This document shows positions 1 to 64,000 of a DNA stretch of 64,000 bases, piece after piece; position 1 is the stretch's first letter; each line of letters opens with the position of its first letter. The stretch comes from Methylobacterium bullatum (GTDB taxonomy: Bacteria; Pseudomonadota; Alphaproteobacteria; Rhizobiales; Beijerinckiaceae). The position numbers and the translations under genes were made by a program. The notes beneath the pieces were generated by a model that was given only the letters and a program-made list of their open reading frames with translations, was not told the DNA's origin and searched no databases. The stretch spans positions 3,012,001 through 3,076,000 of the forward strand of contig LR743504.1 of assembly GCA_902712845.1 (NCBI GenBank), given 5' to 3'.

Positions 1-69
1 GTCTCCCGCGATAGAGGCGGTTCATGCACCCGCCGTCCGCGAAGGGATGCCACGGACGGTAGGGGTGGA

Positions 70-2073
70 CTACGTAGGCAGGGCGCCGTTGATCGCCCGG
101 ATCACCTTCTCCGCATTGTCCAGGGTGGCCTCGATGGCGGGGGTCTTTTCGTCCAGAACGGCGGGATTGCGAATAAGCCAGTCCGCCGGCGTGAAGTGAT
201 CGAACTCTGGCGTGTCGGGAGGCAGCAGCTTGAAGGCCGCCTCCACCCGCTTGACCAGTCGCACAATACCCCCCGCCTCCTTGTCGAGCTTGGCGGTCGT
301 CAGCACACCGCGGCCCTTCAGGCCGTAGGCTCCGTTGACAATGGCGAGGTAGACTTCCGGGTCGAAGATGTCCTCGACATCCCCCTCTGGCAGGCCGAGC
401 ACGTCGGGGTAGTTCATGATGCGGTTCTCGGGGATCGCACCTGCGGCCCGGAGTTGCTCCAGCTTGCGCTTGTCGCCCTGAGCCCTGTCGGACATCACCG
501 CGATGTGCAGCTTCGCGCCCTTGAACAGCGAGACGAACGACTGGATCTTGTCGAGGCCGCCGGCCGGGCAGATCGTCCAGCGCGGATCGAGCGCGATACG
601 CTTGCGGCGCTTCAACTGGGCCGAGAGCGCATTGAGGAAGACGAGGTCGCCGGGCCCCTCGACCAGCAAGGTGTGCTTGCCGATAAACAGGGCCTGGGTC
701 ACGTCGTAGCCCAGCGCCGCCTGGAGCGGGAACAGCGTGTCCGGATCGGTCGCCAGGACGTCATCGCGCACCTTGGTGCCCTTCGTCGTCGGGAAGCCGT
801 TCGGCCGCTGTTCGATCTGGTCCTCGACGATGCGCGAGAGCGTCAGGTCGTCGGGTGGAACCATGAACGGCGAATGGGTCGAGAACACCACCTGGTGGTG
901 GGGCACCAGCTTGTCGCCGAAGTACCTCAACAGGTCGGCCTGGGCCTTTCCGTGAAGGGTCAGCCCTGGCTCGTCGAGCAGGAGCACCAGGCTGCCGCCC
1001 TGCTTGCTGACCTGGGCGAACTTCACCAGGAACGAGAAGAACCAGATGAAACCGGCGCTCCGCTCCGAGAAGGGGACCGAGACGCGATGCAGGATGTTTT
1101 TGACGCGGGCGCGCGCGATCACGCCCTCGTCAAACGGCGCGGGGTCGTTCGGCTCCGCCTTTGTGACCCTGACCTCGATCTCCAGGAACGGGTTCTGGGT
1201 CCAGTATTCCCGCAGTTGGTCGGTGATCGCGTTCGACGCGGATTCGCATTTCGCGTTCAGCGACTCGTAGGTCTTCGACTCGCGGATCTCCTCGACCGAG
1301 GTCCCGGCGAACTCCAGGAAATCGAGGAAAACCAGCTCGGGGACTTCGAGAGGCTCGCTCGACCTATGCGGGCGGCGACCAAATCGATGGACGCCGCCAT
1401 CCTCGTCCCTCTCGATGTCGTCGACGCGGATCTGGCCGGCCATGCGGTCGTAGTGCGAGAAGTACATGAAGCTTGGGCAGGCCGAGCGAACGTGGCTCGC
1501 AATAGCGTTGAGCACCGATTTGCCTGGCAAGGCTTCCAGGGCATCCAGTAGCGCCTGTTGGGCTGCGGATATTTCCTCCAGGCCCTCCAGGGCCTTCCGG
1601 ACCGCTGCCGCCGAACCGGAGGCCGCAAAGGCGCGTCGCTCATCCTCGGTTAGCCCATGCCTGTCGGTGAGGAAGGCCATGCAGGCGGCCTCGTCGAGGT
1701 GCACGGTCACTCCGATCCCGCCACCGTAGCGCCGGCTGAGGGTCACCTGGGACGACGCGAGGCAGCCGGGCCCGAAAGATGCGGCGAGGTCGTTCATCTC
1801 GGCGTCGGACAAGGTCCACCGGGTCGCGATGACCATGGCGTCGTCGTCCGCGTGACGCCTCTCGTATTCGTTCAGGTAACGCCGCGGGTAGTCCCGCTCA
1901 CGGTCGAACGTGATAGGCGTCGACGCATGAGGTTTCAGGCCGGCGAGCGCGTGAAGCAGTGCCGTCTTGCCTGCCTCGTTCTTGCCGACGAGGCAGGCCA
2001 TGTCGCCGAGGGTGATCTCGCCGGAATCCTCGACGCTGCGAAAATTCGTGACCCTGAAACTGTCGAGCTTCAT
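70..2073 (-). CDS. OLD-like ABC ATPase with TOPRIM domain
   Basis: A 667-residue protein of the overcoming-lysogenization-defect (OLD) type. The N-terminus carries an SMC/RecF-like ATPase start (MKLDSFRVTNFRS) and a Walker A motif GKNEAGKT at residues 30-37. Further on are a Walker B-like LLLDEPGLTLHG and an H-loop STHSPF. The C-terminal third starts with LLVEGPGDLVFLNAL, which fits a TOPRIM nuclease active site, followed by MSDRAQGD. The start at 2073 fits the family N-terminus; an in-frame start at 2115 is possible. It is the last gene of a minus-strand set behind a DUF2235 hydrolase and a TIR protein. OLD nucleases act in phage defence (GajA of Gabija, P2 Old), but no UvrD-like partner (GajB) is present. 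Function as a defence nuclease is inferred. Confidence 0.8.
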   Translation of the reverse strand: MKLDSFRVTNFRSVEDSGEITLGDMACLVGKNEAGKTALLHALAGLKPHASTPITFDRERDYPRRYLNEYERRHADDDAMVIATRWTLSDAEMNDLAASFGPGCLASSQVTLSRRYGGGIGVTVHLDEAACMAFLTDRHGLTEDERRAFAASGSAAAVRKALEGLEEISAAQQALLDALEALPGKSVLNAIASHVRSACPSFMYFSHYDRMAGQIRVDDIERDEDGGVHRFGRRPHRSSEPLEVPELVFLDFLEFAGTSVEEIRESKTYESLNAKCESASNAITDQLREYWTQNPFLEIEVRVTKAEPNDPAPFDEGVIARARVKNILHRVSVPFSERSAGFIWFFSFLVKFAQVSKQGGSLVLLLDEPGLTLHGKAQADLLRYFGDKLVPHHQVVFSTHSPFMVPPDDLTLSRIVEDQIEQRPNGFPTTKGTKVRDDVLATDPDTLFPLQAALGYDVTQALFIGKHTLLVEGPGDLVFLNALSAQLKRRKRIALDPRWTICPAGGLDKIQSFVSLFKGAKLHIAVMSDRAQGDKRKLEQLRAAGAIPENRIMNYPDVLGLPEGDVEDIFDPEVYLAIVNGAYGLKGRGVLTTAKLDKEAGGIVRLVKRVEAAFKLLPPDTPEFDHFTPADWLIRNPAVLDEKTPAIEATLDNAEKVIRAINGALPT

Positions 2074-2130
2074 CCGAGACCTCGTTGTCCGGTCGGCCTC
2101 GGCGGAGGCCTGCATGTGAAAGGATGATGG

Positions 2131-3741
2131 TTAGGGCGTGCCCGGAGCCGAAGCCTGCGCGGGTGCAGGGGCGGCCGGAGATCCGTCGTTGAAATCCCCG
2201 TGGGTGGCCAGCGCCTCCGGTCGGTAGGGGCCCCTGCCGGTGCATTGCGTCACCTCGGCCAACCGGAAGCGCCGGTAGACGGTCTCATGGACAGGCGCCC
2301 CGGGCGGCACGTAGCGTGGCTTCACCGCCCAGCCCAGCCTGCCGGCCAATGGCAGGAGCCAGCCGGGGACGATGCCCGCGATGGTGTCGCGCATCCCGGC
2401 GACCTCGCAGTGCTGCATGCCGTCGAAGGCCGGGTGCAGGTGCAATCGCCCGGTACCCGTCTTGCCCGGTTCCATCCCGTCGACCAGGAGCGGATACGGA
2501 ATGGTCGTGGCCTCCTCGACCATCCAGTCCAGCGCGATGTCGGAGAGCCGGCTTTCGACCTCGGGATAACTCCCGCCCACGTCGGAATGGTTGCCTGCGA
2601 ACCACATCTGGATCAGCGGATCGGGCTCGTCGCCGACCCTTTGGCGAATGGCGTCCTTCTTCGCCCATTCGACACGGGGGAAGTCGGCGCGGGTCTCGTC
2701 GATTGCCAGGGCGTGCCGACCGTAGCCGACGTGGCCGCTGAGGAACCTGTCGTAGTTCCCGGACCGCCATTGCGCGAGGTTGAAGCGCGTCTTGCCGTTG
2801 ACGGGGGAGTTCACGATGAACTTGATGGTGGTAGGAAGCCAGCGCCACAGGACGAAAGCCGCGCCGAGGATCGCGACGACCGCGAACGGCTTCCAGAACC
2901 CCGTATGGAATGCAAGGTCGAGCACGACCGACGGCCCGGCGGCGAGCACGGCGGCCAGCGCGAACAGCCCTGCCGCGAGGCCCCAACGCCGTACGCCGAC
3001 CGATCCGAGGGATGCGACGGTGTCGAACACGCCTACGAAATGAGGAGCCACGTTCGACCTCAGGTCGTCGCCTGACCCGTATCGGTGCCGGAACCGACGC
3101 GCCAGCTCCTGGCGCTCCCGGTCGTAGTCGCCCCGAGGGGACCCGGCGCCATACTCGTAGACTCCCATCACCGCCTCGTTGGCGATGTCGCGGGTCGTCT
3201 TCCGAAACCGTGGAAGGTAACTGCCGGGGGGTAGTGCCTCGGCCGGCGGCGGGAGCGCGTGCTTCCGGCCTGGAAGCTTCTCCTTCATCCATTGGCCAAC
3301 CGCCGCCCAAAGGCTTGGGGCCTTGCACTCGCCCCCGGGCGCAATCGTCGGGACGCCACACAGGAAGAGCACGTTTGCCACGCAACGGGCCGTGTAGGCT
3401 CCTCGGCTGAAGCCCACGAGGAAGATACGGTCGCCCGGCTCGTAGTGGTCGATGATGAAGGCGTAGCAGTCGGCGATGTTCTTCGTGATGCCGAGGCCCG
3501 TCACCGAGGACAGGAGCTTCTGCAGCCTTCGGTAGGCGCTCAGCAACCCGGTGGCTGAGCCGTCGGTCCCCAACCCGGGGTCGTAGAACGCCACCTGATC
3601 CTTCGGGTCGATGCCGCTGTCCGGGCCAACCCGGCAGACGCGATAGAGTTTGTAGACGTTGCTGAGGCGCTGCTCCTCGCGCAGCCCGCCCTCCTGGCCG
3701 GTCCCGTCCGAAAAGACGACAATGTTCTTCGGCATGCCCAT
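2131..3741 (-). CDS. DUF2235 alpha/beta hydrolase with membrane segments
   Basis: About 536 residues, starting MGMPKNIVVFSDGTG, the usual beginning of DUF2235 proteins. The nucleophile elbow GFSRGAYTAR is clear (G-x-S-x-G). Two hydrophobic stretches in the middle (around WGLAAGLFALAAVL and AVVAILGAAFVLWRW) suggest membrane insertion. DUF2235 is found in the Tle1 group of type VI lipase effectors and in many uncharacterised bacterial proteins. No type VI genes lie nearby, so a phospholipase-like toxic effector inside a TIR/OLD defence set is the more likely role, but this is inference. The frame is open upstream as far as 4155, but that part overlaps the TIR gene and does not look like a DUF2235 N-terminus. 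The start at 3741 (or 3735) is chosen on the family N-terminus. Confidence 0.8.
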   Translation of the reverse strand: MGMPKNIVVFSDGTGQEGGLREEQRLSNVYKLYRVCRVGPDSGIDPKDQVAFYDPGLGTDGSATGLLSAYRRLQKLLSSVTGLGITKNIADCYAFIIDHYEPGDRIFLVGFSRGAYTARCVANVLFLCGVPTIAPGGECKAPSLWAAVGQWMKEKLPGRKHALPPPAEALPPGSYLPRFRKTTRDIANEAVMGVYEYGAGSPRGDYDRERQELARRFRHRYGSGDDLRSNVAPHFVGVFDTVASLGSVGVRRWGLAAGLFALAAVLAAGPSVVLDLAFHTGFWKPFAVVAILGAAFVLWRWLPTTIKFIVNSPVNGKTRFNLAQWRSGNYDRFLSGHVGYGRHALAIDETRADFPRVEWAKKDAIRQRVGDEPDPLIQMWFAGNHSDVGGSYPEVESRLSDIALDWMVEEATTIPYPLLVDGMEPGKTGTGRLHLHPAFDGMQHCEVAGMRDTIAGIVPGWLLPLAGRLGWAVKPRYVPPGAPVHETVYRRFRLAEVTQCTGRGPYRPEALATHGDFNDGSPAAPAPAQASAPGTP

Positions 3742-3776
3742 TCCGACCCCACGGGCCGCCCCCCGAATTATATGGT

Positions 3777-4493
3777 TCAACCGGAAACCCGACTTCGCGT
3801 CGGCGGACCGTCCTTGGTCCGCTTCGGGCCCGTGGCCCCCTTCATCCGTCGAGCGCCGGCGGTCTTGGCGTTCCCTGTGGATGCCTTGCTCCTGGCCGCC
3901 CTGGCAGGCCTCGCTTTGGCATCCTCGGCCAGCGAGGCGCGCACCGTCCTGACCGCCCCGCGGATGCCCTGGGTCACGTCGTGAAAAGCCTCGTCCGCGG
4001 TTCGCCAGTTGCTCACCACCCGGCCGTCTCGCGGCAACACCTTTAGCGCCGAAGCGCCGGTATCCTTCCAGTCGCAATGGCGGAGCACGACGACCACCAC
4101 ACGCATTGCGCCCCTGGCCCGGCGGCCCATCGCACGGCGGTACTCCAGTTGGCACCAGTGGCTGTGGATGTACTCGGGGCTCATCAACGCCACGAAGACG
4201 TGGGCCTCCCGAAGCTTACGGGAGATCTTGCTGTTCAGTGCGTCACCGGCTTCCATGTCGCCATCGAACCAGGTCTCGACCTCGTCGCGCTTCAGTTGCG
4301 CCAGGTGGACCTGCAGCTTTGCCTGCTGTGCTGAGTTCGCGTGGCTGTAGGACACGAAGATCCGAACCGTTGGCTTCTTCGTCTTCGCCTTTGGTGCGCT
4401 CGGCTTTGGCGGACTGGAGGCGCACGCGACCGCCGCCCCTTTCGTCTTGGGTGGTGTAGCCTTCCTGGCCCCTGGCCCGGATTTCGTGCGCAA
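3777..4493 (-). CDS. TIR-domain protein
   Basis: About 238 residues. A Lys/Pro/Ala-rich N-terminal linker is followed by a TIR domain: VRIFVSYSHAN (strand A/box 1), WFDGDMEAGD, AHVFVALMSPEYIHSHWC and QLEYRRAM, where the Glu sits at the NADase catalytic position. The C-terminal tail is basic and low in complexity. TIR domains of bacterial immune systems make cyclic ADP-ribose-type signals or deplete NAD. The first usable start is TTG at 4493 behind a GGGGGG stretch. The frame stays open to 4565 without an ATG or GTG, so the start is uncertain. It is followed after 35 nt by the DUF2235 gene, so co-transcription is likely. Domain call is firm; defence role is inferred. Confidence 0.8.
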   Translation of the reverse strand: MRTKSGPGARKATPPKTKGAAVACASSPPKPSAPKAKTKKPTVRIFVSYSHANSAQQAKLQVHLAQLKRDEVETWFDGDMEAGDALNSKISRKLREAHVFVALMSPEYIHSHWCQLEYRRAMGRRARGAMRVVVVVLRHCDWKDTGASALKVLPRDGRVVSNWRTADEAFHDVTQGIRGAVRTVRASLAEDAKARPARAARSKASTGNAKTAGARRMKGATGPKRTKDGPPTRSRVSG

Positions 4494-4654
4494 TGAGCCC
4501 CCCAGGCGGCGGCCAAGTTCAGGAATAATGTCGTCTGAACACGTTTTGTTCCAGTCGTCCTGCGCTCATCCTGCGCTGTGGATCTCTCCCGCTCCGAGCT
4601 TGCGGGATTTGGGCCCGCGATGCGATCACCGCCGCCTCAAGAAGCGCTCACACG

Positions 4655-5066
4655 ATGAAAATCAGGGACCGCCACCCTCGACTCTGACCCCTGGAGCGCC
4701 GCGAAAAGCGATATCGAACGCATACTCGTCGAAACCCACCAGGAGTTCGGTACCCGCCAACTCGAAGCTAACGTGGGCTACATAGACCGGGCGATTGGCA
4801 TGGTCGCCGACGCATCAGATACACCTTCGTCGAAAGCCAGGCCCAACCTCGGTCCCGAAACGCGTTCCCTCCACGTTGCACTCGCGACCGGACGGAAGGG
4901 AGGGCCGTCCCATGTCCTGTACTATCGGGTGCAGGGGGACGGGCATGGGCACGCTGAGGTCGTCATCCTCCGAGTGCTGCCCGACAGAATGGAGCCGCGT
5001 CTCAGGCTGGCCGTCGATCTCGACCTGACCGATGATGAGGACGACACACCCCAACCGGGGATGTGA
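4655..5066 (+). pseudogene. RelE/ParE-type toxin, apparently frameshifted
   Basis: From about 4692 to 5066 the frame reads as a type II toxin of the RelE/ParE fold: WSAAKSDIERILVETHQEFG (helix), then IDRAIGMV, RSLHVALATGRKG, HVLYYRV and VVILRVLPDRMEPRL near the end, the last being the usual core and C-terminal strand. This frame has no ATG before its first stop upstream (4656-4658). Its only plausible start is GTG at 4773, which would remove the first helices. An ATG at 4655 (MKIRD) lies in another frame and stops within 35 nt, so a frameshift near 4665-4690 is the simplest reading. No convincing antitoxin gene is visible upstream. Probably inactive. Confidence 0.5.
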
Positions 5067-5203
5067 CGGCCGGAGGCAGCGAGATCATCCGCCGATCTTG
5101 CCTTCGGATGCCATCCTGAACCGAATATCGCTGTGACGTCGAAGGGCTGTCTAACGCAACTCGCGGCCACTCGGCTTTGATCCAACACCCCACGGGCAGT
5201 GGT

Positions 5204-5950
5204 TCAGCGCTTGACGAACCCGATGTCGACGGCGACGGCCTTGAGGCGCTCAGGCTCTCGCTCTTTCCGTTCGGAGTAGCGGTCAACGAGATAGGAGGAG
5301 CGCTCGCGGGTCAGGAGCGTGAACCTGACCAATTCCTCGCAGACGTCGACCACCCGATCGTAGAGCGGCCCAGGCCTCATCCGGCCGGCCTCGTCAAATT
5401 CCTTATAGGCCATCGGGACCGAAGACTGGTTCGGGATGGTGATCATCCGCATCCAGCGCCCGAGCACACGCAGGCCGTTGACCGCGTTGAAGGACTGCGA
5501 GCCGCCCGAGACCTGCATCACGGCCAGGGTCCGGCCCTGCGTCGGGCGCACCGACCCTTCCGACAGGGGGAGCCAGTCGATCTGGCTCTTGATCACCCCG
5601 GTCATGGCGCCGTGGCGCTCGGGGCTGACCCAGACGTGGCCCTCGGACCAGATCGAGAGGTTCCGGAGTTCCTCGACCTTGGGGTGATCGGCCGTGGCGT
5701 CGTCGGGCAGCGGCAGGCCGTGCGCGTCGTAGATCCGCACCTCGCCTCCCATCGCCTCCAGGAGACGCGCGGCCTCGTAGGCCAGGAAGCGGCTGAAGGA
5801 ACGCTCCCGGAGCGAGCCGTACAGGATCAGGAAGCGTGGGGCGTGGGTGAACGGTGCCTGCACCTGAAGGTCGGTCGCCGCCGGGACCACGAAGTGCTCC
5901 TCGCTGAGGTTGGGCAATCCATCGGCGAAAGGCTGTTGGGGCTTGTCCAA
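5204..5950 (-). CDS. arsH: ArsH, NADPH-dependent FMN reductase (organoarsenical oxidase)
   Basis: 248 residues matching ArsH over full length. The flavin-binding signature [16 protein letters not shown], the [13 protein letters not shown] segment and [12 protein letters not shown] are visible. ArsH enzymes are cytosolic flavoproteins that oxidise trivalent organoarsenicals or use FMN and NADPH in metal(loid) reduction. Translation starts at TTG (5950) with AAAGGA about ten bases upstream. The gene is divergent from arsR and shares its operator at 5972-5985. A close homologue with the same layout lies at 58257-59003. Confidence 0.92.
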
Positions 5951-5963
5951 GACGCTTCGTTCC

Positions 5964-5997
5964 TTTACGTTTCAACGATGGTTGAGATATTGACATC
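5964..5997 (+). promoter_or_regulatory. arsR/arsH divergent operator and arsR promoter
   Basis: The ArsR-type dyad TCAA-N6-TTGA lies at 5972-5985. A possible sigma-70 promoter overlaps it: TTTACG at 5964-5969 and GATATT at 5986-5991, 16 nt apart. That would put the transcript start at or next to the arsR ATG. The dyad and following bases up to ATGATGG are kept in the second arsenic cluster (58222-58235), which supports a functional site. Confidence 0.7.
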
Positions 5998-6360
5998 ATG
6001 ATGGACGAACGGCAAGCCGTCGCCGCCTTCGCGGCCCTTGGGCAGGAGCATCGCCTACGCATCGTGCGCCAGCTCGTCACCGCCGGCCCTGAAGGCATGG
6101 CGGCCGGCATGCTGGCCGAGGCGGTCGGCGTCTCGGGCACCAACCTGTCATTTCACCTGAAGGAGCTCAGCCATGCCGGGCTGGTCACCTCGCGGCGCGA
6201 GGGACGCTCGATCATCTACAGCGCCGCCTACCCGGACCTGTCCGAGCTCATCCAATTTCTGATGCGCGATTGCTGCCAAGGGCGACCCGAGGTCTGCGCC
6301 CCCGCCGTCGCCGCGCTCGCCGCCTGCTGCCTGCCCACCGGAGACACCGCTCATGCCTGA
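5998..6360 (+). CDS. arsR: ArsR-family arsenite-responsive repressor
   Basis: 119-120 residues with the ArsR winged helix (LGQEHRLRIVRQL, then GVSGTNLSFHLKELSHAGLV as recognition helix, then RREGRSIIYSA as wing). A Cys cluster lies near the C-terminus: counting from the ATG at 6001, Cys91, Cys92 and Cys99 in RDCCQGRPEVC. This resembles the C-terminal As(III) site of Acidithiobacillus-type ArsR. Two ATGs in tandem (5998, 6001) could start it, and neither has a Shine-Dalgarno sequence. It leads the cluster arsR-arsC-arsC-arsB-MFS and overlaps the next gene. Confidence 0.93.
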   Translation: MMDERQAVAAFAALGQEHRLRIVRQLVTAGPEGMAAGMLAEAVGVSGTNLSFHLKELSHAGLVTSRREGRSIIYSAAYPDLSELIQFLMRDCCQGRPEVCAPAVAALAACCLPTGDTAHA

Positions 6361-6880
6361 CCGCGTCTACAACGTCCTGTTCCTCTGCACCGGTAACTCC
6401 GCTCGCTCGATCCTGGCGGAGGCCATGCTCAACAAGGAGGGCCAGGGTCGTTTCCGGGCCTTTTCCGCCGGCAGCCAGCCGAAGGCGGACGTGAACCCGC
6501 TCGCCGTTCAGGTTCTGCGCGAGACGGAGTACCCGACCGAGGGGCTGCGCTCGAAGTCGTGGGACGCGTTCGCCGGCCCCGACGCGCCGGTCATGGATTT
6601 CGTCTTCACGGTCTGTGACAACGCCGCCGGCGAGGCTTGCCCCTACTGGCCCGGCCAGCCGGTGACGGCGCACTGGGGCATCGAGGACCCTGCAGCCGTC
6701 GAAGGCAGCGACATGCAGCGCAAGGCGGCGTTCATCACCGCCCAACGCTACCTGAAGAACCGGATCGGAGCCTTCGTCGCTCTGCCGCTCGACAGCCTTA
6801 GTGGCGTGGCGCTCTCGTCCAAGGTGCGCGAGATCGGCCAGCGGGCCGGCGCCACCTCGCCCCGCCCGGAGGTCGCGTGA
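6353..6880 (+). CDS. arsC: Arsenate reductase, low-molecular-weight phosphatase type
   Basis: 175 residues of the LMW protein tyrosine phosphatase fold. The P-loop is LFLCTGNSARS with nucleophile Cys12. Further Cys residues in TVCDNAAGEACPYWP may act as resolving thiols. It reduces As(V) to As(III) for export by ArsB. The ATG overlaps the arsR stop by 8 nt, so translation is coupled. This gene is missing from the second arsenic cluster, which is otherwise parallel. Confidence 0.92.
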   Translation: MPDRVYNVLFLCTGNSARSILAEAMLNKEGQGRFRAFSAGSQPKADVNPLAVQVLRETEYPTEGLRSKSWDAFAGPDAPVMDFVFTVCDNAAGEACPYWPGQPVTAHWGIEDPAAVEGSDMQRKAAFITAQRYLKNRIGAFVALPLDSLSGVALSSKVREIGQRAGATSPRPEVA

Positions 6881-7305
6881 TGGACGTCGTCATCTACCAC
6901 AACCCGGATTGCGGCACGTCCCGCAACACCCTGGCCCTGATCCGCAACGCCGGCATCGAGCCGCATGTGGTCGAGTACCTCAAGACGCCACCGAACCGGA
7001 TCCTGGTGCGCCAACTCGCCGACAGGGCTGGCGTCACCGTCCGCGCTCTGCTCCGCGAGAAGGTCACGCCCTACGCCGAACTCGGGCTCTCGGACCCGAG
7101 CCTGACGGACGACCAGCTTCTCGACGCCATCGCCGAGCACCCGATCCTGCTGAACCGCCCCCTGGTGGTGAGCCCGAAGGGCGTTGCCCTGTGCCGGCCC
7201 TCCGAGGCGGTCCTCGACCTCCTCCCGGCCCAGCAGGGCGAGTTCGTGAAGGAAGACGGCGAGCGCGTCGTCGACGAGCACGGGCGCCGCGTCGCCACCG
7301 CCTGA
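6880..7305 (+). CDS. arsC: Arsenate reductase, glutaredoxin-dependent type
   Basis: 141 residues of the ArsC/Spx thioredoxin-like family. [17 protein letters not shown] carries the catalytic Cys11. The conserved [15 protein letters not shown] segment supplies the substrate-binding arginine. It uses glutathione and glutaredoxin to reduce arsenate. The ATG at 6880 (or GTG at 6877) overlaps the end of the LMW arsC gene. Having both reductase types in one operon is redundant but known. A homologue lies at 57437-57862. Confidence 0.92.
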   Translation: MDVVIYHNPDCGTSRNTLALIRNAGIEPHVVEYLKTPPNRILVRQLADRAGVTVRALLREKVTPYAELGLSDPSLTDDQLLDAIAEHPILLNRPLVVSPKGVALCRPSEAVLDLLPAQQGEFVKEDGERVVDEHGRRVATA

Positions 7306-7341
7306 TCCGCTCCACGTACACAAGAACAAGAAACGGTCCCG

Positions 7342-8637
7342 ATGCTCGCCCTTGCCATCTTCGTGGTCACCCTCGTCTTCGTCATCTGGCAGCCGAAGGG
7401 GCTCGGCATCGGGTGGAGCGCCCTCATCGGGGCCGCCGTGGCGCTGGCCACCGGGGTCATCAGCCCCGGCGACATCCCGGTGGTCTGGCACATCGTCTGG
7501 GACGCGACCTTCACCTTCGTGGCGCTGATCATCATCTCGCTGCTCCTCGACGAAGCCGGCTTCTTCCATTGGGCGGCGCTCCACATCGCCCGCTGGGGCG
7601 GCGGCCGGGGACGCCTGCTCTTCCCGCTGCTCATCCTCCTGGGTGCAGCCATCGCGGCGGTGTTCGCCAATGACGGGGCGGCCCTCCTGCTCACCCCCAT
7701 TGTGCTCGCCATCCTGCTCCGGCTGAACTTCAAGCCGGCGGCCGCGCTGGCCTTCATTGTTGCCTGCGGGTTCGTGGCAGACTCGACGAGCCTGCCGCTG
7801 GTGATCTCGAACCTCGTCAACATCGTCTCGGCGAACTTCTTCGACATCTCCTTTAGCCGCTACGCGGCCGTGATGGTGCCGGTGAACCTGGTCTCGTTGG
7901 CAGCGACCCTGGTGGTGCTGTGGCTGTTCTACCGGCGCGACCTTCCGGCCACGTACCCGGTAGCCGAGCTCGAAGCGCCGCGCCACGCGATCAAGGACCC
8001 GCTGGTCTTCCGGGCGGCCTTCCCGCTCCTCGGTCTGCTTCTGGTCGCCTACTTTGTGACCGCACCGTTCGGCGTGCCGGTCTCGGTGGTCACCTGTGCC
8101 GGCGCACTGATCCTCCTGGCGCTGGCCAACCGCAGCCGCGTCATCCCCATTCGCAAGGTCCTGACCGGCGCCCCCTGGCAGATCGTGCTGTTCAGCCTCG
8201 GCATGTACCTCGTGGTCTACGGCCTGAAGAATGCCGGGCTGACCGGCTACCTGGCGCAGGGGCTCGTATGGCTCTCGGGCTTTGGCCCGTTCGTCGCCAC
8301 CATCGGGACCGGGTTCGCCGCCGCCATCCTGTCCTCGGTCATGAACAACATGCCGAGCGTGCTGGTGGGTGCACTCTCAATCCAGCAGGCCCCAAATCTC
8401 TCACCCCTGACGCGCGAGCTCATGATCTACGCCAACGTCATCGGCTGCGACCTCGGCCCGAAATTCACCCCCATCGGGAGCCTGGCGACCCTGCTCTGGC
8501 TCCACGTCCTCGACACCAAGGGCCAGCACATCACGTGGGGCCAGTACATGCGGGTGGGTCTGGTCATCACGCCGCCGGTGCTCCTCGTCACCCTGGCGGC
8601 CCTTACAGTGTGGCTACCCGTTCTTGGGGCGCGGTAG
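7342..8637 (+). CDS. arsB: ArsB arsenite efflux permease
   Basis: 431 residues, about 11-12 hydrophobic segments, of the ArsB/NhaD ion transporter family. It shows the family segments [30 protein letters not shown] and [14 protein letters not shown] and a conserved end [24 protein letters not shown]. It exports As(III) or Sb(III) across the inner membrane using the proton motive force; no arsA ATPase is present. It lies 36 nt after arsC and 7 nt before the MFS gene. Nearly the same protein is encoded at 56103-57398. Confidence 0.93.
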
Positions 8638-8644
8638 CGAACCG

Positions 8645-9808
8645 ATGACCCCGGCGCGCCGCTGGCCCGTGATCTCGGCCCTGGGCGTGATCCAGATCCT
8701 GACCTGGGGCTCCTCGTTTTATCTCCTGTCGGTTCTGGCCGCGCCGATGTCGAAGGATACGGGATGGCCCCTCGGCTGGGTCATCGGAGGGCTGTCCCTC
8801 GGCCTCCTCGTCGCGGGCTTGGTCTCGCCACGGGTCGGAGCGTTCATCGGGGAGCACGGCGGTAGGCCCGTTCTGGCCTTCGCGGCCGTGGTCCTTGCCT
8901 TGGGCCTCGGCGTCCTCGGCCTCGCGCCGAACCTGCCGACCTACCTGGTGGGCTGGCTCCTCGTCGGGCTCGGCATGGGCACCGGCCTGTACGATCCGGC
9001 CTTTGCCACGCTTGGTCGGCTCTACGGCGCCGAGGCAAGACCCGCCATCACGACCCTGACCCTGTGGGGCGGCTTCGCCAGCACGGTGTGCTGGCCGCTC
9101 TCGGCCTTCCTGATCGAACGGGTAGGCTGGCGCGGCACCTGCCTCGCCTATGCCGGGCTGCACCTGGCGGTCACGCTTCCCCTCGTCCTGCTCGTCATCC
9201 CGCACCCCCCTGCCCACGGGCCAGCACGTTCCGAGGGCCCGGTCTCGGCCGTCCGGCTCGATGCACGCGAGCGGCGTGCCTTCCTCCTCATGGCGGGGGT
9301 CCTGACCCTCGGCGGCACCGTAATGGCCATGGTCTCGGTGCACCTCATTACCCTTCTCCAGGCCCGTGGCGTGGCGCTGACCTCGGCCGTCGCATACGGC
9401 GCGCTGATCGGCCCGTCACAGGTGGGGGCGCGCATCGTCGAGATGGCCGGGAAGGGCCGGCATCACCCTCTATGGACCCTCACCGCGGCGATGGTCCTCG
9501 TCGCCATCGGGGTCGCGATGCTGGCGGCTGGTCTGCCCGTGGTGGGGCTGTCGCTGGTCCTCTACGGCGCCGGCAACGGGATCTATTCCATCGCCCGCGG
9601 GACGGTGCCCCTCGCGCTGTTCGGTCCCGAGCGCTACGCCCCGCTCGTTGGCCGGCTCGCCCGTCCGGGGCTGGTGGCGCAGGCGCTTGCGCCCTCCCTC
9701 GGGGCGGTCGTGCTGACGCAGGCGGGCGCCGATGCGACCTACGCCCTCTTGACCGTGCTCGCCCTCGCGAACGTCGCGCTCGCCGTATCCCTCTGGCGCG
9801 TCCGGTAG
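8645..9808 (+). CDS. MFS transporter of the arsenic operon
   Basis: About 387 residues with 12 predicted membrane segments. The first half contains the MFS loop region GLVSPRVGAFIGEHGGRPV between segments 2 and 3, and the protein ends in ALANVALAVSLWRVR. MFS proteins of this kind often sit at the end of ars operons and may export arsenicals, but the substrate cannot be read from sequence. The ATG at 8645 follows the arsB stop by 7 nt, so it is very likely co-transcribed. The second arsenic cluster has no such gene. Confidence 0.85.
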   Translation: MTPARRWPVISALGVIQILTWGSSFYLLSVLAAPMSKDTGWPLGWVIGGLSLGLLVAGLVSPRVGAFIGEHGGRPVLAFAAVVLALGLGVLGLAPNLPTYLVGWLLVGLGMGTGLYDPAFATLGRLYGAEARPAITTLTLWGGFASTVCWPLSAFLIERVGWRGTCLAYAGLHLAVTLPLVLLVIPHPPAHGPARSEGPVSAVRLDARERRAFLLMAGVLTLGGTVMAMVSVHLITLLQARGVALTSAVAYGALIGPSQVGARIVEMAGKGRHHPLWTLTAAMVLVAIGVAMLAAGLPVVGLSLVLYGAGNGIYSIARGTVPLALFGPERYAPLVGRLARPGLVAQALAPSLGAVVLTQAGADATYALLTVLALANVALAVSLWRVR

Positions 9809-9834
9809 TCACCTCCCTTCCTCACCGCTCCGCG

Positions 9835-10248
9835 ATGTGGCATCGTCCGTCCGTGACCTTCTGGCTCGCCCTTCGGCGGCTGCTTCCGCTCCTTGCGGTC
9901 CTCAGCCTCGCCCTTGCGCCGGTGACCGCATCCGCGGCCGCCGCGGGCATGCATGCGCCGATGGCCGCTCAGGGCCACGCCATGGCGATGCCCGACGAGG
10001 CCATGGACGACATGGCCGGGATGGCCATGGACGAGATGCCGTGCTGCCCCAAGGAGCGGCCGGACATGCCCGACTGCTCGAAGGGCTGCCCCCTGATGGC
10101 ACTCTGCCTGGCGAAGGTCGCCACCGGCCTGCCCGGCGCCTTAGGGTTGCCGGGACGCGTCGCCGTCGTCGAGGGGACTGCGTGGGCCGTCACCGCCTCC
10201 TTCGACAGCGTCTCGCAAGGGCCACCCTCCGAGCCTCCCCGAGCCTGA
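9835..10248 (+). CDS. Small secreted Met/Cys-rich protein of copper operon
   Basis: 137 residues. An N-terminal signal (WLALRRLLPLLAVLSLALAP...ASAAAA) is followed by a Met/His/Asp-rich stretch (MHAPMAAQGHAMAMPDEAMD) and a Cys cluster CCPKERPDMPDCSKGCPLMALC. This composition suggests periplasmic binding of copper or silver. It begins the RND efflux set (FixH-like protein, cusB, cusA) 26 nt after the MFS gene. No firm family assignment; it resembles short Cys-rich proteins found in copper RND operons. Confidence 0.7.
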   Translation: MWHRPSVTFWLALRRLLPLLAVLSLALAPVTASAAAAGMHAPMAAQGHAMAMPDEAMDDMAGMAMDEMPCCPKERPDMPDCSKGCPLMALCLAKVATGLPGALGLPGRVAVVEGTAWAVTASFDSVSQGPPSEPPRA

Positions 10249-10330
10249 ACCCGATGCCGTCGGCGCCTGCGCCGGCACGGTGACGCGCGTCCGCGCGTGG
10301 CCATCCATCGCGTTCAGGAGACCCCACATC

Positions 10331-10726
10331 GTGACCAAGACATCGTTTTCGCGCGCCCTCACGGTTGCGCTGCTCGGCCTCGCCCTCACCGCCGCGGCCC
10401 GGGCCGACACCAAGGACTACGAGTTCCAGCTGGTGAAGGACGAAGCCAAGCAGGGCGAGGCCATCCTCGACGTCCGCCTCGTCGACAAGCGCACGTCCAA
10501 GCCCGTGCCGAACGCCGTCATCTTCGCCAAGCGCATCGATATGGCGCCCGACAGCATGGAGGAGATGACCTCCAAGATCGAGCAACTGCCCTCGCCGGAG
10601 CCGGGCCTCTACCGGTTCAAGGCGAAGCTGACGATGGCCGGCGGCTGGCGCCTCTCGCTCGGGGCCAAGGTCCAAGGCGAGACCGGCACCGTCGAGAACA
10701 AGCTGGTGTTCAAGGCCACCAAGTGA
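10331..10726 (+). CDS. FixH/YtkA-like periplasmic protein
   Basis: 131 residues starting at GTG. A signal peptide (ALTVALLGLALTAAARA) is followed by an Ig-like domain typical of FixH/YtkA-like proteins: YEFQLVKDEAKQGEAILDVRL, KRTSKPVPNAVIF, and ending YRFKAKLTMAGGWRLSLGAKV. Such proteins often accompany CusB in metal RND operons and may deliver metal or support assembly. The stop overlaps the GTG start of cusB (GTGA). Confidence 0.75.
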   Translation: MTKTSFSRALTVALLGLALTAAARADTKDYEFQLVKDEAKQGEAILDVRLVDKRTSKPVPNAVIFAKRIDMAPDSMEEMTSKIEQLPSPEPGLYRFKAKLTMAGGWRLSLGAKVQGETGTVENKLVFKATK

Positions 10727-12225
10727 GCCGGACGGCATGGCTGGCCGGGACCCTCGCCGCGCTCGCGGCGGGGGGGCTGGGCTATGGCGCGGGGCATGAG
10801 GGCAGCCCCGTGCCGGCGCTCGTCCAGCAGGCGCGGACCGGGTTCGCCCATTGGCTGCCGGGTGCACGGCCGGCCTCCCCGATGCCCGCGCAGGCTCCGA
10901 TCAAGGCGACGGGTTCGGTGGTCTACTACCGAGACCCGGACGGGAAGCCGGACTACGCCTCCGAACCCAAACAGACGGCGGACGGTCGCGACTACCGCGC
11001 CGTCCACGCCAGCGAGGACGTGCGCTTCGACGAACCCGAAGAGGCGGAAGCCATGCCTGACGCCGGCCACGGCGACATGGCCATGGCTCAGGCCAAGACG
11101 CCCGCGAGCGCCCGCAAGGTGCGCTTCTACCGCAACCCGATGGGCCTTCCGGACACTTCGCCGATTCCGAAAAAGGACTCGATGGGGATGGACTACCTCC
11201 CCGTCTACGAGGGCGAGGACACCGACGACGGCACCGTGACCCTCTCGCCCGGCAAGGTCCAGCGAACCGGCGTCCGGACGGAGGTCGCTGCACGGCGCGT
11301 CCTATCCATGCCGGTGCGGGCTCCTGGAACCATCGAGGAGGACGAGCGCCGGATCTCGGTCATCGCGATGCGCACCGACGCCTTCATTGAGAAGGTCGAG
11401 GCCGTCACCACCGGCGACCACGTCCACAAGGGCCAGCCGCTCATGCGCCTGTTCTCGCCCGAGATGAACGCGGCCGCCGCGCAGTACCTCACCGGCATCG
11501 GCTACGAGGGCGCCCGGCGCCGACTGGAGAACCTCGGCATCCCGCCCGAGGCCATCGACGAGATCGAGCGATCCCGAAAAGTGCCGGCGACCATCACGTG
11601 GTCGGCGCCACGCGACGGCGTCGTGGTCGAGCGCAACGTCTCCGACGGCATGCGCGCCAAGTCCGGCGACACCCTGTTCAAGCTCGTCGACCATACCCGG
11701 GTATGGGTGCTCGTCGACGTGACCGAACGCGACCTGGCGTCCGTGGCGGAGGGCCAAACGGCGACCGTGCGTGCCCGGACGTTTCCCGACCGGACCTTCA
11801 CTGGCACGGTGACGCGGATCTATCCGCACCTCGCCATGGGGACCCGGACGGCCCGCCTGCGCATCGAGTTGCCGAACCTCAACGGCGACCTGCGGCCCGG
11901 GATGTACGGCGACGTCGAGATCGCGACCGGGAACGCCAAGCCCGTGGTCGCCGTCCCCGACGACGCCGTCATCGACACCGGAACCAGGCAGGTCGTCCTG
12001 CTCGACAAGGGCGAGGGCCGCTTCGAGCCGCGCCCGGTCAAGCTCGGTGCCCGCGGCGACGGCTACGTCGAAGTCCGGGAGGGCATCGCGGCAGGCGACC
12101 GGGTGGTGACCGCCGCCAACTTCCTCATCGACGCCGAGAGCAACCTCAAGGCGGCGCTGCAGGGTCTCTCCGAGCCGAAGGTAGAACCAGGTCCGCAGGC
12201 GGCGGCCGATGGGAGGGCGCCATGA
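10723..12225 (+). CDS. cusB: CusB-type RND periplasmic adaptor
   Basis: 500 residues, start GTG overlapping the previous stop. A membrane anchor (WLAGTLAALAAGGLGYGAG) is followed by two tandem metal-binding-like segments, YYRDPDGKPDYASEP and FYRNPMGLPDTSPIPKKDSM, the second ending MGMDYLPVYEG as in HMBD domains of Cus adaptors. The membrane-fusion core follows: EEDERRISVIAMRTDAFIEK (barrel), a lipoyl half, helices around QYLTGIGYEGARRRLENLGI, and RVWVLVDVTERDLASV. It links the inner-membrane pump CusA to an outer-membrane channel, which is not encoded here. Its stop overlaps the cusA start by 4 nt (ATGA). Confidence 0.88.
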   Translation: MSRTAWLAGTLAALAAGGLGYGAGHEGSPVPALVQQARTGFAHWLPGARPASPMPAQAPIKATGSVVYYRDPDGKPDYASEPKQTADGRDYRAVHASEDVRFDEPEEAEAMPDAGHGDMAMAQAKTPASARKVRFYRNPMGLPDTSPIPKKDSMGMDYLPVYEGEDTDDGTVTLSPGKVQRTGVRTEVAARRVLSMPVRAPGTIEEDERRISVIAMRTDAFIEKVEAVTTGDHVHKGQPLMRLFSPEMNAAAAQYLTGIGYEGARRRLENLGIPPEAIDEIERSRKVPATITWSAPRDGVVVERNVSDGMRAKSGDTLFKLVDHTRVWVLVDVTERDLASVAEGQTATVRARTFPDRTFTGTVTRIYPHLAMGTRTARLRIELPNLNGDLRPGMYGDVEIATGNAKPVVAVPDDAVIDTGTRQVVLLDKGEGRFEPRPVKLGARGDGYVEVREGIAAGDRVVTAANFLIDAESNLKAALQGLSEPKVEPGPQAAADGRAP

Positions 12226-15200
12226 TCGCCCGGCTCATCGGCTGGTCGGCCCGGAATCTGGTTCTGGTGTTGATCGGGACGGTGTTCGCGGTGGGGGCCG
12301 GGCTCTACGCCCTGAGGACCCTGCCGCTCGACGCGATCCCGGACCTCTCGGACGTCCAGACCATCGTCTACACCGAGTACCCCGGGCAGGCGCCACAGGT
12401 CATCGAGGACCAGGTCACCTACCCGCTGACTACCGCCATGCTGACGGTGCCCCGGTCGAAGGTCGTGCGCGGCTTCTCGTTCTTCGGGGTCTCGTTCGTC
12501 TACGTCATCTTCGAGGACGGCACCGACCCATACTGGGCCCGGAGCCGGGTGCTCGAATACCTAAACACCGTGGCCAAGCGCCTGCCGGCGGGGGTGACCC
12601 CGACGCTGGGACCGGACGCGACCGGGGTCGGCTGGGTCTACCAGTACGTCGTGGTCGCCAAAGAGCGCACGCTGGCCGAGCTCCGCTCGCTCCAGGACTG
12701 GGTCGTGCGCTTCGGGGCCTCTCGTGCCGAAGGCGTGGCCGAGGTCGCAGGCGTCGGCGGCTTCGTCAAACAGTACAACGTGGTCGTCGACCCGAGCCGG
12801 TTGCGGGCGCAGGGCATCACCCTGGCGAAGCTCCGGGACGCGATCCGGGCGAGCAACGCCGACGTAGGCGGCCGCACCGTCGAGCTCTCCGAGTTCGAGT
12901 TCGTCGTCCGTGGCCGCGGGTACCTCAAGAGCATCGCCGACATCGAGAGCATCGTCCTGAAGACAGAGGCGGGCACGCCCCTGCGGGTGAAGGACGTCGC
13001 CCGGGTCGAGCTCGGTCCCGACGAGCGCCGCGGCATCACCGAGATGAACGGGGAGGGCGAGGTCGCCGGCGGCATCATCCTCCAGCGCTTCGGGGCCAAC
13101 GCCCTCGACGTTATCGCGAGTGCCAAGGCGCGCCTCGCCGAGGTCGCCGCGAGCCTGCCCAAGGGCACCGAGATCCTGCCTGTCTACGACCGGTCGCACC
13201 TCATCGAGGCGGCCATCGAGACGCTCAAGGGGACCCTGATCGAGGAGAGCGCCATCGTCGCCCTCGTCTGCGTCGTGTTCCTGCTCCACGTCCGCAGTGC
13301 GCTGGTCGCGATCCTGATGCTGCCGGTCGGCATCCTAATGGCGTTCGCGGGCATGAAGGCGCTGGGCTTGGGCGCCAACATCATGAGCCTGGGCGGCATC
13401 GCCATCGCGGTCGGCGCCATGATCGACGCCGCCATCGTCATGATCGAGAACGCCCACAAGCACCTGGAGCGGGCGGACCCTGGCAAGCCCCGGGTCCAGG
13501 TCCTGATAGAGGCCGCCTCCGAGGTCGGTCCCTCGCTGTTCTTCTCGCTCCTCATCATCACGGTCAGCTTCCTGCCCATCTTCACCCTGGAAAGCCAGGA
13601 AGGGCGTCTGTTCGGGCCGCTGGCCTTCACCAAGACGTTCGCGATGGCGGCGGCGGCGGTGCTGTCGGTGACGCTGGTTCCGGCGCTGATGGTGCTGTTC
13701 GTGCGCGGCCGCATCGTGCCCGAGCACCGCAACCCGGTGAACCGGCTCCTGATCTGGTTCTACCGTCCCATCATCGCAGGGGTCCTGCGGGCGCGGGTGC
13801 TGACCATCCTGATCGCGCTGGGCGTTCTCGGCGCCTCGGTCTGGCCGGCCCTGCAACTCGGGTCCGAGTTCATGCCCGATCTCGACGAGGGCACCCTGAT
13901 GTACATGCCGACCACCCTGCCGGGCATCTCGGTGACCAAGGCCGGCGAGCTTTTAGGGAGACAGGACACCATCCTGAAGAGCTTCCCGGAAGTCCTGTCC
14001 GTCTACGGCAAGGCCGGACGGGCCGCGACCGCGACGGACCCGGCGCCCTCCGAGATGTTCGAGACCATCGTCAACCTGAAGCCGAAGGCGGAGTGGCGCC
14101 CGGGCGTGACGCTGGCGAGCCTCAAAGCCGAGATGGATGCCGCGCTCCAGTTCCCCGGTGTCTCCAATGCCTGGACCCAGCCGATCCGCGCCCGCATCGA
14201 CATGCTCGCCACCGGCATCCGGACCCCCGTCGGCATCAAGGTGCTCGGAACCGACCTCGCCGAGATGGAGAAGGTCGCCCGCCGGGTCGAGGCGGTGGTG
14301 AAGGCGGTGCCGGGCACGTCGAGCGCCTATGCCGAGCGCGTCCAGGGCGGGTACTTCCTCGACATCACGCCCGACCGGGAGGTTCTGGGCCGCTACGGCC
14401 TATCGGTCGGGGACGTGCAGGACGTGATCGCCATGGCGCTCGGCGGCGAGAGCGTCACCAACACGGTCGAGGGCCGCGAGCGCTACACCGTCAACGTGCG
14501 CTACCCGCGCGCCTTCCGGTCGAGCCCACAATCCATCGCGACCGAGGTGCAGGTGCCCATCGCGGGCGGAGGCACGGTCCCCTTGGGCGAAGTCGCCAAG
14601 GTGGCACTGACCCGGGGGCCGACCCAGATCCGGACCGAGAACGGGCAACTCGCGGTCTTCATCTACGTCGATGTCTCGGGACGGGACCTTGGCGGCTACG
14701 TGGCCGATGCACGGGCGGCTGTTACCGGCGAGGTGAGCCTGCCACCCGGGACCACCCTCCAGTGGAGCGGGCAGGTCGAGTACCTCGACCGCGCCACGGC
14801 CCGGCTCAAGATCGTGGTGCCCCTGACCCTCCTGACCGTGTTCCTGCTGCTCTACCTCAACTTTCGCCGGCTGACTGAAACCCTCATCGTGATGCTGTCG
14901 CTGCCCTTCGCACTGGTGGGCGGCGTCTGGCTGATGTGGTGGTTGGGCTTCAACCTATCGGTCGCCGTGGCCGTGGGCTTCATCGCGCTCGCCGGGGTCG
15001 CCGCCGAGACCGGGGTGATCATGCTGGTCTACCTCGACCATGCGCTGGCCGAGATCCGGACGGAGTGCGAGCGGGATGGGCGCGCCCTATCGCGAAATGA
15101 CCTGAGGCGGGCGATCATGGTCGGCGCGGTCGAGCGGGTGCGGCCCAAGATGATGACCGTGGTCGCCATCATAGCCGGGCTGTTGCCCATCCTGTGGAGC

Positions 15201-15389
15201 ACCGGCTCGGGCTCCGAGGTCATGCAGCGCATCGCGGTGCCGATGATCGGCGGCATGGTGTCGTCGACCGTCCTGACCCTCGTCGTGATCCCGGCGGTAT
15301 ACGGGCTGGTGAAGGGATGGGGACTGCCGAGATCCGACATGCAGCCGGAACCCGTCGAGGGGCACACGATGCCCTTGGCCGCGGAATGA
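12222..15389 (+). CDS. cusA: CusA-type heavy-metal RND efflux pump
   Basis: 1055 residues of the HME-RND family. The N-terminus has the signature LPLDAIPDLSDVQTIVYTEY. Two six-helix halves with large periplasmic loops are visible, with GGIAIAVGAMIDAAIVMIEN in TM4 (acidic residue of the proton relay) and GFIALAGVAAETGVIMLVYL in TM10-11. Sequence features fit the Cu/Ag CusA branch rather than CzcA, as do the HMBD-containing partner and Met-rich companion protein. It is the last gene of the operon starting at 9835. Confidence 0.88.
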   Translation: MIARLIGWSARNLVLVLIGTVFAVGAGLYALRTLPLDAIPDLSDVQTIVYTEYPGQAPQVIEDQVTYPLTTAMLTVPRSKVVRGFSFFGVSFVYVIFEDGTDPYWARSRVLEYLNTVAKRLPAGVTPTLGPDATGVGWVYQYVVVAKERTLAELRSLQDWVVRFGASRAEGVAEVAGVGGFVKQYNVVVDPSRLRAQGITLAKLRDAIRASNADVGGRTVELSEFEFVVRGRGYLKSIADIESIVLKTEAGTPLRVKDVARVELGPDERRGITEMNGEGEVAGGIILQRFGANALDVIASAKARLAEVAASLPKGTEILPVYDRSHLIEAAIETLKGTLIEESAIVALVCVVFLLHVRSALVAILMLPVGILMAFAGMKALGLGANIMSLGGIAIAVGAMIDAAIVMIENAHKHLERADPGKPRVQVLIEAASEVGPSLFFSLLIITVSFLPIFTLESQEGRLFGPLAFTKTFAMAAAAVLSVTLVPALMVLFVRGRIVPEHRNPVNRLLIWFYRPIIAGVLRARVLTILIALGVLGASVWPALQLGSEFMPDLDEGTLMYMPTTLPGISVTKAGELLGRQDTILKSFPEVLSVYGKAGRAATATDPAPSEMFETIVNLKPKAEWRPGVTLASLKAEMDAALQFPGVSNAWTQPIRARIDMLATGIRTPVGIKVLGTDLAEMEKVARRVEAVVKAVPGTSSAYAERVQGGYFLDITPDREVLGRYGLSVGDVQDVIAMALGGESVTNTVEGRERYTVNVRYPRAFRSSPQSIATEVQVPIAGGGTVPLGEVAKVALTRGPTQIRTENGQLAVFIYVDVSGRDLGGYVADARAAVTGEVSLPPGTTLQWSGQVEYLDRATARLKIVVPLTLLTVFLLLYLNFRRLTETLIVMLSLPFALVGGVWLMWWLGFNLSVAVAVGFIALAGVAAETGVIMLVYLDHALAEIRTECERDGRALSRNDLRRAIMVGAVERVRPKMMTVVAIIAGLLPILWSTGSGSEVMQRIAVPMIGGMVSSTVLTLVVIPAVYGLVKGWGLPRSDMQPEPVEGHTMPLAAE

Positions 15390-15405
15390 CAACGAGGACG
15401 AGACC

Positions 15406-15475
15406 ATGCTGGTGGTCGACGACGAGCCGACGGTTAGGCATGTTGGTCTCCGACATTCTCGAAGACCTCGCCTAA
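15406..15475 (+). pseudogene. Response-regulator receiver remnant
   Basis: From the ATG at 15406 the sequence reads MLVVDDEPTVR, the start of a CheY-like receiver with its acidic pair. It then changes frame and reads MLVSDILEDLA before a stop. The two parts joined match the first strand and helix of a receiver domain. The rest of the gene is absent, so this is a frameshifted stub just after cusA. Confidence 0.5.
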
Positions 15476-15560
15476 CCCGACATCGAGGGTCGCTCGCATC
15501 CGGTCGATGATCGAGGAGAGCCGGTAGGAGGCATGGGGCTCCGGCCAACCGATCCCGGGC

Positions 15561-15971
15561 TTACCTCCGAAGGGGCCCGGGGTGCTTCTCCGACGGCATC
15601 GTCTCGCGCACGTGGTGCCGGACCAAGGAGGGGCTGAACGGCTTCCCGATGAACGTCGCCCCATCGGGCAGGTCCCCGGGTTCAGGTCGCACATTGCCGG
15701 AGGCGACCACGATGGCGATGTGGGGCCACGTCACGGCCGTCCGCCGCGCCAGGTCGAAGCCGTTGTCCGGCCCGGGCATCTGCACGTCCGTGAACAGCAG
15801 CTGCACCTTGCCATGGTGCTCGTCGAGCACCCGCGTCGCCTGGGCGACGTCCATCGCCTCAAGAACCACGAAACCGGCATCCTCCAGGATGTCGGACACA
15901 TCCATCAGGATGAGGGCGTCGTCGTCGACCACGAGGACATGGGGGGCATCGGCGGGGTCAGGCAGGGGCAT
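15561..15971 (-). CDS. Single-domain response regulator (CheY-like)
   Basis: About 136 residues, a stand-alone receiver: HVLVVDDDALILMDVSDILE (acidic pair), LLFTDVQMPGPDNGFDL (phospho-acceptor Asp), IAIVVASGN and TFIGKPFSPSLV (Lys-Pro switch). No output domain follows. The start at 15971 (MPLPDPADAP) is preferred over an upstream one at 16040, since the extra residues do not fit the family. Its kinase partner is not evident in the neighbourhood. Confidence 0.8.
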   Translation of the reverse strand: MPLPDPADAPHVLVVDDDALILMDVSDILEDAGFVVLEAMDVAQATRVLDEHHGKVQLLFTDVQMPGPDNGFDLARRTAVTWPHIAIVVASGNVRPEPGDLPDGATFIGKPFSPSLVRHHVRETMPSEKHPGPLRR

Positions 15972-16310
15972 GGATACCAAAGGCCGGCCTGGCCGGTAGG
16001 TTGCCGCATAACATAGGTTTCTTTTGCGCCATCGGAGCATGGTTGCCTAGCGCCGTTTCCGTAGGTCCCGTGGATGCGGGCCCCTAGTGGTTGAAATCTG
16101 ACGCTTGGTACCCATTCGCGAGGTCAGCTTGGGGTGGGAAGCAGCTTGGCTGCTTTCAGTCGCGAGACGTTCTTAAGCGGACCTAGGATGACCCGCCGAC
16201 TCCGGATGAACGGTCCAACCCATCGCATGGTCGAAGTTCGTTGAAGTCGGATGCCGACATCATCAGAGGCGATGCGACCGGCACGAAAGTGCTCTGCCTC
16301 GGGAGACAGC

Positions 16311-16949
16311 GTGATTCACGATTGCAAAGCCCCGGTCACGCGACATCTCGTGCTGGTCCGGCATGGCCAGAGCGTAGCCAACCGATCCGGCCTGTTCACG
16401 GGATTGCTGGACTCGCCCTTGACCGAGCAGGGCCGGATGGAAGCCGAGGCAGCCGGGCGGCGTTTGGCCGAGCGCAGCTGGCGCTTTTCCGCAGCCTTCA
16501 CCTCGACGCTGACGCGGGCGATCGTGAGCGGCCGGCTTATTCTCGATGCGCTCGGGCAACCCGGATTGGTCCCCCAACGCTTCGCCGCGCTCGACGAGCG
16601 AGACTACGGCGACCTCAGCGGGCTCGACAAGATCGCCGCCGATGCGCGCTGGGGGGCGGAGCGGATCGAGACCTGGCGCCGCTCCTACGCCGAGGCGCCG
16701 CCGAACGGTGAGAGCCTGCGCGATACCGTCGCCCGCATCGTCCCATGCTACCTCCGAACCATCCAGCCGGCGGTTATGGGCGGAGACGTGCTCGTCGTCG
16801 CCCACGGCAATTGCCTGCGGGCGCTTGTCATGGCGCTTGAAGACCTGAGCCCCGCGGAGGTCGAGCACCTTGAACTCGCGACGGGCTCCGTCAGGATCTA
16901 TGAGCTTGCTGCGGACACGACGATCAAGGCCCGCTGGATCGACGGGTGA
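16311..16949 (+). CDS. Histidine phosphatase, phosphoglycerate mutase-like
   Basis: 212 residues from a GTG at 16311, preceded by GGGAGA. The catalytic motif LVRHGQSVANRSGLFTGLLDSPLTEQG at the N-terminus, DERDYGDLSGLDK, the WRRSYAEAPPNGESLRD segment and VVAHGNCLRALVM all match 2,3-bisphosphoglycerate-dependent phosphoglycerate mutase. It may act in glycolysis or be a paralogue with another phosphate ester. It stands alone between the response regulator and the sulfite region. Confidence 0.8.
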   Translation: MIHDCKAPVTRHLVLVRHGQSVANRSGLFTGLLDSPLTEQGRMEAEAAGRRLAERSWRFSAAFTSTLTRAIVSGRLILDALGQPGLVPQRFAALDERDYGDLSGLDKIAADARWGAERIETWRRSYAEAPPNGESLRDTVARIVPCYLRTIQPAVMGGDVLVVAHGNCLRALVMALEDLSPAEVEHLELATGSVRIYELAADTTIKARWIDG

Positions 16950-17096
16950 ATCCGCCTGTCGGCCCTCCACAATGGGTCTCCGCAAACTCTGAAGGGGTCC
17001 TGCTTTCATCTATTTCAGTGATGGCAAGCATCTAATCATTCCGTTGGAGTGAATGAACGGGCCCTGGGATCCTCCGGCATCACATCGGAGCCATCC

Positions 17097-18194
17097 ATGT
17101 CCGCGCCCAGACTTTTCTCCCACCCTCGATCGATGCACGCCTTGGCCGGCACGAGAGCCATCCTTCCGGGACTGGGCCTCTGCGTGGCGGTCACCGCCGC
17201 AGCGGTCGGCTTCGAGGCCGTCGAGGCGCATCTGTTCGGTCGCGCTTGGCTCGAAGCCCTGGTACTGGCGATCCTGCTCGGGAGCGCGATTCGCACCGCC
17301 TGGACCCCGTCGCAGCGTTTCTTTCCCGGCATCGCCTTCGGGGCCAAGACCGTGCTGGAGATCGCGGTCGTCCTGCTCGGGGCGTCGCTCAGCCTCGCGA
17401 CGATCCTCGCCGCCGGACCGGGCCTGCTCTTCGGCATTGCGGGCGTCGTCGCGGTGGCGATCCTGTCGAGTTACGGCATCGGCCGAGCGCTCGGGCTGCA
17501 TCCGCGCATGGCGATCCTCGTGGCCTGCGGGAACTCGATCTGCGGCAACTCGGCGATCGCGGCCACGGCACCGGTGATCGGCGCCGACGGCGAGGACGTC
17601 GCCGCCTCCATCGCCTTCACCGCGGTGCTGGGCGTGCTGGTGGTGCTCGGCCTACCGCTGCTGGTGCCGCTGCTCGGTCTGTCGCCGATGCAGTACGGCG
17701 TGCTCGCCGGCCTCACCGTCTACGCTGTTCCGCAAGTCCTCGCCGCCACCGCGCCGGTCGCGGCGCTCAGCGTCCAGGTCGGAACCCTGGTGAAGCTCGT
17801 CCGGGTGCTGATGCTAGGCCCGGTCGTCCTGATGCTCTCGCTCGGCGCAAGCCGGCTGCGCGAGGAGACCGACGAGGCCGCCCCCGGCGTCACCGCTGGC
17901 GACCGCCCTGCTCGCGCCGGCCTCGCGATCCACCGCTTGGTGCCGTGGTTCATCCTCGCCTTCCTGGCGCTCGCGGGCCTTCGCTCGGCCGGGCTGGTTC
18001 CGCAGGTCGCGCTCGCGCCGATGTCGGAGACCGCCAATCTGCTCACCGTGGTCTCGATGGCGGCGCTCGGCCTCGGGGTCGATGTGCGCAGCGTCGCCAA
18101 GGCCGGGGCGCGGGTGACCCTGGCGGTGGTCGCCTCGCTCGTCGCACTCGGCGCCGTCAGCCTCGGTCTGATCCGCGTGCTGGGCCTCGCTTGA
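17097..18194 (+). CDS. yeiH: YeiH-family putative sulfate/sulfite exporter
   Basis: 365 residues, about 10 membrane segments, of the YeiH/UPF0324 family. Recognisable parts are GTRAILPGLGLCVAVTAAA, FFPGIAFGAKTVLEIAVVLLGASLS, LVACGNSICGNSAIAATAPVIGA and the end TVVSMAALGLGVDVRSVAKAG. The start at 17097 has GGAG six bases upstream. The family is annotated as sulfate exporters and often lies beside LysR genes of sulfur metabolism. Here it opens a block with sulfite-oxidising enzymes, so removal of sulfite or its oxidation product is plausible. Confidence 0.85.
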   Translation: MSAPRLFSHPRSMHALAGTRAILPGLGLCVAVTAAAVGFEAVEAHLFGRAWLEALVLAILLGSAIRTAWTPSQRFFPGIAFGAKTVLEIAVVLLGASLSLATILAAGPGLLFGIAGVVAVAILSSYGIGRALGLHPRMAILVACGNSICGNSAIAATAPVIGADGEDVAASIAFTAVLGVLVVLGLPLLVPLLGLSPMQYGVLAGLTVYAVPQVLAATAPVAALSVQVGTLVKLVRVLMLGPVVLMLSLGASRLREETDEAAPGVTAGDRPARAGLAIHRLVPWFILAFLALAGLRSAGLVPQVALAPMSETANLLTVVSMAALGLGVDVRSVAKAGARVTLAVVASLVALGAVSLGLIRVLGLA

Positions 18195-18220
18195 ACCGAT
18201 CGGATGCGCCCGAGGCCCGG

Positions 18221-19372
18221 TCAGGCCCCGGCGAGGCAGGGCGAGACGAAGAGCTCCCCGCGATAGGCCCCGCGCAACGTGCGCACGGACACGATCAGCC
18301 AGAGTAGGGTCAGCAGGCCGACGAGGCCCGCTCCGAGCCAGGCGAACCCGCTGAGTGCCGTCACTTCGCCGATCCGCAGGGTGGCCAGGGCATAGACGCC
18401 GAGCGGGAAGATGTAGCCCCACCAGCCGAGGTTGAACGGAACGCCGGCGCGTAGGTAGCGCACGGTGACGGCGAGCGAGAGCAGAAACCACCAGGCGCCG
18501 TAGCCCCAGAGGATCAGCGCGCCGATCAGGCCCGTGATCCTGAGGATCTCGGGCGCGCCGGCAAAACCGCCTGCCGCGAGGATCGGGCCACCGGCCTGCC
18601 CCAGCACGAGCAGGCCGAGCGCCCCGGTTCCGAGCGGACCGAGGGAGAGCCAGCTCGATGCGGCCATCTCACGCGGTGGCAAGTTGTGCAGCGCCATGCG
18701 CAGCACCAGGATCGCCAGGATGCTCAGCGCCAGCGGGACCGAGACGCCCCAGAGCACGAAGCTCGTGACGATGACGGCGAGTTGTTGGCTCTCGCCGCTC
18801 AAGGCTGGAGCGAGCAGGCCACCGGAGACGGCGACGACCTCGGCTGTCACCACTGGCAGCAGCCATACGGCCGTCATCTGGTCGATGCGGTGCTCCTGAC
18901 GGGTGAACATCAGGTAGGGGATCGCGACAGCACAGATCAGAGCGAGCGCCACGTCGAACCACCACAGTGGCAGTGCGATTCGGACGGTCTCTGCGCCGAG
19001 ATAGGGCGGACCGAATATCAGCAGCCCGTTCAGCAGCGTCGCCAGTGCCATCGGGATCGCCCCGAAGAACATCGACACCGTCGAGTGTCCGAAGATCCGT
19101 CGGGCGCCATCGAAGTAGAAGATCCAGCGCGCGCCGTAGACTAGGCAGAAGGTGGCGAAAAGCACGACGGAGGCGAGCCAGAGCCCGAGCGGCACAGGGG
19201 CCAGCAGGGCATGCGTCTCCGGCAGACGGTCGAGGGCCAAGGCGACCACGCCAGTGCCCATCACCACGGTGAACCAGTTCGGCGTGAATTGTCGGATCAC
19301 GTCCCGCGGATGCTGGAGGCGCGAGAGCGGCTTTAGGCCTGTGCTGATCGCCAGCAGACTGGATTCGGACAC
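18221..19372 (-). CDS. TDT/SLAC1-family transporter (TehA-like)
   Basis: 383 residues with ten membrane segments, GTG start. Family features: FTPNWFTVVMGTGVVALAL near the N-terminus, FGAIPMALATLLNG, PYLMFTRQEH and PFNLGWWGYIFPLGVYALAT. The tellurite-resistance/dicarboxylate transporter family includes Mae1, TehA and the sulfite pump Ssu1. With sulfite oxidases next door, sulfite export is the most likely role. It is convergent with yeiH. Confidence 0.8.
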   Translation of the reverse strand: MSESSLLAISTGLKPLSRLQHPRDVIRQFTPNWFTVVMGTGVVALALDRLPETHALLAPVPLGLWLASVVLFATFCLVYGARWIFYFDGARRIFGHSTVSMFFGAIPMALATLLNGLLIFGPPYLGAETVRIALPLWWFDVALALICAVAIPYLMFTRQEHRIDQMTAVWLLPVVTAEVVAVSGGLLAPALSGESQQLAVIVTSFVLWGVSVPLALSILAILVLRMALHNLPPREMAASSWLSLGPLGTGALGLLVLGQAGGPILAAGGFAGAPEILRITGLIGALILWGYGAWWFLLSLAVTVRYLRAGVPFNLGWWGYIFPLGVYALATLRIGEVTALSGFAWLGAGLVGLLTLLWLIVSVRTLRGAYRGELFVSPCLAGA

Positions 19373-19586
19373 GGGGCGCTCTTGGGCTTCGGAGGGTCAA
19401 CGCACCGGCTCTAGCACGACCCCGCATCGCGCGCCGCCGCGATAAACATCAACTCGCAAGCGGCGCTTAATCATCAAAACAATCGATTAAAACTAGCTAA
19501 TCAAACCATTAGTATGAATGGTTGTCGGCCGCTACCTTCTTGTCATCACGAACCGACGTGACGACCCGACCAGAAGGATATCGACC

Positions 19587-19820
19587 ATGACCCGTACGAT
19601 CGCTGCCGTCGCCCTCGCCGCCTCCGCCCTCGTCGGCATGACGGGCCTCTCGCAGGCCCAGGGCCTCCGCGCTCCGCAGGTCCGCTTCATCACCAGCCCA
19701 TCCGCACCGATCTACGGCGACGCCGATGGCGCCAACGCCAAGAACCCGGCACTCCCGGCCTACGCCCGTGGCCGCGGCCAGGAGACCGGCGGCCCGGCGC
19801 GGGAACTGATCGGTCGCTGA
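19587..19820 (+). CDS. Small secreted hypothetical protein
   Basis: 77 residues with a signal peptide (TIAAVALAASALVGMTGLSQA) and a short Pro/Arg/Gly-rich mature part (SPSAPIYGDADGANAKNP). AGAAGGA lies before the ATG. No family recognised. The upstream 100 bases are AT-rich with TTAATC-like words, unlike the surrounding DNA, and may hold a regulator site. It precedes a second short gene and sorA. Confidence 0.6.
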   Translation: MTRTIAAVALAASALVGMTGLSQAQGLRAPQVRFITSPSAPIYGDADGANAKNPALPAYARGRGQETGGPARELIGR

Positions 19821-19898
19821 CAGCGCCCCCTTGGCCGCCGGGCATCCGTCCGGCGGCACGTGAAGCCTTCGAACACCCGAATGACAGGGAGATCCATC

Positions 19899-20033
19899 AT
19901 GACCCGACCCACCTTCGAGACCACTGACGAGGCCCGGCAGGGCGAGACCAGCGGTCATATGCGCTGGGTCCTGTTCTGGACGGTCGCCCTGACTGTCGCC
20001 GCCGTCGGCACCGCCTGGCTGACGATCATCTGA
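19899..20033 (+). CDS. 44-residue single-span membrane protein
   Basis: Starts ATG after CAGGGAGATCCATC, a good ribosome site, and ends TGA at 20031. The first half is polar (TRPTFETTDEARQGETSG); the second half is one hydrophobic helix (WVLFWTVALTVAAVGTAWLTII). No family recognised. Its place between the small secreted protein and sorA suggests it belongs to the sulfite module, perhaps as a small subunit. Confidence 0.55.
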   Translation: MTRPTFETTDEARQGETSGHMRWVLFWTVALTVAAVGTAWLTII

Positions 20034-20117
20034 TCCGGCCGCCCGCCATTGATCGGAGATCGGAAATCTTCGGATGATCGCAATCGGAGATCGTTCAGAT
20101 CTCTAACGATCATTGGG

Positions 20118-20145
20118 TGGAATAATCATCTCGCTGTAGCATCTC
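20118..20145 (+). promoter_or_regulatory. Predicted ECF sigma promoter of sorA
   Basis: TGGAATA (20118-20124) and GCATCTC (20139-20145) are separated by exactly 14 nt. The same two words with the same spacing lie before the COG4315/sigma operon (27230-27257, minus), and a variant at 21929-21956. GGAAT-type -35 elements are typical of ECF sigma factors. It lies 166 nt before the sorA ATG. Confidence 0.65.
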
Positions 20146-20311
20146 GTTCACGGAGAGGACGCCTCTTTGCCGGGATGACATGGATCGACGACCCGAGTTT
20201 CCGGCGGCGAGACCGAACCGTCCCGACCGACGCCAATGCCGTCCGCCGACGGCGACACCGAGATCCAGCGACCGGCCGACGCGGCCCAACAAACGATTCC
20301 AGGGAGACATC

Positions 20312-21535
20312 ATGCGCCATCTGCACGAACCGTTGAACCGCCGCCTCGTCCTGGGTGGCCTAGGGGTCGGCAGCCTCGCCGCCGCCATGCCGGCCTGGGC
20401 CGCGGGCTCGGTGAAGCTTCCGCTGCCCGGCGGCCCGGACGAGCGGGCGCTGACCACCGCCTTTCCGGGCAAGGCCGAGATGATCCTTCAACGCACCCAT
20501 CCGCCGCTGCTGGAGACGCCGTTCTCGGTGTTCGACGAGGGCGTGTTCACCCCTAACGACCGCTTCTACGTCCGTTGGCACTGGGCCTCGATCCCGACCG
20601 AAGTCGATGCCGGCACCTTCCGTCTTAAGGTCCACGGCCACGTCGATAAGGAACTCTCGCTCTCGCTCGACGCCATCGCCGGCCTGCCGCGCTTCGAGAT
20701 CGCCGCGGTGAACCAGTGCTCGGGCAATTCACGCGGGCTGTTCGAGCCGCGGGTGCCCGGCGCGCAATGGGCCAACGGCTCGATGGGCAACGCCCGCTGG
20801 ACCGGGGTACGCCTCAAGGACGTGCTCGAACGCGCTGGGGTGAAGTCCGGCGCCGTGCAGGTGCGCTTCAACGGCCTCGACGAGCCCGTGGTCGACGACG
20901 CGCCGGACTTCAAGAAGTCGCTCGATCTCGACCACGCCAACAATGGTGAGGTGATGATCGCCTACGCGATGAACGGCGAGCAGCTCCCGCTGCTCAACGG
21001 TTTCCCGCTCCGCCTCGTGGTGCCGGGCTGGTATTCGACCTACTGGGTCAAGATGCTGTCCGACATCGAGGTGCTGGACAAGCCCGACGACGGGTACTGG
21101 ATGAAGACCGCCTACCGCATCCCGGACGTGCCGGGCGCCAACATCAAGCCCGGCCAGACCGGCTTCAAGACGGTGCCGATCAACAGGATGGTGCCGCGCT
21201 CCTTCGTCACCAACCTGACCGACGGCGCCAAGGTGGCGGCCGGAACGCCGGTGGCCCTTCGCGGCATCGCTTTCGGCGGCGATTGCGGGGTAAAGGCGGT
21301 CGACTTCTCCGGAGACGGCGGGGCGACGTGGTTTCCGGCGCAACTCGGCGCGGACGAGGGCCCCTACAGCTTCCGCCGCTTCGACGGCAGCCTGCCGGCG
21401 CTGGCCGCCGGCACCCATGCGGTTAAGGTCCGCTGCACCAATACCAACGGCGTCGCCCAGGGCATGGACCAGGTCTGGAACGCCAACGGCTTCATGCAGA
21501 ACGGCATAGAGACCGTGTCCTTCCAGGCCGCTTGA
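20312..21535 (+). CDS. sorA: SorA/SorT-like periplasmic sulfite dehydrogenase
   Basis: 407 residues. The Tat signal NRRLVLGGLGVGSLAAAMP is clear, so the molybdenum enzyme is exported folded. The sulfite oxidase fold follows: RFYVRWHWASIP, the molybdenum-ligand Cys in AAVNQCSGNSRG (Cys136), LVVPGWYSTYWVKML, and a C-terminal Mo-co dimerisation domain (GGDCGVKAVDFSGDGGATW). It oxidises sulfite to sulfate and passes electrons to the c-type cytochrome encoded 11 nt downstream. AGGGAGA precedes the start. Upstream lies an ECF-type promoter. It could equally be called SorT-like. Confidence 0.9.
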   Translation: MRHLHEPLNRRLVLGGLGVGSLAAAMPAWAAGSVKLPLPGGPDERALTTAFPGKAEMILQRTHPPLLETPFSVFDEGVFTPNDRFYVRWHWASIPTEVDAGTFRLKVHGHVDKELSLSLDAIAGLPRFEIAAVNQCSGNSRGLFEPRVPGAQWANGSMGNARWTGVRLKDVLERAGVKSGAVQVRFNGLDEPVVDDAPDFKKSLDLDHANNGEVMIAYAMNGEQLPLLNGFPLRLVVPGWYSTYWVKMLSDIEVLDKPDDGYWMKTAYRIPDVPGANIKPGQTGFKTVPINRMVPRSFVTNLTDGAKVAAGTPVALRGIAFGGDCGVKAVDFSGDGGATWFPAQLGADEGPYSFRRFDGSLPALAAGTHAVKVRCTNTNGVAQGMDQVWNANGFMQNGIETVSFQAA

Positions 21536-21546
21536 GGAGACCAGCC

Positions 21547-21885
21547 ATGAACCCGATCCGCCCTGCGGCCCTCATCGCCGCGCTCGCCTTGTCTCCTCTG
21601 GTGGCGCTCGCCGCCCCGGCCCCCGAGCCGATGCGCTTCACCTCGCAATCCATTGCGATGCCGACCTCCGACCGGATCTTCCCCGACGGGCCGGGGGCCG
21701 AGGCCGTCAACAACAACTGCCTTGCCTGCCACTCGGCCGGGATGGTGCTGACCCAGCCCAAGCTCACCAAGGCGCAGTGGACCGAGACCGTGAACAAGAT
21801 GGTTCACGTCTACAAGGCACCGGTCGATCAGGCCGACGTGCAGACCATCATCGATTACCTCACGGCGTTGAAGCCGACGCCCTGA
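21547..21885 (+). CDS. sorB: SorB-like cytochrome c subunit
   Basis: 112 residues with a signal peptide (AALIAALALSPLVALAAPA) and one haem c site CLACH, followed by SAGMVLTQPKLTKAQW and a distal Met (NKMVHVYKAPV) as possible sixth ligand. It fits the electron-accepting cytochrome subunit of sulfite dehydrogenase. It lies 11 nt after sorA and is clearly in its operon. Confidence 0.87.
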   Translation: MNPIRPAALIAALALSPLVALAAPAPEPMRFTSQSIAMPTSDRIFPDGPGAEAVNNNCLACHSAGMVLTQPKLTKAQWTETVNKMVHVYKAPVDQADVQTIIDYLTALKPTP

Positions 21886-21928
21886 ACCCCCGATTCCCGA
21901 GGCCGCCGCGCTTTTTTCGCCGGCCTCG

Positions 21929-21956
21929 GGGAATAGACCGCGCCTTCCGGCGTCTC
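21929..21956 (+). promoter_or_regulatory. Predicted ECF sigma promoter of the beta-propeller gene
   Basis: GGGAATA (21929-21935), 14 nt, GCGTCTC (21950-21956). It differs by one base in each half from the site before sorA and keeps the same spacing. It lies 114 nt before the ATG at 22071, suggesting the propeller gene has its own promoter within the same regulon. Confidence 0.55.
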
Positions 21957-22070
21957 CTCAGGGCGATGCACGGCCGGCCCGGCCTTGCACGACGGATTTC
22001 CGATTTCGAACCAGCCCTCACGGCAGGCCCCGGCCGCCGAACGAGCGCGCATGCCCGAGAGACACGCTTC

Positions 22071-23054
22071 ATGACCCATATCCGCACCAGCCTGCGCGCC
22101 CTCGTCGCCGGAGCCGCCTTGCTCCTCGCCCAGGGCCAGCCCGGGTTCGCCGCCGGTTTCGACGGGGCGATCAAGAACAACGCGCTGGCGCTGAACGCCG
22201 CCGGTACGGTCGCCGCTGTGTCGAACAGCGAAGAGAGCGCCGTCATCGTCTACGACGTCGCCAAGGGCACGGTGCTGCGCCGCCTCGACGGCTTCGTGAC
22301 CCCGCGCAACATCGTGTTCGCGCCGGACGGCGCCCGCTTCTACGTCTCCGACAGCGGCACCGGCCGGATCACGGTCTACGAGACCGCCACCGGCAAGGAA
22401 GCCGGCGTTCTCGCCGCGGGCCCCGGCGCGTTCGGCACGGTGCTCTCGGCCGACGGGACCAAGCTCTACGTCAATAACGAGGCCGCGAGCACGCTGACCG
22501 TGTTCGACACCAGGACCATGCTCGCCGAGGCTGTGATCCCCGGCTTCGCGCAGCCGCGCCAGGGCGTGAAGTTGTCGCCGGACGGCAAGACCGTGTTCGT
22601 GACGAACTTCCTCGGCGACAAGATCACGTTGGTCGATACCGCCACCAACAAGATCACCGGCGAGATCGCCGGGTTCGACAAGCTGCGCGCCATCTCGATC
22701 ACCAAGGACGGTAAGACGCTGTTTGCCGCCAACAGCGGCCGCAACACGATCGGCGTGGTCGATGTCGCCGCCCGTAAGGTCACGTCCGAGGTGGCGGTGG
22801 GCAAGGACCCCTACGGCGCCGCGCTGACCCCGGACGGGCGCTTCGTCTATTCGGGCAATCTCAAGGACAACTCCTTGTCGGTGATCGACACCGGCACCCT
22901 CAAGGTCGTCGCCACGGTGACCGGCCTGAACGAGCCGCGCCAGGCGATCGCGTTCTCGGCCGACAACGCCCACGCCTACGTCCTCAACCGCGACCTTAGC
23001 GTCGCCGTGGTGGACCGGGCGAAGAACGCGGTCATCTCGACCATGAAGCCCTGA
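22071..23054 (+). CDS. YncE-like periplasmic beta-propeller protein
   Basis: 327 residues with a signal peptide (ALVAGAALLLAQGQPGFAAG) and about seven YVTN-type repeats (for example FAPDGARFYVSDSGTGRITVY, LSPDGKTVFVTNFLGDKITL, LTPDGRFVYSGNLKDNSLSV). Such propellers are periplasmic binding or scaffold proteins; YncE binds DNA or metals in other species. It lies between the sorAB pair and a second sulfite oxidase-like gene and shares the ECF-type promoter motif, so it probably serves sulfite oxidation, in a role that cannot be read from sequence. Confidence 0.8.
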   Translation: MTHIRTSLRALVAGAALLLAQGQPGFAAGFDGAIKNNALALNAAGTVAAVSNSEESAVIVYDVAKGTVLRRLDGFVTPRNIVFAPDGARFYVSDSGTGRITVYETATGKEAGVLAAGPGAFGTVLSADGTKLYVNNEAASTLTVFDTRTMLAEAVIPGFAQPRQGVKLSPDGKTVFVTNFLGDKITLVDTATNKITGEIAGFDKLRAISITKDGKTLFAANSGRNTIGVVDVAARKVTSEVAVGKDPYGAALTPDGRFVYSGNLKDNSLSVIDTGTLKVVATVTGLNEPRQAIAFSADNAHAYVLNRDLSVAVVDRAKNAVISTMKP

Positions 23055-23133
23055 GGCGTCGCGCGCCGGGTGCCTTCTCGGCTCCCGGCGCGTTCCCGAT
23101 GTCGACACGTCACGAACGCAGGACAAAGACCCC

Positions 23134-24219
23134 ATGCTCGGCCTGTTCCAGCGCAAGGACCGCCTCATCGTCCACGGAAAGGCGCCCTACAACGCCGAGC
23201 CGCCGCTCGATCGCCTGCGCGCGGCCTTCCTGACTGATCAGGCCGACTTCTACGTCCGCAGCCACGGTGACATCCCGGACCTCGACGCCGACAGCTACCG
23301 CCTGATTATCGACGGGATGGTCGCGACGTCGCTCGACCTCTCGCTCGCCGATCTCAAGGAACGCTTCGCGCCCGTCACCGTCACGGCGGTGATGCAATGC
23401 GCCGGCAACCGCCGGGCCGACATGCTGGCGGTGGCGCCGGTCTCCGGCGACCCGTGGGCGCCCGGCGCCATCGGCAACGCGGAATGGACCGGCGTGCGCC
23501 TCGCCGAGGTGCTGCGCGCGGCCGGCCTCGACGCGGGGGGCGCACGTCACGTCGCCTTCGAGAGCCACGACCGGATCGCCCATACGGACACGCGCTTCGG
23601 CGCCTCGATCCCGCTCGCCAAGGCTCTCGCCCCCGAGACGCTGCTCGCCTTCGCGATGAACGGCGAGCTTCTCGCCCCCGAGCACGGTCACCCGCTGCGT
23701 GTTGTGGTGCCGGGCTTTGCCGGCATCCGCAGCCCGAAATGGCTCGCCCGCATCACGGTGCAGGATCACCCCTCCAACAACCCGATGCAGGCCGACGACT
23801 ACAAGCTGTTTCCGCCCGACGTGACCGCCGAGACCGCGGACCCCGCCCACGGCATCACCATCGAGGCGATGCCGCTCAACAGCGCGATCTGCGAGCCCGC
23901 CCGCGGCGCGGCGTTGAAGGCCGGCCGGCACGCGATCCGCGGCTACGCCATCGCCAGTGACCGCGCGGTCGCCCGCGTCGATGTCTCGACGGATGGCGGT
24001 CGCAGCTGGGCGCAGGCCCGGATCGACCGCGACGCCGACGCACCCTACGCCTGGACGTTCTGGGAGATCGAGCGCGAGCTGACGACCGGCGAGCACGAAC
24101 TCGCGGTACGGGCCTGGGATTCCGCCGGCCAGACCCAGCCTGCGGCGCCGGACGACACCTGGAACTACAAGGGCTACCTCAGCGCCGCCTGGCACCGGGT
24201 GCGGGTAACGGTGGCCTGA
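23134..24219 (+). CDS. Sulfite oxidase-family molybdenum enzyme, cytosolic
   Basis: 361 residues with no signal peptide. It shows the sulfite oxidase core: FYVRSHGDIPDLDADSYRL, the Mo-ligand Cys in VMQCAGNRRADM (Cys89), AIGNAEWTGVRLAEVLRAAG, LRVVVPGFAGIRSPKWLARI, and the dimerisation domain with VDVSTDGGRSWAQA. It resembles the eukaryotic-type sulfite oxidases without the haem domain. Its electron acceptor is unknown. Lack of an export signal separates it from the periplasmic SorA-like protein upstream, so the module may oxidise sulfite on both sides of the membrane. Confidence 0.85.
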   Translation: MLGLFQRKDRLIVHGKAPYNAEPPLDRLRAAFLTDQADFYVRSHGDIPDLDADSYRLIIDGMVATSLDLSLADLKERFAPVTVTAVMQCAGNRRADMLAVAPVSGDPWAPGAIGNAEWTGVRLAEVLRAAGLDAGGARHVAFESHDRIAHTDTRFGASIPLAKALAPETLLAFAMNGELLAPEHGHPLRVVVPGFAGIRSPKWLARITVQDHPSNNPMQADDYKLFPPDVTAETADPAHGITIEAMPLNSAICEPARGAALKAGRHAIRGYAIASDRAVARVDVSTDGGRSWAQARIDRDADAPYAWTFWEIERELTTGEHELAVRAWDSAGQTQPAAPDDTWNYKGYLSAAWHRVRVTVA

Positions 24220-24222
24220 CCG

Positions 24223-24594
24223 TCACGCCCAGAGCAGGGCGGTGGCAGCGAGGCCCGAGATCGCGATGAGCAGGGCCGCAACCCCGACGGTGAGGATGCG
24301 CGGCATCATCGGGATCTCGGCATGAGCGAGTCGCGCCCGGATCGCTCGGTCCCGCCATGCGGCGCCGGCGAACGAGGCGAGCGCACAGGCGATCAGCGTG
24401 AGCGACAGCACCTTCAGTGGCCAGACCGCCAGCACCTCTCGCAGGAAGCGCTGCGCGGCCAGGCCGACGCCGAGGAAGGCGAGCCCGGTGCGAAGCCACG
24501 CCACGAAGGTGCGCTCGGCTGCCAGCACCGTGCGGTCCTCGGCGAGCCTGACCCGCGGGTCGTCGGGGGGAACGGGTTTCGCGGGCTCGCTCAT
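24223..24594 (-). CDS. DUF202 membrane protein
   Basis: 123 residues with three membrane spans and the DUF202 start LAEDRTVLAAERTFVAWLRTGLAFLGVG. Function of the family is unknown. The ATG overlaps the stop of the LysR gene by four bases, so it is the last gene of the operon COG4315-sigma-anti-sigma-LysR-DUF202. Confidence 0.8.
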   Translation of the reverse strand: MSEPAKPVPPDDPRVRLAEDRTVLAAERTFVAWLRTGLAFLGVGLAAQRFLREVLAVWPLKVLSLTLIACALASFAGAAWRDRAIRARLAHAEIPMMPRILTVGVAALLIAISGLAATALLWA

Positions 24595-25481
24595 TCGGCA
24601 TCCGCCGTTGCGATCAAATCGAGCAGCGCGTCGGCGGCCCGGCTGCGGTAGCGCTCCTTGTGGCGCAGTACCCGGAACGGCCGGCTCGGCAGGGCGAACG
24701 CCGCCCGTACCAGGGTCCCGGCTCGAAGCGCTGCGGCGACCACGGTCTCGGACAGCACGGCGGCCCCGCCCCCGGCCTCGACGGCGGCGCGGACCGCCTC
24801 GTTCGAGGGCAATTCGAGTGTGACTTGGAGTTGAGCCGCAGCGAGGCCGGCCGCACCCAGCGCCGCCTCAAAGGCCGAGCGGGTTCCCGATCCCCCCTCG
24901 CGCAGCACCCAGTCGGCCCCGGCGAGGTCCTTGGGTTCAAGGGCGGTCGCTCCGGCGAAGGGATGGCCTGGGGCGACCACGAGGACGAGCTGGTCATGAG
25001 CAATGGTGGTGCTCGCGAGCGTCGGGTCGTCCAGCGCCCCCTCGACGAAGCCGAGTTCGGCCTGCCCGGCGCGGACCGCATCGGCAGCGTCGGTGGTGTT
25101 GCCCACCGCCAGCCGGATGGCGATCTCAGGGTAGGCCCGGCGGAAGGCGACAAGGTGGCGCGGCAGCCAGTCGCTGGCGATGGTCTGGCTGGCGTAGAGG
25201 GCCAGCGTCCCGCGTCGCATGCCGCTGAGGTCGGCGAGCACCAGCTCGGCGGCCTCGGCCCGGGCGAGCACCGCGCGGGCCTCGACGAGGAACACGCGTC
25301 CCGCCTCGGTCAGCTCGATCCCGCGGCCGACCCGATGGAACAGCTTGGTCGCGTGTCGTCCCTCGATATTGGCGATCGCCGTGCTGACCGCCGACTGCAC
25401 GAGGTTCAGCGCCTCGGCAGCCCGGGTTACGTGCTGCCGCTCGGCCACCGCCACGAAGATGCGGAGTTGGTCGAGGGTCAT
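24591..25481 (-). CDS. LysR-family regulator
   Basis: 296 residues. The N-terminal helix-turn-helix reads LRIFVAVAERQHVTRAAEAL and LVQSAVSTAIANIEG, followed by a linker and a LysR substrate-binding domain (GTLALYASQTIASDWLPRHL, LVLVVAPGHPFAG). It resembles the CysL/YeiE/CbbR side of the family, which senses sulfur or carbon metabolites. It is translated from an ATG overlapping the anti-sigma stop by 4 nt. Likely targets are yeiH or the TDT gene, whose upstream regions lack the ECF-type promoter motif; this is inference. Confidence 0.85.
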   Translation of the reverse strand: MTLDQLRIFVAVAERQHVTRAAEALNLVQSAVSTAIANIEGRHATKLFHRVGRGIELTEAGRVFLVEARAVLARAEAAELVLADLSGMRRGTLALYASQTIASDWLPRHLVAFRRAYPEIAIRLAVGNTTDAADAVRAGQAELGFVEGALDDPTLASTTIAHDQLVLVVAPGHPFAGATALEPKDLAGADWVLREGGSGTRSAFEAALGAAGLAAAQLQVTLELPSNEAVRAAVEAGGGAAVLSETVVAAALRAGTLVRAAFALPSRPFRVLRHKERYRSRAADALLDLIATADAE

Positions 25482-26287
25482 GGTTGCCGCGGCGGAACCG
25501 GCAATCCACGGACCTGCGCGTCAACCGCCTGCGCGACGGTCAAAAGCCGCGCTTCGTCGGTGCGACCGGTGACGACGTAGGACATGCCGCCATCGACCCA
25601 GGAGAAGGCGGCGACGTCGCCCTCGCGGGCGAAGCGGAACACCGTGCGGCCATCCGCATCGCCTACGCGGCTGTAGAGCGTCAGCCGGGTGCCGTGATCG
25701 TCATCGTACATCAGCATCGCGGCGGATTCGGAACCCGCCGGCAGCAGCCGGCCCCCCATCAGGCGGAAGCCGTAGGCCGTGAGGTCGGGGGTGGTCACCG
25801 CCCGGCCGAGGCGCTTCGAGAGCCACGTCACGAGGTGTGGCTTCTCATCGGCGCGCACCTCCACTGGATGCACCGCCTCGACCACGTAGGTGCGGAAGGC
25901 CGCCACCGCGTCGTCGGTCGCCGGCTCGGTTCGCGCGAGCGTGACCGTGGGTACCTGCCGCGCGGCATGGCCGAACCAGCCGGCGGCACCGCCAACCGCG
26001 AGGCAGAGCACGGCCGCAGCCGCGACCGGAAGCCAGCGCCCGGTTATCGGGCGATGTCGCGAGCGGATGTTGGCCACCCGGAGCCGCGCCGGGATCGCCT
26101 CCTCGGCGATCGGCGCGAGGCGGGCACGCAAGCGCTCGCGCAGGGCGCGATCCGCCGAGACCTCGGCCGCCCGCGCGGGGTTTCCCCTGAGCCATGCCTC
26201 GACCAGTGCCTGCCGCTCCGGTTCGAGACGACCGTCGATCAGGCCGTGCAGGTCGTCCTCGCCGACCGGGCGTGGATCCCCGCTCAT
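25478..26287 (-). CDS. Membrane-anchored anti-sigma factor
   Basis: 269 residues. The cytoplasmic part has the short anti-sigma pattern VGEDDLHGLIDGRLEPERQ and LRERLRARLAPI. One membrane helix follows (WLPVAAAAVLCLAVGGAAGWFG), then a periplasmic domain with YVVEAVHPVEVRADE and LTAYGFRLMGGRLLP. It has no zinc-binding His-x3-Cys-x2-Cys signature. Its start overlaps the sigma gene by 4 nt. It likely holds the ECF sigma factor until a periplasmic signal, probably sulfite, is sensed. Confidence 0.85.
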   Translation of the reverse strand: MSGDPRPVGEDDLHGLIDGRLEPERQALVEAWLRGNPARAAEVSADRALRERLRARLAPIAEEAIPARLRVANIRSRHRPITGRWLPVAAAAVLCLAVGGAAGWFGHAARQVPTVTLARTEPATDDAVAAFRTYVVEAVHPVEVRADEKPHLVTWLSKRLGRAVTTPDLTAYGFRLMGGRLLPAGSESAAMLMYDDDHGTRLTLYSRVGDADGRTVFRFAREGDVAAFSWVDGGMSYVVTGRTDEARLLTVAQAVDAQVRGLPVPPRQP

Positions 26288-26793
26288 TTCACCCTCCTCA
26301 ACAAGCCGGTTCGGCCCGTTTCCAGAAAACTTCGCATCCGCTCCCGGGCTCGGCTTAACCGCGACATCACCGTGCCCAGCGGTACTCCGAGCACCTGCGC
26401 CGCTTCCGCATAAGACAGATCCTCGACCGCGACGAGCAGTAGCACTGAGCGCTGCTCCTCGGGCAGGGCGTCGAGTCCGGTGAGCACGTCGCGTGCCCCC
26501 ATAACGGCCTCGGGGTCGGCACCCGGATCGGGCACCTGCTCCAAAGCCTCAGCGCCGACATCGATGCCGCGCCGGCCCCGGCGTCGAACAGTGCCGAGGA
26601 ACAGGTTGCGCTCGATCGTGAACAGCCAGGCTCGCAGGTCGCCGTCGCGGCGACGTCCGGACCAGCCGGACAACGCCCGCTCCAACGTGTCCTGGACGAG
26701 GTCATCCGCCGCTTCGCGGTCCCGCAACAGTGCGACTGCGTAGCGCCGCAACGCTGGGATCTGCGGTTCGATGAGGGCGGCGATCTCGTCCAC
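26284..26793 (-). CDS. ECF sigma factor
   Basis: 169 residues, GTG start. Region 2 is seen in RYAVALLRDREAADDLVQDTLERALSGW and LRAWLFTIERNLF; region 4 in LPEEQRSVLLLVAVEDLSYAEAAQVLGVPLGTVMSRLSRARERM. It belongs to the group of small ECF factors that include the Sinorhizobium RpoE1/RpoE4 type, known to respond to sulfite. The gene lies 13 nt after the COG4315 gene and overlaps its anti-sigma gene. Three matching promoter-like sites in this region are its likely targets. Confidence 0.9.
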   Translation of the reverse strand: MDEIAALIEPQIPALRRYAVALLRDREAADDLVQDTLERALSGWSGRRRDGDLRAWLFTIERNLFLGTVRRRGRRGIDVGAEALEQVPDPGADPEAVMGARDVLTGLDALPEEQRSVLLLVAVEDLSYAEAAQVLGVPLGTVMSRLSRARERMRSFLETGRTGLLRRVK

Positions 26794-26806
26794 GAGGCTT
26801 TACCGA

Positions 26807-27190
26807 TCAGGGCTTGGCGATGTGCCATGCACCGTTGAGGAATCCGTCGCCGGTGATGTCGCCGGGCTTCGTATCCTTGGCGAAGGTGTAGAGCGGCTTG
26901 CCCTTGTAGGCCCACTGCATCGTGCCGTCGTCCCGCGTCACCATCGTCCAGTCGCCACTAGCAGCCGAGCCGGAGGCGGCCATCAGGGCCGGCCAGTTGG
27001 CGGCGCAGGGGCCGTTGCACATCGACTTGCCGCCCATGTCCTTGTCGAAGGTGTAGAGGGTCATGCTCTTGGCATCGACGAGCGCCGGCCCCTTGGCAGT
27101 CTCGGCCGTCATCGCAGGCGCAGCGGCCTGGGCGGCGGCGGCGGAGAAGGCGAAGGCCGCAAAGGCAGCGCGGATCAGCATGGTGTGCAT
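26807..27190 (-). CDS. COG4315 secreted repeat protein
   Basis: 127 residues with a signal peptide (LIRAAFAAFAFSAAAAQA) and the two-copy secreted repeat: LYTFDKDMGGKSMCNGPCAANWPAL and WAYKGKPLYTFAKDTKPGDITGDG. The Cys pair in MCNGPCA is typical. Proteins of this family often accompany ECF sigma factors of this group; function is unknown. It is the first gene of the sigma operon and has the ECF promoter motif about 40-70 nt upstream. Confidence 0.8.
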   Translation of the reverse strand: MHTMLIRAAFAAFAFSAAAAQAAAPAMTAETAKGPALVDAKSMTLYTFDKDMGGKSMCNGPCAANWPALMAASGSAASGDWTMVTRDDGTMQWAYKGKPLYTFAKDTKPGDITGDGFLNGAWHIAKP

Positions 27191-27229
27191 GAGTGAGGTC
27201 TCCCGCGGTCGACCATGACCGCATCGGGA

Positions 27230-27257
27230 GAGATGCCGAACGGGCGCGTCTATTCCA
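27230..27257 (-). promoter_or_regulatory. Predicted autoregulated ECF sigma promoter
   Basis: On the minus strand TGGAATA (27257-27251), 14 nt, GCATCTC (27236-27230). Both words and the spacing are identical to the site before sorA. It lies 40 nt before the COG4315 start, so the sigma operon probably activates itself. Confidence 0.65.
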
Positions 27258-27728
27258 CTGACACACGAAAAAGATTGGTGACGTCAGCGTGACCGCCGAC
27301 TCGTCCTCAACCACGGCATACGGCCGTCACCCAGGAGCAGTCAGAGGAATGATGCGGCGGCGTCACCACTCTGAAAGGCGGAGATCCGAGATCATGCCCT
27401 CGCACGGCGAGATCGACTGCAACGTCTGCTTTCGAGAGATACGTTGGCTTGCTCTTACGGCGTAGTTGGGTCGGAAGCGGACGGTATCAAGCGTCAGGTT
27501 TCGACCACTAGGCCTCGGGGTCGATATCCGACGTTTCAGGCCCTCCTCCACAGGGATCTCGGCGTGGATGCGACCATTGCGGGCAACAAAGGTGCGGGTT
27601 CTCCTTGGCTCGCCGCTCACCGCGGGGGAACGGGCGAGGATCCGAACGGGTTCTTCGGCTCTGCCGCATGAGGCGGTGAGTGTCCCGAGCCAGCAACCGT
27701 CAAGGGACCGATCCAGGAGTTCGGGCGC
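27258..27728 (+). other. Intergenic stretch, no supported gene
   Basis: About 470 nt between the sigma operon and the PAP2 gene. Open frames exist on both strands (for example 27466-27732 plus and 27363-27600 minus), but none shows a known motif, a good ribosome site or a sensible start. Some of it may be remnant coding DNA on the minus strand. Confidence 0.4.
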
Positions 27729-28475
27729 ATGAACCAGTCCTCTCCGTCCGCCCGTGCCGGTATCATGGCGCGCCTCGGCAAGCGGGAGATCGGTCTGCCC
27801 GTGACGCTGTTTTGCGTCGCCGCCCTCATCCTCGGGTTTGGTCTCCTGGCCGACAAGGTCATGGAGGGCGGCACGATGGGGTTCGACACCCGCGTCGCCC
27901 ACTTCTTCCGTCCACCCGGCGCGGCTGGTCCGATTGGACCGGATTGGCTGCACGAGATGGCCCGGGACGTGACCTCCCTGGGCAGCATGGTGGTCCTCTG
28001 CTTCCTCATCGCGGCTGTGGCAGGGTACCTGCTCCTGATCCGCAAGCAGGGGGCCGCGGTCCTGGTGGTGGGATCGATCCTGGGCGGGACGGTCATCAGC
28101 TTCGGGCTGAAACTCCTCTTCAACCGGCCCCGACCCGAGATCCCCGGCGGCATCCAGGTGTTCACCGCCAGCTTCCCTAGCAGCCACGCCATGCTCTCCG
28201 CCGTGACTTACCTGACACTCGGCGCCCTCATGACGCGCGTGGCGGCGGGCGCTCGCCTGAAGGCGTACTTCATGGGGCTGGCCGTCTTCCTCACGGTCGT
28301 CGTCGGGCTGAGCCGGGTCTATGTCGGGGTCCACTACGCGACCGACGTGCTGGCAGGCTGGTGCGTGGGGTCGGCCTGGGCGGTCCTGTGCTGGGTCGTG
28401 GCCCTCCAGCTTCAGCGACGCGGTCAAGTCGAGAAGCCCGACCATGTCGCGGGCGAGGCCGGCATCGAGGCATAG
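27729..28475 (+). CDS. PAP2-family membrane phosphatase (PbrB-like)
   Basis: 248 residues, about six membrane segments. All three PAP2 motifs are present: KLLFNRPRP, SFPSSHAML and SRVYVGVHYATDVLAG. Such enzymes release phosphate from lipid pyrophosphates such as undecaprenyl pyrophosphate. In the Cupriavidus pbr lead operon a phosphatase of this kind (PbrB) supplies phosphate to precipitate Pb outside the cytoplasm, next to an LspA homologue and the PbrA ATPase. The same three functions occur here, though this gene is on the opposite strand. Confidence 0.85.
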   Translation: MNQSSPSARAGIMARLGKREIGLPVTLFCVAALILGFGLLADKVMEGGTMGFDTRVAHFFRPPGAAGPIGPDWLHEMARDVTSLGSMVVLCFLIAAVAGYLLLIRKQGAAVLVVGSILGGTVISFGLKLLFNRPRPEIPGGIQVFTASFPSSHAMLSAVTYLTLGALMTRVAAGARLKAYFMGLAVFLTVVVGLSRVYVGVHYATDVLAGWCVGSAWAVLCWVVALQLQRRGQVEKPDHVAGEAGIEA

Positions 28476-28622
28476 GACCCCATGCGCCGTTCTTCCTAAA
28501 CGCATCCTCCGCCTGACTGAAGGGACGGACGCATCCCAGCATTCGTTCAATTAGCAGGACCGCATCGTCCATGCCTGCGGCCAGGCCGTTCGACCATTAC
28601 GGGCACGACCGAAATGACGCCG

Positions 28623-29150
28623 TTAAGGGACCCGTAGGGCGGCCCGATCAAGCGGCGCTGGTGGTCTCGGCCCGCCCGGCTTGCCGACTGCCTCCCAAGC
28701 TATCAAGGCGGCCCCGAGGCTGATCCAGATATCGGCCATGTTGAAGGTGAACCAATGCACCTCCGCCGGGTGCAGGTCGAGGAAGTCCGTGACGCGGCCG
28801 TCCACCCATCGGTCGATGAGGTTTCCCAGTGCACCGCCGGTCATGATGGCGAAACCAACTCCTTCCGACGCTCCGGTCGCGCGGAATGCCAACCGGGCAA
28901 CGTAGGCCGTCAGCATTCCCTGAAGCGCAAGAAGGACGACCAAGGACGTCGCGTCATGCGCCGGAAGCAGGCTGAAGCTGATGCCATGATTGAACGCGAG
29001 CCTGAGGTCGAGCATCGGCAGTACCGCGTGCACGGTTTCGTCGGAAAGCCTGTCGACCGCCAGCGCCTTGGTCCACAGGTCGGTGCCCGCCGCGGTCACA
29101 GCGATTACGACGAGGGCGCCGAACCCGGCCCTTTCCCGTATGAGACGCAT
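28623..29150 (-). CDS. lspA: Signal peptidase II homologue (LspA/PbrC)
   Basis: 175 residues, four membrane spans. Conserved blocks are FNHGISFSL, GGALGNLIDRWVDGRVTDFLD and FTFNMADIWI, which carry the two catalytic aspartates. It cleaves lipoprotein signal peptides. It lies 4 nt behind the P-type ATPase and is clearly in its operon, so it is more likely the metal-operon (PbrC-like) copy than the housekeeping lspA. Confidence 0.9.
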   Translation of the reverse strand: MRLIRERAGFGALVVIAVTAAGTDLWTKALAVDRLSDETVHAVLPMLDLRLAFNHGISFSLLPAHDATSLVVLLALQGMLTAYVARLAFRATGASEGVGFAIMTGGALGNLIDRWVDGRVTDFLDLHPAEVHWFTFNMADIWISLGAALIAWEAVGKPGGPRPPAPLDRAALRVP

Positions 29151-29154
29151 CGGC

Positions 29155-31338
29155 TCAAGCCCGGAGCAGGCGAAGGGCGTTGGCCGTCACCAGGACGGTC
29201 GCCCCGGTATCCGCCAGGATGGCCGGCCATAGCCCAGTGATGCCTGCGAGCGTCGTCACCAGGAACACGGCCTTGAGCCCCAGCGAGATGGCCACGTTTT
29301 GGTGGATGTTGCCGAGCGTCGCCCGGGACAGCGCCACGAGGGCGGCCACGTCCGATACCCGGTCGTTGAGGATGGCCGCGTCAGCCGTCTCCAGTGCCGC
29401 GTCTGTGCCGCCGCCCATGGCAATGCCGACGCTGGCGGAGGCGAGCGCGGGGGCGTCGTTGATGCCGTCGCCGACCATAGCGACCGGGCCGACCTCCTTC
29501 AACGCGCCGATCTCGGCGAGCTTGTCGGCCGGCAGCAGGTCGGCCCGGACCGATAGTCCCAGGCCCTTGGCGATGGCCTCGCCGGTGCGCCGGTTGTCGC
29601 CGGTCAGCATCACGCATTCGACCCCAAGCCGGCGCAGGGCCGCGACGCCGGCGGCCGCATCCTGTCTGGGCTCGTCCCGGACCGCCACGACGCCGAGCGC
29701 CTCTCCGTCCCGAACCACGACGACGGCGGTCTTGCCGGCTTCCTCAACGGCCTGCACCGTCGCTTCCGCTTCCGGCGAGAGGCTGGCCAGCGTCGCGGCG
29801 TGGCGCGGGGATGCCACCGCGACCGTGCGACCGGCGACCGTGGCCTGGACGGCCTTGCCGGGAACCGCACGGGCATCGCGTACGGGGCGCAGGGGGATGG
29901 CGTCGGCCTCCGTACGTTCGAGGATCGCACGAGCGATGGGGTGGCTCGATCCGGCCTCCACCGTCGCCGCGAGCCCGAGCAGGGTGCGATCCGTCATGTC
30001 CGGGGCAAATGGGAGGACGTCGGTGACCCTTGGACGCCCTGCCGTGAGCGTCCCCGTCTTGTCGAACGCGACGGTACGCACCCGTCCGATGGTCTCCAGG
30101 GCGGCGCCGCCCTTCACCAGCAGTCCCCGCCGCGCTCCGGCGGCAAGACCCGAGGCGATGGCGGCCGGGGTCGAGAGCACGAGGGCGCAGGGGCAGGCGA
30201 TGAGGAGCAACGCCAGTCCGCGATAGATCCAGGTGCCCCAGTCGGCGCCGAGCAGCAGCGGCGGGCCAAGCGCCGCCAGCGCGGCGACCGCGAAGGCGAC
30301 CGGGGTGTAGACGGCGCTGAAGCGGTCGATGAACCGGGCGGTCGGCGACTTCGAAGCCTGCGCCTCCTCCACCATGTGCAGAATGCGGGCGACGGTGTTG
30401 TCCGACGGCATCCGGGTGACCCTGACCTGCAGGGCCCCGTCCGCATTGACGCTGCCGGCATAGACGGCGTCCCCGACCTCCTTTGGCCGGGGCACCGATT
30501 CCCCCGTGATCGGGGACTCGTCAAGGCTCGACGTGCCGTCCGTGACCTCGCCGTCCGCAGGGACGCGGTCACCCGGGCGCACCAGCACGGTTTGGCCGAT
30601 CACCAGGGAGGCGGCCGGCACCTCGCGCACGACGCCGTCCTCCTCGATCAAACGCGCCGTCTTCGGCACCAGGCCCACGAGCGCCTTGATGCCGGCGCGG
30701 GATCGGCCGGCCGCGAAGCCTTCGAGCATCTCGCCGACGGTGAACAGCAGGACCACGACCGCGGCTTCCTCGGCGGCATGGATGGCCAGAGCTCCGACGG
30801 TCGCGACCGACATCAGCATCTCGATGGAGAACGGCGAGCCGTTGCGCGCGGCGGCGATGGCCCGGCGTCCGTAGAAGGCGAGCCCAAGGAGCGCGCCGGG
30901 CCAGTAGGCGTACTCACCGGCTAGGCCCGGTTGGACCTGATCGAGGAGGAAGCCGGCAGCGAACAGGCCGGCGATGGCCAGAGCCAGCAGGCCCTTGCGA
31001 CTGCGCCAGACGGACGGCTCCGCCTCCTCGTCCTCAATGGCGGGGATGTCCGCTCCGGTGACGTGCGCACGGGCGAGGTCGGCGGCCGTGGGCAGGGTGG
31101 CGACGCCGTAGCCGAGACCAGTGATCCGCTCCTCCAGGTCCGCTCGGGGTGTGGCAGCCTCGTCGAGCACAAGGTCGAGGACCTGGGCCGTGTAGTTAAC
31201 CCGCACGCCCCCGACGCCGGGCAGGCGCGTCACGGCCGTCTCGATCTTGGTCGCGCAGCTCGGGCAGTCCATGCCCTTAACGCGGTAGCGCAGTGCGGTA
31301 CCGGCGGGGACCGCACCCATGGTTCCTGGCCCTGACAT
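29155..31338 (-). CDS. P1B-type Zn/Cd/Pb-exporting ATPase
   Basis: 727 residues. N-terminal HMA domain with GMDCPSC (Cys25, Cys28), then six to eight membrane segments. TGES (actuator) occurs in SPITGESVPRP, the transmembrane CPC in LLIACPCALVLSTPAAI, DKTGTLT is the phosphorylation site, and GDGINDAPALA closes the P domain. CPC plus the single HMA domain fit the ZntA/CadA/PbrA group. The divergent MerR gene and shared operator give metal-induced expression. With lspA and the PAP2 gene it forms a pbr-like lead module. Confidence 0.92.
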   Translation of the reverse strand: MSGPGTMGAVPAGTALRYRVKGMDCPSCATKIETAVTRLPGVGGVRVNYTAQVLDLVLDEAATPRADLEERITGLGYGVATLPTAADLARAHVTGADIPAIEDEEAEPSVWRSRKGLLALAIAGLFAAGFLLDQVQPGLAGEYAYWPGALLGLAFYGRRAIAAARNGSPFSIEMLMSVATVGALAIHAAEEAAVVVLLFTVGEMLEGFAAGRSRAGIKALVGLVPKTARLIEEDGVVREVPAASLVIGQTVLVRPGDRVPADGEVTDGTSSLDESPITGESVPRPKEVGDAVYAGSVNADGALQVRVTRMPSDNTVARILHMVEEAQASKSPTARFIDRFSAVYTPVAFAVAALAALGPPLLLGADWGTWIYRGLALLLIACPCALVLSTPAAIASGLAAGARRGLLVKGGAALETIGRVRTVAFDKTGTLTAGRPRVTDVLPFAPDMTDRTLLGLAATVEAGSSHPIARAILERTEADAIPLRPVRDARAVPGKAVQATVAGRTVAVASPRHAATLASLSPEAEATVQAVEEAGKTAVVVVRDGEALGVVAVRDEPRQDAAAGVAALRRLGVECVMLTGDNRRTGEAIAKGLGLSVRADLLPADKLAEIGALKEVGPVAMVGDGINDAPALASASVGIAMGGGTDAALETADAAILNDRVSDVAALVALSRATLGNIHQNVAISLGLKAVFLVTTLAGITGLWPAILADTGATVLVTANALRLLRA

Positions 31339-31385
31339 GGCAAGCTCCGTCGACCTGGGCCTCGTGCCGACGGGTCGGAGAACCT

Positions 31386-31418
31386 ACATGCGCCCTGTAG
31401 CAACTACAGGGTCAAGGC
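31386..31418 (-). promoter_or_regulatory. MerR-type operator/promoter of the P-type ATPase
   Basis: A perfect dyad CCCTGTAG-N3-CTACAGGG lies at 31393-31411. On the minus strand it sits between TTGACC (about 31415-31410) and CATGTA (about 31390-31385), a -35/-10 pair with the over-long spacer (about 19-20 nt) typical of MerR-activated promoters. The MerR gene starts 9 nt beyond on the other strand. Confidence 0.85.
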
Positions 31419-31419
31419 C

Positions 31420-31839
31420 ATGGCGCACACATCCTCCATGACCATCGGCGATTTGGCGGCGGCGACGAACACCAGCGTTGAGACAATCCGCTGGTACGAG
31501 AAGGTCAACCTTTTGCCGGCGCCGGCGCGGTCGGCGGGCAATTACCGCCTCTACGGTACCGAGCACCTGCGTCGTCTGGGCTTCATCAGACGTGGACGGG
31601 ACCTTGGCTTCACGCTGGACCAGGTCAGGGAGCTTCTCGCTTTAGCCGACGACCGCAAGCGTTCCTGCACCGAAGTCGATACCATCGCCCGCGCGCACCT
31701 GGCGGAGGTCGAGCGCAAACTCTCCGACCTAACCCGGCTTGCCCACGAACTGCGCGACGTTATTGGTCAATGCGGATGCGGGTCGGTCGCCGACTGCCGC
31801 ATCATCGAGGCGTTGTCCCCCCACGGGGAGCTGTCCTAA
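31420..31839 (+). CDS. MerR-family regulator (PbrR/CadR type)
   Basis: 139 residues. MTIGDLAAATNTSVETIRWYEKVNLL gives the MerR DNA-binding domain; FIRRGRDLGFTLDQVRELL follows. Metal ligands fit the Pb/Cd/Zn group: a Cys after the first helix pair (RKRSCTEVDTIA) and a C-terminal CGCGSVADCRIIEAL. It is divergent from the P-type ATPase and sits beside the dyad at 31393-31411. Pb versus Cd or Zn cannot be decided by eye. Confidence 0.88.
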   Translation: MAHTSSMTIGDLAAATNTSVETIRWYEKVNLLPAPARSAGNYRLYGTEHLRRLGFIRRGRDLGFTLDQVRELLALADDRKRSCTEVDTIARAHLAEVERKLSDLTRLAHELRDVIGQCGCGSVADCRIIEALSPHGELS

Positions 31840-32051
31840 GGATGCCTGAGGTTCGTTGGGGTCAGGTGGAAATGCGGCTCCCCACCGATGTGGCAGAGGC
31901 AGTAAAGAAGGTACACGCAGGCCGGGACGCCCAGCATCACGAGCCAGAACGTATGCCGGGCCGCTTTACGGACATGCGTCCTGACGTGGCGTCTGCGACG
32001 CCCACCCTTAGCGCCCCAGTGAGCCGTGGCTCGACCTAACTTCTTACTCAT
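31836..32051 (-). CDS. Small basic membrane protein behind czcA
   Basis: 71 residues: a very basic first half (KLGRATAHWGAKGGRRRRHV), one hydrophobic helix (FWLVMLGVPACVYLLYCL) and a His-containing end (CHIGGEPHFHLTPTN). AGGAGG lies 7 nt before the ATG, within the end of czcA. It overlaps the end of the MerR gene tail to tail by four bases. No family recognised, but ribosome site and position support a real last gene of the czc operon. Confidence 0.6.
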   Translation of the reverse strand: MSKKLGRATAHWGAKGGRRRRHVRTHVRKAARHTFWLVMLGVPACVYLLYCLCHIGGEPHFHLTPTNLRHP

Positions 32052-32060
32052 CCGGCCCTC

Positions 32061-35000
32061 CTACTCGGCGGCCCGGAGGTGCGGTTGGACCGGCATGGGC
32101 CGATCCTTCCTTACGACGATCTTCCCTGCGAACTTGGCGTAGAGGGCCGGCAGGACGACGAGGGTCAGCAGGGTCGCCGAGATAAGGCCGCCGATGACGA
32201 CGGTCGCCAGCGGACGCTGGATCTCGGCACCGGTCTCGGTCGCCAGCGCCATCGGCACGAACCCGAGGGACGCCACTAGGGCGGTCATTGCCACCGGACG
32301 AAGCCGGGTCATGGCGCCCTCCAGGATAGCCTCACGCTGCGGACGCCCATCGGCGATGAGCTGCTTGATGTAGGTCAGCATCACGAGGCCGTTGAGCACC
32401 GCCACCCCGGACAGGGCGATAAAGCCAACGGCCGCGGGCACCGAGAACGGCATGCCCCGCAGCCATAGGGCCGCGATGCCACCGGTGAGCGCCAGGGGCA
32501 CGGCGCTGAACACCAGGAGAGCGTCCCGGGCCGAGTTCAGGGCCGAGAACAGCAGCAGGAAGATCAGGAAGAAGCAGACCGGCACCACCACCATCAGGCG
32601 CTGGCGCGCCGAGGCCAGGTTCTCAAACTGGCCACCCCAAGTGACGTAGTAGCCGGCCGGGAGCGAGACCCCAGACGCCACCTTGGCCTGGGCCTCGGCC
32701 ACGAGCGAGCCGATGTCGCGGCCGCGCACGTTGGCAGTGACTACGACTCGGCGCCGGCCGTTCTCGCGCGAGATCTGGTTGGGGCCCTCTGTTACCGAGA
32801 AGCTGGCGACCTGCTTCAGCAGTACGGAGGATGCTCGACCGTTGAGCCCGGGAAGCAGCGGGATCGGGATGTTCTCTAGGGCCTCACGATCCTCTCGCAC
32901 CTTGTCGTTCAGGCGCACCACGATGGGGAAGCGCCGGTCGCCCTCGAACACCATTCCGGCCTCGCGGCCGCCAATAGCCGCGCCGACGACCTCCTGGATG
33001 GCCGATGTGCTCAGGCCGAGGCGTGCGGCCTCGGTCTTGTTGATCTTGATTTCTAGGAACGGCAAGCCAGCAGTCTGCTCGACCTTGACGTCGTCGGCGC
33101 CCTCGGTCCCGCGCAGGATCGTAGCGACCTGGTTTGCGGCCTTGAGCATCGGCTCGAACTCCTCGCCGAACACCTTAACCGCAAGGTCGCCGCGGGTGCC
33201 GGCCAGCAGCTCATTGAAGCGAAGCTGGATCGGCTGGGAGAACTCGTAGACGTTGCCAGCGAGCGCCCCGAGGGCCTTTTCGATCTGCTCCTGCAACTCG
33301 GCCTTGGACAGGTCCGGGTCGGGCCATTCCTCCTGCGGCTTCAGGATGACGAAGGTGTCGGACGAGCTCGGCGGCATCGGGTCAGAGGCGACCTCCGCGG
33401 TGCCGGTCTTCGAGAAGACGTAGGCGACCTGGGGGAATCGGCTGATGGCCTGCTCCACCTTCAACTGCATCGCCTGCGACTGCGTCAGGGAGGTCGACGG
33501 GATGCGTTGGGCGTTTAGCGCGATGCTCTTCTCGTCAAGTTGCGGAATGAACTCCTGCCCCAGCCCCTTGAACAGGAAGCCGGCGCCGACAAGGAGTACG
33601 AGCGCGGCCGCGACGAACAGCATGGGCACGCGTAGGGCGGCCCCGAGGACCGGACGGTAGGCAGCCTTGATCGCCCGGACGAAGAGGTTGTCGGTCTCGG
33701 TGACCCGGCCAGTGATGACGATGGCGATCATCGCCGGCACGAAGGTGAGCGACAGGACGAAGGCCGCGACCAGAGCGATGATGACGGTGAGCGCCATCGG
33801 CTCGAACATCTTGCCCTCGACCCCGGTGAAAGTCAGGAGCGGCACGTAGACGAGGATGATGATGGCCTGCCCGTAGAGGCTCGGCTTGATCATCTCCTCG
33901 GCCGAGGCCCGTACGGTAGCGAGGCGCTCCTCCAGTTCGAGCTTGCGCCCGAGCTCCGCCTGTCTCTCGGCGAGGTGGCGCAGGGCGTTCTCGGTGATGA
34001 TGACGGCCCCATCGACGATGAGGCCGAAGTCGAGGGCACCGAGGCTCATCAGGTTAGCGCTGATGCGGCCCTGGACCATGCCGGTCATGGTCATCAGCAT
34101 CGCCACCGGGATGACCAGCGCCGTGACGATGGCTGCGCGGATGTTGCCCAGCAATAGGAACAGGACGACGACGACGAGGGCGGCGCCCTCGGCTAGGTTC
34201 TTCGCCACCGTCCGGATGGTGGCCTCGACGAGGACGGTGCGATTGAGGACCGTCTGGACCTCGATACCCGGCGGGAGCGTGCGCCGGATCTCGGTCATGC
34301 GTGCATCGACGGCGGCGGCCACGGTGCGGCTGTTCTCGCCGATGAGCATCAGTGCGGTGCCGATGACAACTTCCTGCCCGTCCTCGCTGCCCGAGCCGGT
34401 GCGCAGGTCGCGCCCGATACGGACCTCAGCGATGTCGGAGATACGCACCGGCACGCCGCCGCGCGTGGTCACGACGACCGAACCGATGTCCTCCATGGTC
34501 TCCAGGCGGCCAGCGGCGCGCACGACGTAGCCCTCGCCGTTGTCCTCCAGGTAGCGCGCACCCTGGTTGGCGTTGTTGGCTTCCAGCGCACGGCCGATGT
34601 CGGCGAATGACAGGTCGAGGGCGGTCAGCCTCATTGGATCGGGCTGGACATGGTACTGCTTCTCGAAGCCGCCGATGCCGTCGACGCCGGCCACGCCCCG
34701 CACGGTCTTCACCTGGGGACGGATGATCCAGTCCTGGACCGTGCGCAGATAGGCTGTGCGTTCGAGCTCTGTCCTCAGCCTCTGGCCCTCGGGGGTAAGA
34801 TAGCTTTCGTCCGACTGCCAGCCGGGCTTACCGACGGGCGAGACCTTGCGCTCCCCGGGCTTCGCGTAGTGCACCGACCACATGTAGATCTCGCCGAGCC
34901 CGGTCGAGATTGGCCCCATGCGCGGCTCAACCCCGGACGGCATCGCCGCCTCAGCCTCCTGAAGGCGCTCAGCAACCTGTTGGCGGGCGAAGTAGATGTC

Positions 35001-35303
35001 CGTCGTCTCGGAGAAGACGGCAGTGACCTGGGAGAACCCGTTTCGTGAGAGCGAGCGGGTGTATTCCAGCCCCTTGATGCCCGCGAGTGCCGTCTCGACC
35101 TGATACGTGATGATTTTTTCGATATCGACCGGCGACAACGAGGGCGCCGTGGTGTTGATCTGGACTTGGTTGTTGGTGATGTCTGGCACCGCGTCGATGG
35201 GGAGCTTGGTCAGCGAGAACACACCGAACCCTGCCGCCAGCAGCGACAGAAGCACCACGAGCCAGCGCTGGTGGACAGAGAAGTCGAGGATCTTCGAGAT
35301 CAT
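32061..35303 (-). CDS. czcA: CzcA-type heavy-metal RND efflux pump
   Basis: 1080 residues of the HME-RND family: LTKLPIDAVPDITNNQVQI at the N-terminus, GALDFGLIVDGAVIITENAL in TM4 (DFG-x3-DGA-x3-E-N, the Zn/Co/Cd CzcA proton-relay pattern), and GFIALSGVAVLNGLVML in the second half. It pumps Co, Zn or Cd from the periplasm outward with the adaptor CzcB. It lies 11 nt after czcB. No outer-membrane partner (CzcC) is encoded nearby. Confidence 0.92.
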   Translation of the reverse strand: MISKILDFSVHQRWLVVLLSLLAAGFGVFSLTKLPIDAVPDITNNQVQINTTAPSLSPVDIEKIITYQVETALAGIKGLEYTRSLSRNGFSQVTAVFSETTDIYFARQQVAERLQEAEAAMPSGVEPRMGPISTGLGEIYMWSVHYAKPGERKVSPVGKPGWQSDESYLTPEGQRLRTELERTAYLRTVQDWIIRPQVKTVRGVAGVDGIGGFEKQYHVQPDPMRLTALDLSFADIGRALEANNANQGARYLEDNGEGYVVRAAGRLETMEDIGSVVVTTRGGVPVRISDIAEVRIGRDLRTGSGSEDGQEVVIGTALMLIGENSRTVAAAVDARMTEIRRTLPPGIEVQTVLNRTVLVEATIRTVAKNLAEGAALVVVVLFLLLGNIRAAIVTALVIPVAMLMTMTGMVQGRISANLMSLGALDFGLIVDGAVIITENALRHLAERQAELGRKLELEERLATVRASAEEMIKPSLYGQAIIILVYVPLLTFTGVEGKMFEPMALTVIIALVAAFVLSLTFVPAMIAIVITGRVTETDNLFVRAIKAAYRPVLGAALRVPMLFVAAALVLLVGAGFLFKGLGQEFIPQLDEKSIALNAQRIPSTSLTQSQAMQLKVEQAISRFPQVAYVFSKTGTAEVASDPMPPSSSDTFVILKPQEEWPDPDLSKAELQEQIEKALGALAGNVYEFSQPIQLRFNELLAGTRGDLAVKVFGEEFEPMLKAANQVATILRGTEGADDVKVEQTAGLPFLEIKINKTEAARLGLSTSAIQEVVGAAIGGREAGMVFEGDRRFPIVVRLNDKVREDREALENIPIPLLPGLNGRASSVLLKQVASFSVTEGPNQISRENGRRRVVVTANVRGRDIGSLVAEAQAKVASGVSLPAGYYVTWGGQFENLASARQRLMVVVPVCFFLIFLLLFSALNSARDALLVFSAVPLALTGGIAALWLRGMPFSVPAAVGFIALSGVAVLNGLVMLTYIKQLIADGRPQREAILEGAMTRLRPVAMTALVASLGFVPMALATETGAEIQRPLATVVIGGLISATLLTLVVLPALYAKFAGKIVVRKDRPMPVQPHLRAAE

Positions 35304-35314
35304 GATGGCCGCCC

Positions 35315-36718
35315 TCAGTGCGCGTGGTCGGCTTCGGCCTTGCCGAGCTCGGCCTTCAGGACAAAGGAGTTGGCCACAGCGACCTCTTCCCCGGGATTGA
35401 GGCCGGTAAGGATCTCGAAGGCGTCATCGTCGGCCCTGCCGAGAGTCACGTCCCGGCGCTCGAAGCCCTCCGGGGTCCGCACGAAGGCGACCTTCTCGCC
35501 GCCGATGGTCTGGATGGCGGACTTGGGCAGCCGCACCTTGACCTTGTCCTGGGCGATCTCGACCTCGGTGGTGACGAAGGTGCCGGGCCGCCAGGCCATG
35601 TCCTTGTTCGGCAGGGCGACGATGACCCGAGCCGAGCGCGTCTCCGGGTTGAGGATGGGACTGACGAACACCACCTTGCCCTCGCCGCGGGCGGCGGCGT
35701 CGCCGACGATGGTCACCTTGGCACCCTCGCGGACCTTCGAGAGTTCGGTGGTCGGAACCGCGAGCTCGATCCACACCGAGGACAGGTCGGCGACCGTGTA
35801 GACGTCGGCCGGGTCGCCTTCCTTGCCCACGGCGGTGCCGACGTCGACCTTGCGCTCGACCACCCGCCCGGCGAGGGGTGACTTCAATTCGTAGCGGCGT
35901 AGGCTCGACAGGTTCGGCGTGGTCTCGTCCTTCCTGGCGGACGTCGCCACCTCGGCGGCGTTCAGGCCAAGGGCCGACAGCTTCTGGCGCGCGAGATCGA
36001 CCCTGAGCGTCGCCTCCGAGTAGGCGGCCTTCGCGTTCAGGAATGCCGATTCCGCGGAGATCCGCTTGTCCCAGAGGGCCTGCTGGCGGTCGAAGTTCGT
36101 CTTCTCCAGGTCAGCCTTGACCGTCGCGGTGAGGAAGTCGCTCTTGGCCTCGGCGACCTCGCGGCTGTCGAGTACGGCCACGACCTCGCCCTTGGCGACC
36201 TCCTCGCCGAGGCGCTTGCGCATTTCGGACACGGTGCCGACGACCCGCACGGGAACGCGTGCGATCCGGTCGGCGTCCTGCGCGATGGTGCCGGGCACCA
36301 GCAAATGGCGCGAGAGAATCCCGCCCTCGACCATCGCCAGCTCGATGTCCTGCTCGGCGGCCTGCTCGGCCGTCATCTTGATCTTGCCCTCGCCCTCCTC
36401 GTCGTGGCCGTTCGCCTCGCCCTCGGCGTGCTTGTGGCCACCGGCTTCGGGCTTGGCCTCTCCCTCGGAGTGCTTGTGCTCGCCGGAAGGCTTGGGCTCG
36501 CCGTCGGCATGCTCGTGGCCATGGTCGCCGTGACCGTGCCCATCGTCGGCTGCGGGTGTCACCGGCCTGGTAACGGCCGCATTGGTTGGGGGCGTCGCCC
36601 GGGCGTTCGTGAGGCCGGCGGCCGCGAGGGCGCCCTGCACGACCTCGGACACACGGGGGAAGGCACCGCCGATGACGATGCCGATGGCCAGGAAAGCCAC
36701 GGAAAGGAATGCACGCAT
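35315..36718 (-). CDS. czcB: CzcB-type periplasmic adaptor with His-rich linker
   Basis: 467 residues. An N-terminal anchor (FLSVAFLAIGIVIGGAF) is followed by a long His/Gly/Glu linker (DGHGHGDHGHEHADGE, then HKHSEGEAKP and GGHKHAEGEANGHDEEGEG) that looks made for metal scavenging. The membrane-fusion core then follows: ARVPVRVVGTVSEMRKRLGE, the hairpin SAESAFLNAKAAYSEATLRV, the lipoyl half RYELKSPLAGRVVERKVDVG and SVWIELAVPTTELSKVREG. The His-rich insert is longer than in many CzcB proteins. Confidence 0.9.
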   Translation of the reverse strand: MRAFLSVAFLAIGIVIGGAFPRVSEVVQGALAAAGLTNARATPPTNAAVTRPVTPAADDGHGHGDHGHEHADGEPKPSGEHKHSEGEAKPEAGGHKHAEGEANGHDEEGEGKIKMTAEQAAEQDIELAMVEGGILSRHLLVPGTIAQDADRIARVPVRVVGTVSEMRKRLGEEVAKGEVVAVLDSREVAEAKSDFLTATVKADLEKTNFDRQQALWDKRISAESAFLNAKAAYSEATLRVDLARQKLSALGLNAAEVATSARKDETTPNLSSLRRYELKSPLAGRVVERKVDVGTAVGKEGDPADVYTVADLSSVWIELAVPTTELSKVREGAKVTIVGDAAARGEGKVVFVSPILNPETRSARVIVALPNKDMAWRPGTFVTTEVEIAQDKVKVRLPKSAIQTIGGEKVAFVRTPEGFERRDVTLGRADDDAFEILTGLNPGEEVAVANSFVLKAELGKAEADHAH

Positions 36719-36862
36719 GGGAATGGGCCGGGTTCCGACCGGGACGTCGCACGGCCGCTTAGGCGGCGGGAAACGGTCCCGTACTGGGTATTTCGCGAAT
36801 TAGAGGCAGCCGTGACCCGTGTGGGGCCGGCCGGGACGCGCCACGGACGTGGCGGCGTCGCC

Positions 36863-37225
36863 TCAGGCGCGAGGCGGCCTGGGTTGGCGGTCGGGCGAGA
36901 CCGATCCGATGGGTGTGGTCACGGTCGCGTAGGAGGCACGCCCCGTCCCGCGGGGCGGTAGGGCCGGCGTCCCGTCGACGCTGAGTGCCTGATGGCAGCC
37001 GCAGGTGGCATGGCAGGCGGGGCAGGCATCGGAGTGATCGACGGCGGCTGCCAGGGTTGGTGCGGACACGGACAGTTCGTGACCAACGGACCGGTGGGCC
37101 TCGGCGGAATGGATCGCGCCCGGGACGACGAGCGCCAGGACCAAGACGAGCGAGAGCACTCGCACGGTGGTCGCCCACCAGCCGCGCATCGTCTCGTAGG
37201 CCCTGATCCGAGGTCCCGTGGTCAT
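36863..37225 (-). CDS. Small Cys/His-rich secreted or anchored protein
   Basis: 120 residues with one hydrophobic helix (VRVLSLVLVLALVVPGAIHS) and a Cys/His cluster HSDACPACHATCGCHQ. This could bind zinc or copper in the periplasm. Position just upstream of czcB suggests a CzcI-like accessory role, but similarity to a named family is not certain. A start at 37189 is also possible. Confidence 0.6.
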   Translation of the reverse strand: MTTGPRIRAYETMRGWWATTVRVLSLVLVLALVVPGAIHSAEAHRSVGHELSVSAPTLAAAVDHSDACPACHATCGCHQALSVDGTPALPPRGTGRASYATVTTPIGSVSPDRQPRPPRA

Positions 37226-37290
37226 GGTCGCCTTATGAACGATTCAGGGCCACCCGTACATGCCGGATGGCCCTTTGGCAGGGTCGAACC

Positions 37291-37542
37291 TTAATAGTCG
37301 TCGTGGTGATGGTGGTGGTGCCGGCGCTCGCCGTAGTACCGACGTTCCCCATAGAACGCCCGGTCGCCGTAATCCCGATGCGGACGGTGGATGACGACAT
37401 CATCGTGGTCGCCATGATGGTAGCGGTCGACGTGGACGTCCCCGCCGCGCCGGTCGAAGTCGCCGCCATAGTATTGGGCGGACGCGGCGGCCGGGGCCAG
37501 GATCAGGCCGACGGCGACCAAGGCTGGAATGCGAACTCGCAT
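37291..37542 (-). CDS. Short secreted His/Tyr-rich protein
   Basis: 83 residues. Signal peptide IPALVAVGLILAPAAASAQ, then a mature part rich in Tyr, Arg, Asp and His (DVHVDRYHHGDHDDVVIHRP) and a final run of six His before DDY. No fold recognised. It is the first of several small His-rich secreted proteins in this stretch; the likely role is binding periplasmic zinc, cobalt or nickel. Confidence 0.6.
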   Translation of the reverse strand: MRVRIPALVAVGLILAPAAASAQYYGGDFDRRGGDVHVDRYHHGDHDDVVIHRPHRDYGDRAFYGERRYYGERRHHHHHHDDY

Positions 37543-37680
37543 GGCTCGTTCCTCAAAGGGGTATGCCTCAAGATGGGCGCGCCGAGTTGAACGAAGCCTG
37601 AAACAGCCGTTCATGGAAGCGTGGATGAAGATATCCGGGACGCCGTGAAACAGGTTCACGAGATCCCGGATCGGCAGAAC

Positions 37681-37938
37681 TCAGTGACGCTCGATGATCG
37701 TCGTGCGACGCTCGCCGCCGTGATGGTCATCGTGGTGGTCGTCATGGTGGTGATGCTCGCGCACGACCTCGCGGTGTTCATGGCGGTCCCCGTGATGCCC
37801 CTCGCCGTGGCGCTCACCATGACCGTCGCCATGGACCCTGACGCCGCCCGGGCCGACATCGATGTGCTGCGCAAGGGCCGCGACCGGCGAAAAGGCCAGG
37901 GTCACGATGGCGGCGATGGCTCCGAACTTGGTCTTCAT
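37681..37938 (-). CDS. Short secreted His-rich protein
   Basis: 85 residues. Signal peptide FGAIAAIVTLAFSPVAALAQ; the mature part is dominated by His, Asp, Gly and Arg (HGERHGEGHHGDRHEHREVV, HHHHDDHHDDHHGG). AGGGAG lies 9 nt before the ATG. Probable periplasmic metal-binding protein of the Czc region. Confidence 0.62.
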   Translation of the reverse strand: MKTKFGAIAAIVTLAFSPVAALAQHIDVGPGGVRVHGDGHGERHGEGHHGDRHEHREVVREHHHHDDHHDDHHGGERRTTIIERH

Positions 37939-38252
37939 GTTGAGGCTCCCTCTCTCGAATACTGCGCAGGAACGTACGGATCGAGAAAACCGATCCGAAT
38001 GCTCCCGGTGAAATTCGGGAATATTTGGCAAGGGAGTTCGTGCGACGCGGGATCGTGTGCGCGAAACGACGATCCTGCAGGGCGGCACCCACGCGGGTTA
38101 CGGCATGGAAGCGCAACAGCTCTTCGTGGTCGGGCGGAGACTGGAAGGACCACGGGAGGGGTGCCCGCCCCGGCACGAGGCCGAGGCGGGCGGTTCACGG
38201 TACCGAGGAGGGCACTACCGTACCGTGAAGCCGTCGGGCGGGAGCGGACCGG

Positions 38253-38327
38253 TCATCCCCCGCCAAGGGCGTAGCCTATGCCGACGGCAAGGAAGGCGAA
38301 GACGACCAGGAGGGGAAGCGTACGCAT
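38253..38327 (-). CDS. Possible 24-residue membrane peptide
   Basis: ATG at 38327 with GGAGG 8 nt upstream, encoding MRTLPLLVVFAFLAVGIGYA and ending in GGG. It is almost wholly hydrophobic: either one membrane helix or a bare signal sequence. It sits 40 nt after the His-rich gene upstream on the same strand. The ribosome site is the main support. Confidence 0.35.
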   Translation of the reverse strand: MRTLPLLVVFAFLAVGIGYALGGG

Positions 38328-38367
38328 CGGTGCATCCTCCCGGCCTTCCGAGGTCAGCGTCGTCCGC

Positions 38368-38625
38368 TCACTTCTTGCCGTGGGAGTGACCGTGGGCGTG
38401 CCCATCCTTGTCGGAATGGACGGGCTTGCCGTCCTTGCCGACCTCGCGGGCCTCGCTCTCGCGCGGGTCGTCGCGATGGGCCGGGCCACCGGCCACGCCG
38501 CCGGTGTTCGGCACGGAGCGCTCGGGATTGTTCGCGTTCCCATGCCCGTCCTCGGCGGCGTAGGCGGGAGCCGAGAGGCCTGCTAGTAGGCCGAGGGTGA
38601 GAAGGGCGGCGATGGTACGCTTCAT
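38368..38625 (-). CDS. Short secreted His-rich protein
   Basis: 85 residues. Signal peptide TIAALLTLGLLAGLSAPAYAA, then a polar mature part (NANNPERSVPNTGGVAGG) and a C-terminal HSDKDGHAHGHSHGKK tail. The tail is a likely metal site. It lies just downstream of the sensor kinase gene on the same strand, about 100 nt away. Confidence 0.62.
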   Translation of the reverse strand: MKRTIAALLTLGLLAGLSAPAYAAEDGHGNANNPERSVPNTGGVAGGPAHRDDPRESEAREVGKDGKPVHSDKDGHAHGHSHGKK

Positions 38626-38724
38626 AATTCTGATCCCTGGGGTTCGGCAGCCGGTGCGGCCGCTTCGAGACCTGAGATAGCGACCCTGTTTTACACCCGG
38701 ACGCCTGGTTCGTGACGAAGTGTG

Positions 38725-40053
38725 TCAGCGACCGGCGCGCGGCAGGGAGATCCGGACCCGAAGGCCGCCTCCCGACCGATTGGATAGGGCGATGCCGCCT
38801 CCCTCCGCCTCGACGATCCGGCGCGCGATGGTCAGGCCGAGGCCGGTGCCGCCGGTGTTGCGGTTCCGCGACGCTTCGAGGCGGGTGAACGGCTCGAAGG
38901 CGCGGGCGACCTCTTCAGGCGGGATGCCTGGACCATCGTCCTCGACGGTGAGCACCAGCTCTTCCGGCTCCACGTCGAGCGAAATAAAGGCGCGGGTCCC
39001 GTAACGCACGGCGTTGTCGACGACGTTGTCGAGCGCGCGTCGCAGCGCAACTGGGCGCACCGTCGCGAGTGCGCGGCCAGGGCCCGCATAGGCGACCTCG
39101 CGGCCAGCGTCCGAGGACGTGTCGGCGATGCTCATGAGGACGCTCGCGACGTTGGCAACCTGGCGCGGCTCCGGGTCCGCGTCGCCCCGAAGGTACGCCA
39201 GGGTCGAATCGACCATCGCCTGCATGTCGTCGAGGTCCGAGCCCATCGCCCGGATCTCGCCGCCCTCGGGCAGCCCGTCGAGGCGGAGGCGAAGCCGCGC
39301 GATGGGGGTGCGCAGGTCGTGGGAGACGGCCGCCAGGGCCTGGGTCCGTTCCGTCACCAGCCGATGGATGCGGTCCTGCATCGCGTTGAGGGCCCGGGCG
39401 ATATCGCGGGTCTCGTCGGGGCCGGCTTCCCTCACGGGGACCACCTTTCCGTGCCCGATTTCGGCCGTAGCGCGGGTGAGGTCGCGCAACGGTCCCGCGA
39501 TCCGGTGCATCAGAACGACGGCGGCGACACCGACGAGGATGGCCATCGCCGTCGCGAGGTAGGCCCACGATCCGAGCCGTGCGAGGCCGGGTGCATGGGC
39601 CGAGCGGAAGGTCAAAAAACTCCCGTCCGCCAGGGCGAGCGCACCGCCCAGGTCCTCCTGATGAAGGGCCTCGTGGCCACTGTCCATCGCGAGTGCGAGA
39701 CCGGGTTCGAGGCTCGGCTCCGACGCGATCATCCGGGACCTGAGCGACCACATCGCCGGGTCGCCGGCCCTGTCAGGGAGCAGGGTCGAGGTCGGCGACC
39801 ATCCCAGCTCGAAATGCGCGGACGACAGGGCCTTCGCCTCGGCGTCGCGTTCGGTCTGTGGGCGGCGGAGCACCGCCTCGCGCGCCAGGGTAAGCTGGTT
39901 GGCGACCTGCCGCGCGAACGCATCGTCCGCCGCGGCGGTCGCGGATTGCCGATAGAGAAGCAGTGCCCCGCCGTGGACGGCGAGGATGGCCAGGAGCAGG
40001 ACTGCGACCGTTCGGGCTTCCAGGCTGCGGGCCAAGGGTGCCAGGCGTCTCAA
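38725..40053 (-). CDS. Sensor histidine kinase of the Czc region
   Basis: 442 residues. Two membrane segments (AVLLLAILAVHGGALLLY and AYLATAMAILVGVAAVVLM) flank a periplasmic domain. A HAMP segment (HRIAGPLRDLTRATAEIGHG) is followed by the H-box AVSHDLRTPIARLRLRLDGL, N-box DNVVDNAVRYG, and GPGIPP and GGTGLGLTIARRI. It starts at TTG overlapping the response-regulator stop (TTGA). By position it should sense metals and control the czc or CDF genes. Confidence 0.87.
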   Translation of the reverse strand: MRRLAPLARSLEARTVAVLLLAILAVHGGALLLYRQSATAAADDAFARQVANQLTLAREAVLRRPQTERDAEAKALSSAHFELGWSPTSTLLPDRAGDPAMWSLRSRMIASEPSLEPGLALAMDSGHEALHQEDLGGALALADGSFLTFRSAHAPGLARLGSWAYLATAMAILVGVAAVVLMHRIAGPLRDLTRATAEIGHGKVVPVREAGPDETRDIARALNAMQDRIHRLVTERTQALAAVSHDLRTPIARLRLRLDGLPEGGEIRAMGSDLDDMQAMVDSTLAYLRGDADPEPRQVANVASVLMSIADTSSDAGREVAYAGPGRALATVRPVALRRALDNVVDNAVRYGTRAFISLDVEPEELVLTVEDDGPGIPPEEVARAFEPFTRLEASRNRNTGGTGLGLTIARRIVEAEGGGIALSNRSGGGLRVRISLPRAGR

Positions 40054-40856
40054 GCGCGCTCAACCTTCGAGGCGAGCATGTAGCCGGCCCCGCGCACGGT
40101 CTTGATGACCGGAGGCAGGCCCTCGGGCGGTTCGAGCTTGCGCCGCAGGCGGCTCACCAGGGTGTCGACGCTGCGATCCGTGGGGGACCCGAGCCTGGCA
40201 CGGGACAGTTCGAGGATCATCTCCCGGCCCAGCACGCGCCCCGGGTGTTCGAGGAAGACGAGGAGGAGGTCGTACTCGGCGCCGGAGAGGTCGACGGCCG
40301 CCCCCTCGGGATCGACGAGCGAGCGGCTGCGCATGTCGAGCCTCCAGCCTGAGAAGGAGAGCACCTCGGATACCGGGGACGAGGGCGACGAGGGTGCCAT
40401 GGAGGCGCGGCGCAAGACGGCACGGACACGGGCCAGGAGCTCGGGCCGGCCGAAGGGCTTGGCCACGTAGTCGTCGGCCCCAAGTTCCAACCCAAGCACC
40501 CGGTCGGCCTCCTCGTTGCGGGCGCTGACCATGATCACCGGCACCGTGCTCCTCGCGCGCAACGCCCGGAGCAGGTCAAGGCCCGAGGCCCCGGGCAGCA
40601 TCACGTCAAGCAGGACGAGGTCGACGCCACCGGCAGGCAGGAGGCGCCAGAATTCAATGGCGCTTCTGCAACCGGTGACACGATAGCCCGCCTCGCGGAG
40701 AAGGCGGGTGACCAGCAGACGCAGGCCGTCGTCATCCTCGACGAGGAGGACGTGTTCCGAACCATCGGAACCCGCGTTGCCCCCGTTTTCGTGGATCAAC
40801 GATTCCTCCGTCCTGCAATGGGCGTCACCGTTCCGTCCGCGGGGGCATTCATACAC
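40050..40856 (-). CDS. OmpR-family response regulator
   Basis: 268 residues. Receiver: VLLVEDDDGLRLLVTRLLRE, phospho-acceptor in DLVLLDVMLPGASG, switch Lys in DDYVAKPFGRPEL. Winged helix: SGAEYDLLLVFLEHPGRVLGRE, RSVDTLVSRLRRKLE, IKTVRGAGYML. The first 30 or so residues are not typical of the family, so a later start is possible. It forms a pair with the kinase that follows. Confidence 0.87.
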   Translation of the reverse strand: MYECPRGRNGDAHCRTEESLIHENGGNAGSDGSEHVLLVEDDDGLRLLVTRLLREAGYRVTGCRSAIEFWRLLPAGGVDLVLLDVMLPGASGLDLLRALRARSTVPVIMVSARNEEADRVLGLELGADDYVAKPFGRPELLARVRAVLRRASMAPSSPSSPVSEVLSFSGWRLDMRSRSLVDPEGAAVDLSGAEYDLLLVFLEHPGRVLGREMILELSRARLGSPTDRSVDTLVSRLRRKLEPPEGLPPVIKTVRGAGYMLASKVERA

Positions 40857-40866
40857 CCGATGCCGG

Positions 40867-41835
40867 TCAAACGACGTGGGCGGGTGCGAGGATGCAGGCG
40901 GTGTCGCTGCTGGTCTCCACCTGCAGGGTGGTGTGGCCGATGCCGAACCGTTCCTTGATGCCGACGGCCGTTTTCATGAGGAACTCGTCGTCGGGCCGGC
41001 CGCCAGGCATTAGGAGATGGGCGGTAAGGCATGTCTCCGTGGTGCTCATCGCCCAGATATGCAGGTCGTGGAGTGACGCGACCCCCGGAAGTCCTTCGAG
41101 GTGGCTGCGGACGGCGTCGGGGTCGATGCCCGGCGGGACGGCGGCGAGGGATAGCGTGAGGCTGTCGCGCAGGAGGCCCCAGGTGCTCCAGACGATAATG
41201 AAGACGATGGCGAGGCTGACGACGGGATCGAGCCAGGTCCATCCGGTGTAGAGGATCACGAGGCCGGCAATGACCACCCCGGCCGAGACGGCGGCGTCGG
41301 CGACCATGTGCAGGAACGCGCCCTTGATGTTGATGTCCCCCTTGGCACCAGAGGCGAACAGCCAGGCGGTGATGCCGTTCACCAGGATGCCGACCGCCGC
41401 GACGATCATCACGGTCTTGCCGGCGACCGGGGCGGGCTCGCCGAAGCGCTGGATCGCCTCCCAGGCGATGGCGCCAACGGCCACCAGCAGGAACACCGCG
41501 TTGAACAGGGCCGCCAGGATCGAGGAGCCCTTCATCCCGTAGGTGTACCGCGCGCTCGGGGCGCGCTTGGCCAGCACCGTCGCGATCCACGCCACGACGA
41601 GACCGAGCACGTCCGAGAGGTTGTGTCCGGCATCGGCCAGCAGGGCCATCGAGTTCGCCAGCACCCCATAAGTGGCCTCGATGGCGACGAAGCCCACATT
41701 GAGGGCGATGCCAATTGCGAACGCCTTCCCGAAGCTCGCCGGGGCGTGGGAATGCCCGGGATGGTCATGGGTCGCATGGGCCTCATGGTCATGCGACCCG
41801 TGGTCGTGACCGGCGTGTGCGTCGTTCGTCGTCAT
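40867..41835 (-). CDS. czcD: Cation diffusion facilitator (CzcD-like)
   Basis: 322 residues. The His-rich N-terminus (HAGHDHGSHDHEAHATHDHP) is followed by six membrane segments with the metal site residues in ADAGHNLSDVLGLVVAW (TM2) and HMVADAAVSAGVV (TM5), then a cytoplasmic domain with LHDLHIWAMSTTETCLTAHL. It exports Zn, Co or Cd in exchange for protons. The start at 41835 has AGGA upstream. It lies 10 nt upstream of the response-regulator gene and is probably co-transcribed with the two-component pair. Confidence 0.9.
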   Translation of the reverse strand: MTTNDAHAGHDHGSHDHEAHATHDHPGHSHAPASFGKAFAIGIALNVGFVAIEATYGVLANSMALLADAGHNLSDVLGLVVAWIATVLAKRAPSARYTYGMKGSSILAALFNAVFLLVAVGAIAWEAIQRFGEPAPVAGKTVMIVAAVGILVNGITAWLFASGAKGDINIKGAFLHMVADAAVSAGVVIAGLVILYTGWTWLDPVVSLAIVFIIVWSTWGLLRDSLTLSLAAVPPGIDPDAVRSHLEGLPGVASLHDLHIWAMSTTETCLTAHLLMPGGRPDDEFLMKTAVGIKERFGIGHTTLQVETSSDTACILAPAHVV

Positions 41836-41881
41836 GGTCGTCCTGTAGCGGTCTTCGACATTCAACGGGTTTGACCGGGGC

Positions 41882-42091
41882 TCACTTGGCCGGTGCGGGG
41901 AGCGTCGCGACGGCGTCTCTCTGGTGCTCGGTCCAGGCCTGCTGAAGAATTTGGATTGAGGAAGTCACGAAGATCTCGGCCATCACCGCCGCCACGATCA
42001 GGTCGGGCCACGCCATGACGGCACCCTTTAACCTTAGAGCCGCGACGACGATCATGAGTAAAGGTCCGCCCTCCGCTAGGTAGGCTTGCAC
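41882..42091 (-). pseudogene. C-terminal fragment of a second CDF transporter
   Basis: 69 residues. The part AVMAWPDLIVAAVMAEIFVTSSIQILQQAW matches the last transmembrane segment and exit of CDF exporters (WPDLIVA is a family hallmark). There is no N-terminal two thirds; upstream sequence shows no matching frame. It probably marks loss of a second exporter gene by IS activity in the region just beyond. Confidence 0.5.
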
Positions 42092-42400
42092 TCGATTTGC
42101 GCGCCGTGAATTTTGGGGAGGCTCCTACGTGGCGGGCAGGAGGCTCGTTTTTGGAACGTCGGTCGCATCGCCGCAGCCGGCAGTTGGTGATGATGGTGAA
42201 GGGGGACGGCGACCGAGGTCTGTAAGTCGTCTGGATGTGCCCGCACGAATGGCGGAAGGGTATGGTGCTGCATCCTCGGCGGGGGCGGTTAAGGGCCAGT
42301 TTCAAAGAGCCGTGTGCCCACACTATGGAATCGTCAGAACCGCCTGTCGACGCCAACATACACCCTTTATTGACGTCGGCGGCTGACCTGGGCGCATACT
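42092..42400 (+). other. Intergenic stretch, no supported gene
   Basis: About 310 nt between the CDF fragment and the transposase remnants. I see no motif, RNA gene or good ribosome site. It is probably degraded. Confidence 0.4.
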
Positions 42401-42640
42401 GATGTAGCCAGGGTCATCGATCTCAGCCGCTTGTTCTGCCAGATCGTCCCGAGCCACTGTTTCTAGCAGCCGTCGATAAAATCAGATGTCACAGGGTTCG
42501 ATCACTGGCTGGATGAAGCGCAAACCTGCGGTGTCTGCATGGCGGAGAGCGTCGCTGCCGGCATCACTTAGCACGGAGACGCCATTCTGTCCGCGCTGAT
42601 ACCGCTTTGGAGCAGCAGGCAGGTTGAAGGCACATCACCT
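42401..42640 (+). mobile_element. ISL3-type transposase remnant
   Basis: One frame reads DVARVIDLSRLFCQIV, a stop, then after a few residues FDHWLDEAQTCGVCMAESVA, another stop at 42569-42571, and WSSRQVEG at 42608-42631. This fits the C-terminal part of ISL3 (IS204/IS1165) transposases, where WSS-x-Q-x-EG contains the final catalytic Glu. Stops at least twice, so dead. No terminal inverted repeats found. Confidence 0.55.
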
Positions 42641-42653
42641 TTCTCACCTGAAG

Positions 42654-42858
42654 GGATTCGAGATCAACCGCCCTACCGAGCAAGCCAACCGACACCGCCT
42701 ATATCGAGTTGTTCAACGGCCGCCCACGGGGAGAATGTCTGAACGCCTAGTGGTTCCTGTCGTTGACGGATTAGCGCGAAAGCATCGACGAATGGTGGCG
42801 CCAATATAACAAAAATCAACCTCACACGACCTCAGATAGCTTAACGCCAAATAATTCG
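42654..42858 (+). mobile_element. IS3-family transposase (OrfB) remnant
   Basis: Reads FEINRPTE, shifts one base, then KPTDTAYIELFNGRPRGECL, a stop (42748-42750), WFLSLTD, a stop (42772-42774), and RESIDEWWRQYNKNQPHT. This is the catalytic C-terminus of IS3 OrfB, with the E of the DDE triad in AYIE-x-FNG. One frameshift and two stops show it is inactive. It directly follows the ISL3 remnant. Confidence 0.7.
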
Positions 42859-43197
42859 GTGTCAATCATTTACATCTCGATTAATTTTATCCAGATCAGA
42901 AGAGGAACAGAGCTAATCTAAAGTTATGTCGGTCTATAGTTGCACTTTTTCCACCATATTGAGACAAGCCGTTCTAACCCTTGTTTGCCAACCTAACTAC
43001 GTGCCCCCACCAGGGCGCCGCCGCCTGCGACTAGATGACAAGGTTAGCACCTCATAAAGAAAACAATAGATTTTTACACGTTACCTGACATAAGCTCTTT
43101 AGATGCATCTGATACATAGGGCGAAGTTTCATCCAGGTCATGGAGGCGCCGGAAAAGCATAACTAGGCCCAAATTCGGGCCAGGAGGACCCCTGGGC
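42859..43197 (+). other. AT-rich intergenic stretch
   Basis: About 340 nt with clearly lower GC than the rest of the window, full of A/T runs. It marks the boundary between the metal genes with IS debris and the phage-like region. An AGGAGG near the end (43182-43187) serves the next gene. No other feature supported. Confidence 0.45.
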
Positions 43198-43419
43198 ATG
43201 GGAAGTGAGCCCGCAGTGCAACGGCCGCGCGACCGCTTTACCGACGACCTGTTCAACCCCGACGGGCTAAGTTACGCCAATGTCGAAGAACAGATCAAAG
43301 CCGAGAAAGAGGCAGCCCGGCAGGCCGCAAAGGCTAGGAAGCTTGAGCGTGCACGCGAAGTCTACGCGCGCAATCGTCTGATCCGCCTCGCGGCGGCGGC
43401 GGCGGCGGCGGCCGACTGA
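43198..43419 (+). CDS. Small charged protein with poly-Ala end
   Basis: 73 residues. AGGAGG lies 10 nt before the ATG. The middle is a likely coiled helix (NVEEQIKAEKEAARQAAKAR), and the protein ends in nine Ala and Asp made by a (GCG)n run. A strong terminator follows at once. No family recognised; it is the first gene of the phage-like segment. Confidence 0.6.
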   Translation: MGSEPAVQRPRDRFTDDLFNPDGLSYANVEEQIKAEKEAARQAAKARKLERAREVYARNRLIRLAAAAAAAAD

Positions 43420-43426
43420 AAAGAGC

Positions 43427-43461
43427 AAGCCCGGCAAGCTGTAAAGCTCGCCGGGCTTTTT
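43427..43461 (+). terminator. Rho-independent terminator
   Basis: AAGCCCGGC (43427-43435) pairs with GCCGGGCTT (43450-43458), with a loop carrying its own AGCT pairs, followed by T residues. It ends the small gene upstream. Confidence 0.85.
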
Positions 43462-43965
43462 CCATGCCTGCAGGGCGGCGGCATCGCCTGTCTTGTCACG
43501 ACTTAGCGACCATCGAACGCTTCAACGGCCGGTTTATGAGCTGTCGAAATCACCCCCCCCTTGGGGTCCCTTCCTTGGGCGGCTTGCTCGATTCGTATTT
43601 CCCCGATGGTGTTCATGGGTAAGCCGTGGAGATTGATGGACCTCCCATGGGAGCCCTCAAGGATCATGGCATCATCCCATATTTATTTGCATACCCCGCC
43701 AAGGCTCCTGGATGACCGCCAGGGCATACCCGAACACCCTGGGTCTCAGAGTGAAGGCAGACTGAAACTCATGGGCGTGTCATGGGAGAAAACGGACTTC
43801 GTATGGGCAAGACATGGGAGGAGGTAGGGTAAGTCTCGCGTTAACCTCAGGCGTTAAGGCTAGGCCCCTGTGAACACTGGTTAAATGCCTAAGCTGGGGG
43901 CACGTTTCGAATGTGCGGGCTCGCAGAGGTGCCGGGCCGCGCACGGTCGACACCATGCGGATAAA
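43462..43965 (+). other. Leader region of the polymerase-like gene
   Basis: About 500 nt with no supported gene. The 8-mer CATGGGAG occurs three times (43647, 43781, 43813) and C-rich runs occur at 43552-43559 and 43970 onward. It could hold control sites for the gene at 43966. Confidence 0.4.
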
Positions 43966-45681
43966 ATGCCCCCCCGAACCAATCGCCCCCCCCAGGGGCA
44001 TGACTTCCCCTTGGACTTCCATTGGAGGACCAAGCCTGCCTTCATCGCCGCCGCCGGCGTCAGCCTGATAGGCCACCCCCGGGCCCTTGAGGCCCGGAAC
44101 TCTATAATGACGAGCCTCGTCCGCGCCGCCCTCGCGGGCCAGGGCGGCTGGGTCTCATACTCGCGGTCAAAAAGGTTCTACGAGCCCCTGTCCCGGTACG
44201 AAGGGACCGCGTACACGTACGACCGGGTCAAGGCGGCGGTGCAGGAGCTCCTGGACCTCGGCTTGATCGAAGAAGAGCGTGCGCTCCCCGGGCCCGCCTC
44301 GCACGGCTGGCAGTCACGCATGCGGGCTACCGACCGGCTCATCGCCGCCTTCAACGACTGCCCTTTCGAGCATGTCGGGCCAAGGGAGGTCATCGAGCTC
44401 CGGGACGTCGACGGCGAGCGCATGGCGTACACTGACACGGACAACACCCGGCGCCTGCGCAAGGTCATGGAAGCCCGCAACGAGGCCGCCAGCGCCATCC
44501 GCATCGAGATGCCCGAGGGCGACGGATGGCTCCACACGCCGGGGCACGTCCGCGCCCGGTCCGAGAAGACCGGCGGCTGGGTTGGCCTTCGCCCCACGCC
44601 AGCGCCCATCATGGTCCGGATCTACGGCCGCGGCCGGTGGGACATGCACGGGCGCCTGTACGGCTGGTGGCAGCAGCTCCCCCAGGCCCGACGCATCGAG
44701 CTCCTCATCAATGGCGAGGTGGCGTTCGAGGAAGACTGGAGCGCCTGTCACCCTAGGCTCCTCTACGCCATGGCCGGGAAAGTCCCCGTCGGCGAAATCT
44801 ACGACGTGGACGGGTACGACCCGAGGCACGTCAAAGCGGCGCTCCTCACCGTCATGAACACGAGGACGACCTACGGCGGCATCCTGTCTCTCATGAAGCG
44901 GGAAGAGGACAGCCCAGGCGAGTGGCCGCACTCCCTCGACTACACGAAGGGCTTGATGAAAGCGGTCACGCACCGGCACGAGCCCATCGCCCATTTCCTC
45001 GGGGCCGACATGGGGGTCCGCCTGATGCACATCGAGAGCGAGATGTGCGTCGAGGTCCTCAAGAAGTCCGAGAAGGAGAACATACCGGCGCTGCCGGTGC
45101 ACGATTCTTTCGTGACGCAGGCCTCGAAGGGGCCCCGAGTGACCGCCATCATGGCCGACGTCATGGATGCGACGTGCGCCGAGATAAACCCCTGTCAGAC
45201 CTCAAGAAAGAGGGGATTCACCCCACATATGGGAGCGCGGGGTGCGCGGGCGGTTGGTTCCGGGTGTTGCGTGGGTTCTTCCGCCTCCGCGTCTCCTGAG
45301 GTCGTCAAGACTGAGGCGGTCTCCGTTCCTGTCTCGCCCGTGGCTTCTCCTACCCCTCGGCCCTTGCGCTGGGACCCGGCGGAGAGGCTTGAGGCGATGA
45401 TCGCGTACCAGATCAAGACCGAGAGGATCTTGATGTCTGAGGAGCGGTGTGAGGGGATTTTCGAGGCATGGGAGCGGCGAGAGGCTAACGCTCGTGCAAT
45501 CGCGAAATCGGTATGTGCGTACGAGAACGAAGCCGGAATTCGTGCCTTCCCGACGCACATCGTCCCCGACCGTATCGGTCCCAAGACAGCCTCCCTCAAG
45601 CGGGGGCGTAGCCCGAGGAAAGCTGGTTCCACGGTCAGGGGCCGGAGGCCTCGGGGATGCCTCAGTGAGGTCAGGGCGTAG
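43966..45681 (+). CDS. Polymerase-like protein of the phage-like element
   Basis: About 571 residues from the ATG at 43966 (an in-frame ATG at 43885 is also possible). The middle shows three segments in the order of family A/T7-like polymerase palms: a motif A-like EEDWSACHPRLLYAMAG with Asp257; a motif B-like RHVK...TTYGG with Arg287, Lys290 and Tyr303; and a motif C-like LPVHDSFVTQ with Asp380. Upstream GRGRWDMHGRLYGWWQQLPQ fits a nucleic acid-binding segment of such proteins. The C-terminal 170 residues are Ser/Pro/Arg-rich and not recognised. Likely a replication enzyme of the element, or a related nucleic acid polymerase; this is inference from motifs, since overall similarity to a named family could not be tested. 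Confidence 0.6.
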   Translation: MPPRTNRPPQGHDFPLDFHWRTKPAFIAAAGVSLIGHPRALEARNSIMTSLVRAALAGQGGWVSYSRSKRFYEPLSRYEGTAYTYDRVKAAVQELLDLGLIEEERALPGPASHGWQSRMRATDRLIAAFNDCPFEHVGPREVIELRDVDGERMAYTDTDNTRRLRKVMEARNEAASAIRIEMPEGDGWLHTPGHVRARSEKTGGWVGLRPTPAPIMVRIYGRGRWDMHGRLYGWWQQLPQARRIELLINGEVAFEEDWSACHPRLLYAMAGKVPVGEIYDVDGYDPRHVKAALLTVMNTRTTYGGILSLMKREEDSPGEWPHSLDYTKGLMKAVTHRHEPIAHFLGADMGVRLMHIESEMCVEVLKKSEKENIPALPVHDSFVTQASKGPRVTAIMADVMDATCAEINPCQTSRKRGFTPHMGARGARAVGSGCCVGSSASASPEVVKTEAVSVPVSPVASPTPRPLRWDPAERLEAMIAYQIKTERILMSEERCEGIFEAWERREANARAIAKSVCAYENEAGIRAFPTHIVPDRIGPKTASLKRGRSPRKAGSTVRGRRPRGCLSEVRA

Positions 45682-45821
45682 CCTTCAGGATAGCCTCAGG
45701 GATAGGGGCCGGAGGCCTTAGGAGAGCCTCGTAGGATAGGGGCGTAGCCTCTAGGGTCACCCTATACCTTGCGGGGGCCGGAGGCCTCAGGAGAGCTTCC
45801 CAAGCTGTCAGGGGGGTAGCC
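45603..45821 (+). repeat. Alternating palindromic repeat array
   Basis: Two short palindrome-centred words alternate about every 35 nt. GGGGCGTAGCC or close variants lie at 45603, 45673, 45739 and 45811. GGGGCCGGAGGCCT lies at 45638, 45705 and 45774. The repeat period is 66-72 nt. The array starts inside the 3' end of the polymerase-like gene and runs past its stop. Iterons of a replication origin or binding sites are possible. Confidence 0.7.
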
Positions 45822-45944
45822 AACCGAGATGACATTTTCCTTGTCAGGACCGTAGGTTACGTCGCTTCTCCCCTTGTACAATTCGTCTGAATTCGCTATC
45901 TTTTAGCTGTCTCCGCATGGGACGGGCGTTGCACCTCAACCCCC

Positions 45945-45981
45945 GAAACCCCGTCCCCCGCACCACGGAGGACGGGGTTTC
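45945..45981 (+). terminator. Strong hairpin, possible terminator
   Basis: GAAACCCCGTCC (45945-45956) pairs perfectly with GGACGGGGTTTC (45970-45981), 12 bp with a 13-nt loop. No T-run follows on either strand, so it may act as an RNA structure instead of a terminator. It lies between the repeat array and the next gene. Confidence 0.5.
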
Positions 45982-46013
45982 TCGTTGTGGCTTGCCAGGG
46001 TCGAGCGCACCCT

Positions 46014-46385
46014 ATGAGCATGTCCGCCGGCATCCCCTTGAACCCATCCCTCCCTGCCTCGAAGGCGACCCGTCGTGATGCGGACCGGGCGAGGAAACGC
46101 GCCGCCCGTCAGGCCCTTCGCGAGGCAGGCGCGCCTGACCCTCGCCAACTCGATGCGGCTATCGTCGACGCCCTTCGGGACGTTCTCCTGGCCTGCGCCA
46201 ACTCGGTCGGGAACCGACCGGGGGAGCCCCTGGTGGCTAGCGTCGTGGATGCCAGGGAGGTCCTCCGCCTCGCCCTACGGGGTCTCCGGGGACGCGATAG
46301 CGGTGGCGTGCCCCTTCAGACGGAGGCGATACGTGCGGCCTTGGTGGCTCGTCTCGCGCCCCCTCAAGACGGGTCAGGGGCGTAG
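46014..46385 (+). CDS. Hypothetical protein of the element
   Basis: 123 residues; Arg/Ala-rich first half (KATRRDADRARKRAARQALR), then LDAAIVDALRDVLLACANSV and EVLRLALRGLRGRDSGG. Mostly helical. It resembles short phage proteins of unknown function. No clear ribosome site. Confidence 0.55.
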   Translation: MSMSAGIPLNPSLPASKATRRDADRARKRAARQALREAGAPDPRQLDAAIVDALRDVLLACANSVGNRPGEPLVASVVDAREVLRLALRGLRGRDSGGVPLQTEAIRAALVARLAPPQDGSGA

Positions 46386-46758
46386 CCCAAGGGCATCCCT
46401 ATGCCCAAGGGATGATCCGCACTCCGTCCCTCACCCCTGCACGATTTCATGCAGGGGCATGCCCGTTGGCGGTTTCGATGCCCTGCGTACCCGGAGGCCT
46501 CGGAGGGCCTGGGATCGTCCGTTGCACGGCCCCGGGGCAGGATCCCTCCCGTGCGCTGGTCCGTACTGCGTCGCCCTCCCTGACCCCTCCTAGGGGGGCG
46601 ACGGGAGGGCATCCCCTTCCCGGACAGCCGGTGACAAAGGGCGAGATAGGGGGTGGAGTGGGTCCCTCCTGGGGGAGGCGAAAGCAGGAGTCGCGGGTCC
46701 GTAGGCTGGCCCGGCATACACCGGAAATTTTTGGGTACGCACCCCGCATACCGCCTGG
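46386..46758 (+). other. Non-coding stretch with hairpins
   Basis: About 370 nt. CCCCTGCA (46434-46441) pairs with TGCAGGGG (46450-46457). GGGCAT and ATGCCC form another short stem near 46391-46406. Near the end, GGTACGCA-like words recur in both orientations before and inside the next gene. No gene supported. Confidence 0.45.
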
Positions 46759-47178
46759 ATGATCAGAGGGTTACGGGTGCGCACCGACGTCCGTCTTAGG
46801 TACGCAGAGATCCAGTCCGCACCCGTGCGTACCTTGCGCGGCTACGACCGCAACGCGCGTACGCACTCGGACAGTCAGATCTCCCAGATCGGAGCCGCAA
46901 TCGAGCGCTTCGGTTTCACGCAGCCTCTCCTTGTGGACGAGCACGACGTGGTCATCCTCACTGACGGCAGCCAGGACGTCCGGACGCTCATATACCTGGC
47001 GCACGACAATCTGTTGGGCATCCCGAATTCCAACAACGCGCTCTATCTGTTCGTGGCCACGCGCGACGAGGGCGAGACGTGGTTCTCGACGTCGGTCAAT
47101 AATGGGGCCGGGACAGGCCCCCCAGTCAACGTTCAGATGTCCTCTTGGGCGGGGATGCACCCCCTTTTCCCGACCTAG
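46759..47178 (+). CDS. Truncated ParB-like domain joined to unrelated sequence
   Basis: 139 residues. The first 65 read as the ParB/Spo0J-like domain found in front of phage DNA methylases: GYDRNARTHSDSQISQIGAAIERFGFTQPLLVDE. The expected IIAGHGR motif is replaced after VDEHDVVI. The remaining 70 residues (for example TLIYLAHDNLLGIPNSNNAL) have no resemblance to that family. A recombination joint near 46963 is likely. Whether the chimera is functional is unknown. Confidence 0.55.
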   Translation: MIRGLRVRTDVRLRYAEIQSAPVRTLRGYDRNARTHSDSQISQIGAAIERFGFTQPLLVDEHDVVILTDGSQDVRTLIYLAHDNLLGIPNSNNALYLFVATRDEGETWFSTSVNNGAGTGPPVNVQMSSWAGMHPLFPT

Positions 47179-47771
47179 CTCCCCAGTCCATCGAGGCGAC
47201 GCGAGACGATCCCGGGGGCCCCGGACAGGGCCTCCTCCACGAGGTCGTAGAATGGCAACCGCGGCTTGTACCGGGCCTCCTCGACTATGAGCGCCAGGAT
47301 CTGCGTCTTGCCGTTGCGCCGTCGGATAAGGGCCGGGGGCTTGTCCGGCCGGAGCTTCACCCATCTCACGCCGGGCTGCTGCATGACGCGCTGGACGTAT
47401 CCGCGGGGCAGGTTTCCGTACGCATTCCGGGGAGCGTCTTTCCCGGGGATCAACGGTCCGAGCTTGGTCGTCGCGTAATCGCCGGCTTTCCGGACCCCAC
47501 CGAATATCTCAAGGGCGAGGTACCGCGCCTGAAGCGGGAGGACGTCAACCTCGGCCTCGACGTCCCGGCCCCCCGGGCGGGCCTTCCTCACCCCGATCGC
47601 TTTCATCGTGAATGGGGTTGGCTTGTCGAGGTGGATGGGCAGTGCTTCGGTCACGTGAAGCCGGGCGGCCTCCGCCAGGGCGTTCACGCTGTCCACGAGC
47701 GCCGCTCGGATGTCCGCCGGACCGAGCTCGTCGCGTTCTGGGGGGTCGATTTTGATGGTTACCTGCAGCAT
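47175..47771 (-). CDS. Phage structural-like protein
   Basis: 198 residues. Recognisable from prophage genomes by HVTEALPIHLDKPTPFTMKAIGV, then RYLALEIFGGVRK, RNAYGNLPRGYVQRVM and YKPRLPFYDL near the end. Such proteins lie in head or tail modules of phages; exact role unknown. The ATG at 47771 is chosen because upstream residues are of low complexity and run through another gene. It is tail to tail with the ParB-like gene. Confidence 0.55.
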   Translation of the reverse strand: MLQVTIKIDPPERDELGPADIRAALVDSVNALAEAARLHVTEALPIHLDKPTPFTMKAIGVRKARPGGRDVEAEVDVLPLQARYLALEIFGGVRKAGDYATTKLGPLIPGKDAPRNAYGNLPRGYVQRVMQQPGVRWVKLRPDKPPALIRRRNGKTQILALIVEEARYKPRLPFYDLVEEALSGAPGIVSRRLDGLGS

Positions 47772-48018
47772 GCCGGCATGCTCGGACCGCCGCGTGAAAC
47801 CGACGAGCCTGCCGCGAAACCGGGTGCCCGCGTCCACTTGGATTTTCGATGCATTGCCTAGGAGTAACGGGTACGTCGCCCCCCTATTGCCTGAGCAATC
47901 CTCGGACACGTCCCAGGCAACCAACGCCCAGGGAAACGGTAACCCTGGCGTGACGATCGTCTTGCCAGGGCGATCTGGAGCTGAATCTATGGGTTCCTGG
48001 GCGGACGGGGAGACCACG

Positions 48019-48273
48019 ATGAGCAGGCAGACCGACAACTTCCACAACGGCATGCACAGCGGCATGATGGCGGTCGGCGTGGCTCTCGTCGCGGGCCAGC
48101 GTGCGCGTCGTGAGGCGCAGGCTTGGGCGCAGGCAGACGCAGATGCGGAGAGCGCCGTCCACCGCCTGGGCCAGGCCCTCATGGCATCCCGTCGTCGGGA
48201 AGCGGAACTCGCACGTGATCTCGCCGCGGCTCAAGCGGAAATCCGCGCCCTGCGTCTCGCCCGCCGTCAGTGA
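48019..48273 (+). CDS. Small coiled protein of the element
   Basis: 84 residues. Starts MSRQTDNFHNGMHSGMMAVG, followed by a long charged helix (ALMASRRREAELARDLAAAQ). GGGGAG precedes the ATG. No family recognised. Confidence 0.55.
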   Translation: MSRQTDNFHNGMHSGMMAVGVALVAGQRARREAQAWAQADADAESAVHRLGQALMASRRREAELARDLAAAQAEIRALRLARRQ

Positions 48274-48351
48274 GAAATATTCCGTGGGGGGGGTTGTGCC
48301 TTTCCCCTGCGGGCCAGATTCGGCCTATTTGCGGACCATTTGCGGACCACG

Positions 48352-48384
48352 AAAAAAGGGCCCGCCGGGATGACCGGCGGGCCC
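48352..48384 (-). terminator. Rho-independent terminator (minus strand)
   Basis: GGGCCCGCCGG (48358-48368) pairs with CCGGCGGGCCC (48374-48384). On the minus strand it is followed by a run of T (A-run at 48352-48357). It ends the minus-strand gene at 48406-49005. Confidence 0.85.
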
Positions 48385-48405
48385 TTCGCATTGAGGGGGC
48401 AGGGG

Positions 48406-49005
48406 TCAGGCCACCTTGCGGCGGCGGTCCCTCTCCATCGCGAGATTTACGAGCTCGGCGATGGCGACGTCTTCCGGGTCGTCCGAGAGCGGACGCGTCC
48501 ACGTCCATTCTGCGGATGTGTCCGCAGCCGGTGCGGATGTATCCGCATTCGCGGCCGGGGCCACTTCACGGGGGGCGGGTCCCGTGAGGGACGGCAGGCC
48601 GTCGATCAGGGTGCCCGACACGTGGGCCTCAGCCTCGTGCGGCAGCGATGCCGCGAGCGTCACGAGCTCGGCATGAGACAGGCCCCGGGCCCAGGCCAGG
48701 ACGGGCTCGGGGAGGGTGGACGTGTCCGCGGCCGGCCCCCCAGCGACGAGGTGCCGGGCGTAGGAAACGAGAGGCACGCCAACCTGGTGGCGGGGAGCGG
48801 GGCCCTGATAGGGAGCCGGTGCAACCGCAGGGGCAGGCGCATCGAGGTACGCCGCGGCCGCGTCCGTAGCGGGCAGGACGGGGGTCGTGACACCCGTCGC
48901 GGACCGGACCGCACGGAGGACCCAGCGGCCACTCTCGAAGATGAGGGCGAAGACGGTGGCGATGGCGGCTGCGGCGAGGGCGGCGATACGGGCGAGGAAG
49001 CTCAT
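48406..49005 (-). CDS. Membrane-anchored hypothetical protein
   Basis: 199 residues. One N-terminal membrane helix (LARIAALAAAAIATVFALIF), then a long Pro/Ala-rich linker (PAPAVAPAPYQGPAP) and a small helical domain (HLVAGG...LPEPVLAWARGLSHAELVTLAASL). No family recognised. It ends just before the minus-strand terminator. Confidence 0.5.
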   Translation of the reverse strand: MSFLARIAALAAAAIATVFALIFESGRWVLRAVRSATGVTTPVLPATDAAAAYLDAPAPAVAPAPYQGPAPRHQVGVPLVSYARHLVAGGPAADTSTLPEPVLAWARGLSHAELVTLAASLPHEAEAHVSGTLIDGLPSLTGPAPREVAPAANADTSAPAADTSAEWTWTRPLSDDPEDVAIAELVNLAMERDRRRKVA

Positions 49006-49069
49006 GGGCGGTGGTCCTGTGCTGGGGGGTGACGATCTCGATTGTCCGGGTCGCCTCGCAATCGACAAA

Positions 49070-49873
49070 TCAGACCGTGGCGAAGATGCTCTCGACCATC
49101 GTCCGGGGCAGTTGCTTGTGGTGCACACGGAGCAGCCGGAGCGCGTGACTCGCCTGAGCGACGTCGAGCTCCGGCAGTGCGTCGAGGACGTGCCCGTCGA
49201 TTGTTGTCGATTTCGACCATCCAATATCGTTGCGCGTCGTCGCCCAGTCCGCGTCCTCTCGGGTAATGAGACGGACCCCTTCAAGAGCCAGGGACCTCAC
49301 TTCGGGACGCTCGGCCAGGGCCCGCTCCCCCTCGTGCACGGTTGCTAACTTGACCTCGGACCGCGCGACGTTCTTGCCCGCGCGTTCGACGAGGGACAGC
49401 AGTCGCATCGCGTCGGCGACGTCCAGGTCCGGGCGCTGGAGGAGGCCCTGAGCCTCATCGACGTCGACCCGGCGGGCCCAAGACCACCTTCGATCTTTTA
49501 GGGACCGCGTCGCCTCGTCCCGTGCCCGGTCGATAAGGTCAGCGATCCTCTGCCGTTCCGCGGCCGCCGCTGCGGCCCGGGTCGCCTCCCTGGCGGCGAC
49601 CCGGGCCGGGATGCCGTCGATTGCGATTTGGACGGCGTCCAGGTCGTGATCGGGCGCCTGCCAGAACAAAAGGTCACGCCCCTCACACGTGAGGCCGAGA
49701 GCTGAGAAATCAGTCACGCCCGCGGCCATCGCCTCCTGGCACTCGGGCGTCCGGACGGCTCGGCTGCGGTACCGCATGCCGCCACGCGTGTAGTGCAGCT
49801 GCCCGGACTGCCACTCCAGTCCCCACCAAGCGGGCGGCTGCACATAGGGGTGGGGCGGCGTCGTGTGGGGCAT
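49070..49873 (-). CDS. Hypothetical protein, divergent from repressor
   Basis: 267 residues. The N-terminus reads PPAWWGLEWQSGQLHYTRGG; the middle is a helical, Ala/Arg-rich stretch (AAREATRAAAAAAERQRIAD). Two similar parts follow: LLQRPDLDVADAMRLLSLVERAGKN and LDALPELDVAQASHALRLLRVHH, an internal repeat. No known family. It is transcribed away from the repressor-like gene and shares the inverted-repeat region upstream. Confidence 0.55.
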   Translation of the reverse strand: MPHTTPPHPYVQPPAWWGLEWQSGQLHYTRGGMRYRSRAVRTPECQEAMAAGVTDFSALGLTCEGRDLLFWQAPDHDLDAVQIAIDGIPARVAAREATRAAAAAAERQRIADLIDRARDEATRSLKDRRWSWARRVDVDEAQGLLQRPDLDVADAMRLLSLVERAGKNVARSEVKLATVHEGERALAERPEVRSLALEGVRLITREDADWATTRNDIGWSKSTTIDGHVLDALPELDVAQASHALRLLRVHHKQLPRTMVESIFATV

Positions 49874-49983
49874 GAGCGATCCTCGAATCTGCGGATCTGA
49901 GTAATGTAGCAATCGTATTTCGGATCGCAACAGAAACCGTCGAGGCTCTTTCGACAACACCGCACGACGATTTCGACAACGAT

Positions 49984-50018
49984 TTGAACAACACGGTGTT
50001 GTTGAAACTGTTGTTCAA
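49984..50018. promoter_or_regulatory. Large inverted-repeat operator
   Basis: TTGAACAACA (49984-49993) and TGTTGTTCAA (50009-50018) are perfect inverted repeats. Nested inside is AACAACAC-G-GTGTTGTT (49987-50003). Further copies of TTTCGACAAC lie upstream (near 49949 and 49971). It is the shared control region between the gene at 49070-49873 and the repressor-like gene at 50144, as in phage repressor operators. Confidence 0.65.
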
Positions 50019-50143
50019 ATGGCATCTAGCCTAAAGCTATCGCCCAGGTTGTATAACATCAAAGGCATAATTTACGTGGACCTGGAAATTCTCGTATGGG
50101 TTGCGATATAATGTTCTCGGCGGATTCGCGGAGGACAAAATGG

Positions 50144-50413
50144 ATGGTGGAATTAACGGAAGCGGAGGTCAGGCTGTTGCTTCGCGGGGCATGCCGCCGG
50201 GCGGGGTCGCAGGACGCCTGGGCACGCCAGACGGGGCTGTCCCCGCAGCACGTTTCGGACGTCCTGCTCGGACGGAGGGAGCCGGCCGGTCAGGTCCTGA
50301 GAGCGCTGGGGCTCTCGCGCAGGGTCCGGTACGTCGAGACGGCCGCCGGGGACCCAAGCGCTACTGCAGGATCCCCCGAGCCCGGTGCGAGGAGTACCTC
50401 AACGACGGTCTGA
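50144..50413 (+). CDS. Cro/C1-like HTH regulator
   Basis: 89 residues. Start MVELTEAEVRLLLRGACRRA, then the helix-turn-helix SQDAWARQTGLSPQHVSDVLLGRREP as in XRE/YdaS regulators. The ATG at 50144 has GGAGG 9 nt upstream. It sits next to the inverted repeats at 49984-50018 and is most likely the element's repressor or Cro protein. Confidence 0.65.
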   Translation: MVELTEAEVRLLLRGACRRAGSQDAWARQTGLSPQHVSDVLLGRREPAGQVLRALGLSRRVRYVETAAGDPSATAGSPEPGARSTSTTV

Positions 50414-50823
50414 CCTATCGCGAGATCGCCCGCGTCGAGGGGTGGGACGAGAAGACGATTGCGGTGCACTGCAGGGGGCTCGGGCTCACATCCCAGCCAC
50501 GCCAGCCAGTTGTCACGCTCTTAGACGTCGAGAGCGCGCGTGAGGGACGGGAGACTGTCCGAGAAGTCGCGGACCGCCTGGGCGTCACGATCCAGGCCGT
50601 GCACATCTGCGCGTACCGGAACGGCACCAGGATCCCGCGGCGTCCCTCACGTCTCGACTACGAGACAATGAGAAGGGTAATCCTCGCGCACGCCCCGCTC
50701 TCGCAAGCCGCCCTGGAATTGGGCGTCACTCCCGAGACGCTCTACCGGCGCGCCGGCCAACTTGGTCTGCCCGGCGACCGCCGCGGCCGGACGCTGCTCC
50801 GCCGCCGGGAGGGGGGGGTCTGA
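50380..50823 (+). CDS. HTH protein in an overlapping frame, start unresolved
   Basis: The second frame, open from 50101, is coding-like from about 50380: CEEYLNDGLTYREIARVEGWDEKTIAVHCR (HTH), VREVADRLGVTIQAVHI and LSQAALELGVTPETLYRRAGQLGL (two further HTH-like helices). It has no ATG at a sensible place: the ATG at 50140 and TTG at 50101 would translate a long nonsense-like N-terminus overlapping the regulator gene, and the GTG at 50464 removes the first HTH. Frameshift from the upstream gene or an unusual start may be used. Coordinates give the region I can support, not a defined start. Confidence 0.45.
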   Translation, partial: ARCEEYLNDGLTYREIARVEGWDEKTIAVHCRGLGLTSQPRQPVVTLLDVESAREGRETVREVADRLGVTIQAVHICAYRNGTRIPRRPSRLDYETMRRVILAHAPLSQAALELGVTPETLYRRAGQLGLPGDRRGRTLLRRREGGV

Positions 50824-51236
50824 TGTGCGATCTCATCGAGAACCTGCAGAACCTCGGGATCGCCCAGGTCCGGGCCCGCCTGACCCAGGCACGGGCCGCC
50901 GCGCAGGCCCTGATCGACGACCCGGCGCTCCCGGAGATCCGGCGCGAGCATCTCGCGGTTGCGCTGGATGACGCAGATGCCCGCCTGCTCGACATGGCCC
51001 GCAACATCCTGTTCCACCTCGCCGGCGAGATCGAGGCCGCGGGCGAGCCCGTCGAGGAACGCGTTGACCTGGACGCAAACAGGTCACCCGAGGAGCGTGC
51101 GGTGGTCGTGGGGATCCTCGACGATCTCCTTGCCGAGGATGGCCCGTCCCCCGATCCGGTCGCGTCCGGGATGCCTCGGCCTCTGCCGCCGCCGCCGCTT
51201 CCGCCGGGAGCCCGGGGCGCACCCACCAGAATCTAG
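50823..51236 (+). CDS. Hypothetical helical protein
   Basis: 137 residues, ATG overlapping the preceding stop (TGATG), so coupled. Helical N-terminal two thirds (IENLQNLGIAQVRARLTQAR, LLDMARNILFHLAGEI), Pro-rich end. No family recognised. Confidence 0.6.
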   Translation: MCDLIENLQNLGIAQVRARLTQARAAAQALIDDPALPEIRREHLAVALDDADARLLDMARNILFHLAGEIEAAGEPVEERVDLDANRSPEERAVVVGILDDLLAEDGPSPDPVASGMPRPLPPPPLPPGARGAPTRI

Positions 51237-51312
51237 ACGCCGCATTTCGAGGCCTGGGCGCCCGGCTAGGGGCGCATTTCCCGCAGCCCTTTCACCGACA
51301 GGACCACGCATC

Positions 51313-51942
51313 ATGCGTATCAAGACCTTCGACCACCGGCCCGTGCAGGCCATCATTCGCGGCTCGCTCGACCGCTGCTTCGACAACCGCTCGAACGAGT
51401 ACCGGGCCGCCGTCATCATGGAAGGCTTGTTTGAAGCCGGCTTCGAGATCGTCCCGAAAGCCAGGCCTGCGGCCGCTGCGTTCAATTCTCTTGGGGCGAT
51501 GCCCGTGAAGGTGGTCGTATTCGAGGAGCCCGACGACGTTTCTGAGGCCCCAACCCTTGCCCCCAGGGATGTCCACACCCTGCCGGGCGGCCGCAAGGCC
51601 TCTGTCATGACGCTCAACGAGAAGCGCATCCTCCAGGCTATTGCCCAGGAGAGCTGGGCAAGGCTCTCGACCCGCGAGTTCGAGACGTACAAGCAGTGCC
51701 TCAGTGATTGGTCGGAGGGCGAAGCATCGGGTCCCCGCAGCGGCTACCACGAGGCGCTCGCTCTCATCCGTGCCGGTGAGACGTCCGCGGTCGCCATCGC
51801 TGCGGCCCTGGGGGGTGACGGGCGGACGGGTGAGGAGGGGGACGTTTGGGCACTCTACGATGCCCGTCACCGCACCCGGGCACGCTACGATTACAAGGCC
51901 GACCCCGACCTGCAGCGGCCCATCAACGCCGCCCAGGGTTAG
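51313..51942 (+). CDS. Hypothetical protein
   Basis: 209 residues. N-terminal part FDHRPVQAIIRGSLDRCFDN, middle MTLNEKRILQAIAQESWARLSTREFETYKQCL, acidic end. No family recognised. A 12-bp hairpin follows 10 nt after the stop. Confidence 0.55.
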   Translation: MRIKTFDHRPVQAIIRGSLDRCFDNRSNEYRAAVIMEGLFEAGFEIVPKARPAAAAFNSLGAMPVKVVVFEEPDDVSEAPTLAPRDVHTLPGGRKASVMTLNEKRILQAIAQESWARLSTREFETYKQCLSDWSEGEASGPRSGYHEALALIRAGETSAVAIAAALGGDGRTGEEGDVWALYDARHRTRARYDYKADPDLQRPINAAQG

Positions 51943-51952
51943 TCATCTATGA

Positions 51953-51982
51953 CCCTGGGCGCTCGCATTTGAGCGCCCAGGG
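51953..51982 (+). terminator. Hairpin terminator after 51942
   Basis: CCCTGGGCGCTC (51953-51964) pairs with GAGCGCCCAGGG (51971-51982), 6-nt loop. No T-run follows, but position just beyond the stop supports termination. Confidence 0.55.
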
Positions 51983-52045
51983 AGCCGCCTTGGTTCAGAG
52001 CTTGATCGTAAAACTGGCATGCTCTGAAGCGGAACGCAAACGCAC

Positions 52046-52969
52046 ATGCCCAAGACTAATATGTATCCGTATGTTTACGACCCGAGTTACACAAAATACA
52101 TTTCCAGATATTGGACGCCACCAAGGGTTCAGAAGAAAGCGGAGTGGCAAAACGCTTGCCGAAACGCGTTCTCGGGCCTCGATATCGCGGACCGCGAGTT
52201 CGTCCGTGCATCTGCTTTTATATTATCTGATAAAGACGATTCTTGGACCAAGGGTCGCCTGAGACATCGATTCAATCGTCTGCGAGTACGTATAACTACA
52301 TTGAGAAGTGAATTTGTACGTTTGTATCCTATGACATTCTACCATGGTATACAGAACTGTCCATGGCGGGAGCGGCATTCACTGACACGCCCGCTGGAAG
52401 GGCCGGAGCGGCGCCTGAATTTAATTTGCAGGCTCGCACTCCCCGGTTTGTCGAGATGGCTCGGCCGGCCTCTGCGGTACGTCATTGAAAGCGGCAGGCA
52501 TCACATGCCCGGCGACGCGTGTGTGTGGCCCGACATCATTTGCATCGTCCCCGGCCCGGGGTTCCTTACCGTCATTGTCCGCCGGGGCCTGCATCACCCC
52601 CCGCCGTCGAGCACGATCTATCCGATGTCGGCCGTCGGTCCCCAGGAGGGCAGTGACGGCGTATGGCTCGCAAGGGGTTCCTGGATCTCGAAACGACATC
52701 GCGACCGGCCGCCGACGGAGGGCTGGTTTGCCTGGTCATACGTGCCCGGTCCGAGCGGTGAAATCGAATTTCTCGTGCAGGGCGGCAGTGCGAAAGTGGC
52801 GCTCCGTCGATTTTGGGCGATCTACGATGCGACTGTGGTCGTGCCCACCTGGCATGGCAAGACGCCAGCGGACAGGCACCTGGCCTGGCTCCCTCCCGAG
52901 CCAGCCCCCCTCGACCTGACCGCCGAGGACGAGGAGGCCCTGGAGGGGCTAGAGGGCATCTGTGTGTAG
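52046..52969 (+). CDS. Hypothetical protein with lower GC 5' part
   Basis: 307 residues. The first 100 (NMYPYVYDPSYTKYISRYW, FVRLYPMTFYHGIQNCPW) use more AT-rich codons than the neighbours; the rest is typical. ALRRFWAIYDATVVVPTWHG and an acidic end. No family recognised. The base composition change suggests recent assembly from two sources. Confidence 0.5.
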   Translation: MPKTNMYPYVYDPSYTKYISRYWTPPRVQKKAEWQNACRNAFSGLDIADREFVRASAFILSDKDDSWTKGRLRHRFNRLRVRITTLRSEFVRLYPMTFYHGIQNCPWRERHSLTRPLEGPERRLNLICRLALPGLSRWLGRPLRYVIESGRHHMPGDACVWPDIICIVPGPGFLTVIVRRGLHHPPPSSTIYPMSAVGPQEGSDGVWLARGSWISKRHRDRPPTEGWFAWSYVPGPSGEIEFLVQGGSAKVALRRFWAIYDATVVVPTWHGKTPADRHLAWLPPEPAPLDLTAEDEEALEGLEGICV

Positions 52970-52972
52970 CTG

Positions 52973-53503
52973 TCACCGTGTGAGGACGCGTTCCTCCGGC
53001 TGCGTGTCACTCGCGGCCATGCGTTCGAGGATCTGGCTGAGGGTCACCGGGCGGTACGACCACACGTCGACCCCGACATCCTGTGACTGGGTCGTGCCGG
53101 GCAAGAGCCCATGCGTGTGCCCGAAGAGGTGGAGCGACCCCCGATAGGCACGCGGCCACGAACGCATGGGGTAGTGGCAGAGCACGACGTGGCGGTCCTC
53201 GACGGAGATCTCCCTGATCCCGTCGTGCTGCTCCGCCCAACCGAGCTTGCGATTCTTGCGGTCATGATTCCCGGCGATGAGGATCTTGCGGCCGTTCAAT
53301 CTCCGGAAAATCTTGCCGGCATACTCGGGCGTCGAGAGCGCGAAATCGCCGAGATGGTAGACCGTGTCCCCGGGCTGGACGGTCGAGTTCCAGGCCTCGA
53401 TGAGCATCGCATCGTGCTCCTCTATACTGGCGAACCCAGGGCGCAGACCATGAAGAATTGAGGCATGCCCGAAATGGGTGTCCGCAGTGATGAAGTTGGC
53501 CAT
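52973..53503 (-). CDS. Calcineurin-like metallophosphoesterase
   Basis: 176 residues. All family motifs are seen: FITADTHFGH (D-x-H), VYHLGDFAL (GD-x2), ILIAGNHDRKN (GNHD), VVLCHYPMRSW and LHLFGHTHGLL (GH-x-H). It is a small single-domain phosphatase of the type often carried by phages and mobile elements; substrate unknown. The start at 53503 is chosen because MANFITADTHFGH is the usual beginning. Confidence 0.85.
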   Translation of the reverse strand: MANFITADTHFGHASILHGLRPGFASIEEHDAMLIEAWNSTVQPGDTVYHLGDFALSTPEYAGKIFRRLNGRKILIAGNHDRKNRKLGWAEQHDGIREISVEDRHVVLCHYPMRSWPRAYRGSLHLFGHTHGLLPGTTQSQDVGVDVWSYRPVTLSQILERMAASDTQPEERVLTR

Positions 53504-53737
53504 GACGGCCTCCATAAAATGGAGGCCGGCGCGCGCGCTCAGGTCCTCCTCAGGTGACGGGAAGGGGGGCGAATGCCCGGGTTTTTCGCGACATGGGGGA
53601 GGCCTCGGGGGCGGGGTGAATCTGGACGATCGCAGCTCGCCGAGAGGTGGGCAAGCGCGACGTTTGCGCAGGGTAAAGAAATCCCTGGCCTCAATTTGGG
53701 ATCGACTCCCGGCCTCGTTTGTTCTTCATTCGTTCTC

Positions 53738-53971
53738 ATGAGCGAATCGATGGAGACAGTCGTGGACGAGATGGAACGCGCCTATCTGGATGCCTGCGAC
53801 GGTGACGCGCGGGATGCCCTGCGCCGGGCCCTGGGCGATGCCCTCCAGGAGCTCGCGGCCGTGGACCGACAGGTCAGCCGGGGTTTCGTGCGGGCGGGCA
53901 AGCCAGCGGATCTCGCCCGCAAGCTGGGACCTGAACGACGCGCCCGGCAGGGTCAGGGGGCGGTTGGCTGA
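53738..53971 (+). CDS. Small hypothetical protein
   Basis: 77 residues, mostly helical (MERAYLDACDGDARDALRRA, LQELAAVDRQVSRGFVR). Tail to tail with the integrase gene, overlapping by 19 nt. No family recognised. It may be an accessory protein of the integrase, by position only. Confidence 0.45.
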   Translation: MSESMETVVDEMERAYLDACDGDARDALRRALGDALQELAAVDRQVSRGFVRAGKPADLARKLGPERRARQGQGAVG

Positions 53972-55521
53972 GCCCTCCCGGGGCCTCGCTTCGTGCGTTC
54001 CCTCGTGACCGGTGCCGGCAGCGCGGCCAGCGCGGCCCGCTCGTTCTCGTAGGCCTCCAGCACCGCATCGACCCACAGGGCCATGCCCTCCGACTTGAGG
54101 GGTATCCGTTGGCTCCGGTCGTAGTGAAGGCGCGTGACGGCGGAGCGGCGGTCGCGCTCGTCCTCGGTCACTCCGGCCTCGTGGTCCAGGATCGCGGACG
54201 CGGCCCCGCCCAGGCGATGGTCCGAGAGGAACGTCGTGATCGCCCGGCGGACGTCATGCAGCGTCCAAGGCCGGATGCCGTGGATCCCGAAATAATCGAC
54301 CAGCGGCCGCGCGGTGACCGTCGACCCCGTCACCTTCTTCCCCCGCAGCCGGTAGAGGAGCGCGTTCAGGGCACCCTGGCCGACATGGCCGTCCCCCCGG
54401 ATCGACGGGAAAAGCCAGCGATTCGTCTCACGGTCGGGATCCTCGGCAAGCACCCGGTCGATCACGTACCAGGCGCCCGGGGGGAGGGGGAGCACAAACG
54501 GGCGATCTTCCTTCATGACCCCGGCGCTCCATGTCACGGCGCGCCAACCCGGTCCCGGCACGCCGGCGTCCTCGGGGATGGGGGCAACGTCCAACCGTGC
54601 GGTCTCCGCGACGGCGCCCGTGCGCTGGCCCGTGAGGACAGTGAACCACAGCATCGCTAGAGTGCCCGGCGCGGTCGCGTGTTCCGTCTGACCGAGTGTC
54701 CGGTATCTCTCCGCGACGGCCAGGGTCCGGGCGAGCTCGTCGATCTCGGGCGCGTGCCTGCGCTTGCTCGGCTTGTATCGGATCGTCCACTGGTCTCGCC
54801 AGAGCGGCCACTTCTCAGTCGCCTTCGCCATGCCGGACACGCCGCTATGGTTCGACCAGGCCCAGTCGAGCATCTCCCGTCCCTGGCGTACGGCCCGGGC
54901 GGCCGCGCTGCGCGAGTTCGCGGCGATGATCTCGTTCCGGATACCCTGCAGGTCGGTGGCCGTGACCTCACGGACGGGGCGGCGGGCGATCCGGTCGAAT
55001 GCCTTGTGGCGCAGGTACGAAGCGTATGCGGGGAAGTACCCAGGGTCGAGGTCCGGCCGCTTCTCCTCAAGGAACAGATCGACGAGGTCCCGCCATTCCC
55101 ACGGGCCGTGCCGCCGCCGGTCCTCGTCGCTCTGCCGTTCTACCTCCACCGGCCAAGCCGCGTCCGCCGAGGTCTCGTGGTCGCCGCCGGTCGTGACCAT
55201 GGCATGCGCGTAGACGGCGACGTCCTGCCGGGGGTCCCGCCCATCCTTCACGTCCAGCCGGGCCCGGGCGGCCGCCTCACGCGCCGCGGCGACCGAGACG
55301 GAAGCCATGTCCCCGAGGCGGAGGGTCGACATGCGGAGCTTGAGGATCCAGTTGCCGGCCGCCGGCGTCACGCGGAGCACGAGCCCCGGGAAGGCGTCGT
55401 CGCAGAAGTCGATCCCGCGGCCGGGGACGGTCCCGCTATCGATCATCCGGCGCGCCTTCTTCAGGTGCTCCGCCGTCAGCCGCGCCCGCTCCCGTGCGTA
55501 TGTCCCCCGCGATGCCGCCAT
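53953..55521 (-). CDS. Tyrosine recombinase (phage-type integrase)
   Basis: About 522 residues from the ATG at 55521 (a longer frame to 55608 is possible). N-terminal arm-binding domain with IDFCDDAFPGLVLRVTPAAGNWILK; a core-binding region; catalytic domain with TGQRTGAVAETARLDV (Arg I), TLHDVRRAITTFL (His-x-x-Arg) and TRLHYDRSQR (Tyr). Longer than usual integrases, with an insertion in the central region (HETSADAAWPVEVERQSDED). Its 5' end lies 150 nt from a tRNA-Gly 3' half, the likely attachment site. It would catalyse excision and integration of the phage-like element. Confidence 0.9.
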   Translation of the reverse strand: MAASRGTYARERARLTAEHLKKARRMIDSGTVPGRGIDFCDDAFPGLVLRVTPAAGNWILKLRMSTLRLGDMASVSVAAAREAAARARLDVKDGRDPRQDVAVYAHAMVTTGGDHETSADAAWPVEVERQSDEDRRRHGPWEWRDLVDLFLEEKRPDLDPGYFPAYASYLRHKAFDRIARRPVREVTATDLQGIRNEIIAANSRSAAARAVRQGREMLDWAWSNHSGVSGMAKATEKWPLWRDQWTIRYKPSKRRHAPEIDELARTLAVAERYRTLGQTEHATAPGTLAMLWFTVLTGQRTGAVAETARLDVAPIPEDAGVPGPGWRAVTWSAGVMKEDRPFVLPLPPGAWYVIDRVLAEDPDRETNRWLFPSIRGDGHVGQGALNALLYRLRGKKVTGSTVTARPLVDYFGIHGIRPWTLHDVRRAITTFLSDHRLGGAASAILDHEAGVTEDERDRRSAVTRLHYDRSQRIPLKSEGMALWVDAVLEAYENERAALAALPAPVTRERTKRGPGRAQPTAP

Positions 55522-55673
55522 GTCCGTCTCCGTGGATACCGCATGGATACCGCACGTCCGAAACGCGGCCGCAAGAGTCCCCGGGAACGGTCCACCGGGA
55601 AAAGCCATGCAGGATTAACGGTTTGCGCGGGAAGCGCCGGGGAGGTGGCGAGGCGGAAAGCCCGGGGGATCGT

Positions 55674-55718
55674 CCTTCCAAGCTGAATACCCGGGTTCGA
55701 TTCCCGGTACCCGCTCCA
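55674..55718 (+). other. tRNA-Gly(TCC) 3' half, presumed attachment site
   Basis: Sequence reads CTTCCAA (anticodon loop with TCC), GCTGA, then the T arm CCGGG-TTCGATT-CCCGG, acceptor strand TACCCGC, T and CCA. The 5' half is missing: the upstream bases do not pair as D arm, acceptor or anticodon stem. Duplicated tRNA 3' ends mark the boundary of integrated elements. The intact tRNA is not seen in the window. Confidence 0.75.
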
Positions 55719-56102
55719 CTCCCTTACCTTGAAAATTTGCAGCAGATCGAACGGGATAGGCTTCTTTTGGGAGGTCTCCTCGGCGTTTGATCCGAGCGAT
55801 CGATACCTCCCAAATGGGCAGATGAGCGGCCCCCAAGGACGGTTACGGACAGGCCGATATCACCCCCAGGCTCCGGCTGGGACTCGCGGGCATCACGGCA
55901 TCCACGACGAGGCAACCGGGCTTGAGGAGGCCCCTTGGTCTCTTCCTGGCTGTAGAGCGCCACGCGGGCGTGGAGATGCGGGCAGGTCCGAGAACGGAAC
56001 CATCGATTTTTCGTGAAAGCGCATGGAGTCCGGTTCTTCCCCTCCGGCAGAGTGGGGAGGAGCGAACCCACCGACCGGCGCATGCCCTGGCCCATGGGGC
56101 AG
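55719..56102 (+). other. Intergenic stretch beyond the attachment end
   Basis: About 380 nt between the tRNA fragment and arsB of the second cluster. Frames on either strand show no known motif or ribosome site. If the element ends at 55718 this is host DNA. Confidence 0.4.
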
Positions 56103-57398
56103 TTACGGAGCGCCCAGCAACGGCAGCCACAGCGCCAAGGCCAACAGCGTCACCAGAAGCACGGGTGGGGTGATGATCAGCCCTACCTTCATGTATTGCC
56201 CCCACGTGATGTGCTGCCCCCGGCTGGCGAGCACGTGGAGCCAAAGCAAGGTCGCAAGGCTGCCAATCGGTGTAAACTTCGGGCCGAGGTCGCAGCCGAT
56301 GACGTTGGCGTAGATCATCGACTGGCGCATCAGCGGTGACAGGTCGGGGGTCTGCTGGATCGAGAGCGCCCCCACCAGCACTCCTGGCATGTTGTTCATG
56401 ACGGAAGACAGGATGGCGGCGGCGAAGCCCGTCCCGATGGTGGCGACGACCGTTCCCTGGCCTGAGAGCCAGACCAACCCCCGCGCTAAGTACTCCGTCA
56501 GGCCGGCGTTCTTCAGACCGTAGACGACGAGGTACATGCCGAGGCTGAACAGCACGATCTGCCACGGTGCCCCCGCGAGGATCTTACGGATGGGGATCAC
56601 GCGGCTTCGGCTGGCGAGAGCCAGAAGGATCAGGGCGCCGGTACAGGTGACGACTGATACCGGTATGCCGAAGGGCGCGGAGACGAAGTAGGCGGCGAGA
56701 AGGAGGGTGAGCAACGGGAAGGCCGCCTTGAACACCGAGGGATCGCGGATGGCACTACGAGGCGCCTCCAACTGGCCCACCGGGTAGGTCGCTGGCAGGT
56801 CGCGGCGGTAGAACATCCACAGGACCAGCAGGGTCGTGGCGAGCGAGACGAGGTTCACCGGTACCATCACGGCGGCATAGCGGCTGAAGGTGATGTCGAA
56901 GAAGTTGGCGGAAACGATGTTGACGAGGTTCGAGATCACCAGCGGCAGGCTGGTGCTGTCGGCCACGAACCCGCAGGCGACGATGAAGGCGAAGGCCGCC
57001 ACCGGCTTGAAGTCGAGCCGCAGCAGGATGGCGAGCACGATGGGGGTGAGGAGAAGCGCAGCCCCGTCGTTGGCGAACACCGCCGCAATGGCCGACCCGA
57101 GAAGGATGACCAGGGGAAACAGGCGGCGGCCCCGACCACCACCCCACCGGGCGATGTGTAGGGCGGCCCAATGGAAGAACCCGGCCTCGTCGAGGAGAAG
57201 CGATATGACGATGAGCGCCACGAACGTGAAGGTGGCATCCCAGACGATATGCCAGACCACAGGGATGTCGCCTGGATGGATGACCCCGCTTGCGAGGGCC
57301 ACGGCGGCCCCCGTGAGGGCGCTCCATCCGATCCCGAGGCCCTTGGGTTGCCAGATGACGAAGACGAGGGTGACCACGAAAATGGCAAGCGCGAGCAT
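56103..57398 (-). CDS. arsB: ArsB arsenite efflux permease, second copy
   Basis: 431 residues, the same length as the copy at 7342-8637 and very similar (for example [20 protein letters not shown] is identical; [19 protein letters not shown] differs at a few positions). ArsB/NhaD family arsenite exporter. Last gene of arsR-arsC-arsB on the minus strand. Confidence 0.93.
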
Positions 57399-57436
57399 CG
57401 GCACCGTTTCTTGTTCTTGATGGAGCGGGAAGCCGA

Positions 57437-57862
57437 TCAGGCGCTGGCGACGCGGCGCCCGTACTCGTCGACGACGCGCTCGCCGTCTTCCTTCACGAAC
57501 TCGCCTCGCTGGACCGGCAAGAGGTCGAGGACCGCCTCGGAGGGGCGGCACAGGGCGACGCCCTTCGGGCTCACCACCAAAGGGCGATTGAGCAGGATCG
57601 GGTGCGCCTCGATGGCATCCAGAAGCTGGTCGTCCGTGAGGGCGGGGTCGGCGAGGCCGAGTTCCACGAAGGGTGTCCCTTTCTCGCGCAGGAAGTCTCG
57701 GATCGTGGCGCCGGCCCGCTCGGCAAGCTGACGCACCAGGGTGCGGCTCGGCGGCGTTTTCAGGTACTCGACCACGTGTGGCTCGATGCCGGCATTACGA
57801 ATGAGGGCCAGGGTGTTGCGGGACGTGCCGCAATCCGGGTTGTGGTAGATCACGACGTCCAT
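57437..57862 (-). CDS. arsC: Arsenate reductase, glutaredoxin type, second copy
   Basis: 141 residues, closely similar to 6880-7305, with Cys11 in [10 protein letters not shown] and [15 protein letters not shown]. The middle ([20 protein letters not shown]) is the most diverged part. It overlaps the end of arsR, since the LMW arsC found in the first cluster is missing here. Confidence 0.92.
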
Positions 57863-58209
57863 CGAGAGGTCTCCTTGCAGCGGGCGGAGAGGGCCGCGAC
57901 GGCGGGGGCGCAGACCTCGGGGCGCCCCTGGCAGCAATCGCGCATGAGGAACTGGATCAGTTCCGACAGGTCCGGGTAGGCGGCGCTGTAGATGATCGAG
58001 CGTCCCTCACGGCGGGAGGTGACGAGCCCGGCATGGGTGAGCTCCTTCAAGTGGAAGGACAGGTTGGTGCCTGACACGCCGACCGCCTCGGCCAGCATGC
58101 CGGCTGCCATCCCGTCCGGCCCGGCGGTGACGAGCTGGCGCACGATGCGCAGGCGATGCTCCTGGCCGAGGGCCGCAAAGGCGGCCACGGCTTGCCGTTC
58201 GCCCATCAT
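57850..58209 (-). CDS. arsR: ArsR-family repressor, second copy
   Basis: 118-119 residues; nearly identical to the first copy up to RDCCQGRPEVC including the Cys cluster. The last ten or so residues differ ([12 protein letters not shown]), as the gene runs directly into arsC. This fits deletion of the LMW arsC reading frame. Confidence 0.92.
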   Translation of the reverse strand: MMGERQAVAAFAALGQEHRLRIVRQLVTAGPDGMAAGMLAEAVGVSGTNLSFHLKELTHAGLVTSRREGRSIIYSAAYPDLSELIQFLMRDCCQGRPEVCAPAVAALSARCKETSRWTS

Positions 58210-58221
58210 GATGTCAATATC

Positions 58222-58235
58222 TCAATCATCGTTGA
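58222..58235. promoter_or_regulatory. ArsR operator, second cluster
   Basis: TCAA-N6-TTGA, same dyad as 5972-5985, between arsR (minus) and arsH (plus). The bases from the dyad to the arsR start are nearly the same in both clusters. Confidence 0.7.
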
Positions 58236-58256
58236 AATGTAGAGGATACCGACGTC

Positions 58257-59003
58257 GTGGACAAGCCTCAGCAACCGTTCGCCGATGGCATGCCGAACCT
58301 GAGCGAGAGGCACTTCGAGGTCCCGACGAGCACCGGCCTTCAGGTGCTAACGCCGTTCACCCACGCTCCGCGGTTCCTGATCCTGTACGGATCGCTCCGG
58401 GAGCGTTCGTTCAGCCGCTTCCTCGCCTACGAGGCCGCGCGCCTGCTTCAGGCAATGGGCGGCGAGGTGCGGATCTACGATGCGCACGGCCTGCCGCTGC
58501 CCGACGACGCCACGGCCGACCACCCTAAGGTCCAGGAACTGCGCACCCTCTCGATCTGGTCGGAGGGACACGTCTGGGTCAGCCCCGAACGACACGGCAA
58601 CATGACCGGCGTCATCAAGAGCCAGATCGACTGGCTGCCCCTGTCGGAGGGGTCGGTGCGCCCGACGCAGGGCCGGACCCTGGCCGTGATGCAGGTCTCA
58701 GGCGGCTCGCAATCGTTCAACGCCGTCAACGCCCTGCGCATCCTCGGGCGCTGGATGCGGATGATCACCATCCCGAACCAGTCCTCGGTGCCTATGGCCT
58801 ACAAGGAGTTCGATGAGGCCGGCCGTATGAAGACCGGCCCCCTCTACGACCGGGTAGTCGACGTCTGCGAGGAACTGTTCAAGTTCACCCTCCTGACCCG
58901 TGAAAGGGCGGACTACCTCGTCGACAGGTATTCCGAGCGCAAAGAGCGGGAACCCGAACGGCTCGAAGCGGTGGCGGTCGATATCGGGTTCGCAAAGCGA
59001 TAG
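58257..59003 (+). CDS. arsH: ArsH, second copy
   Basis: 248 residues starting at GTG with AGAGGA upstream. Same FMN-binding segment [16 protein letters not shown] and [12 protein letters not shown] as the first copy. Divergence is concentrated in the first 40 and last 40 residues. Divergent from arsR as in cluster 1. Confidence 0.92.
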
Positions 59004-59524
59004 GCGGTTCAGTCCCGGCATTTGCCGCGAAAAGATCGCGCCTTCGAAGCCTGAAATCACACATTTCGGGAAACAGGAGGGTGCCTCCCTCGATGCACCC
59101 TGACGTGTCGTCGAATACCAGACTTCGACGAACCTGACTCACCGGGGTCTGCCCGCGCGACTGCGCGGCGGCGGTCGTCCGCCGGACTTCACTGCCCGTG
59201 GCCTATGAGGCAGGGTCAGTGAGACTGGGTGTAAGTTTAATGTGAGTCCCGTGTACCAATGATCCGGCGTGGGGCTTCCTTGCCTTGGGCATCGTGGCCT
59301 TGATCCCCAAGGCCTCGGGGATCGGGCGTCGAAAAACGCCGGCGCGTTCTCTCGGCCCTCACTGATCGATGCGGATGGGCGTGAGCATTGGCGATCAGGC
59401 CCGCTCGTTCTGTCCGGCGCGGCGGCAATCCTGAGTCCGTCGAAGGACCTGGCGGGTTCGCGCCGAAGAACCTGGCCGGACGCTGCGTCGGGAGGCCCAT
59501 AGGGGCGAGGAAGCCGGCCAATCG
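59004..59524 (+). other. Intergenic stretch with no supported gene
   Basis: About 520 nt between arsH and the TAXI gene. Several short stems (for example GGCCTTGATCCCCAAGGCC near 59290-59310). No gene, RNA or mobile element recognised. Confidence 0.4.
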
Positions 59525-60934
59525 TCATTCCGCCACGCCGGACTCCGACGACGTCGTGCGCCCCGCCAAGCCAGGAGAATCGGCGGCGTATTGCCCGGCC
59601 GCGATCGTGCGTTTGACGGTGGACCGGGCGGCATCGATGGCGATGGCGGCGGCCGACATGGTCCTGGCCTCCGTCGGCCGCTCCAGGGCGTGCTTGGCGA
59701 TCTCACCGGCGAGATCGTCGATTTCGCGGGCGAGGTGTTCCAGGCGCGGAGGATCGGCGCTGCTTTGCGCTTCCTGGCGAATCTGCAGGAGGCGGTCGGT
59801 GGCCTCCTCGATCCGTTCCCGGCGCAGCCGTGACAGACGCTGGCCGATCCACGCGACGCCAGACCCGATGCCGCCGCCGAGGAAGGCGACGAGATAGATC
59901 CAGGTCTCGTAGCGCTCGATGAAGCCCTGCTGCTCGCGCTCGAAGAAATCGACGGCGCCGGGGTGGATCGGCAACCGCGCGCTCGTCGCGCCGGCCGTGC
60001 TGTCGTAGCTCGGCGCCTGCACGTAATCGGCGGCGGGGGTCACGTTGGCCATGCCGCTGCGCAATTCGAACAAATGCTGGGTCACGTCCGCCGCGACGGG
60101 ACGGGACAGGCTGGCCCGCGCCATCAGGCGGTAGGACGCGCCGACCGTGTGGACGTCCTCGGCCGGGATCTTGGGACTGCCGCCGAAGGTCTCGGCCGGC
60201 ATGGTGACGGATTGCAGGCGCGGCATCCGGGCGACGATGGCATCCGCGTTCTCGACCGTGACGAAGGCGACCTTCCGCGTCTTGCTGGCCGCTTGGACGA
60301 TGCCGACGATGCGTTGCGCCGTGGGCGCGGTCGGGGAAATCACCGAGACCACGGCATCGACCCGCTTCCTGGCGAGCGCCGCGGGAAGCTCGGCTTCGGT
60401 CATCTCCACGAGGGCGACGTGGCGCGGCGGCAGCGGTCCCTCCGGGTCCTTGTCGAGAAGGGTGAGGCCGTAATGGGCGACCATCGCCTTGATCAGCGCT
60501 TGGTCGGCGTCGCGATGCGCGAGGATGGCGAGGCGCTTCCGATCGAGTTCGGGAAAGCTCGTCAGCCCCGACGGCTCGGGAGAGGCGATGATCATGGCCT
60601 GGTCGCGAAGGATCGCCAGGGTCAGTCCATTGTCGGGCAGATCGACGTCGGGGCGGACCACGGCGAGATCGGCGCGGCCTTCCTGGAGCGCGGCGGCACT
60701 GTCCCGCACGTCGTCGAAGGCGATGACCTTCAGGCGGATCTCCTTGTGCCGCCGGGCCAGGGCATCGGCATAGGCCTGGATCAGCGCCGGCTCGGTCCCG
60801 TCCTTTGGGGCGACGGCGATGGTCAGGACGGTCGCCCGCGAGATCCAGTATGCCGTGGCGGCCCCGAGGCCGAGGAACACGGCCAGCAGGAGGAAGACGA
60901 ACTCGCGGCGGACGAGGAGGCCGGCGAACTTCAT
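59525..60934 (-). CDS. TAXI-type membrane-anchored binding protein
   Basis: 469 residues. An N-terminal membrane anchor (FVFLLLAVFLGLGAATAYW) is followed by a TAXI-family solute-binding domain: VAPKDGTEPALIQAYADALA, LQEGRADLAVVRPDVDLP, VVSVISPTAPTAQRIVGIV. A second membrane helix (WIYLVAFLGGGIGSGVAWIG) precedes a helical C-terminus (ATDRLLQIRQEAQSSADPPR). No TRAP permease genes are near, so transport coupling is uncertain; it may act as a sensor. Length and the C-terminal cytosolic part are unlike simple binding proteins. Confidence 0.75.
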   Translation of the reverse strand: MKFAGLLVRREFVFLLLAVFLGLGAATAYWISRATVLTIAVAPKDGTEPALIQAYADALARRHKEIRLKVIAFDDVRDSAAALQEGRADLAVVRPDVDLPDNGLTLAILRDQAMIIASPEPSGLTSFPELDRKRLAILAHRDADQALIKAMVAHYGLTLLDKDPEGPLPPRHVALVEMTEAELPAALARKRVDAVVSVISPTAPTAQRIVGIVQAASKTRKVAFVTVENADAIVARMPRLQSVTMPAETFGGSPKIPAEDVHTVGASYRLMARASLSRPVAADVTQHLFELRSGMANVTPAADYVQAPSYDSTAGATSARLPIHPGAVDFFEREQQGFIERYETWIYLVAFLGGGIGSGVAWIGQRLSRLRRERIEEATDRLLQIRQEAQSSADPPRLEHLAREIDDLAGEIAKHALERPTEARTMSAAAIAIDAARSTVKRTIAAGQYAADSPGLAGRTTSSESGVAE

Positions 60935-61082
60935 GGATCGAACGACCGCTCCCCGCCAAGCCTGACGCCGACCCTATCGGCGGCGTCAGGCTGCATCATG
61001 CCCTGGCCGCAATCAGGCAGGGCGTGCGCCGTCCCCGTCGATAAGGGACGGCTCCATCGCAACGGGGCCGGATGGGCGGTCG

Positions 61083-61187
61083 TCAGCGGGGCCGACGGGG
61101 TGGGGCTGCGGCCCGGCCGCTGAGGCGGCGTCCGACATAGGCGACGATTTTGGGAAGCACGAACAAGGTCAGGAGTTTGCGGATCAT
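61083..61187 (-). CDS. Possible 34-residue protein
   Basis: ATG at 61187 with GGAGA seven bases upstream; MIRKLLTLFVLPKIVAYVGR followed by a basic, Pro/Arg-rich tail. Single hydrophobic helix then positive charge. Lies directly upstream of the TAXI gene on the same strand. Supported by ribosome site only. Confidence 0.45.
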   Translation of the reverse strand: MIRKLLTLFVLPKIVAYVGRRLSGRAAAPPRRPR

Positions 61188-61210
61188 CGAAGGTCTCCGG
61201 ATGATGGGGA

Positions 61211-61594
61211 TCAGCGCTTGGGACGGGCGAGCCAGCCCACCGCGAAGGCCACGGCCGCGAGGCCGAGCAGGGCGGATGCACGATTGTCGTCGGCATAGCG
61301 GACGGCCTGGCGGCTATAGGTCGTGCCGCGCCTGGCAGCATGGCGGGCAAAGCCGCGTCCGTCCTCGATCAGGTTGCCGGCGCGGTCCCGGACTTCGCCG
61401 ACGAGATAGCGGCCATCCTGGGCCAAATCCTCGGCACGGTCGCGGGCACGGCCGTAGGCATATTGCGCGCCGCCGGCCACTTGGTTGACGGCGCCGCGCA
61501 CCTGACGGGCCGGATCGCCGGTGACGCCGCCGAGGGCGGATTGGGCACGTCCCTTCAAATGCCGGGATGCGCCGCGAAACTGATCGCGATTCAT
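61211..61594 (-). CDS. CsbD-like stress protein with membrane anchor
   Basis: 127 residues. The first part (HLKGRAQSALGGVTGDPARQ) resembles CsbD; the middle is a charged helix (RARDRAEDLAQDGRYLVGEV); the end is a hydrophobic anchor (ASALLGLAAVAFAVGWLA). First of a group with similar neighbours at 61653 and 62937. Stress role is by family only. Confidence 0.7.
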   Translation of the reverse strand: MNRDQFRGASRHLKGRAQSALGGVTGDPARQVRGAVNQVAGGAQYAYGRARDRAEDLAQDGRYLVGEVRDRAGNLIEDGRGFARHAARRGTTYSRQAVRYADDNRASALLGLAAVAFAVGWLARPKR

Positions 61595-61652
61595 GGAAGT
61601 CTCCTACATGGTGAGGCCGAGGGAGAGCCTGAGCCCTCCCTCGGGGACGGGA

Positions 61653-61856
61653 TCACCGCTTGCCGGTGACCGTGTCGACGACCGACGCCACACCGTCCTT
61701 GGCCTCGCCGACGGTGCGCTGGGCCTCGCCCTTGAGTTCCTGGGCCTTGCCCTCGGCGACGAGCGTGTCGTTGCCGGTGACCTTGCCGACACCTTCCTTG
61801 AGGTTGCCGACGGCCTCATTGGCGAGGCCCTTCAGCTTGTCCGTGGTGCTGCTCAT
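61653..61856 (-). CDS. CsbD family protein
   Basis: 67 residues: [39 protein letters not shown] pattern broken into two CsbD-like repeats. CsbD proteins are small general-stress proteins in many bacteria. No membrane segment. Confidence 0.85.
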
Positions 61857-61931
61857 GGGATGGCTCCTTGGGTTCGGGGTGATGTCGAAAGGGACGGTCC
61901 GGCCGGTCGCGGTGACCGGCCGGGGATCGGC

Positions 61932-62849
61932 TCAGACGCGGCGGGCGTCGTAGCGATCGGTGAGGGTGGCGAGGGTCGGAGCGCCGATCCGGCCGCCGAA
62001 GAAGCCCGCGAGGGCACCGAGGATCAGGGCGAGCGCGCCGTAGAAGGCGCCCTGGGTGGCGGCGGATTTCGCCGCGACGGCCGCGGCCTCGGCCTTCTGC
62101 TTGGCGGTGGCGACGGTCTCTTCGTACTGCTTCTTGTAGTCCTGGATCTGGGCCTTGGCCTGGTCGGCCGGGATGCCCTGGGCCTTGGCAAGGGCATCGG
62201 CGGCGCGGTTCTCGGCCTGGGCCTTCTGGGCCGGGTCACCCGTGAACAGGGCGCGGATGGCCGCCACGGCGGCGTCCTTGGCGGCCTGCGGGTCCTGGCC
62301 GGCGGCCTGCTGGCGGACGCTCTGCTCGATGCCGTCCAGCGGGTTGGTGATCTTGGACAGCGACGGGGCAGCCGCCTGGGCCGCCGTCTGCACGGTACCG
62401 CCGACGAGGGAGCCGGCGCCGCCCAGCGTGCTGGTCACGCCCGAGAAGGCGCCGCCGATGAGGCCGCCGGCCGCCGAGGTGAGGAGATACAGGACGACGA
62501 GGGTGGTCACCGCCCAGGAGACCAGGCCGTGCAGGCCGGCGGCGCCCGTCACGGGCTTGCCCGACAGGCGCCCGGCGATGAAGCCGCCCGCGAGAGCGGC
62601 GACGATGCCCGAGACGATGAACCAGACACCGGCGCTAAGCGACAGGGTCGAGGCAGCCGGGTTGTCGGCGGCGTTCGCTCCGACGCTGGACAGGCCGATG
62701 CCGACGCCGACCATGTTGAGGACGACCTGGGTCACCAGGGCGGTGACGGCGCCGGCGAAGATGGCGCCCCACGAAACCTGGTTCAGCAGGACGGTGCGGG
62801 TATCGCCGGCGACGAGCGGCGACGTCGGGATGCTGGAGGAAGAAGACAC
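61932..62849 (-). CDS. PhnA-like multi-span membrane protein
   Basis: 305 residues, GTG start. Membrane segments: QVSWGAIFAGAVTALVTQVV, AGVWFIVSGIVAALAGGFIA, WAVTTLVVLYLLTSAAGGLI and ALALILGALAGFFGGRIG. A charged helix before the last segment (AQIQDYKKQYEETVATAKQK). This type is annotated as PhnA-like membrane protein in related genomes; function unknown. Confidence 0.6.
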   Translation of the reverse strand: MSSSSSIPTSPLVAGDTRTVLLNQVSWGAIFAGAVTALVTQVVLNMVGVGIGLSSVGANAADNPAASTLSLSAGVWFIVSGIVAALAGGFIAGRLSGKPVTGAAGLHGLVSWAVTTLVVLYLLTSAAGGLIGGAFSGVTSTLGGAGSLVGGTVQTAAQAAAPSLSKITNPLDGIEQSVRQQAAGQDPQAAKDAAVAAIRALFTGDPAQKAQAENRAADALAKAQGIPADQAKAQIQDYKKQYEETVATAKQKAEAAAVAAKSAATQGAFYGALALILGALAGFFGGRIGAPTLATLTDRYDARRV

Positions 62850-62936
62850 GTGGCAAAACTCCAGGGTCGTCGGTAGTCCGAAGAATTCGGTAGTCCGAGC
62901 GGGGAAGAAGAGGGGGAGGGGGAGCGCGGCGGAGGT

Positions 62937-63446
62937 TCAGTCGCGGCCGTGGATGAGAAGACCGATTCCGTAGCCGAGGAGGCCGGCCACGAGCAGGGCG
63001 GCCACCGGGTGCTCGGCGACCTGATGGGTCACCTCGCGGCCACCCTGGCGCAGATAGTTGCCACCATTCTCGTAGGCGTCATCGGCGTAATCGTAGGCTT
63101 CGCGGCCGGCATTACGGACGGATCGCTCCGCGCGCTCATAGGTGTCGCCCGCTGCGTCCTGCGCCTGGCGTGCGCGGGCCTTGATTTCGCGTCCGTCGGA
63201 CCCGGCGACATCGTCGACGGCGTCGCGGATGCGTCCACCGACATCGCGGGCAGCGTCAGCGGTGTTCTCTGCGGCGTTGCCGACCGCGTCCTTCGCCTGA
63301 CCATAGAGGTTCTCGGCCGTGCCCTGGACTTCGCGCGCCCGGCCCTCGACCGAGCTGCGGTTCGAACCAGTCAGGTCGCCGACCGCGCCCTGGATCTTGC
63401 CGCCGAGTTCCTTCGCAGCCCCGGTGATCCGATTGGTATCGACCAT
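62937..63446 (-). CDS. CsbD-like protein with C-terminal anchor
   Basis: 169 residues. CsbD-like start (NRITGAAKELGGKIQGAVGD), then a long Ala/Arg/Glu helical middle (YGQAKDAVGNAAENTADAAR) and a C-terminal membrane helix (PVAALLVAGLLGYGIGLLI). AGGAG lies 8 nt before the ATG. The same layout as 61211-61594, suggesting duplication. Confidence 0.75.
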   Translation of the reverse strand: MVDTNRITGAAKELGGKIQGAVGDLTGSNRSSVEGRAREVQGTAENLYGQAKDAVGNAAENTADAARDVGGRIRDAVDDVAGSDGREIKARARQAQDAAGDTYERAERSVRNAGREAYDYADDAYENGGNYLRQGGREVTHQVAEHPVAALLVAGLLGYGIGLLIHGRD

Positions 63447-63786
63447 GCTCTTCACTCCTGTATCTGTGAAATTTCGGATATACGATGTCCGGCGCCATCA
63501 GGCTCACGCTAAGTCTCGGAAACGTTTTTTGGTTTCACTGTGGACTTCAGTAATTTCTGCTGAGCTCGTCCTTCGTTCACCGTATTTTTATCACCGACCG
63601 GGCCGCCGATAGCTTACTTCACTGAAACTTCGAGCGCTTCAGCCGTAGTGGCAGCCTCGAACTCGCTCATGCATCGATCCGAATACCTAGCTGGCCGGAC
63701 CTGCATCTCTTGCGGTTCAGTCCTCCCAAGTTGGCGCGTATCGACGACCGATCAATGATGCATTCGTACCGGTAGAGCGATTTTAT
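63447..63786 (+). other. Intergenic stretch, no supported gene
   Basis: About 340 nt with lower GC than the genes on both sides. It should hold the promoter of the CsbD-like gene. No clear EcfG-type GGAAC/CGTT pair was found by eye. Confidence 0.4.
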
Positions 63787-64000
63787 TTAACTGGCCGAGC
63801 CCACAGGGAACCCGTTGTCCCGCCCCCAGACGATGGCCTCGGATCGCTTGTGCACGCCCAGTTTCCGGTAAAGGGCGGCGGCATGATTCCGCACCGTGTT
63901 GCGTGACAGGGTCAGACGCTTGGCGATGGCATCGTCACCAAGCCCCGAGCAGATGAGATCGAGGATCTGCCGTTCGCGGACCGTCATGTTCGGGGCGACG
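63787..64000 (-). CDS. LuxR-type regulator, C-terminal part
   Basis: The frame is open to the window edge. It encodes the LuxR/NarL HTH: LTVRE-type start (MTVRERQILDLICSGLGDDAI), AKRLTLSRNTVRNHAAALYRKLGV, then HKRSEAIVWGRDNG. The N-terminal domain lies outside the window, so whether it is a response regulator cannot be seen. Confidence 0.85.
   Translation of the reverse strand, partial: VAPNMTVRERQILDLICSGLGDDAIAKRLTLSRNTVRNHAAALYRKLGVHKRSEAIVWGRDNGFPVGSAS

Follow-up and report, generated by a model that had tools for sequence, protein, structure and literature searches.

Genomic context of the polymerase gene

The window, that is the whole stretch of 64,000 nucleotides analysed here, carries a polymerase-like gene surrounded by phage-like genes within a mobile island (Table 1). 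Positions 1-55723 probably belong to a genomic island some 67 kb long, with its right end at 55674-55723, because a 50-bp copy of the end of tRNA-Gly(TCC) stands beside the integrase and the intact tRNA gene (G000:C1:3000799-3000872) lies about 67 kb to the left of this copy. The island may be composite; it holds metal-transport-like genes, recognised by eye, as well as the phage-like genes around the polymerase. Two permease genes, ArsB-like by eye (7342-8637 and 56103-57551), share 83% DNA identity, one being in the island and the other just past its right end. At the left window edge, an OLD-family-like ATPase (AAA_15 with an OLD-like TOPRIM, 70-2115) is a possible phage defence gene. A dispersed repeat of about 190 bp (42646-42831) recurs in many genomes of the genus, mostly at 70-79% identity, often partial and in several copies in some of them. 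A search of Rfam over 38000-58000 gave no match. The heptamer CATGGGA was rejected as a shared DNA site: it occurs six times in 42500-46500 and is present in the near copy L216, but is absent in five more distant relatives.

Table 1. Features of the polymerase gene and of the right part of the island (window coordinates; residue numbers refer to the polymerase).
Feature	Position	Strand	Basis or remark
divPolA2-like polymerase, 571 aa	43966..45681	+	Frame open from 43885
N-terminal winged-helix-like domain, residues 23-138	44032..44379	+	Model of residues 1-215, pLDDT 82
Predicted palm domain, about residues 140-412	44383..45201	+	AlphaFold2 model, Foldseek, second structural comparison
G229-R230-L-Y232, like Pol A 'TGR' and T7 RNAP 'RGRVY'	44650..44661	+	Directly precedes motif A; GR invariant in 57/57; hhalign to Pol A; T7 sequence
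Motif A, DWSACHPRLLYA	44734..44769	+	Residues 257-268; D257 catalytic by analogy; H262 at Pol I E710 position
E277-I-Y279	44794..44802	+	Likely equivalent of T7 RNAP D569-I-Y571, judged solely from order and spacing
True motif B, R287, K290, N298	44824..44859	+	N298 at Pol I Y766 / T7 RNAP Y639 position
TTYGG, motif B of the preliminary description	44866..44880	+	Not the motif
Motif C, VHDSFV	45097..45114	+	Residues 378-383; D380 catalytic by analogy
C-terminal tail, residues 413-571	45202..45678	+	Mostly low confidence, two helices; dN/dS 0.65, unusually low dS
Frame with phage-type ParB-like N-terminal stretch (residues 18-71)	46759..47178	+	phrog_15396, E=3.8e-14
Minor tail protein homologue	47175..48182	-	phrog_1924, E=5e-27
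HTH DNA-binding protein	50101..50823	+	One of the phage-like genes around the polymerase
Phage-type metallophosphoesterase	52973..53515	-	phrog_547, E=1.2e-51
Integrase with Arm DNA-binding domain	53953..55608	-	PF13356, E=6.1e-10
Likely attachment-site repeat	55674..55723	+	50 bp identical to the 3' part of tRNA-Gly(TCC), beside the integrase

Reading frame, motifs and selection

The frame is open over 43885-45681 on the forward strand and its ATG at 43966 gives the Methylobacterium protein of 571 residues, to which the similarity of relatives begins around residue 12. Alignment A7, composed of the window protein and 56 relatives that are 17-91% identical to it (57 sequences), shows G229, R230, R243, E255, D257, Y279, K290, L376, H379, D380 and M396 to be invariant, while His262 is found in 54, Asn298 in 56, Ser381 (HDS) in 55 and Arg286 in 55 of the 57. 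Such motifs are far above chance. The preliminary description of this locus, made from the sequence alone, had correctly recognised the frame, motif A, motif C and the Ser/Pro/Arg-rich tail, but not motif B, which it gave as R..K..TTYGG. That spacing does not occur, and the stretch actually reads R287-H-V-K290-A-A-L-L-T-V-M-N298-T-R-T-T-Y303-G-G. TTYGG is thus a chance resemblance, since K290 is invariant, N298 nearly so, and hhalign sets them on K631 and Y639 of T7 RNA polymerase (RNAP); its Tyr303 sits five residues beyond the true position, according to both the A7 columns and hhalign. The R-x3-K spacing of motif B is kept in 55 of the 57 sequences, the exceptions at column 286 being the window protein and its near copy L029, where P286-R287 brings the Arg one residue nearer to K290. 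At three further positions the window protein departs from most A7 members, with E277, M354 and E357 in place of D, Q and D. Given the shifted Arg, together with M354 and E357 instead of the usual Gln and Asp, the window copy could be impaired.

Selection was evident when the window was compared with one 91% identical relative (L029): dN/dS was 0.13 over residues 1-135, 0.20 over residues 136-412 and 0.65 over residues 413-571, where dS was just 0.08. The core is under purifying selection. As for the tail, in five relatives from the genus (L218-L222) a stop codon falls on the position of window residue 417, at which the window tail starts, and a similar (L/F)xPHM stretch follows beyond that stop. 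Three imperfect direct repeats of 34 nt with GGGGCCGGAGGCCT, 67-69 bp apart, overlap the end of the polymerase frame (45630-45799). Read-through or recoding of the stop is disfavoured, and the tail is taken as added rather than recoded because of its low dS and of the adjoining short repeats.

Family membership and distribution

The sole PHROGs family found with the window protein was phrog_4756 (E=3.1e-28, best stretch residues 223-398), which bears a function-less label, is matched by all 57 A7 members, and is a term for which our literature search found no mention. Searches of Pfam and of PDB sequences with the window protein returned nothing credible: DUF1612 reached E 0.37 only, and Kelch-like design proteins (PDB, whole-chain E 2.5e-4) amounted to one weak match repeated, with no single stretch significant. 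Profiles A1 and A7, neither of which includes the divPolA2 representative AUR84708, matched it at E=5.4e-44 and 5.3e-41, respectively. The window protein is almost certainly a divPolA2 homologue, with the palm of the superfamily formed by Pol A and the single-subunit RNAPs, and is a new member of an already named, uncharacterised family. This family was described in "DNA polymerase swapping in Caudoviricetes bacteriophages" (Virol J 2024, PMC11348598), and the name is also used in a preprint (PMC11188092). The former article reports it in 110 barbaviruses and other Caudoviricetes, at times with two or three copies per genome and in variable gene neighbourhoods, and judges it to be either an RNA polymerase or a DNA polymerase of repair; the published set was searched only in Caudoviricetes, and the main text, supplements aside, contains neither "integrative" nor "bacterial genomes" (PMC11348598).

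We find, as a new observation, that bacterial chromosomes too carry members of the family, in many cases close to integrases. It was present in 18 of 289 genomes of the class (a count that includes the window's own genome and the doubtful G122, locus L018) and in 26 of 59 of the genus (own genome included), with four places in one genome (G706); phrog_4756 was found in 24 of 398 genomes of the phylum (own genome included) and in none of 14 control genomes. With the window as query, the scan of genome contigs gave only three loci, all from Methylobacterium, and tblastn gave matches of 21-29% identity in 14 phage records (50,697 searched) and matches in 3 plasmid records (72,556 searched); genes 100% identical to that of the window lie on contigs assigned to M. 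bullatum and "Methylobacterium sp. 10". With a more phage-like member, that of Aeromonas phage PAc, 290 phage records were retrieved (Vibrio 146, Rheinheimera 115, Aeromonas 14, and others), many of them near-copies, whose proteins, which include ICP1 ORF100, are nearly all called "hypothetical protein" among the matches listed. Scans of IMG/VR viral contigs found nothing with the window alone or AUR84708 alone, and 4, 2, 56 and 14 overlapping loci with sub-alignments, the best scan giving 56.

In all, 59 distinct frames, L029 included, were gathered from the scans, three of which were left out of A7; eight duplicate or fragment frames had been removed before the first alignment, L006, L016, L017 and L018 were kept out of A1, and the N-terminal alignment A8 took 45 of 54 N-terminal pieces. 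In the tree, from which L018 (probably not a true member) was omitted, bacterial and viral members interleave yet each kind clusters (13 changes versus 35.4 in shuffles). One viral contig of 20 kb (L063) carries two divergent members a few kb apart (3087-4394 and 7816-8832).

Among 18 bacterial neighbourhoods, a related tyrosine integrase lies near the gene in 12 (Pfam-checked for 2) and a serine recombinase in 4 (Pfam-checked for 1). RNase HI adjoins the polymerase gene in 3 of these 18 and is separated from it by about 1.4 kb in a viral contig; near the gene of a close viral relative (contig L076) stand a relaxase gene and an endolysin-like one. In a plasmid-like contig of about 21 kb (G105:C14, L033), a unit some 8.9 kb long is repeated that holds ParA, RepA, resolvase-like, methylase-like and divPolA2 genes. 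The self-identity of this contig at a lag of exactly 8949 bases is 9296 of 11051 positions, which suggests indels between the copies or a contig that does not form a clean circle. The contig was rejected as a small plasmid with divPolA2 as its only replicase, as the repeated unit also encodes RepA.

Predicted fold of the core and of the N-terminal domain

The AlphaFold2 model obtained with A7 (mean pLDDT 78, pTM 0.70) was mostly above 90 for residues 11-410, and much of the tail was below 50 save for two helices. Against the PDB, Foldseek returned 217 matches at E up to 10; a single one, Bst Pol I (6e-4), had E up to 0.001, and the next in rank were Pol A and mitochondrial RNAPs. A second structural comparison ranked yeast mtRNAP 8c5u (Z 13.1, 342 aligned, 6.1 A), T7 RNAP 1s76 (Z 12.5, 245 aligned, 3.7 A), apicoplast Pol A 5dkt (Z 11.8, 231 aligned, 4.2 A) and Bst 4dsj (Z 11.3, 240 aligned, 4.5 A); as these values lie within 2 of each other, they designate the superfamily and not the branch. 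In a search of viral models, the top 11 were proteins of 400-450 residues, one of them named "DNA polymerase" (Rheinheimera phage Barba31A). The prediction of a palm fold is strong and supports what was put forward earlier, a right-hand palm whose A and C motifs are of the family A/T7-like type, for which a fold search had been proposed as the test.

Folded alone, residues 1-215 gave pLDDT 82 and pTM 0.73. Several searches, each of them weak, jointly point to one fold, a winged helix. Foldseek placed PadR, VanR and other winged-helix regulators first, none with E below 0.05 and with other folds too among 50 rows. The second structural comparison returned mostly winged-helix proteins, as judged by name, the best being 2obp (75 aligned, 2.8 A, within residues 23-138) at a Z of 7.1 that falls under the tool's own caution line of 8. 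A sequence profile search also had winged-helix proteins on top, at non-significant values (1xma E 0.068, AspA 0.16-0.28), and the same search with A1 did not have them among the matches listed. The N-terminal domain is probably a winged helix according to these models. It was described as having no detectable similarity to known proteins (PMC11348598), and its likeness to winged helices, with weak scores, would be new. With residues 23-138 matching winged helices and residues of about 140-412 matching a palm, there would be no room for an exonuclease, an absence that a fold search can suggest but not prove.

Register and sugar pocket

Two sets were used for comparison, T7-type RNAPs (n=7) and bacterial and phage Pol A (n=28). 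Aligned by hhalign with the former, R627xxxK631 and Y639 fall on column 286, K290 and N298 (E=9e-4, probability 23); with the latter, TGRLSS..NLQNIP..DYSQVE falls on GRLYG..WWQQLP..DWSACH (E=6e-4, probability 28), each E-value being that of a single comparison. T7 RNAP numbers were checked on the T7 sequence; the corresponding Pol I residues are E710, Y766, E883 and Q849. The equivalences of Y279 and Q354 are by order and spacing; DIH, by pattern, stands at the place of EIY in 15 of the 28 Pol A sequences. Gln354, a Pol A-like residue, was present in 75 of 113 relatives, with Met in the window protein.

These 113 relatives, with near-copies and the doubtful L018 counted in, are the proteins of at least 280 residues among 116 distinct ones from 167 matches. 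At positions 262 and 298, 82 have His and Asn, 2 His and another residue, 1 His and a gap, 10 a residue other than His together with Asn, and 18 have both changed. The 18 stand in five separate places of the tree by eye, though common ancestry still inflates the count, and 12 of them lack HDS in motif C (HDA, HDG, YDE or FDE instead), with HDS retained in 5 and a gap in the remaining one. The positions of Pol I E710 and Y766 thus appear, as a new feature read from the alignment, to tend to change together in the family. Glu/Tyr, with a Glu after the motif-C Asp, is the pattern of Pol I and is seen in AUR84708 and in the 2017_Dha_A allele of ICP1; L205 and L206, close to these two, have Glu/Asn, and L180, L181 and L197 have Gly at 262, like T7 RNAP.

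The product may be approached through residue resemblances only as a guess, which favours RNA over DNA by a hair. Tyr279, HDS and the slightly higher Z speak for RNA, whereas the GR..Q stretch and the Gln354 found in most relatives point to Pol A. The resemblance of motif C to that of T7 RNAP, pointed out in the preliminary description, held well, HDS being present in 55 of the 57 sequences and VHDE in 21 of the 28 Pol A sequences retrieved.

Phage relatives and the replicase question

A separate Pol A match was found in 13 of 22 virus records bearing divPolA2 (18 contigs, possibly fragments, and 4 named phages, with T7 as a 23rd record and control), 12 being over the cut-off, and in 7 of a further nine (eight named phages, one labelled partial genome, and one contig), 5 being over the cut-off. 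Named phage records with the gene had such a match in 11 of 12 cases, 3 of these below the cut-off; the twelfth is Barba35A, a barbavirus. T7-type RNAP (PF00940) was found in none of the 22 records, and PolB (PF00136) in none of 27, Barba35A included, an absence that means little because this search misses the PolB reported in barbaviruses (PMC11348598). ICP1 has a Pol I, Gp58, and a helicase-primase, Gp57 (PMC9040626). Its isolates carry, at one locus between genes 97 and 103, two divPolA2 alleles, ORF100 (HQ641347) and 2017DhaA_0495 (MW794152); in L203 and L204 the gene sets between these genes also differ (ORF98-ORF102 in one), each with its own allele. An accessory place in phages agrees with the published view that divPolA2 is not the replicative enzyme there (PMC11348598). 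The earlier suggestion of the element's replicase is unlikely, in line with the separate Pol A match of nearly all named phages and with the RepA of the plasmid-like contig, so that of the earlier interpretation the palm and the likeness of motif C stand, motif B was misplaced, and the replicase finds no support in the phages or in the plasmid-like contig.

Possible function

Taken as a whole, the window protein is probably an island-borne divPolA2 member acting as an active accessory polymerase guided by its winged helix. By analogy, we consider it quite likely to be an active enzyme; an accessory role is likely, and guidance to DNA by the winged helix is what we infer from the domain. From a mechanistic point of view, a winged-helix-like domain would be fused to a compact palm of the Pol A/single-subunit RNAP type, with no room for an exonuclease. 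The winged helix would bind DNA, D257 and D380 would join nucleotides by the usual two-metal mechanism and R287/K290 would hold the triphosphate. The enzyme may make short RNA (primers or transcripts) or fill short gaps for the mobile element, rather than replicate it.

That the protein fills gaps or repairs DNA as an accessory DNA polymerase, with the N-terminal domain replacing the thumb in holding the primer-template, is possible rather than probable. This reading corresponds to one of the two options in PMC11348598, and is consistent with the Pol A-like GR..Q..R..D stretch, with Gln354 in most relatives, though not in the window, with Pol I as the best Foldseek match and with the annotation of some relatives as "DNA polymerase" (e.g., H96). 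His/Asn at the E710/Y766 positions, HDS instead of HDE and Tyr279 as in T7 RNAP argue against it, and nearly all named phages with the gene already have a Pol A match. Somewhat doubtful is a site-specific primase or initiator, whose winged helix would sit on the origin of the element while the palm makes an RNA primer for the host or phage polymerase, later removed by RNase HI. The presence of a winged-helix-like domain and a palm in a single chain, and RNase HI adjoining the gene in a few elements, would fit such a role, but this adjacency is rare, ICP1 has its own primase-helicase Gp57 (PMC9040626) and the plasmid-like contig with the gene has RepA. The candidate repeat CATGGGA near the window gene is, moreover, absent from more distant relatives.

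Abortive-infection reverse transcriptases use a palm for unusual nucleotide polymerisation, and an analogous enzyme of phage conflict (defence, counter-defence or superinfection) would agree with two different alleles at a single ICP1 locus, with the four places in G706, and with the variable neighbourhoods and the two or three paralogues of some phages (PMC11348598). However, no defence partner was noticed adjoining the gene and the ordinary catalytic residues are kept, which makes this role quite improbable. Decay into an inactive remnant is less probable still: the island does have seemingly broken prophage genes, such as a solitary tail gene and the ParB-like stretch in a frame that continues as other sequence, and the P286-R287 shift changes motif B, yet the frame is intact in both the window and L029, with dN/dS of 0.13-0.20 over 412 residues. 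An active accessory polymerase guided by its winged helix is preferred. It would be a bolder and unlikely step to see in the family a separate class of winged-helix-guided single-subunit RNAPs or primases of mobile elements, between Pol A and T7/mitochondrial RNAPs, with its own His/Asn sugar pocket and with Glu/Tyr (DNA-type) or Gly (T7-type) in some lineages, which would then form a natural series of rNTP/dNTP switching.

These findings bear on the relation between T7-type RNAPs and Pol A, and define a catalytic core for the proteins of 290 phage records, among them ORF100 of ICP1, a cholera phage. The frequency of the family in bacterial chromosomes, the probable DNA-binding winged helix and the co-varying sugar-selecting positions offer a direct way to test DNA versus RNA as the product.

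Comparison with known polymerases

Like the single-subunit RNAPs (T7, mitochondrial; PF00940), the family has a palm, R-x3-K in nearly all A7 members, HDS, GRxY before motif A and Tyr279 at the likely place of Y571. It differs from them in the size of the core, about 412 residues in the window versus 883 in T7, in an N-terminal domain unrelated to theirs (PMC11348598), and in having His262 at G542 and Asn298 at Y639, where those enzymes have Gly (motif A D+5) and Tyr (motif B K+8). The window protein was unmatched by PF00940 (RNA_pol), which found 6 of the 57 A7 members at E up to 1, the best at 0.017 and below the cut-off. With Pol A (PF00476), the family shares the alignment of GR..WWQ..P..R..D to TGRLSS..NLQNIP..DYSQ, Gln354 in most relatives and a Z of about 11-12. 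By contrast, the window protein appears to have no room for an exonuclease, and in most relatives the E710, Y766 and E883 positions are not occupied by Glu, Tyr and Glu; where Pol A has Glu (motif A D+5), Tyr/Phe (motif B K+8) and HDE, the window has His, Asn and HDS. PF00476 gave no match to the window at E up to 10 and was not among the families listed for the 57 members, which were 25 of 27.

The closest known system is divPolA2 itself, with which the window protein shares the homology of the core (AUR84708, E=5.4e-44), both catalytic Asp, in motifs A and C of a predicted palm, an N-terminal globular domain and a fold match to mtRNAP (Z of about 12 in PMC11348598, 13.1 at best here). divPolA2 is further characterised by having neither an exonuclease domain nor a thumb homologous to those of other polymerases; in the window protein the stretches matched to the winged helix and the palm would leave no space for the former. 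It differs by its pocket of His/Asn/Ser versus Glu/Tyr/Glu in AUR84708, its long C-terminal tail, its shifted motif-B Arg and an N-terminal domain that appears recognisable as winged-helix-like. The window copy lies in a bacterial chromosomal island with phage-like genes, and not in a phage, whereas most of the named phage relatives checked do encode the protein in addition to a regular polymerase; such a location is a trait of the published divPolA2 set rather than a defining one.
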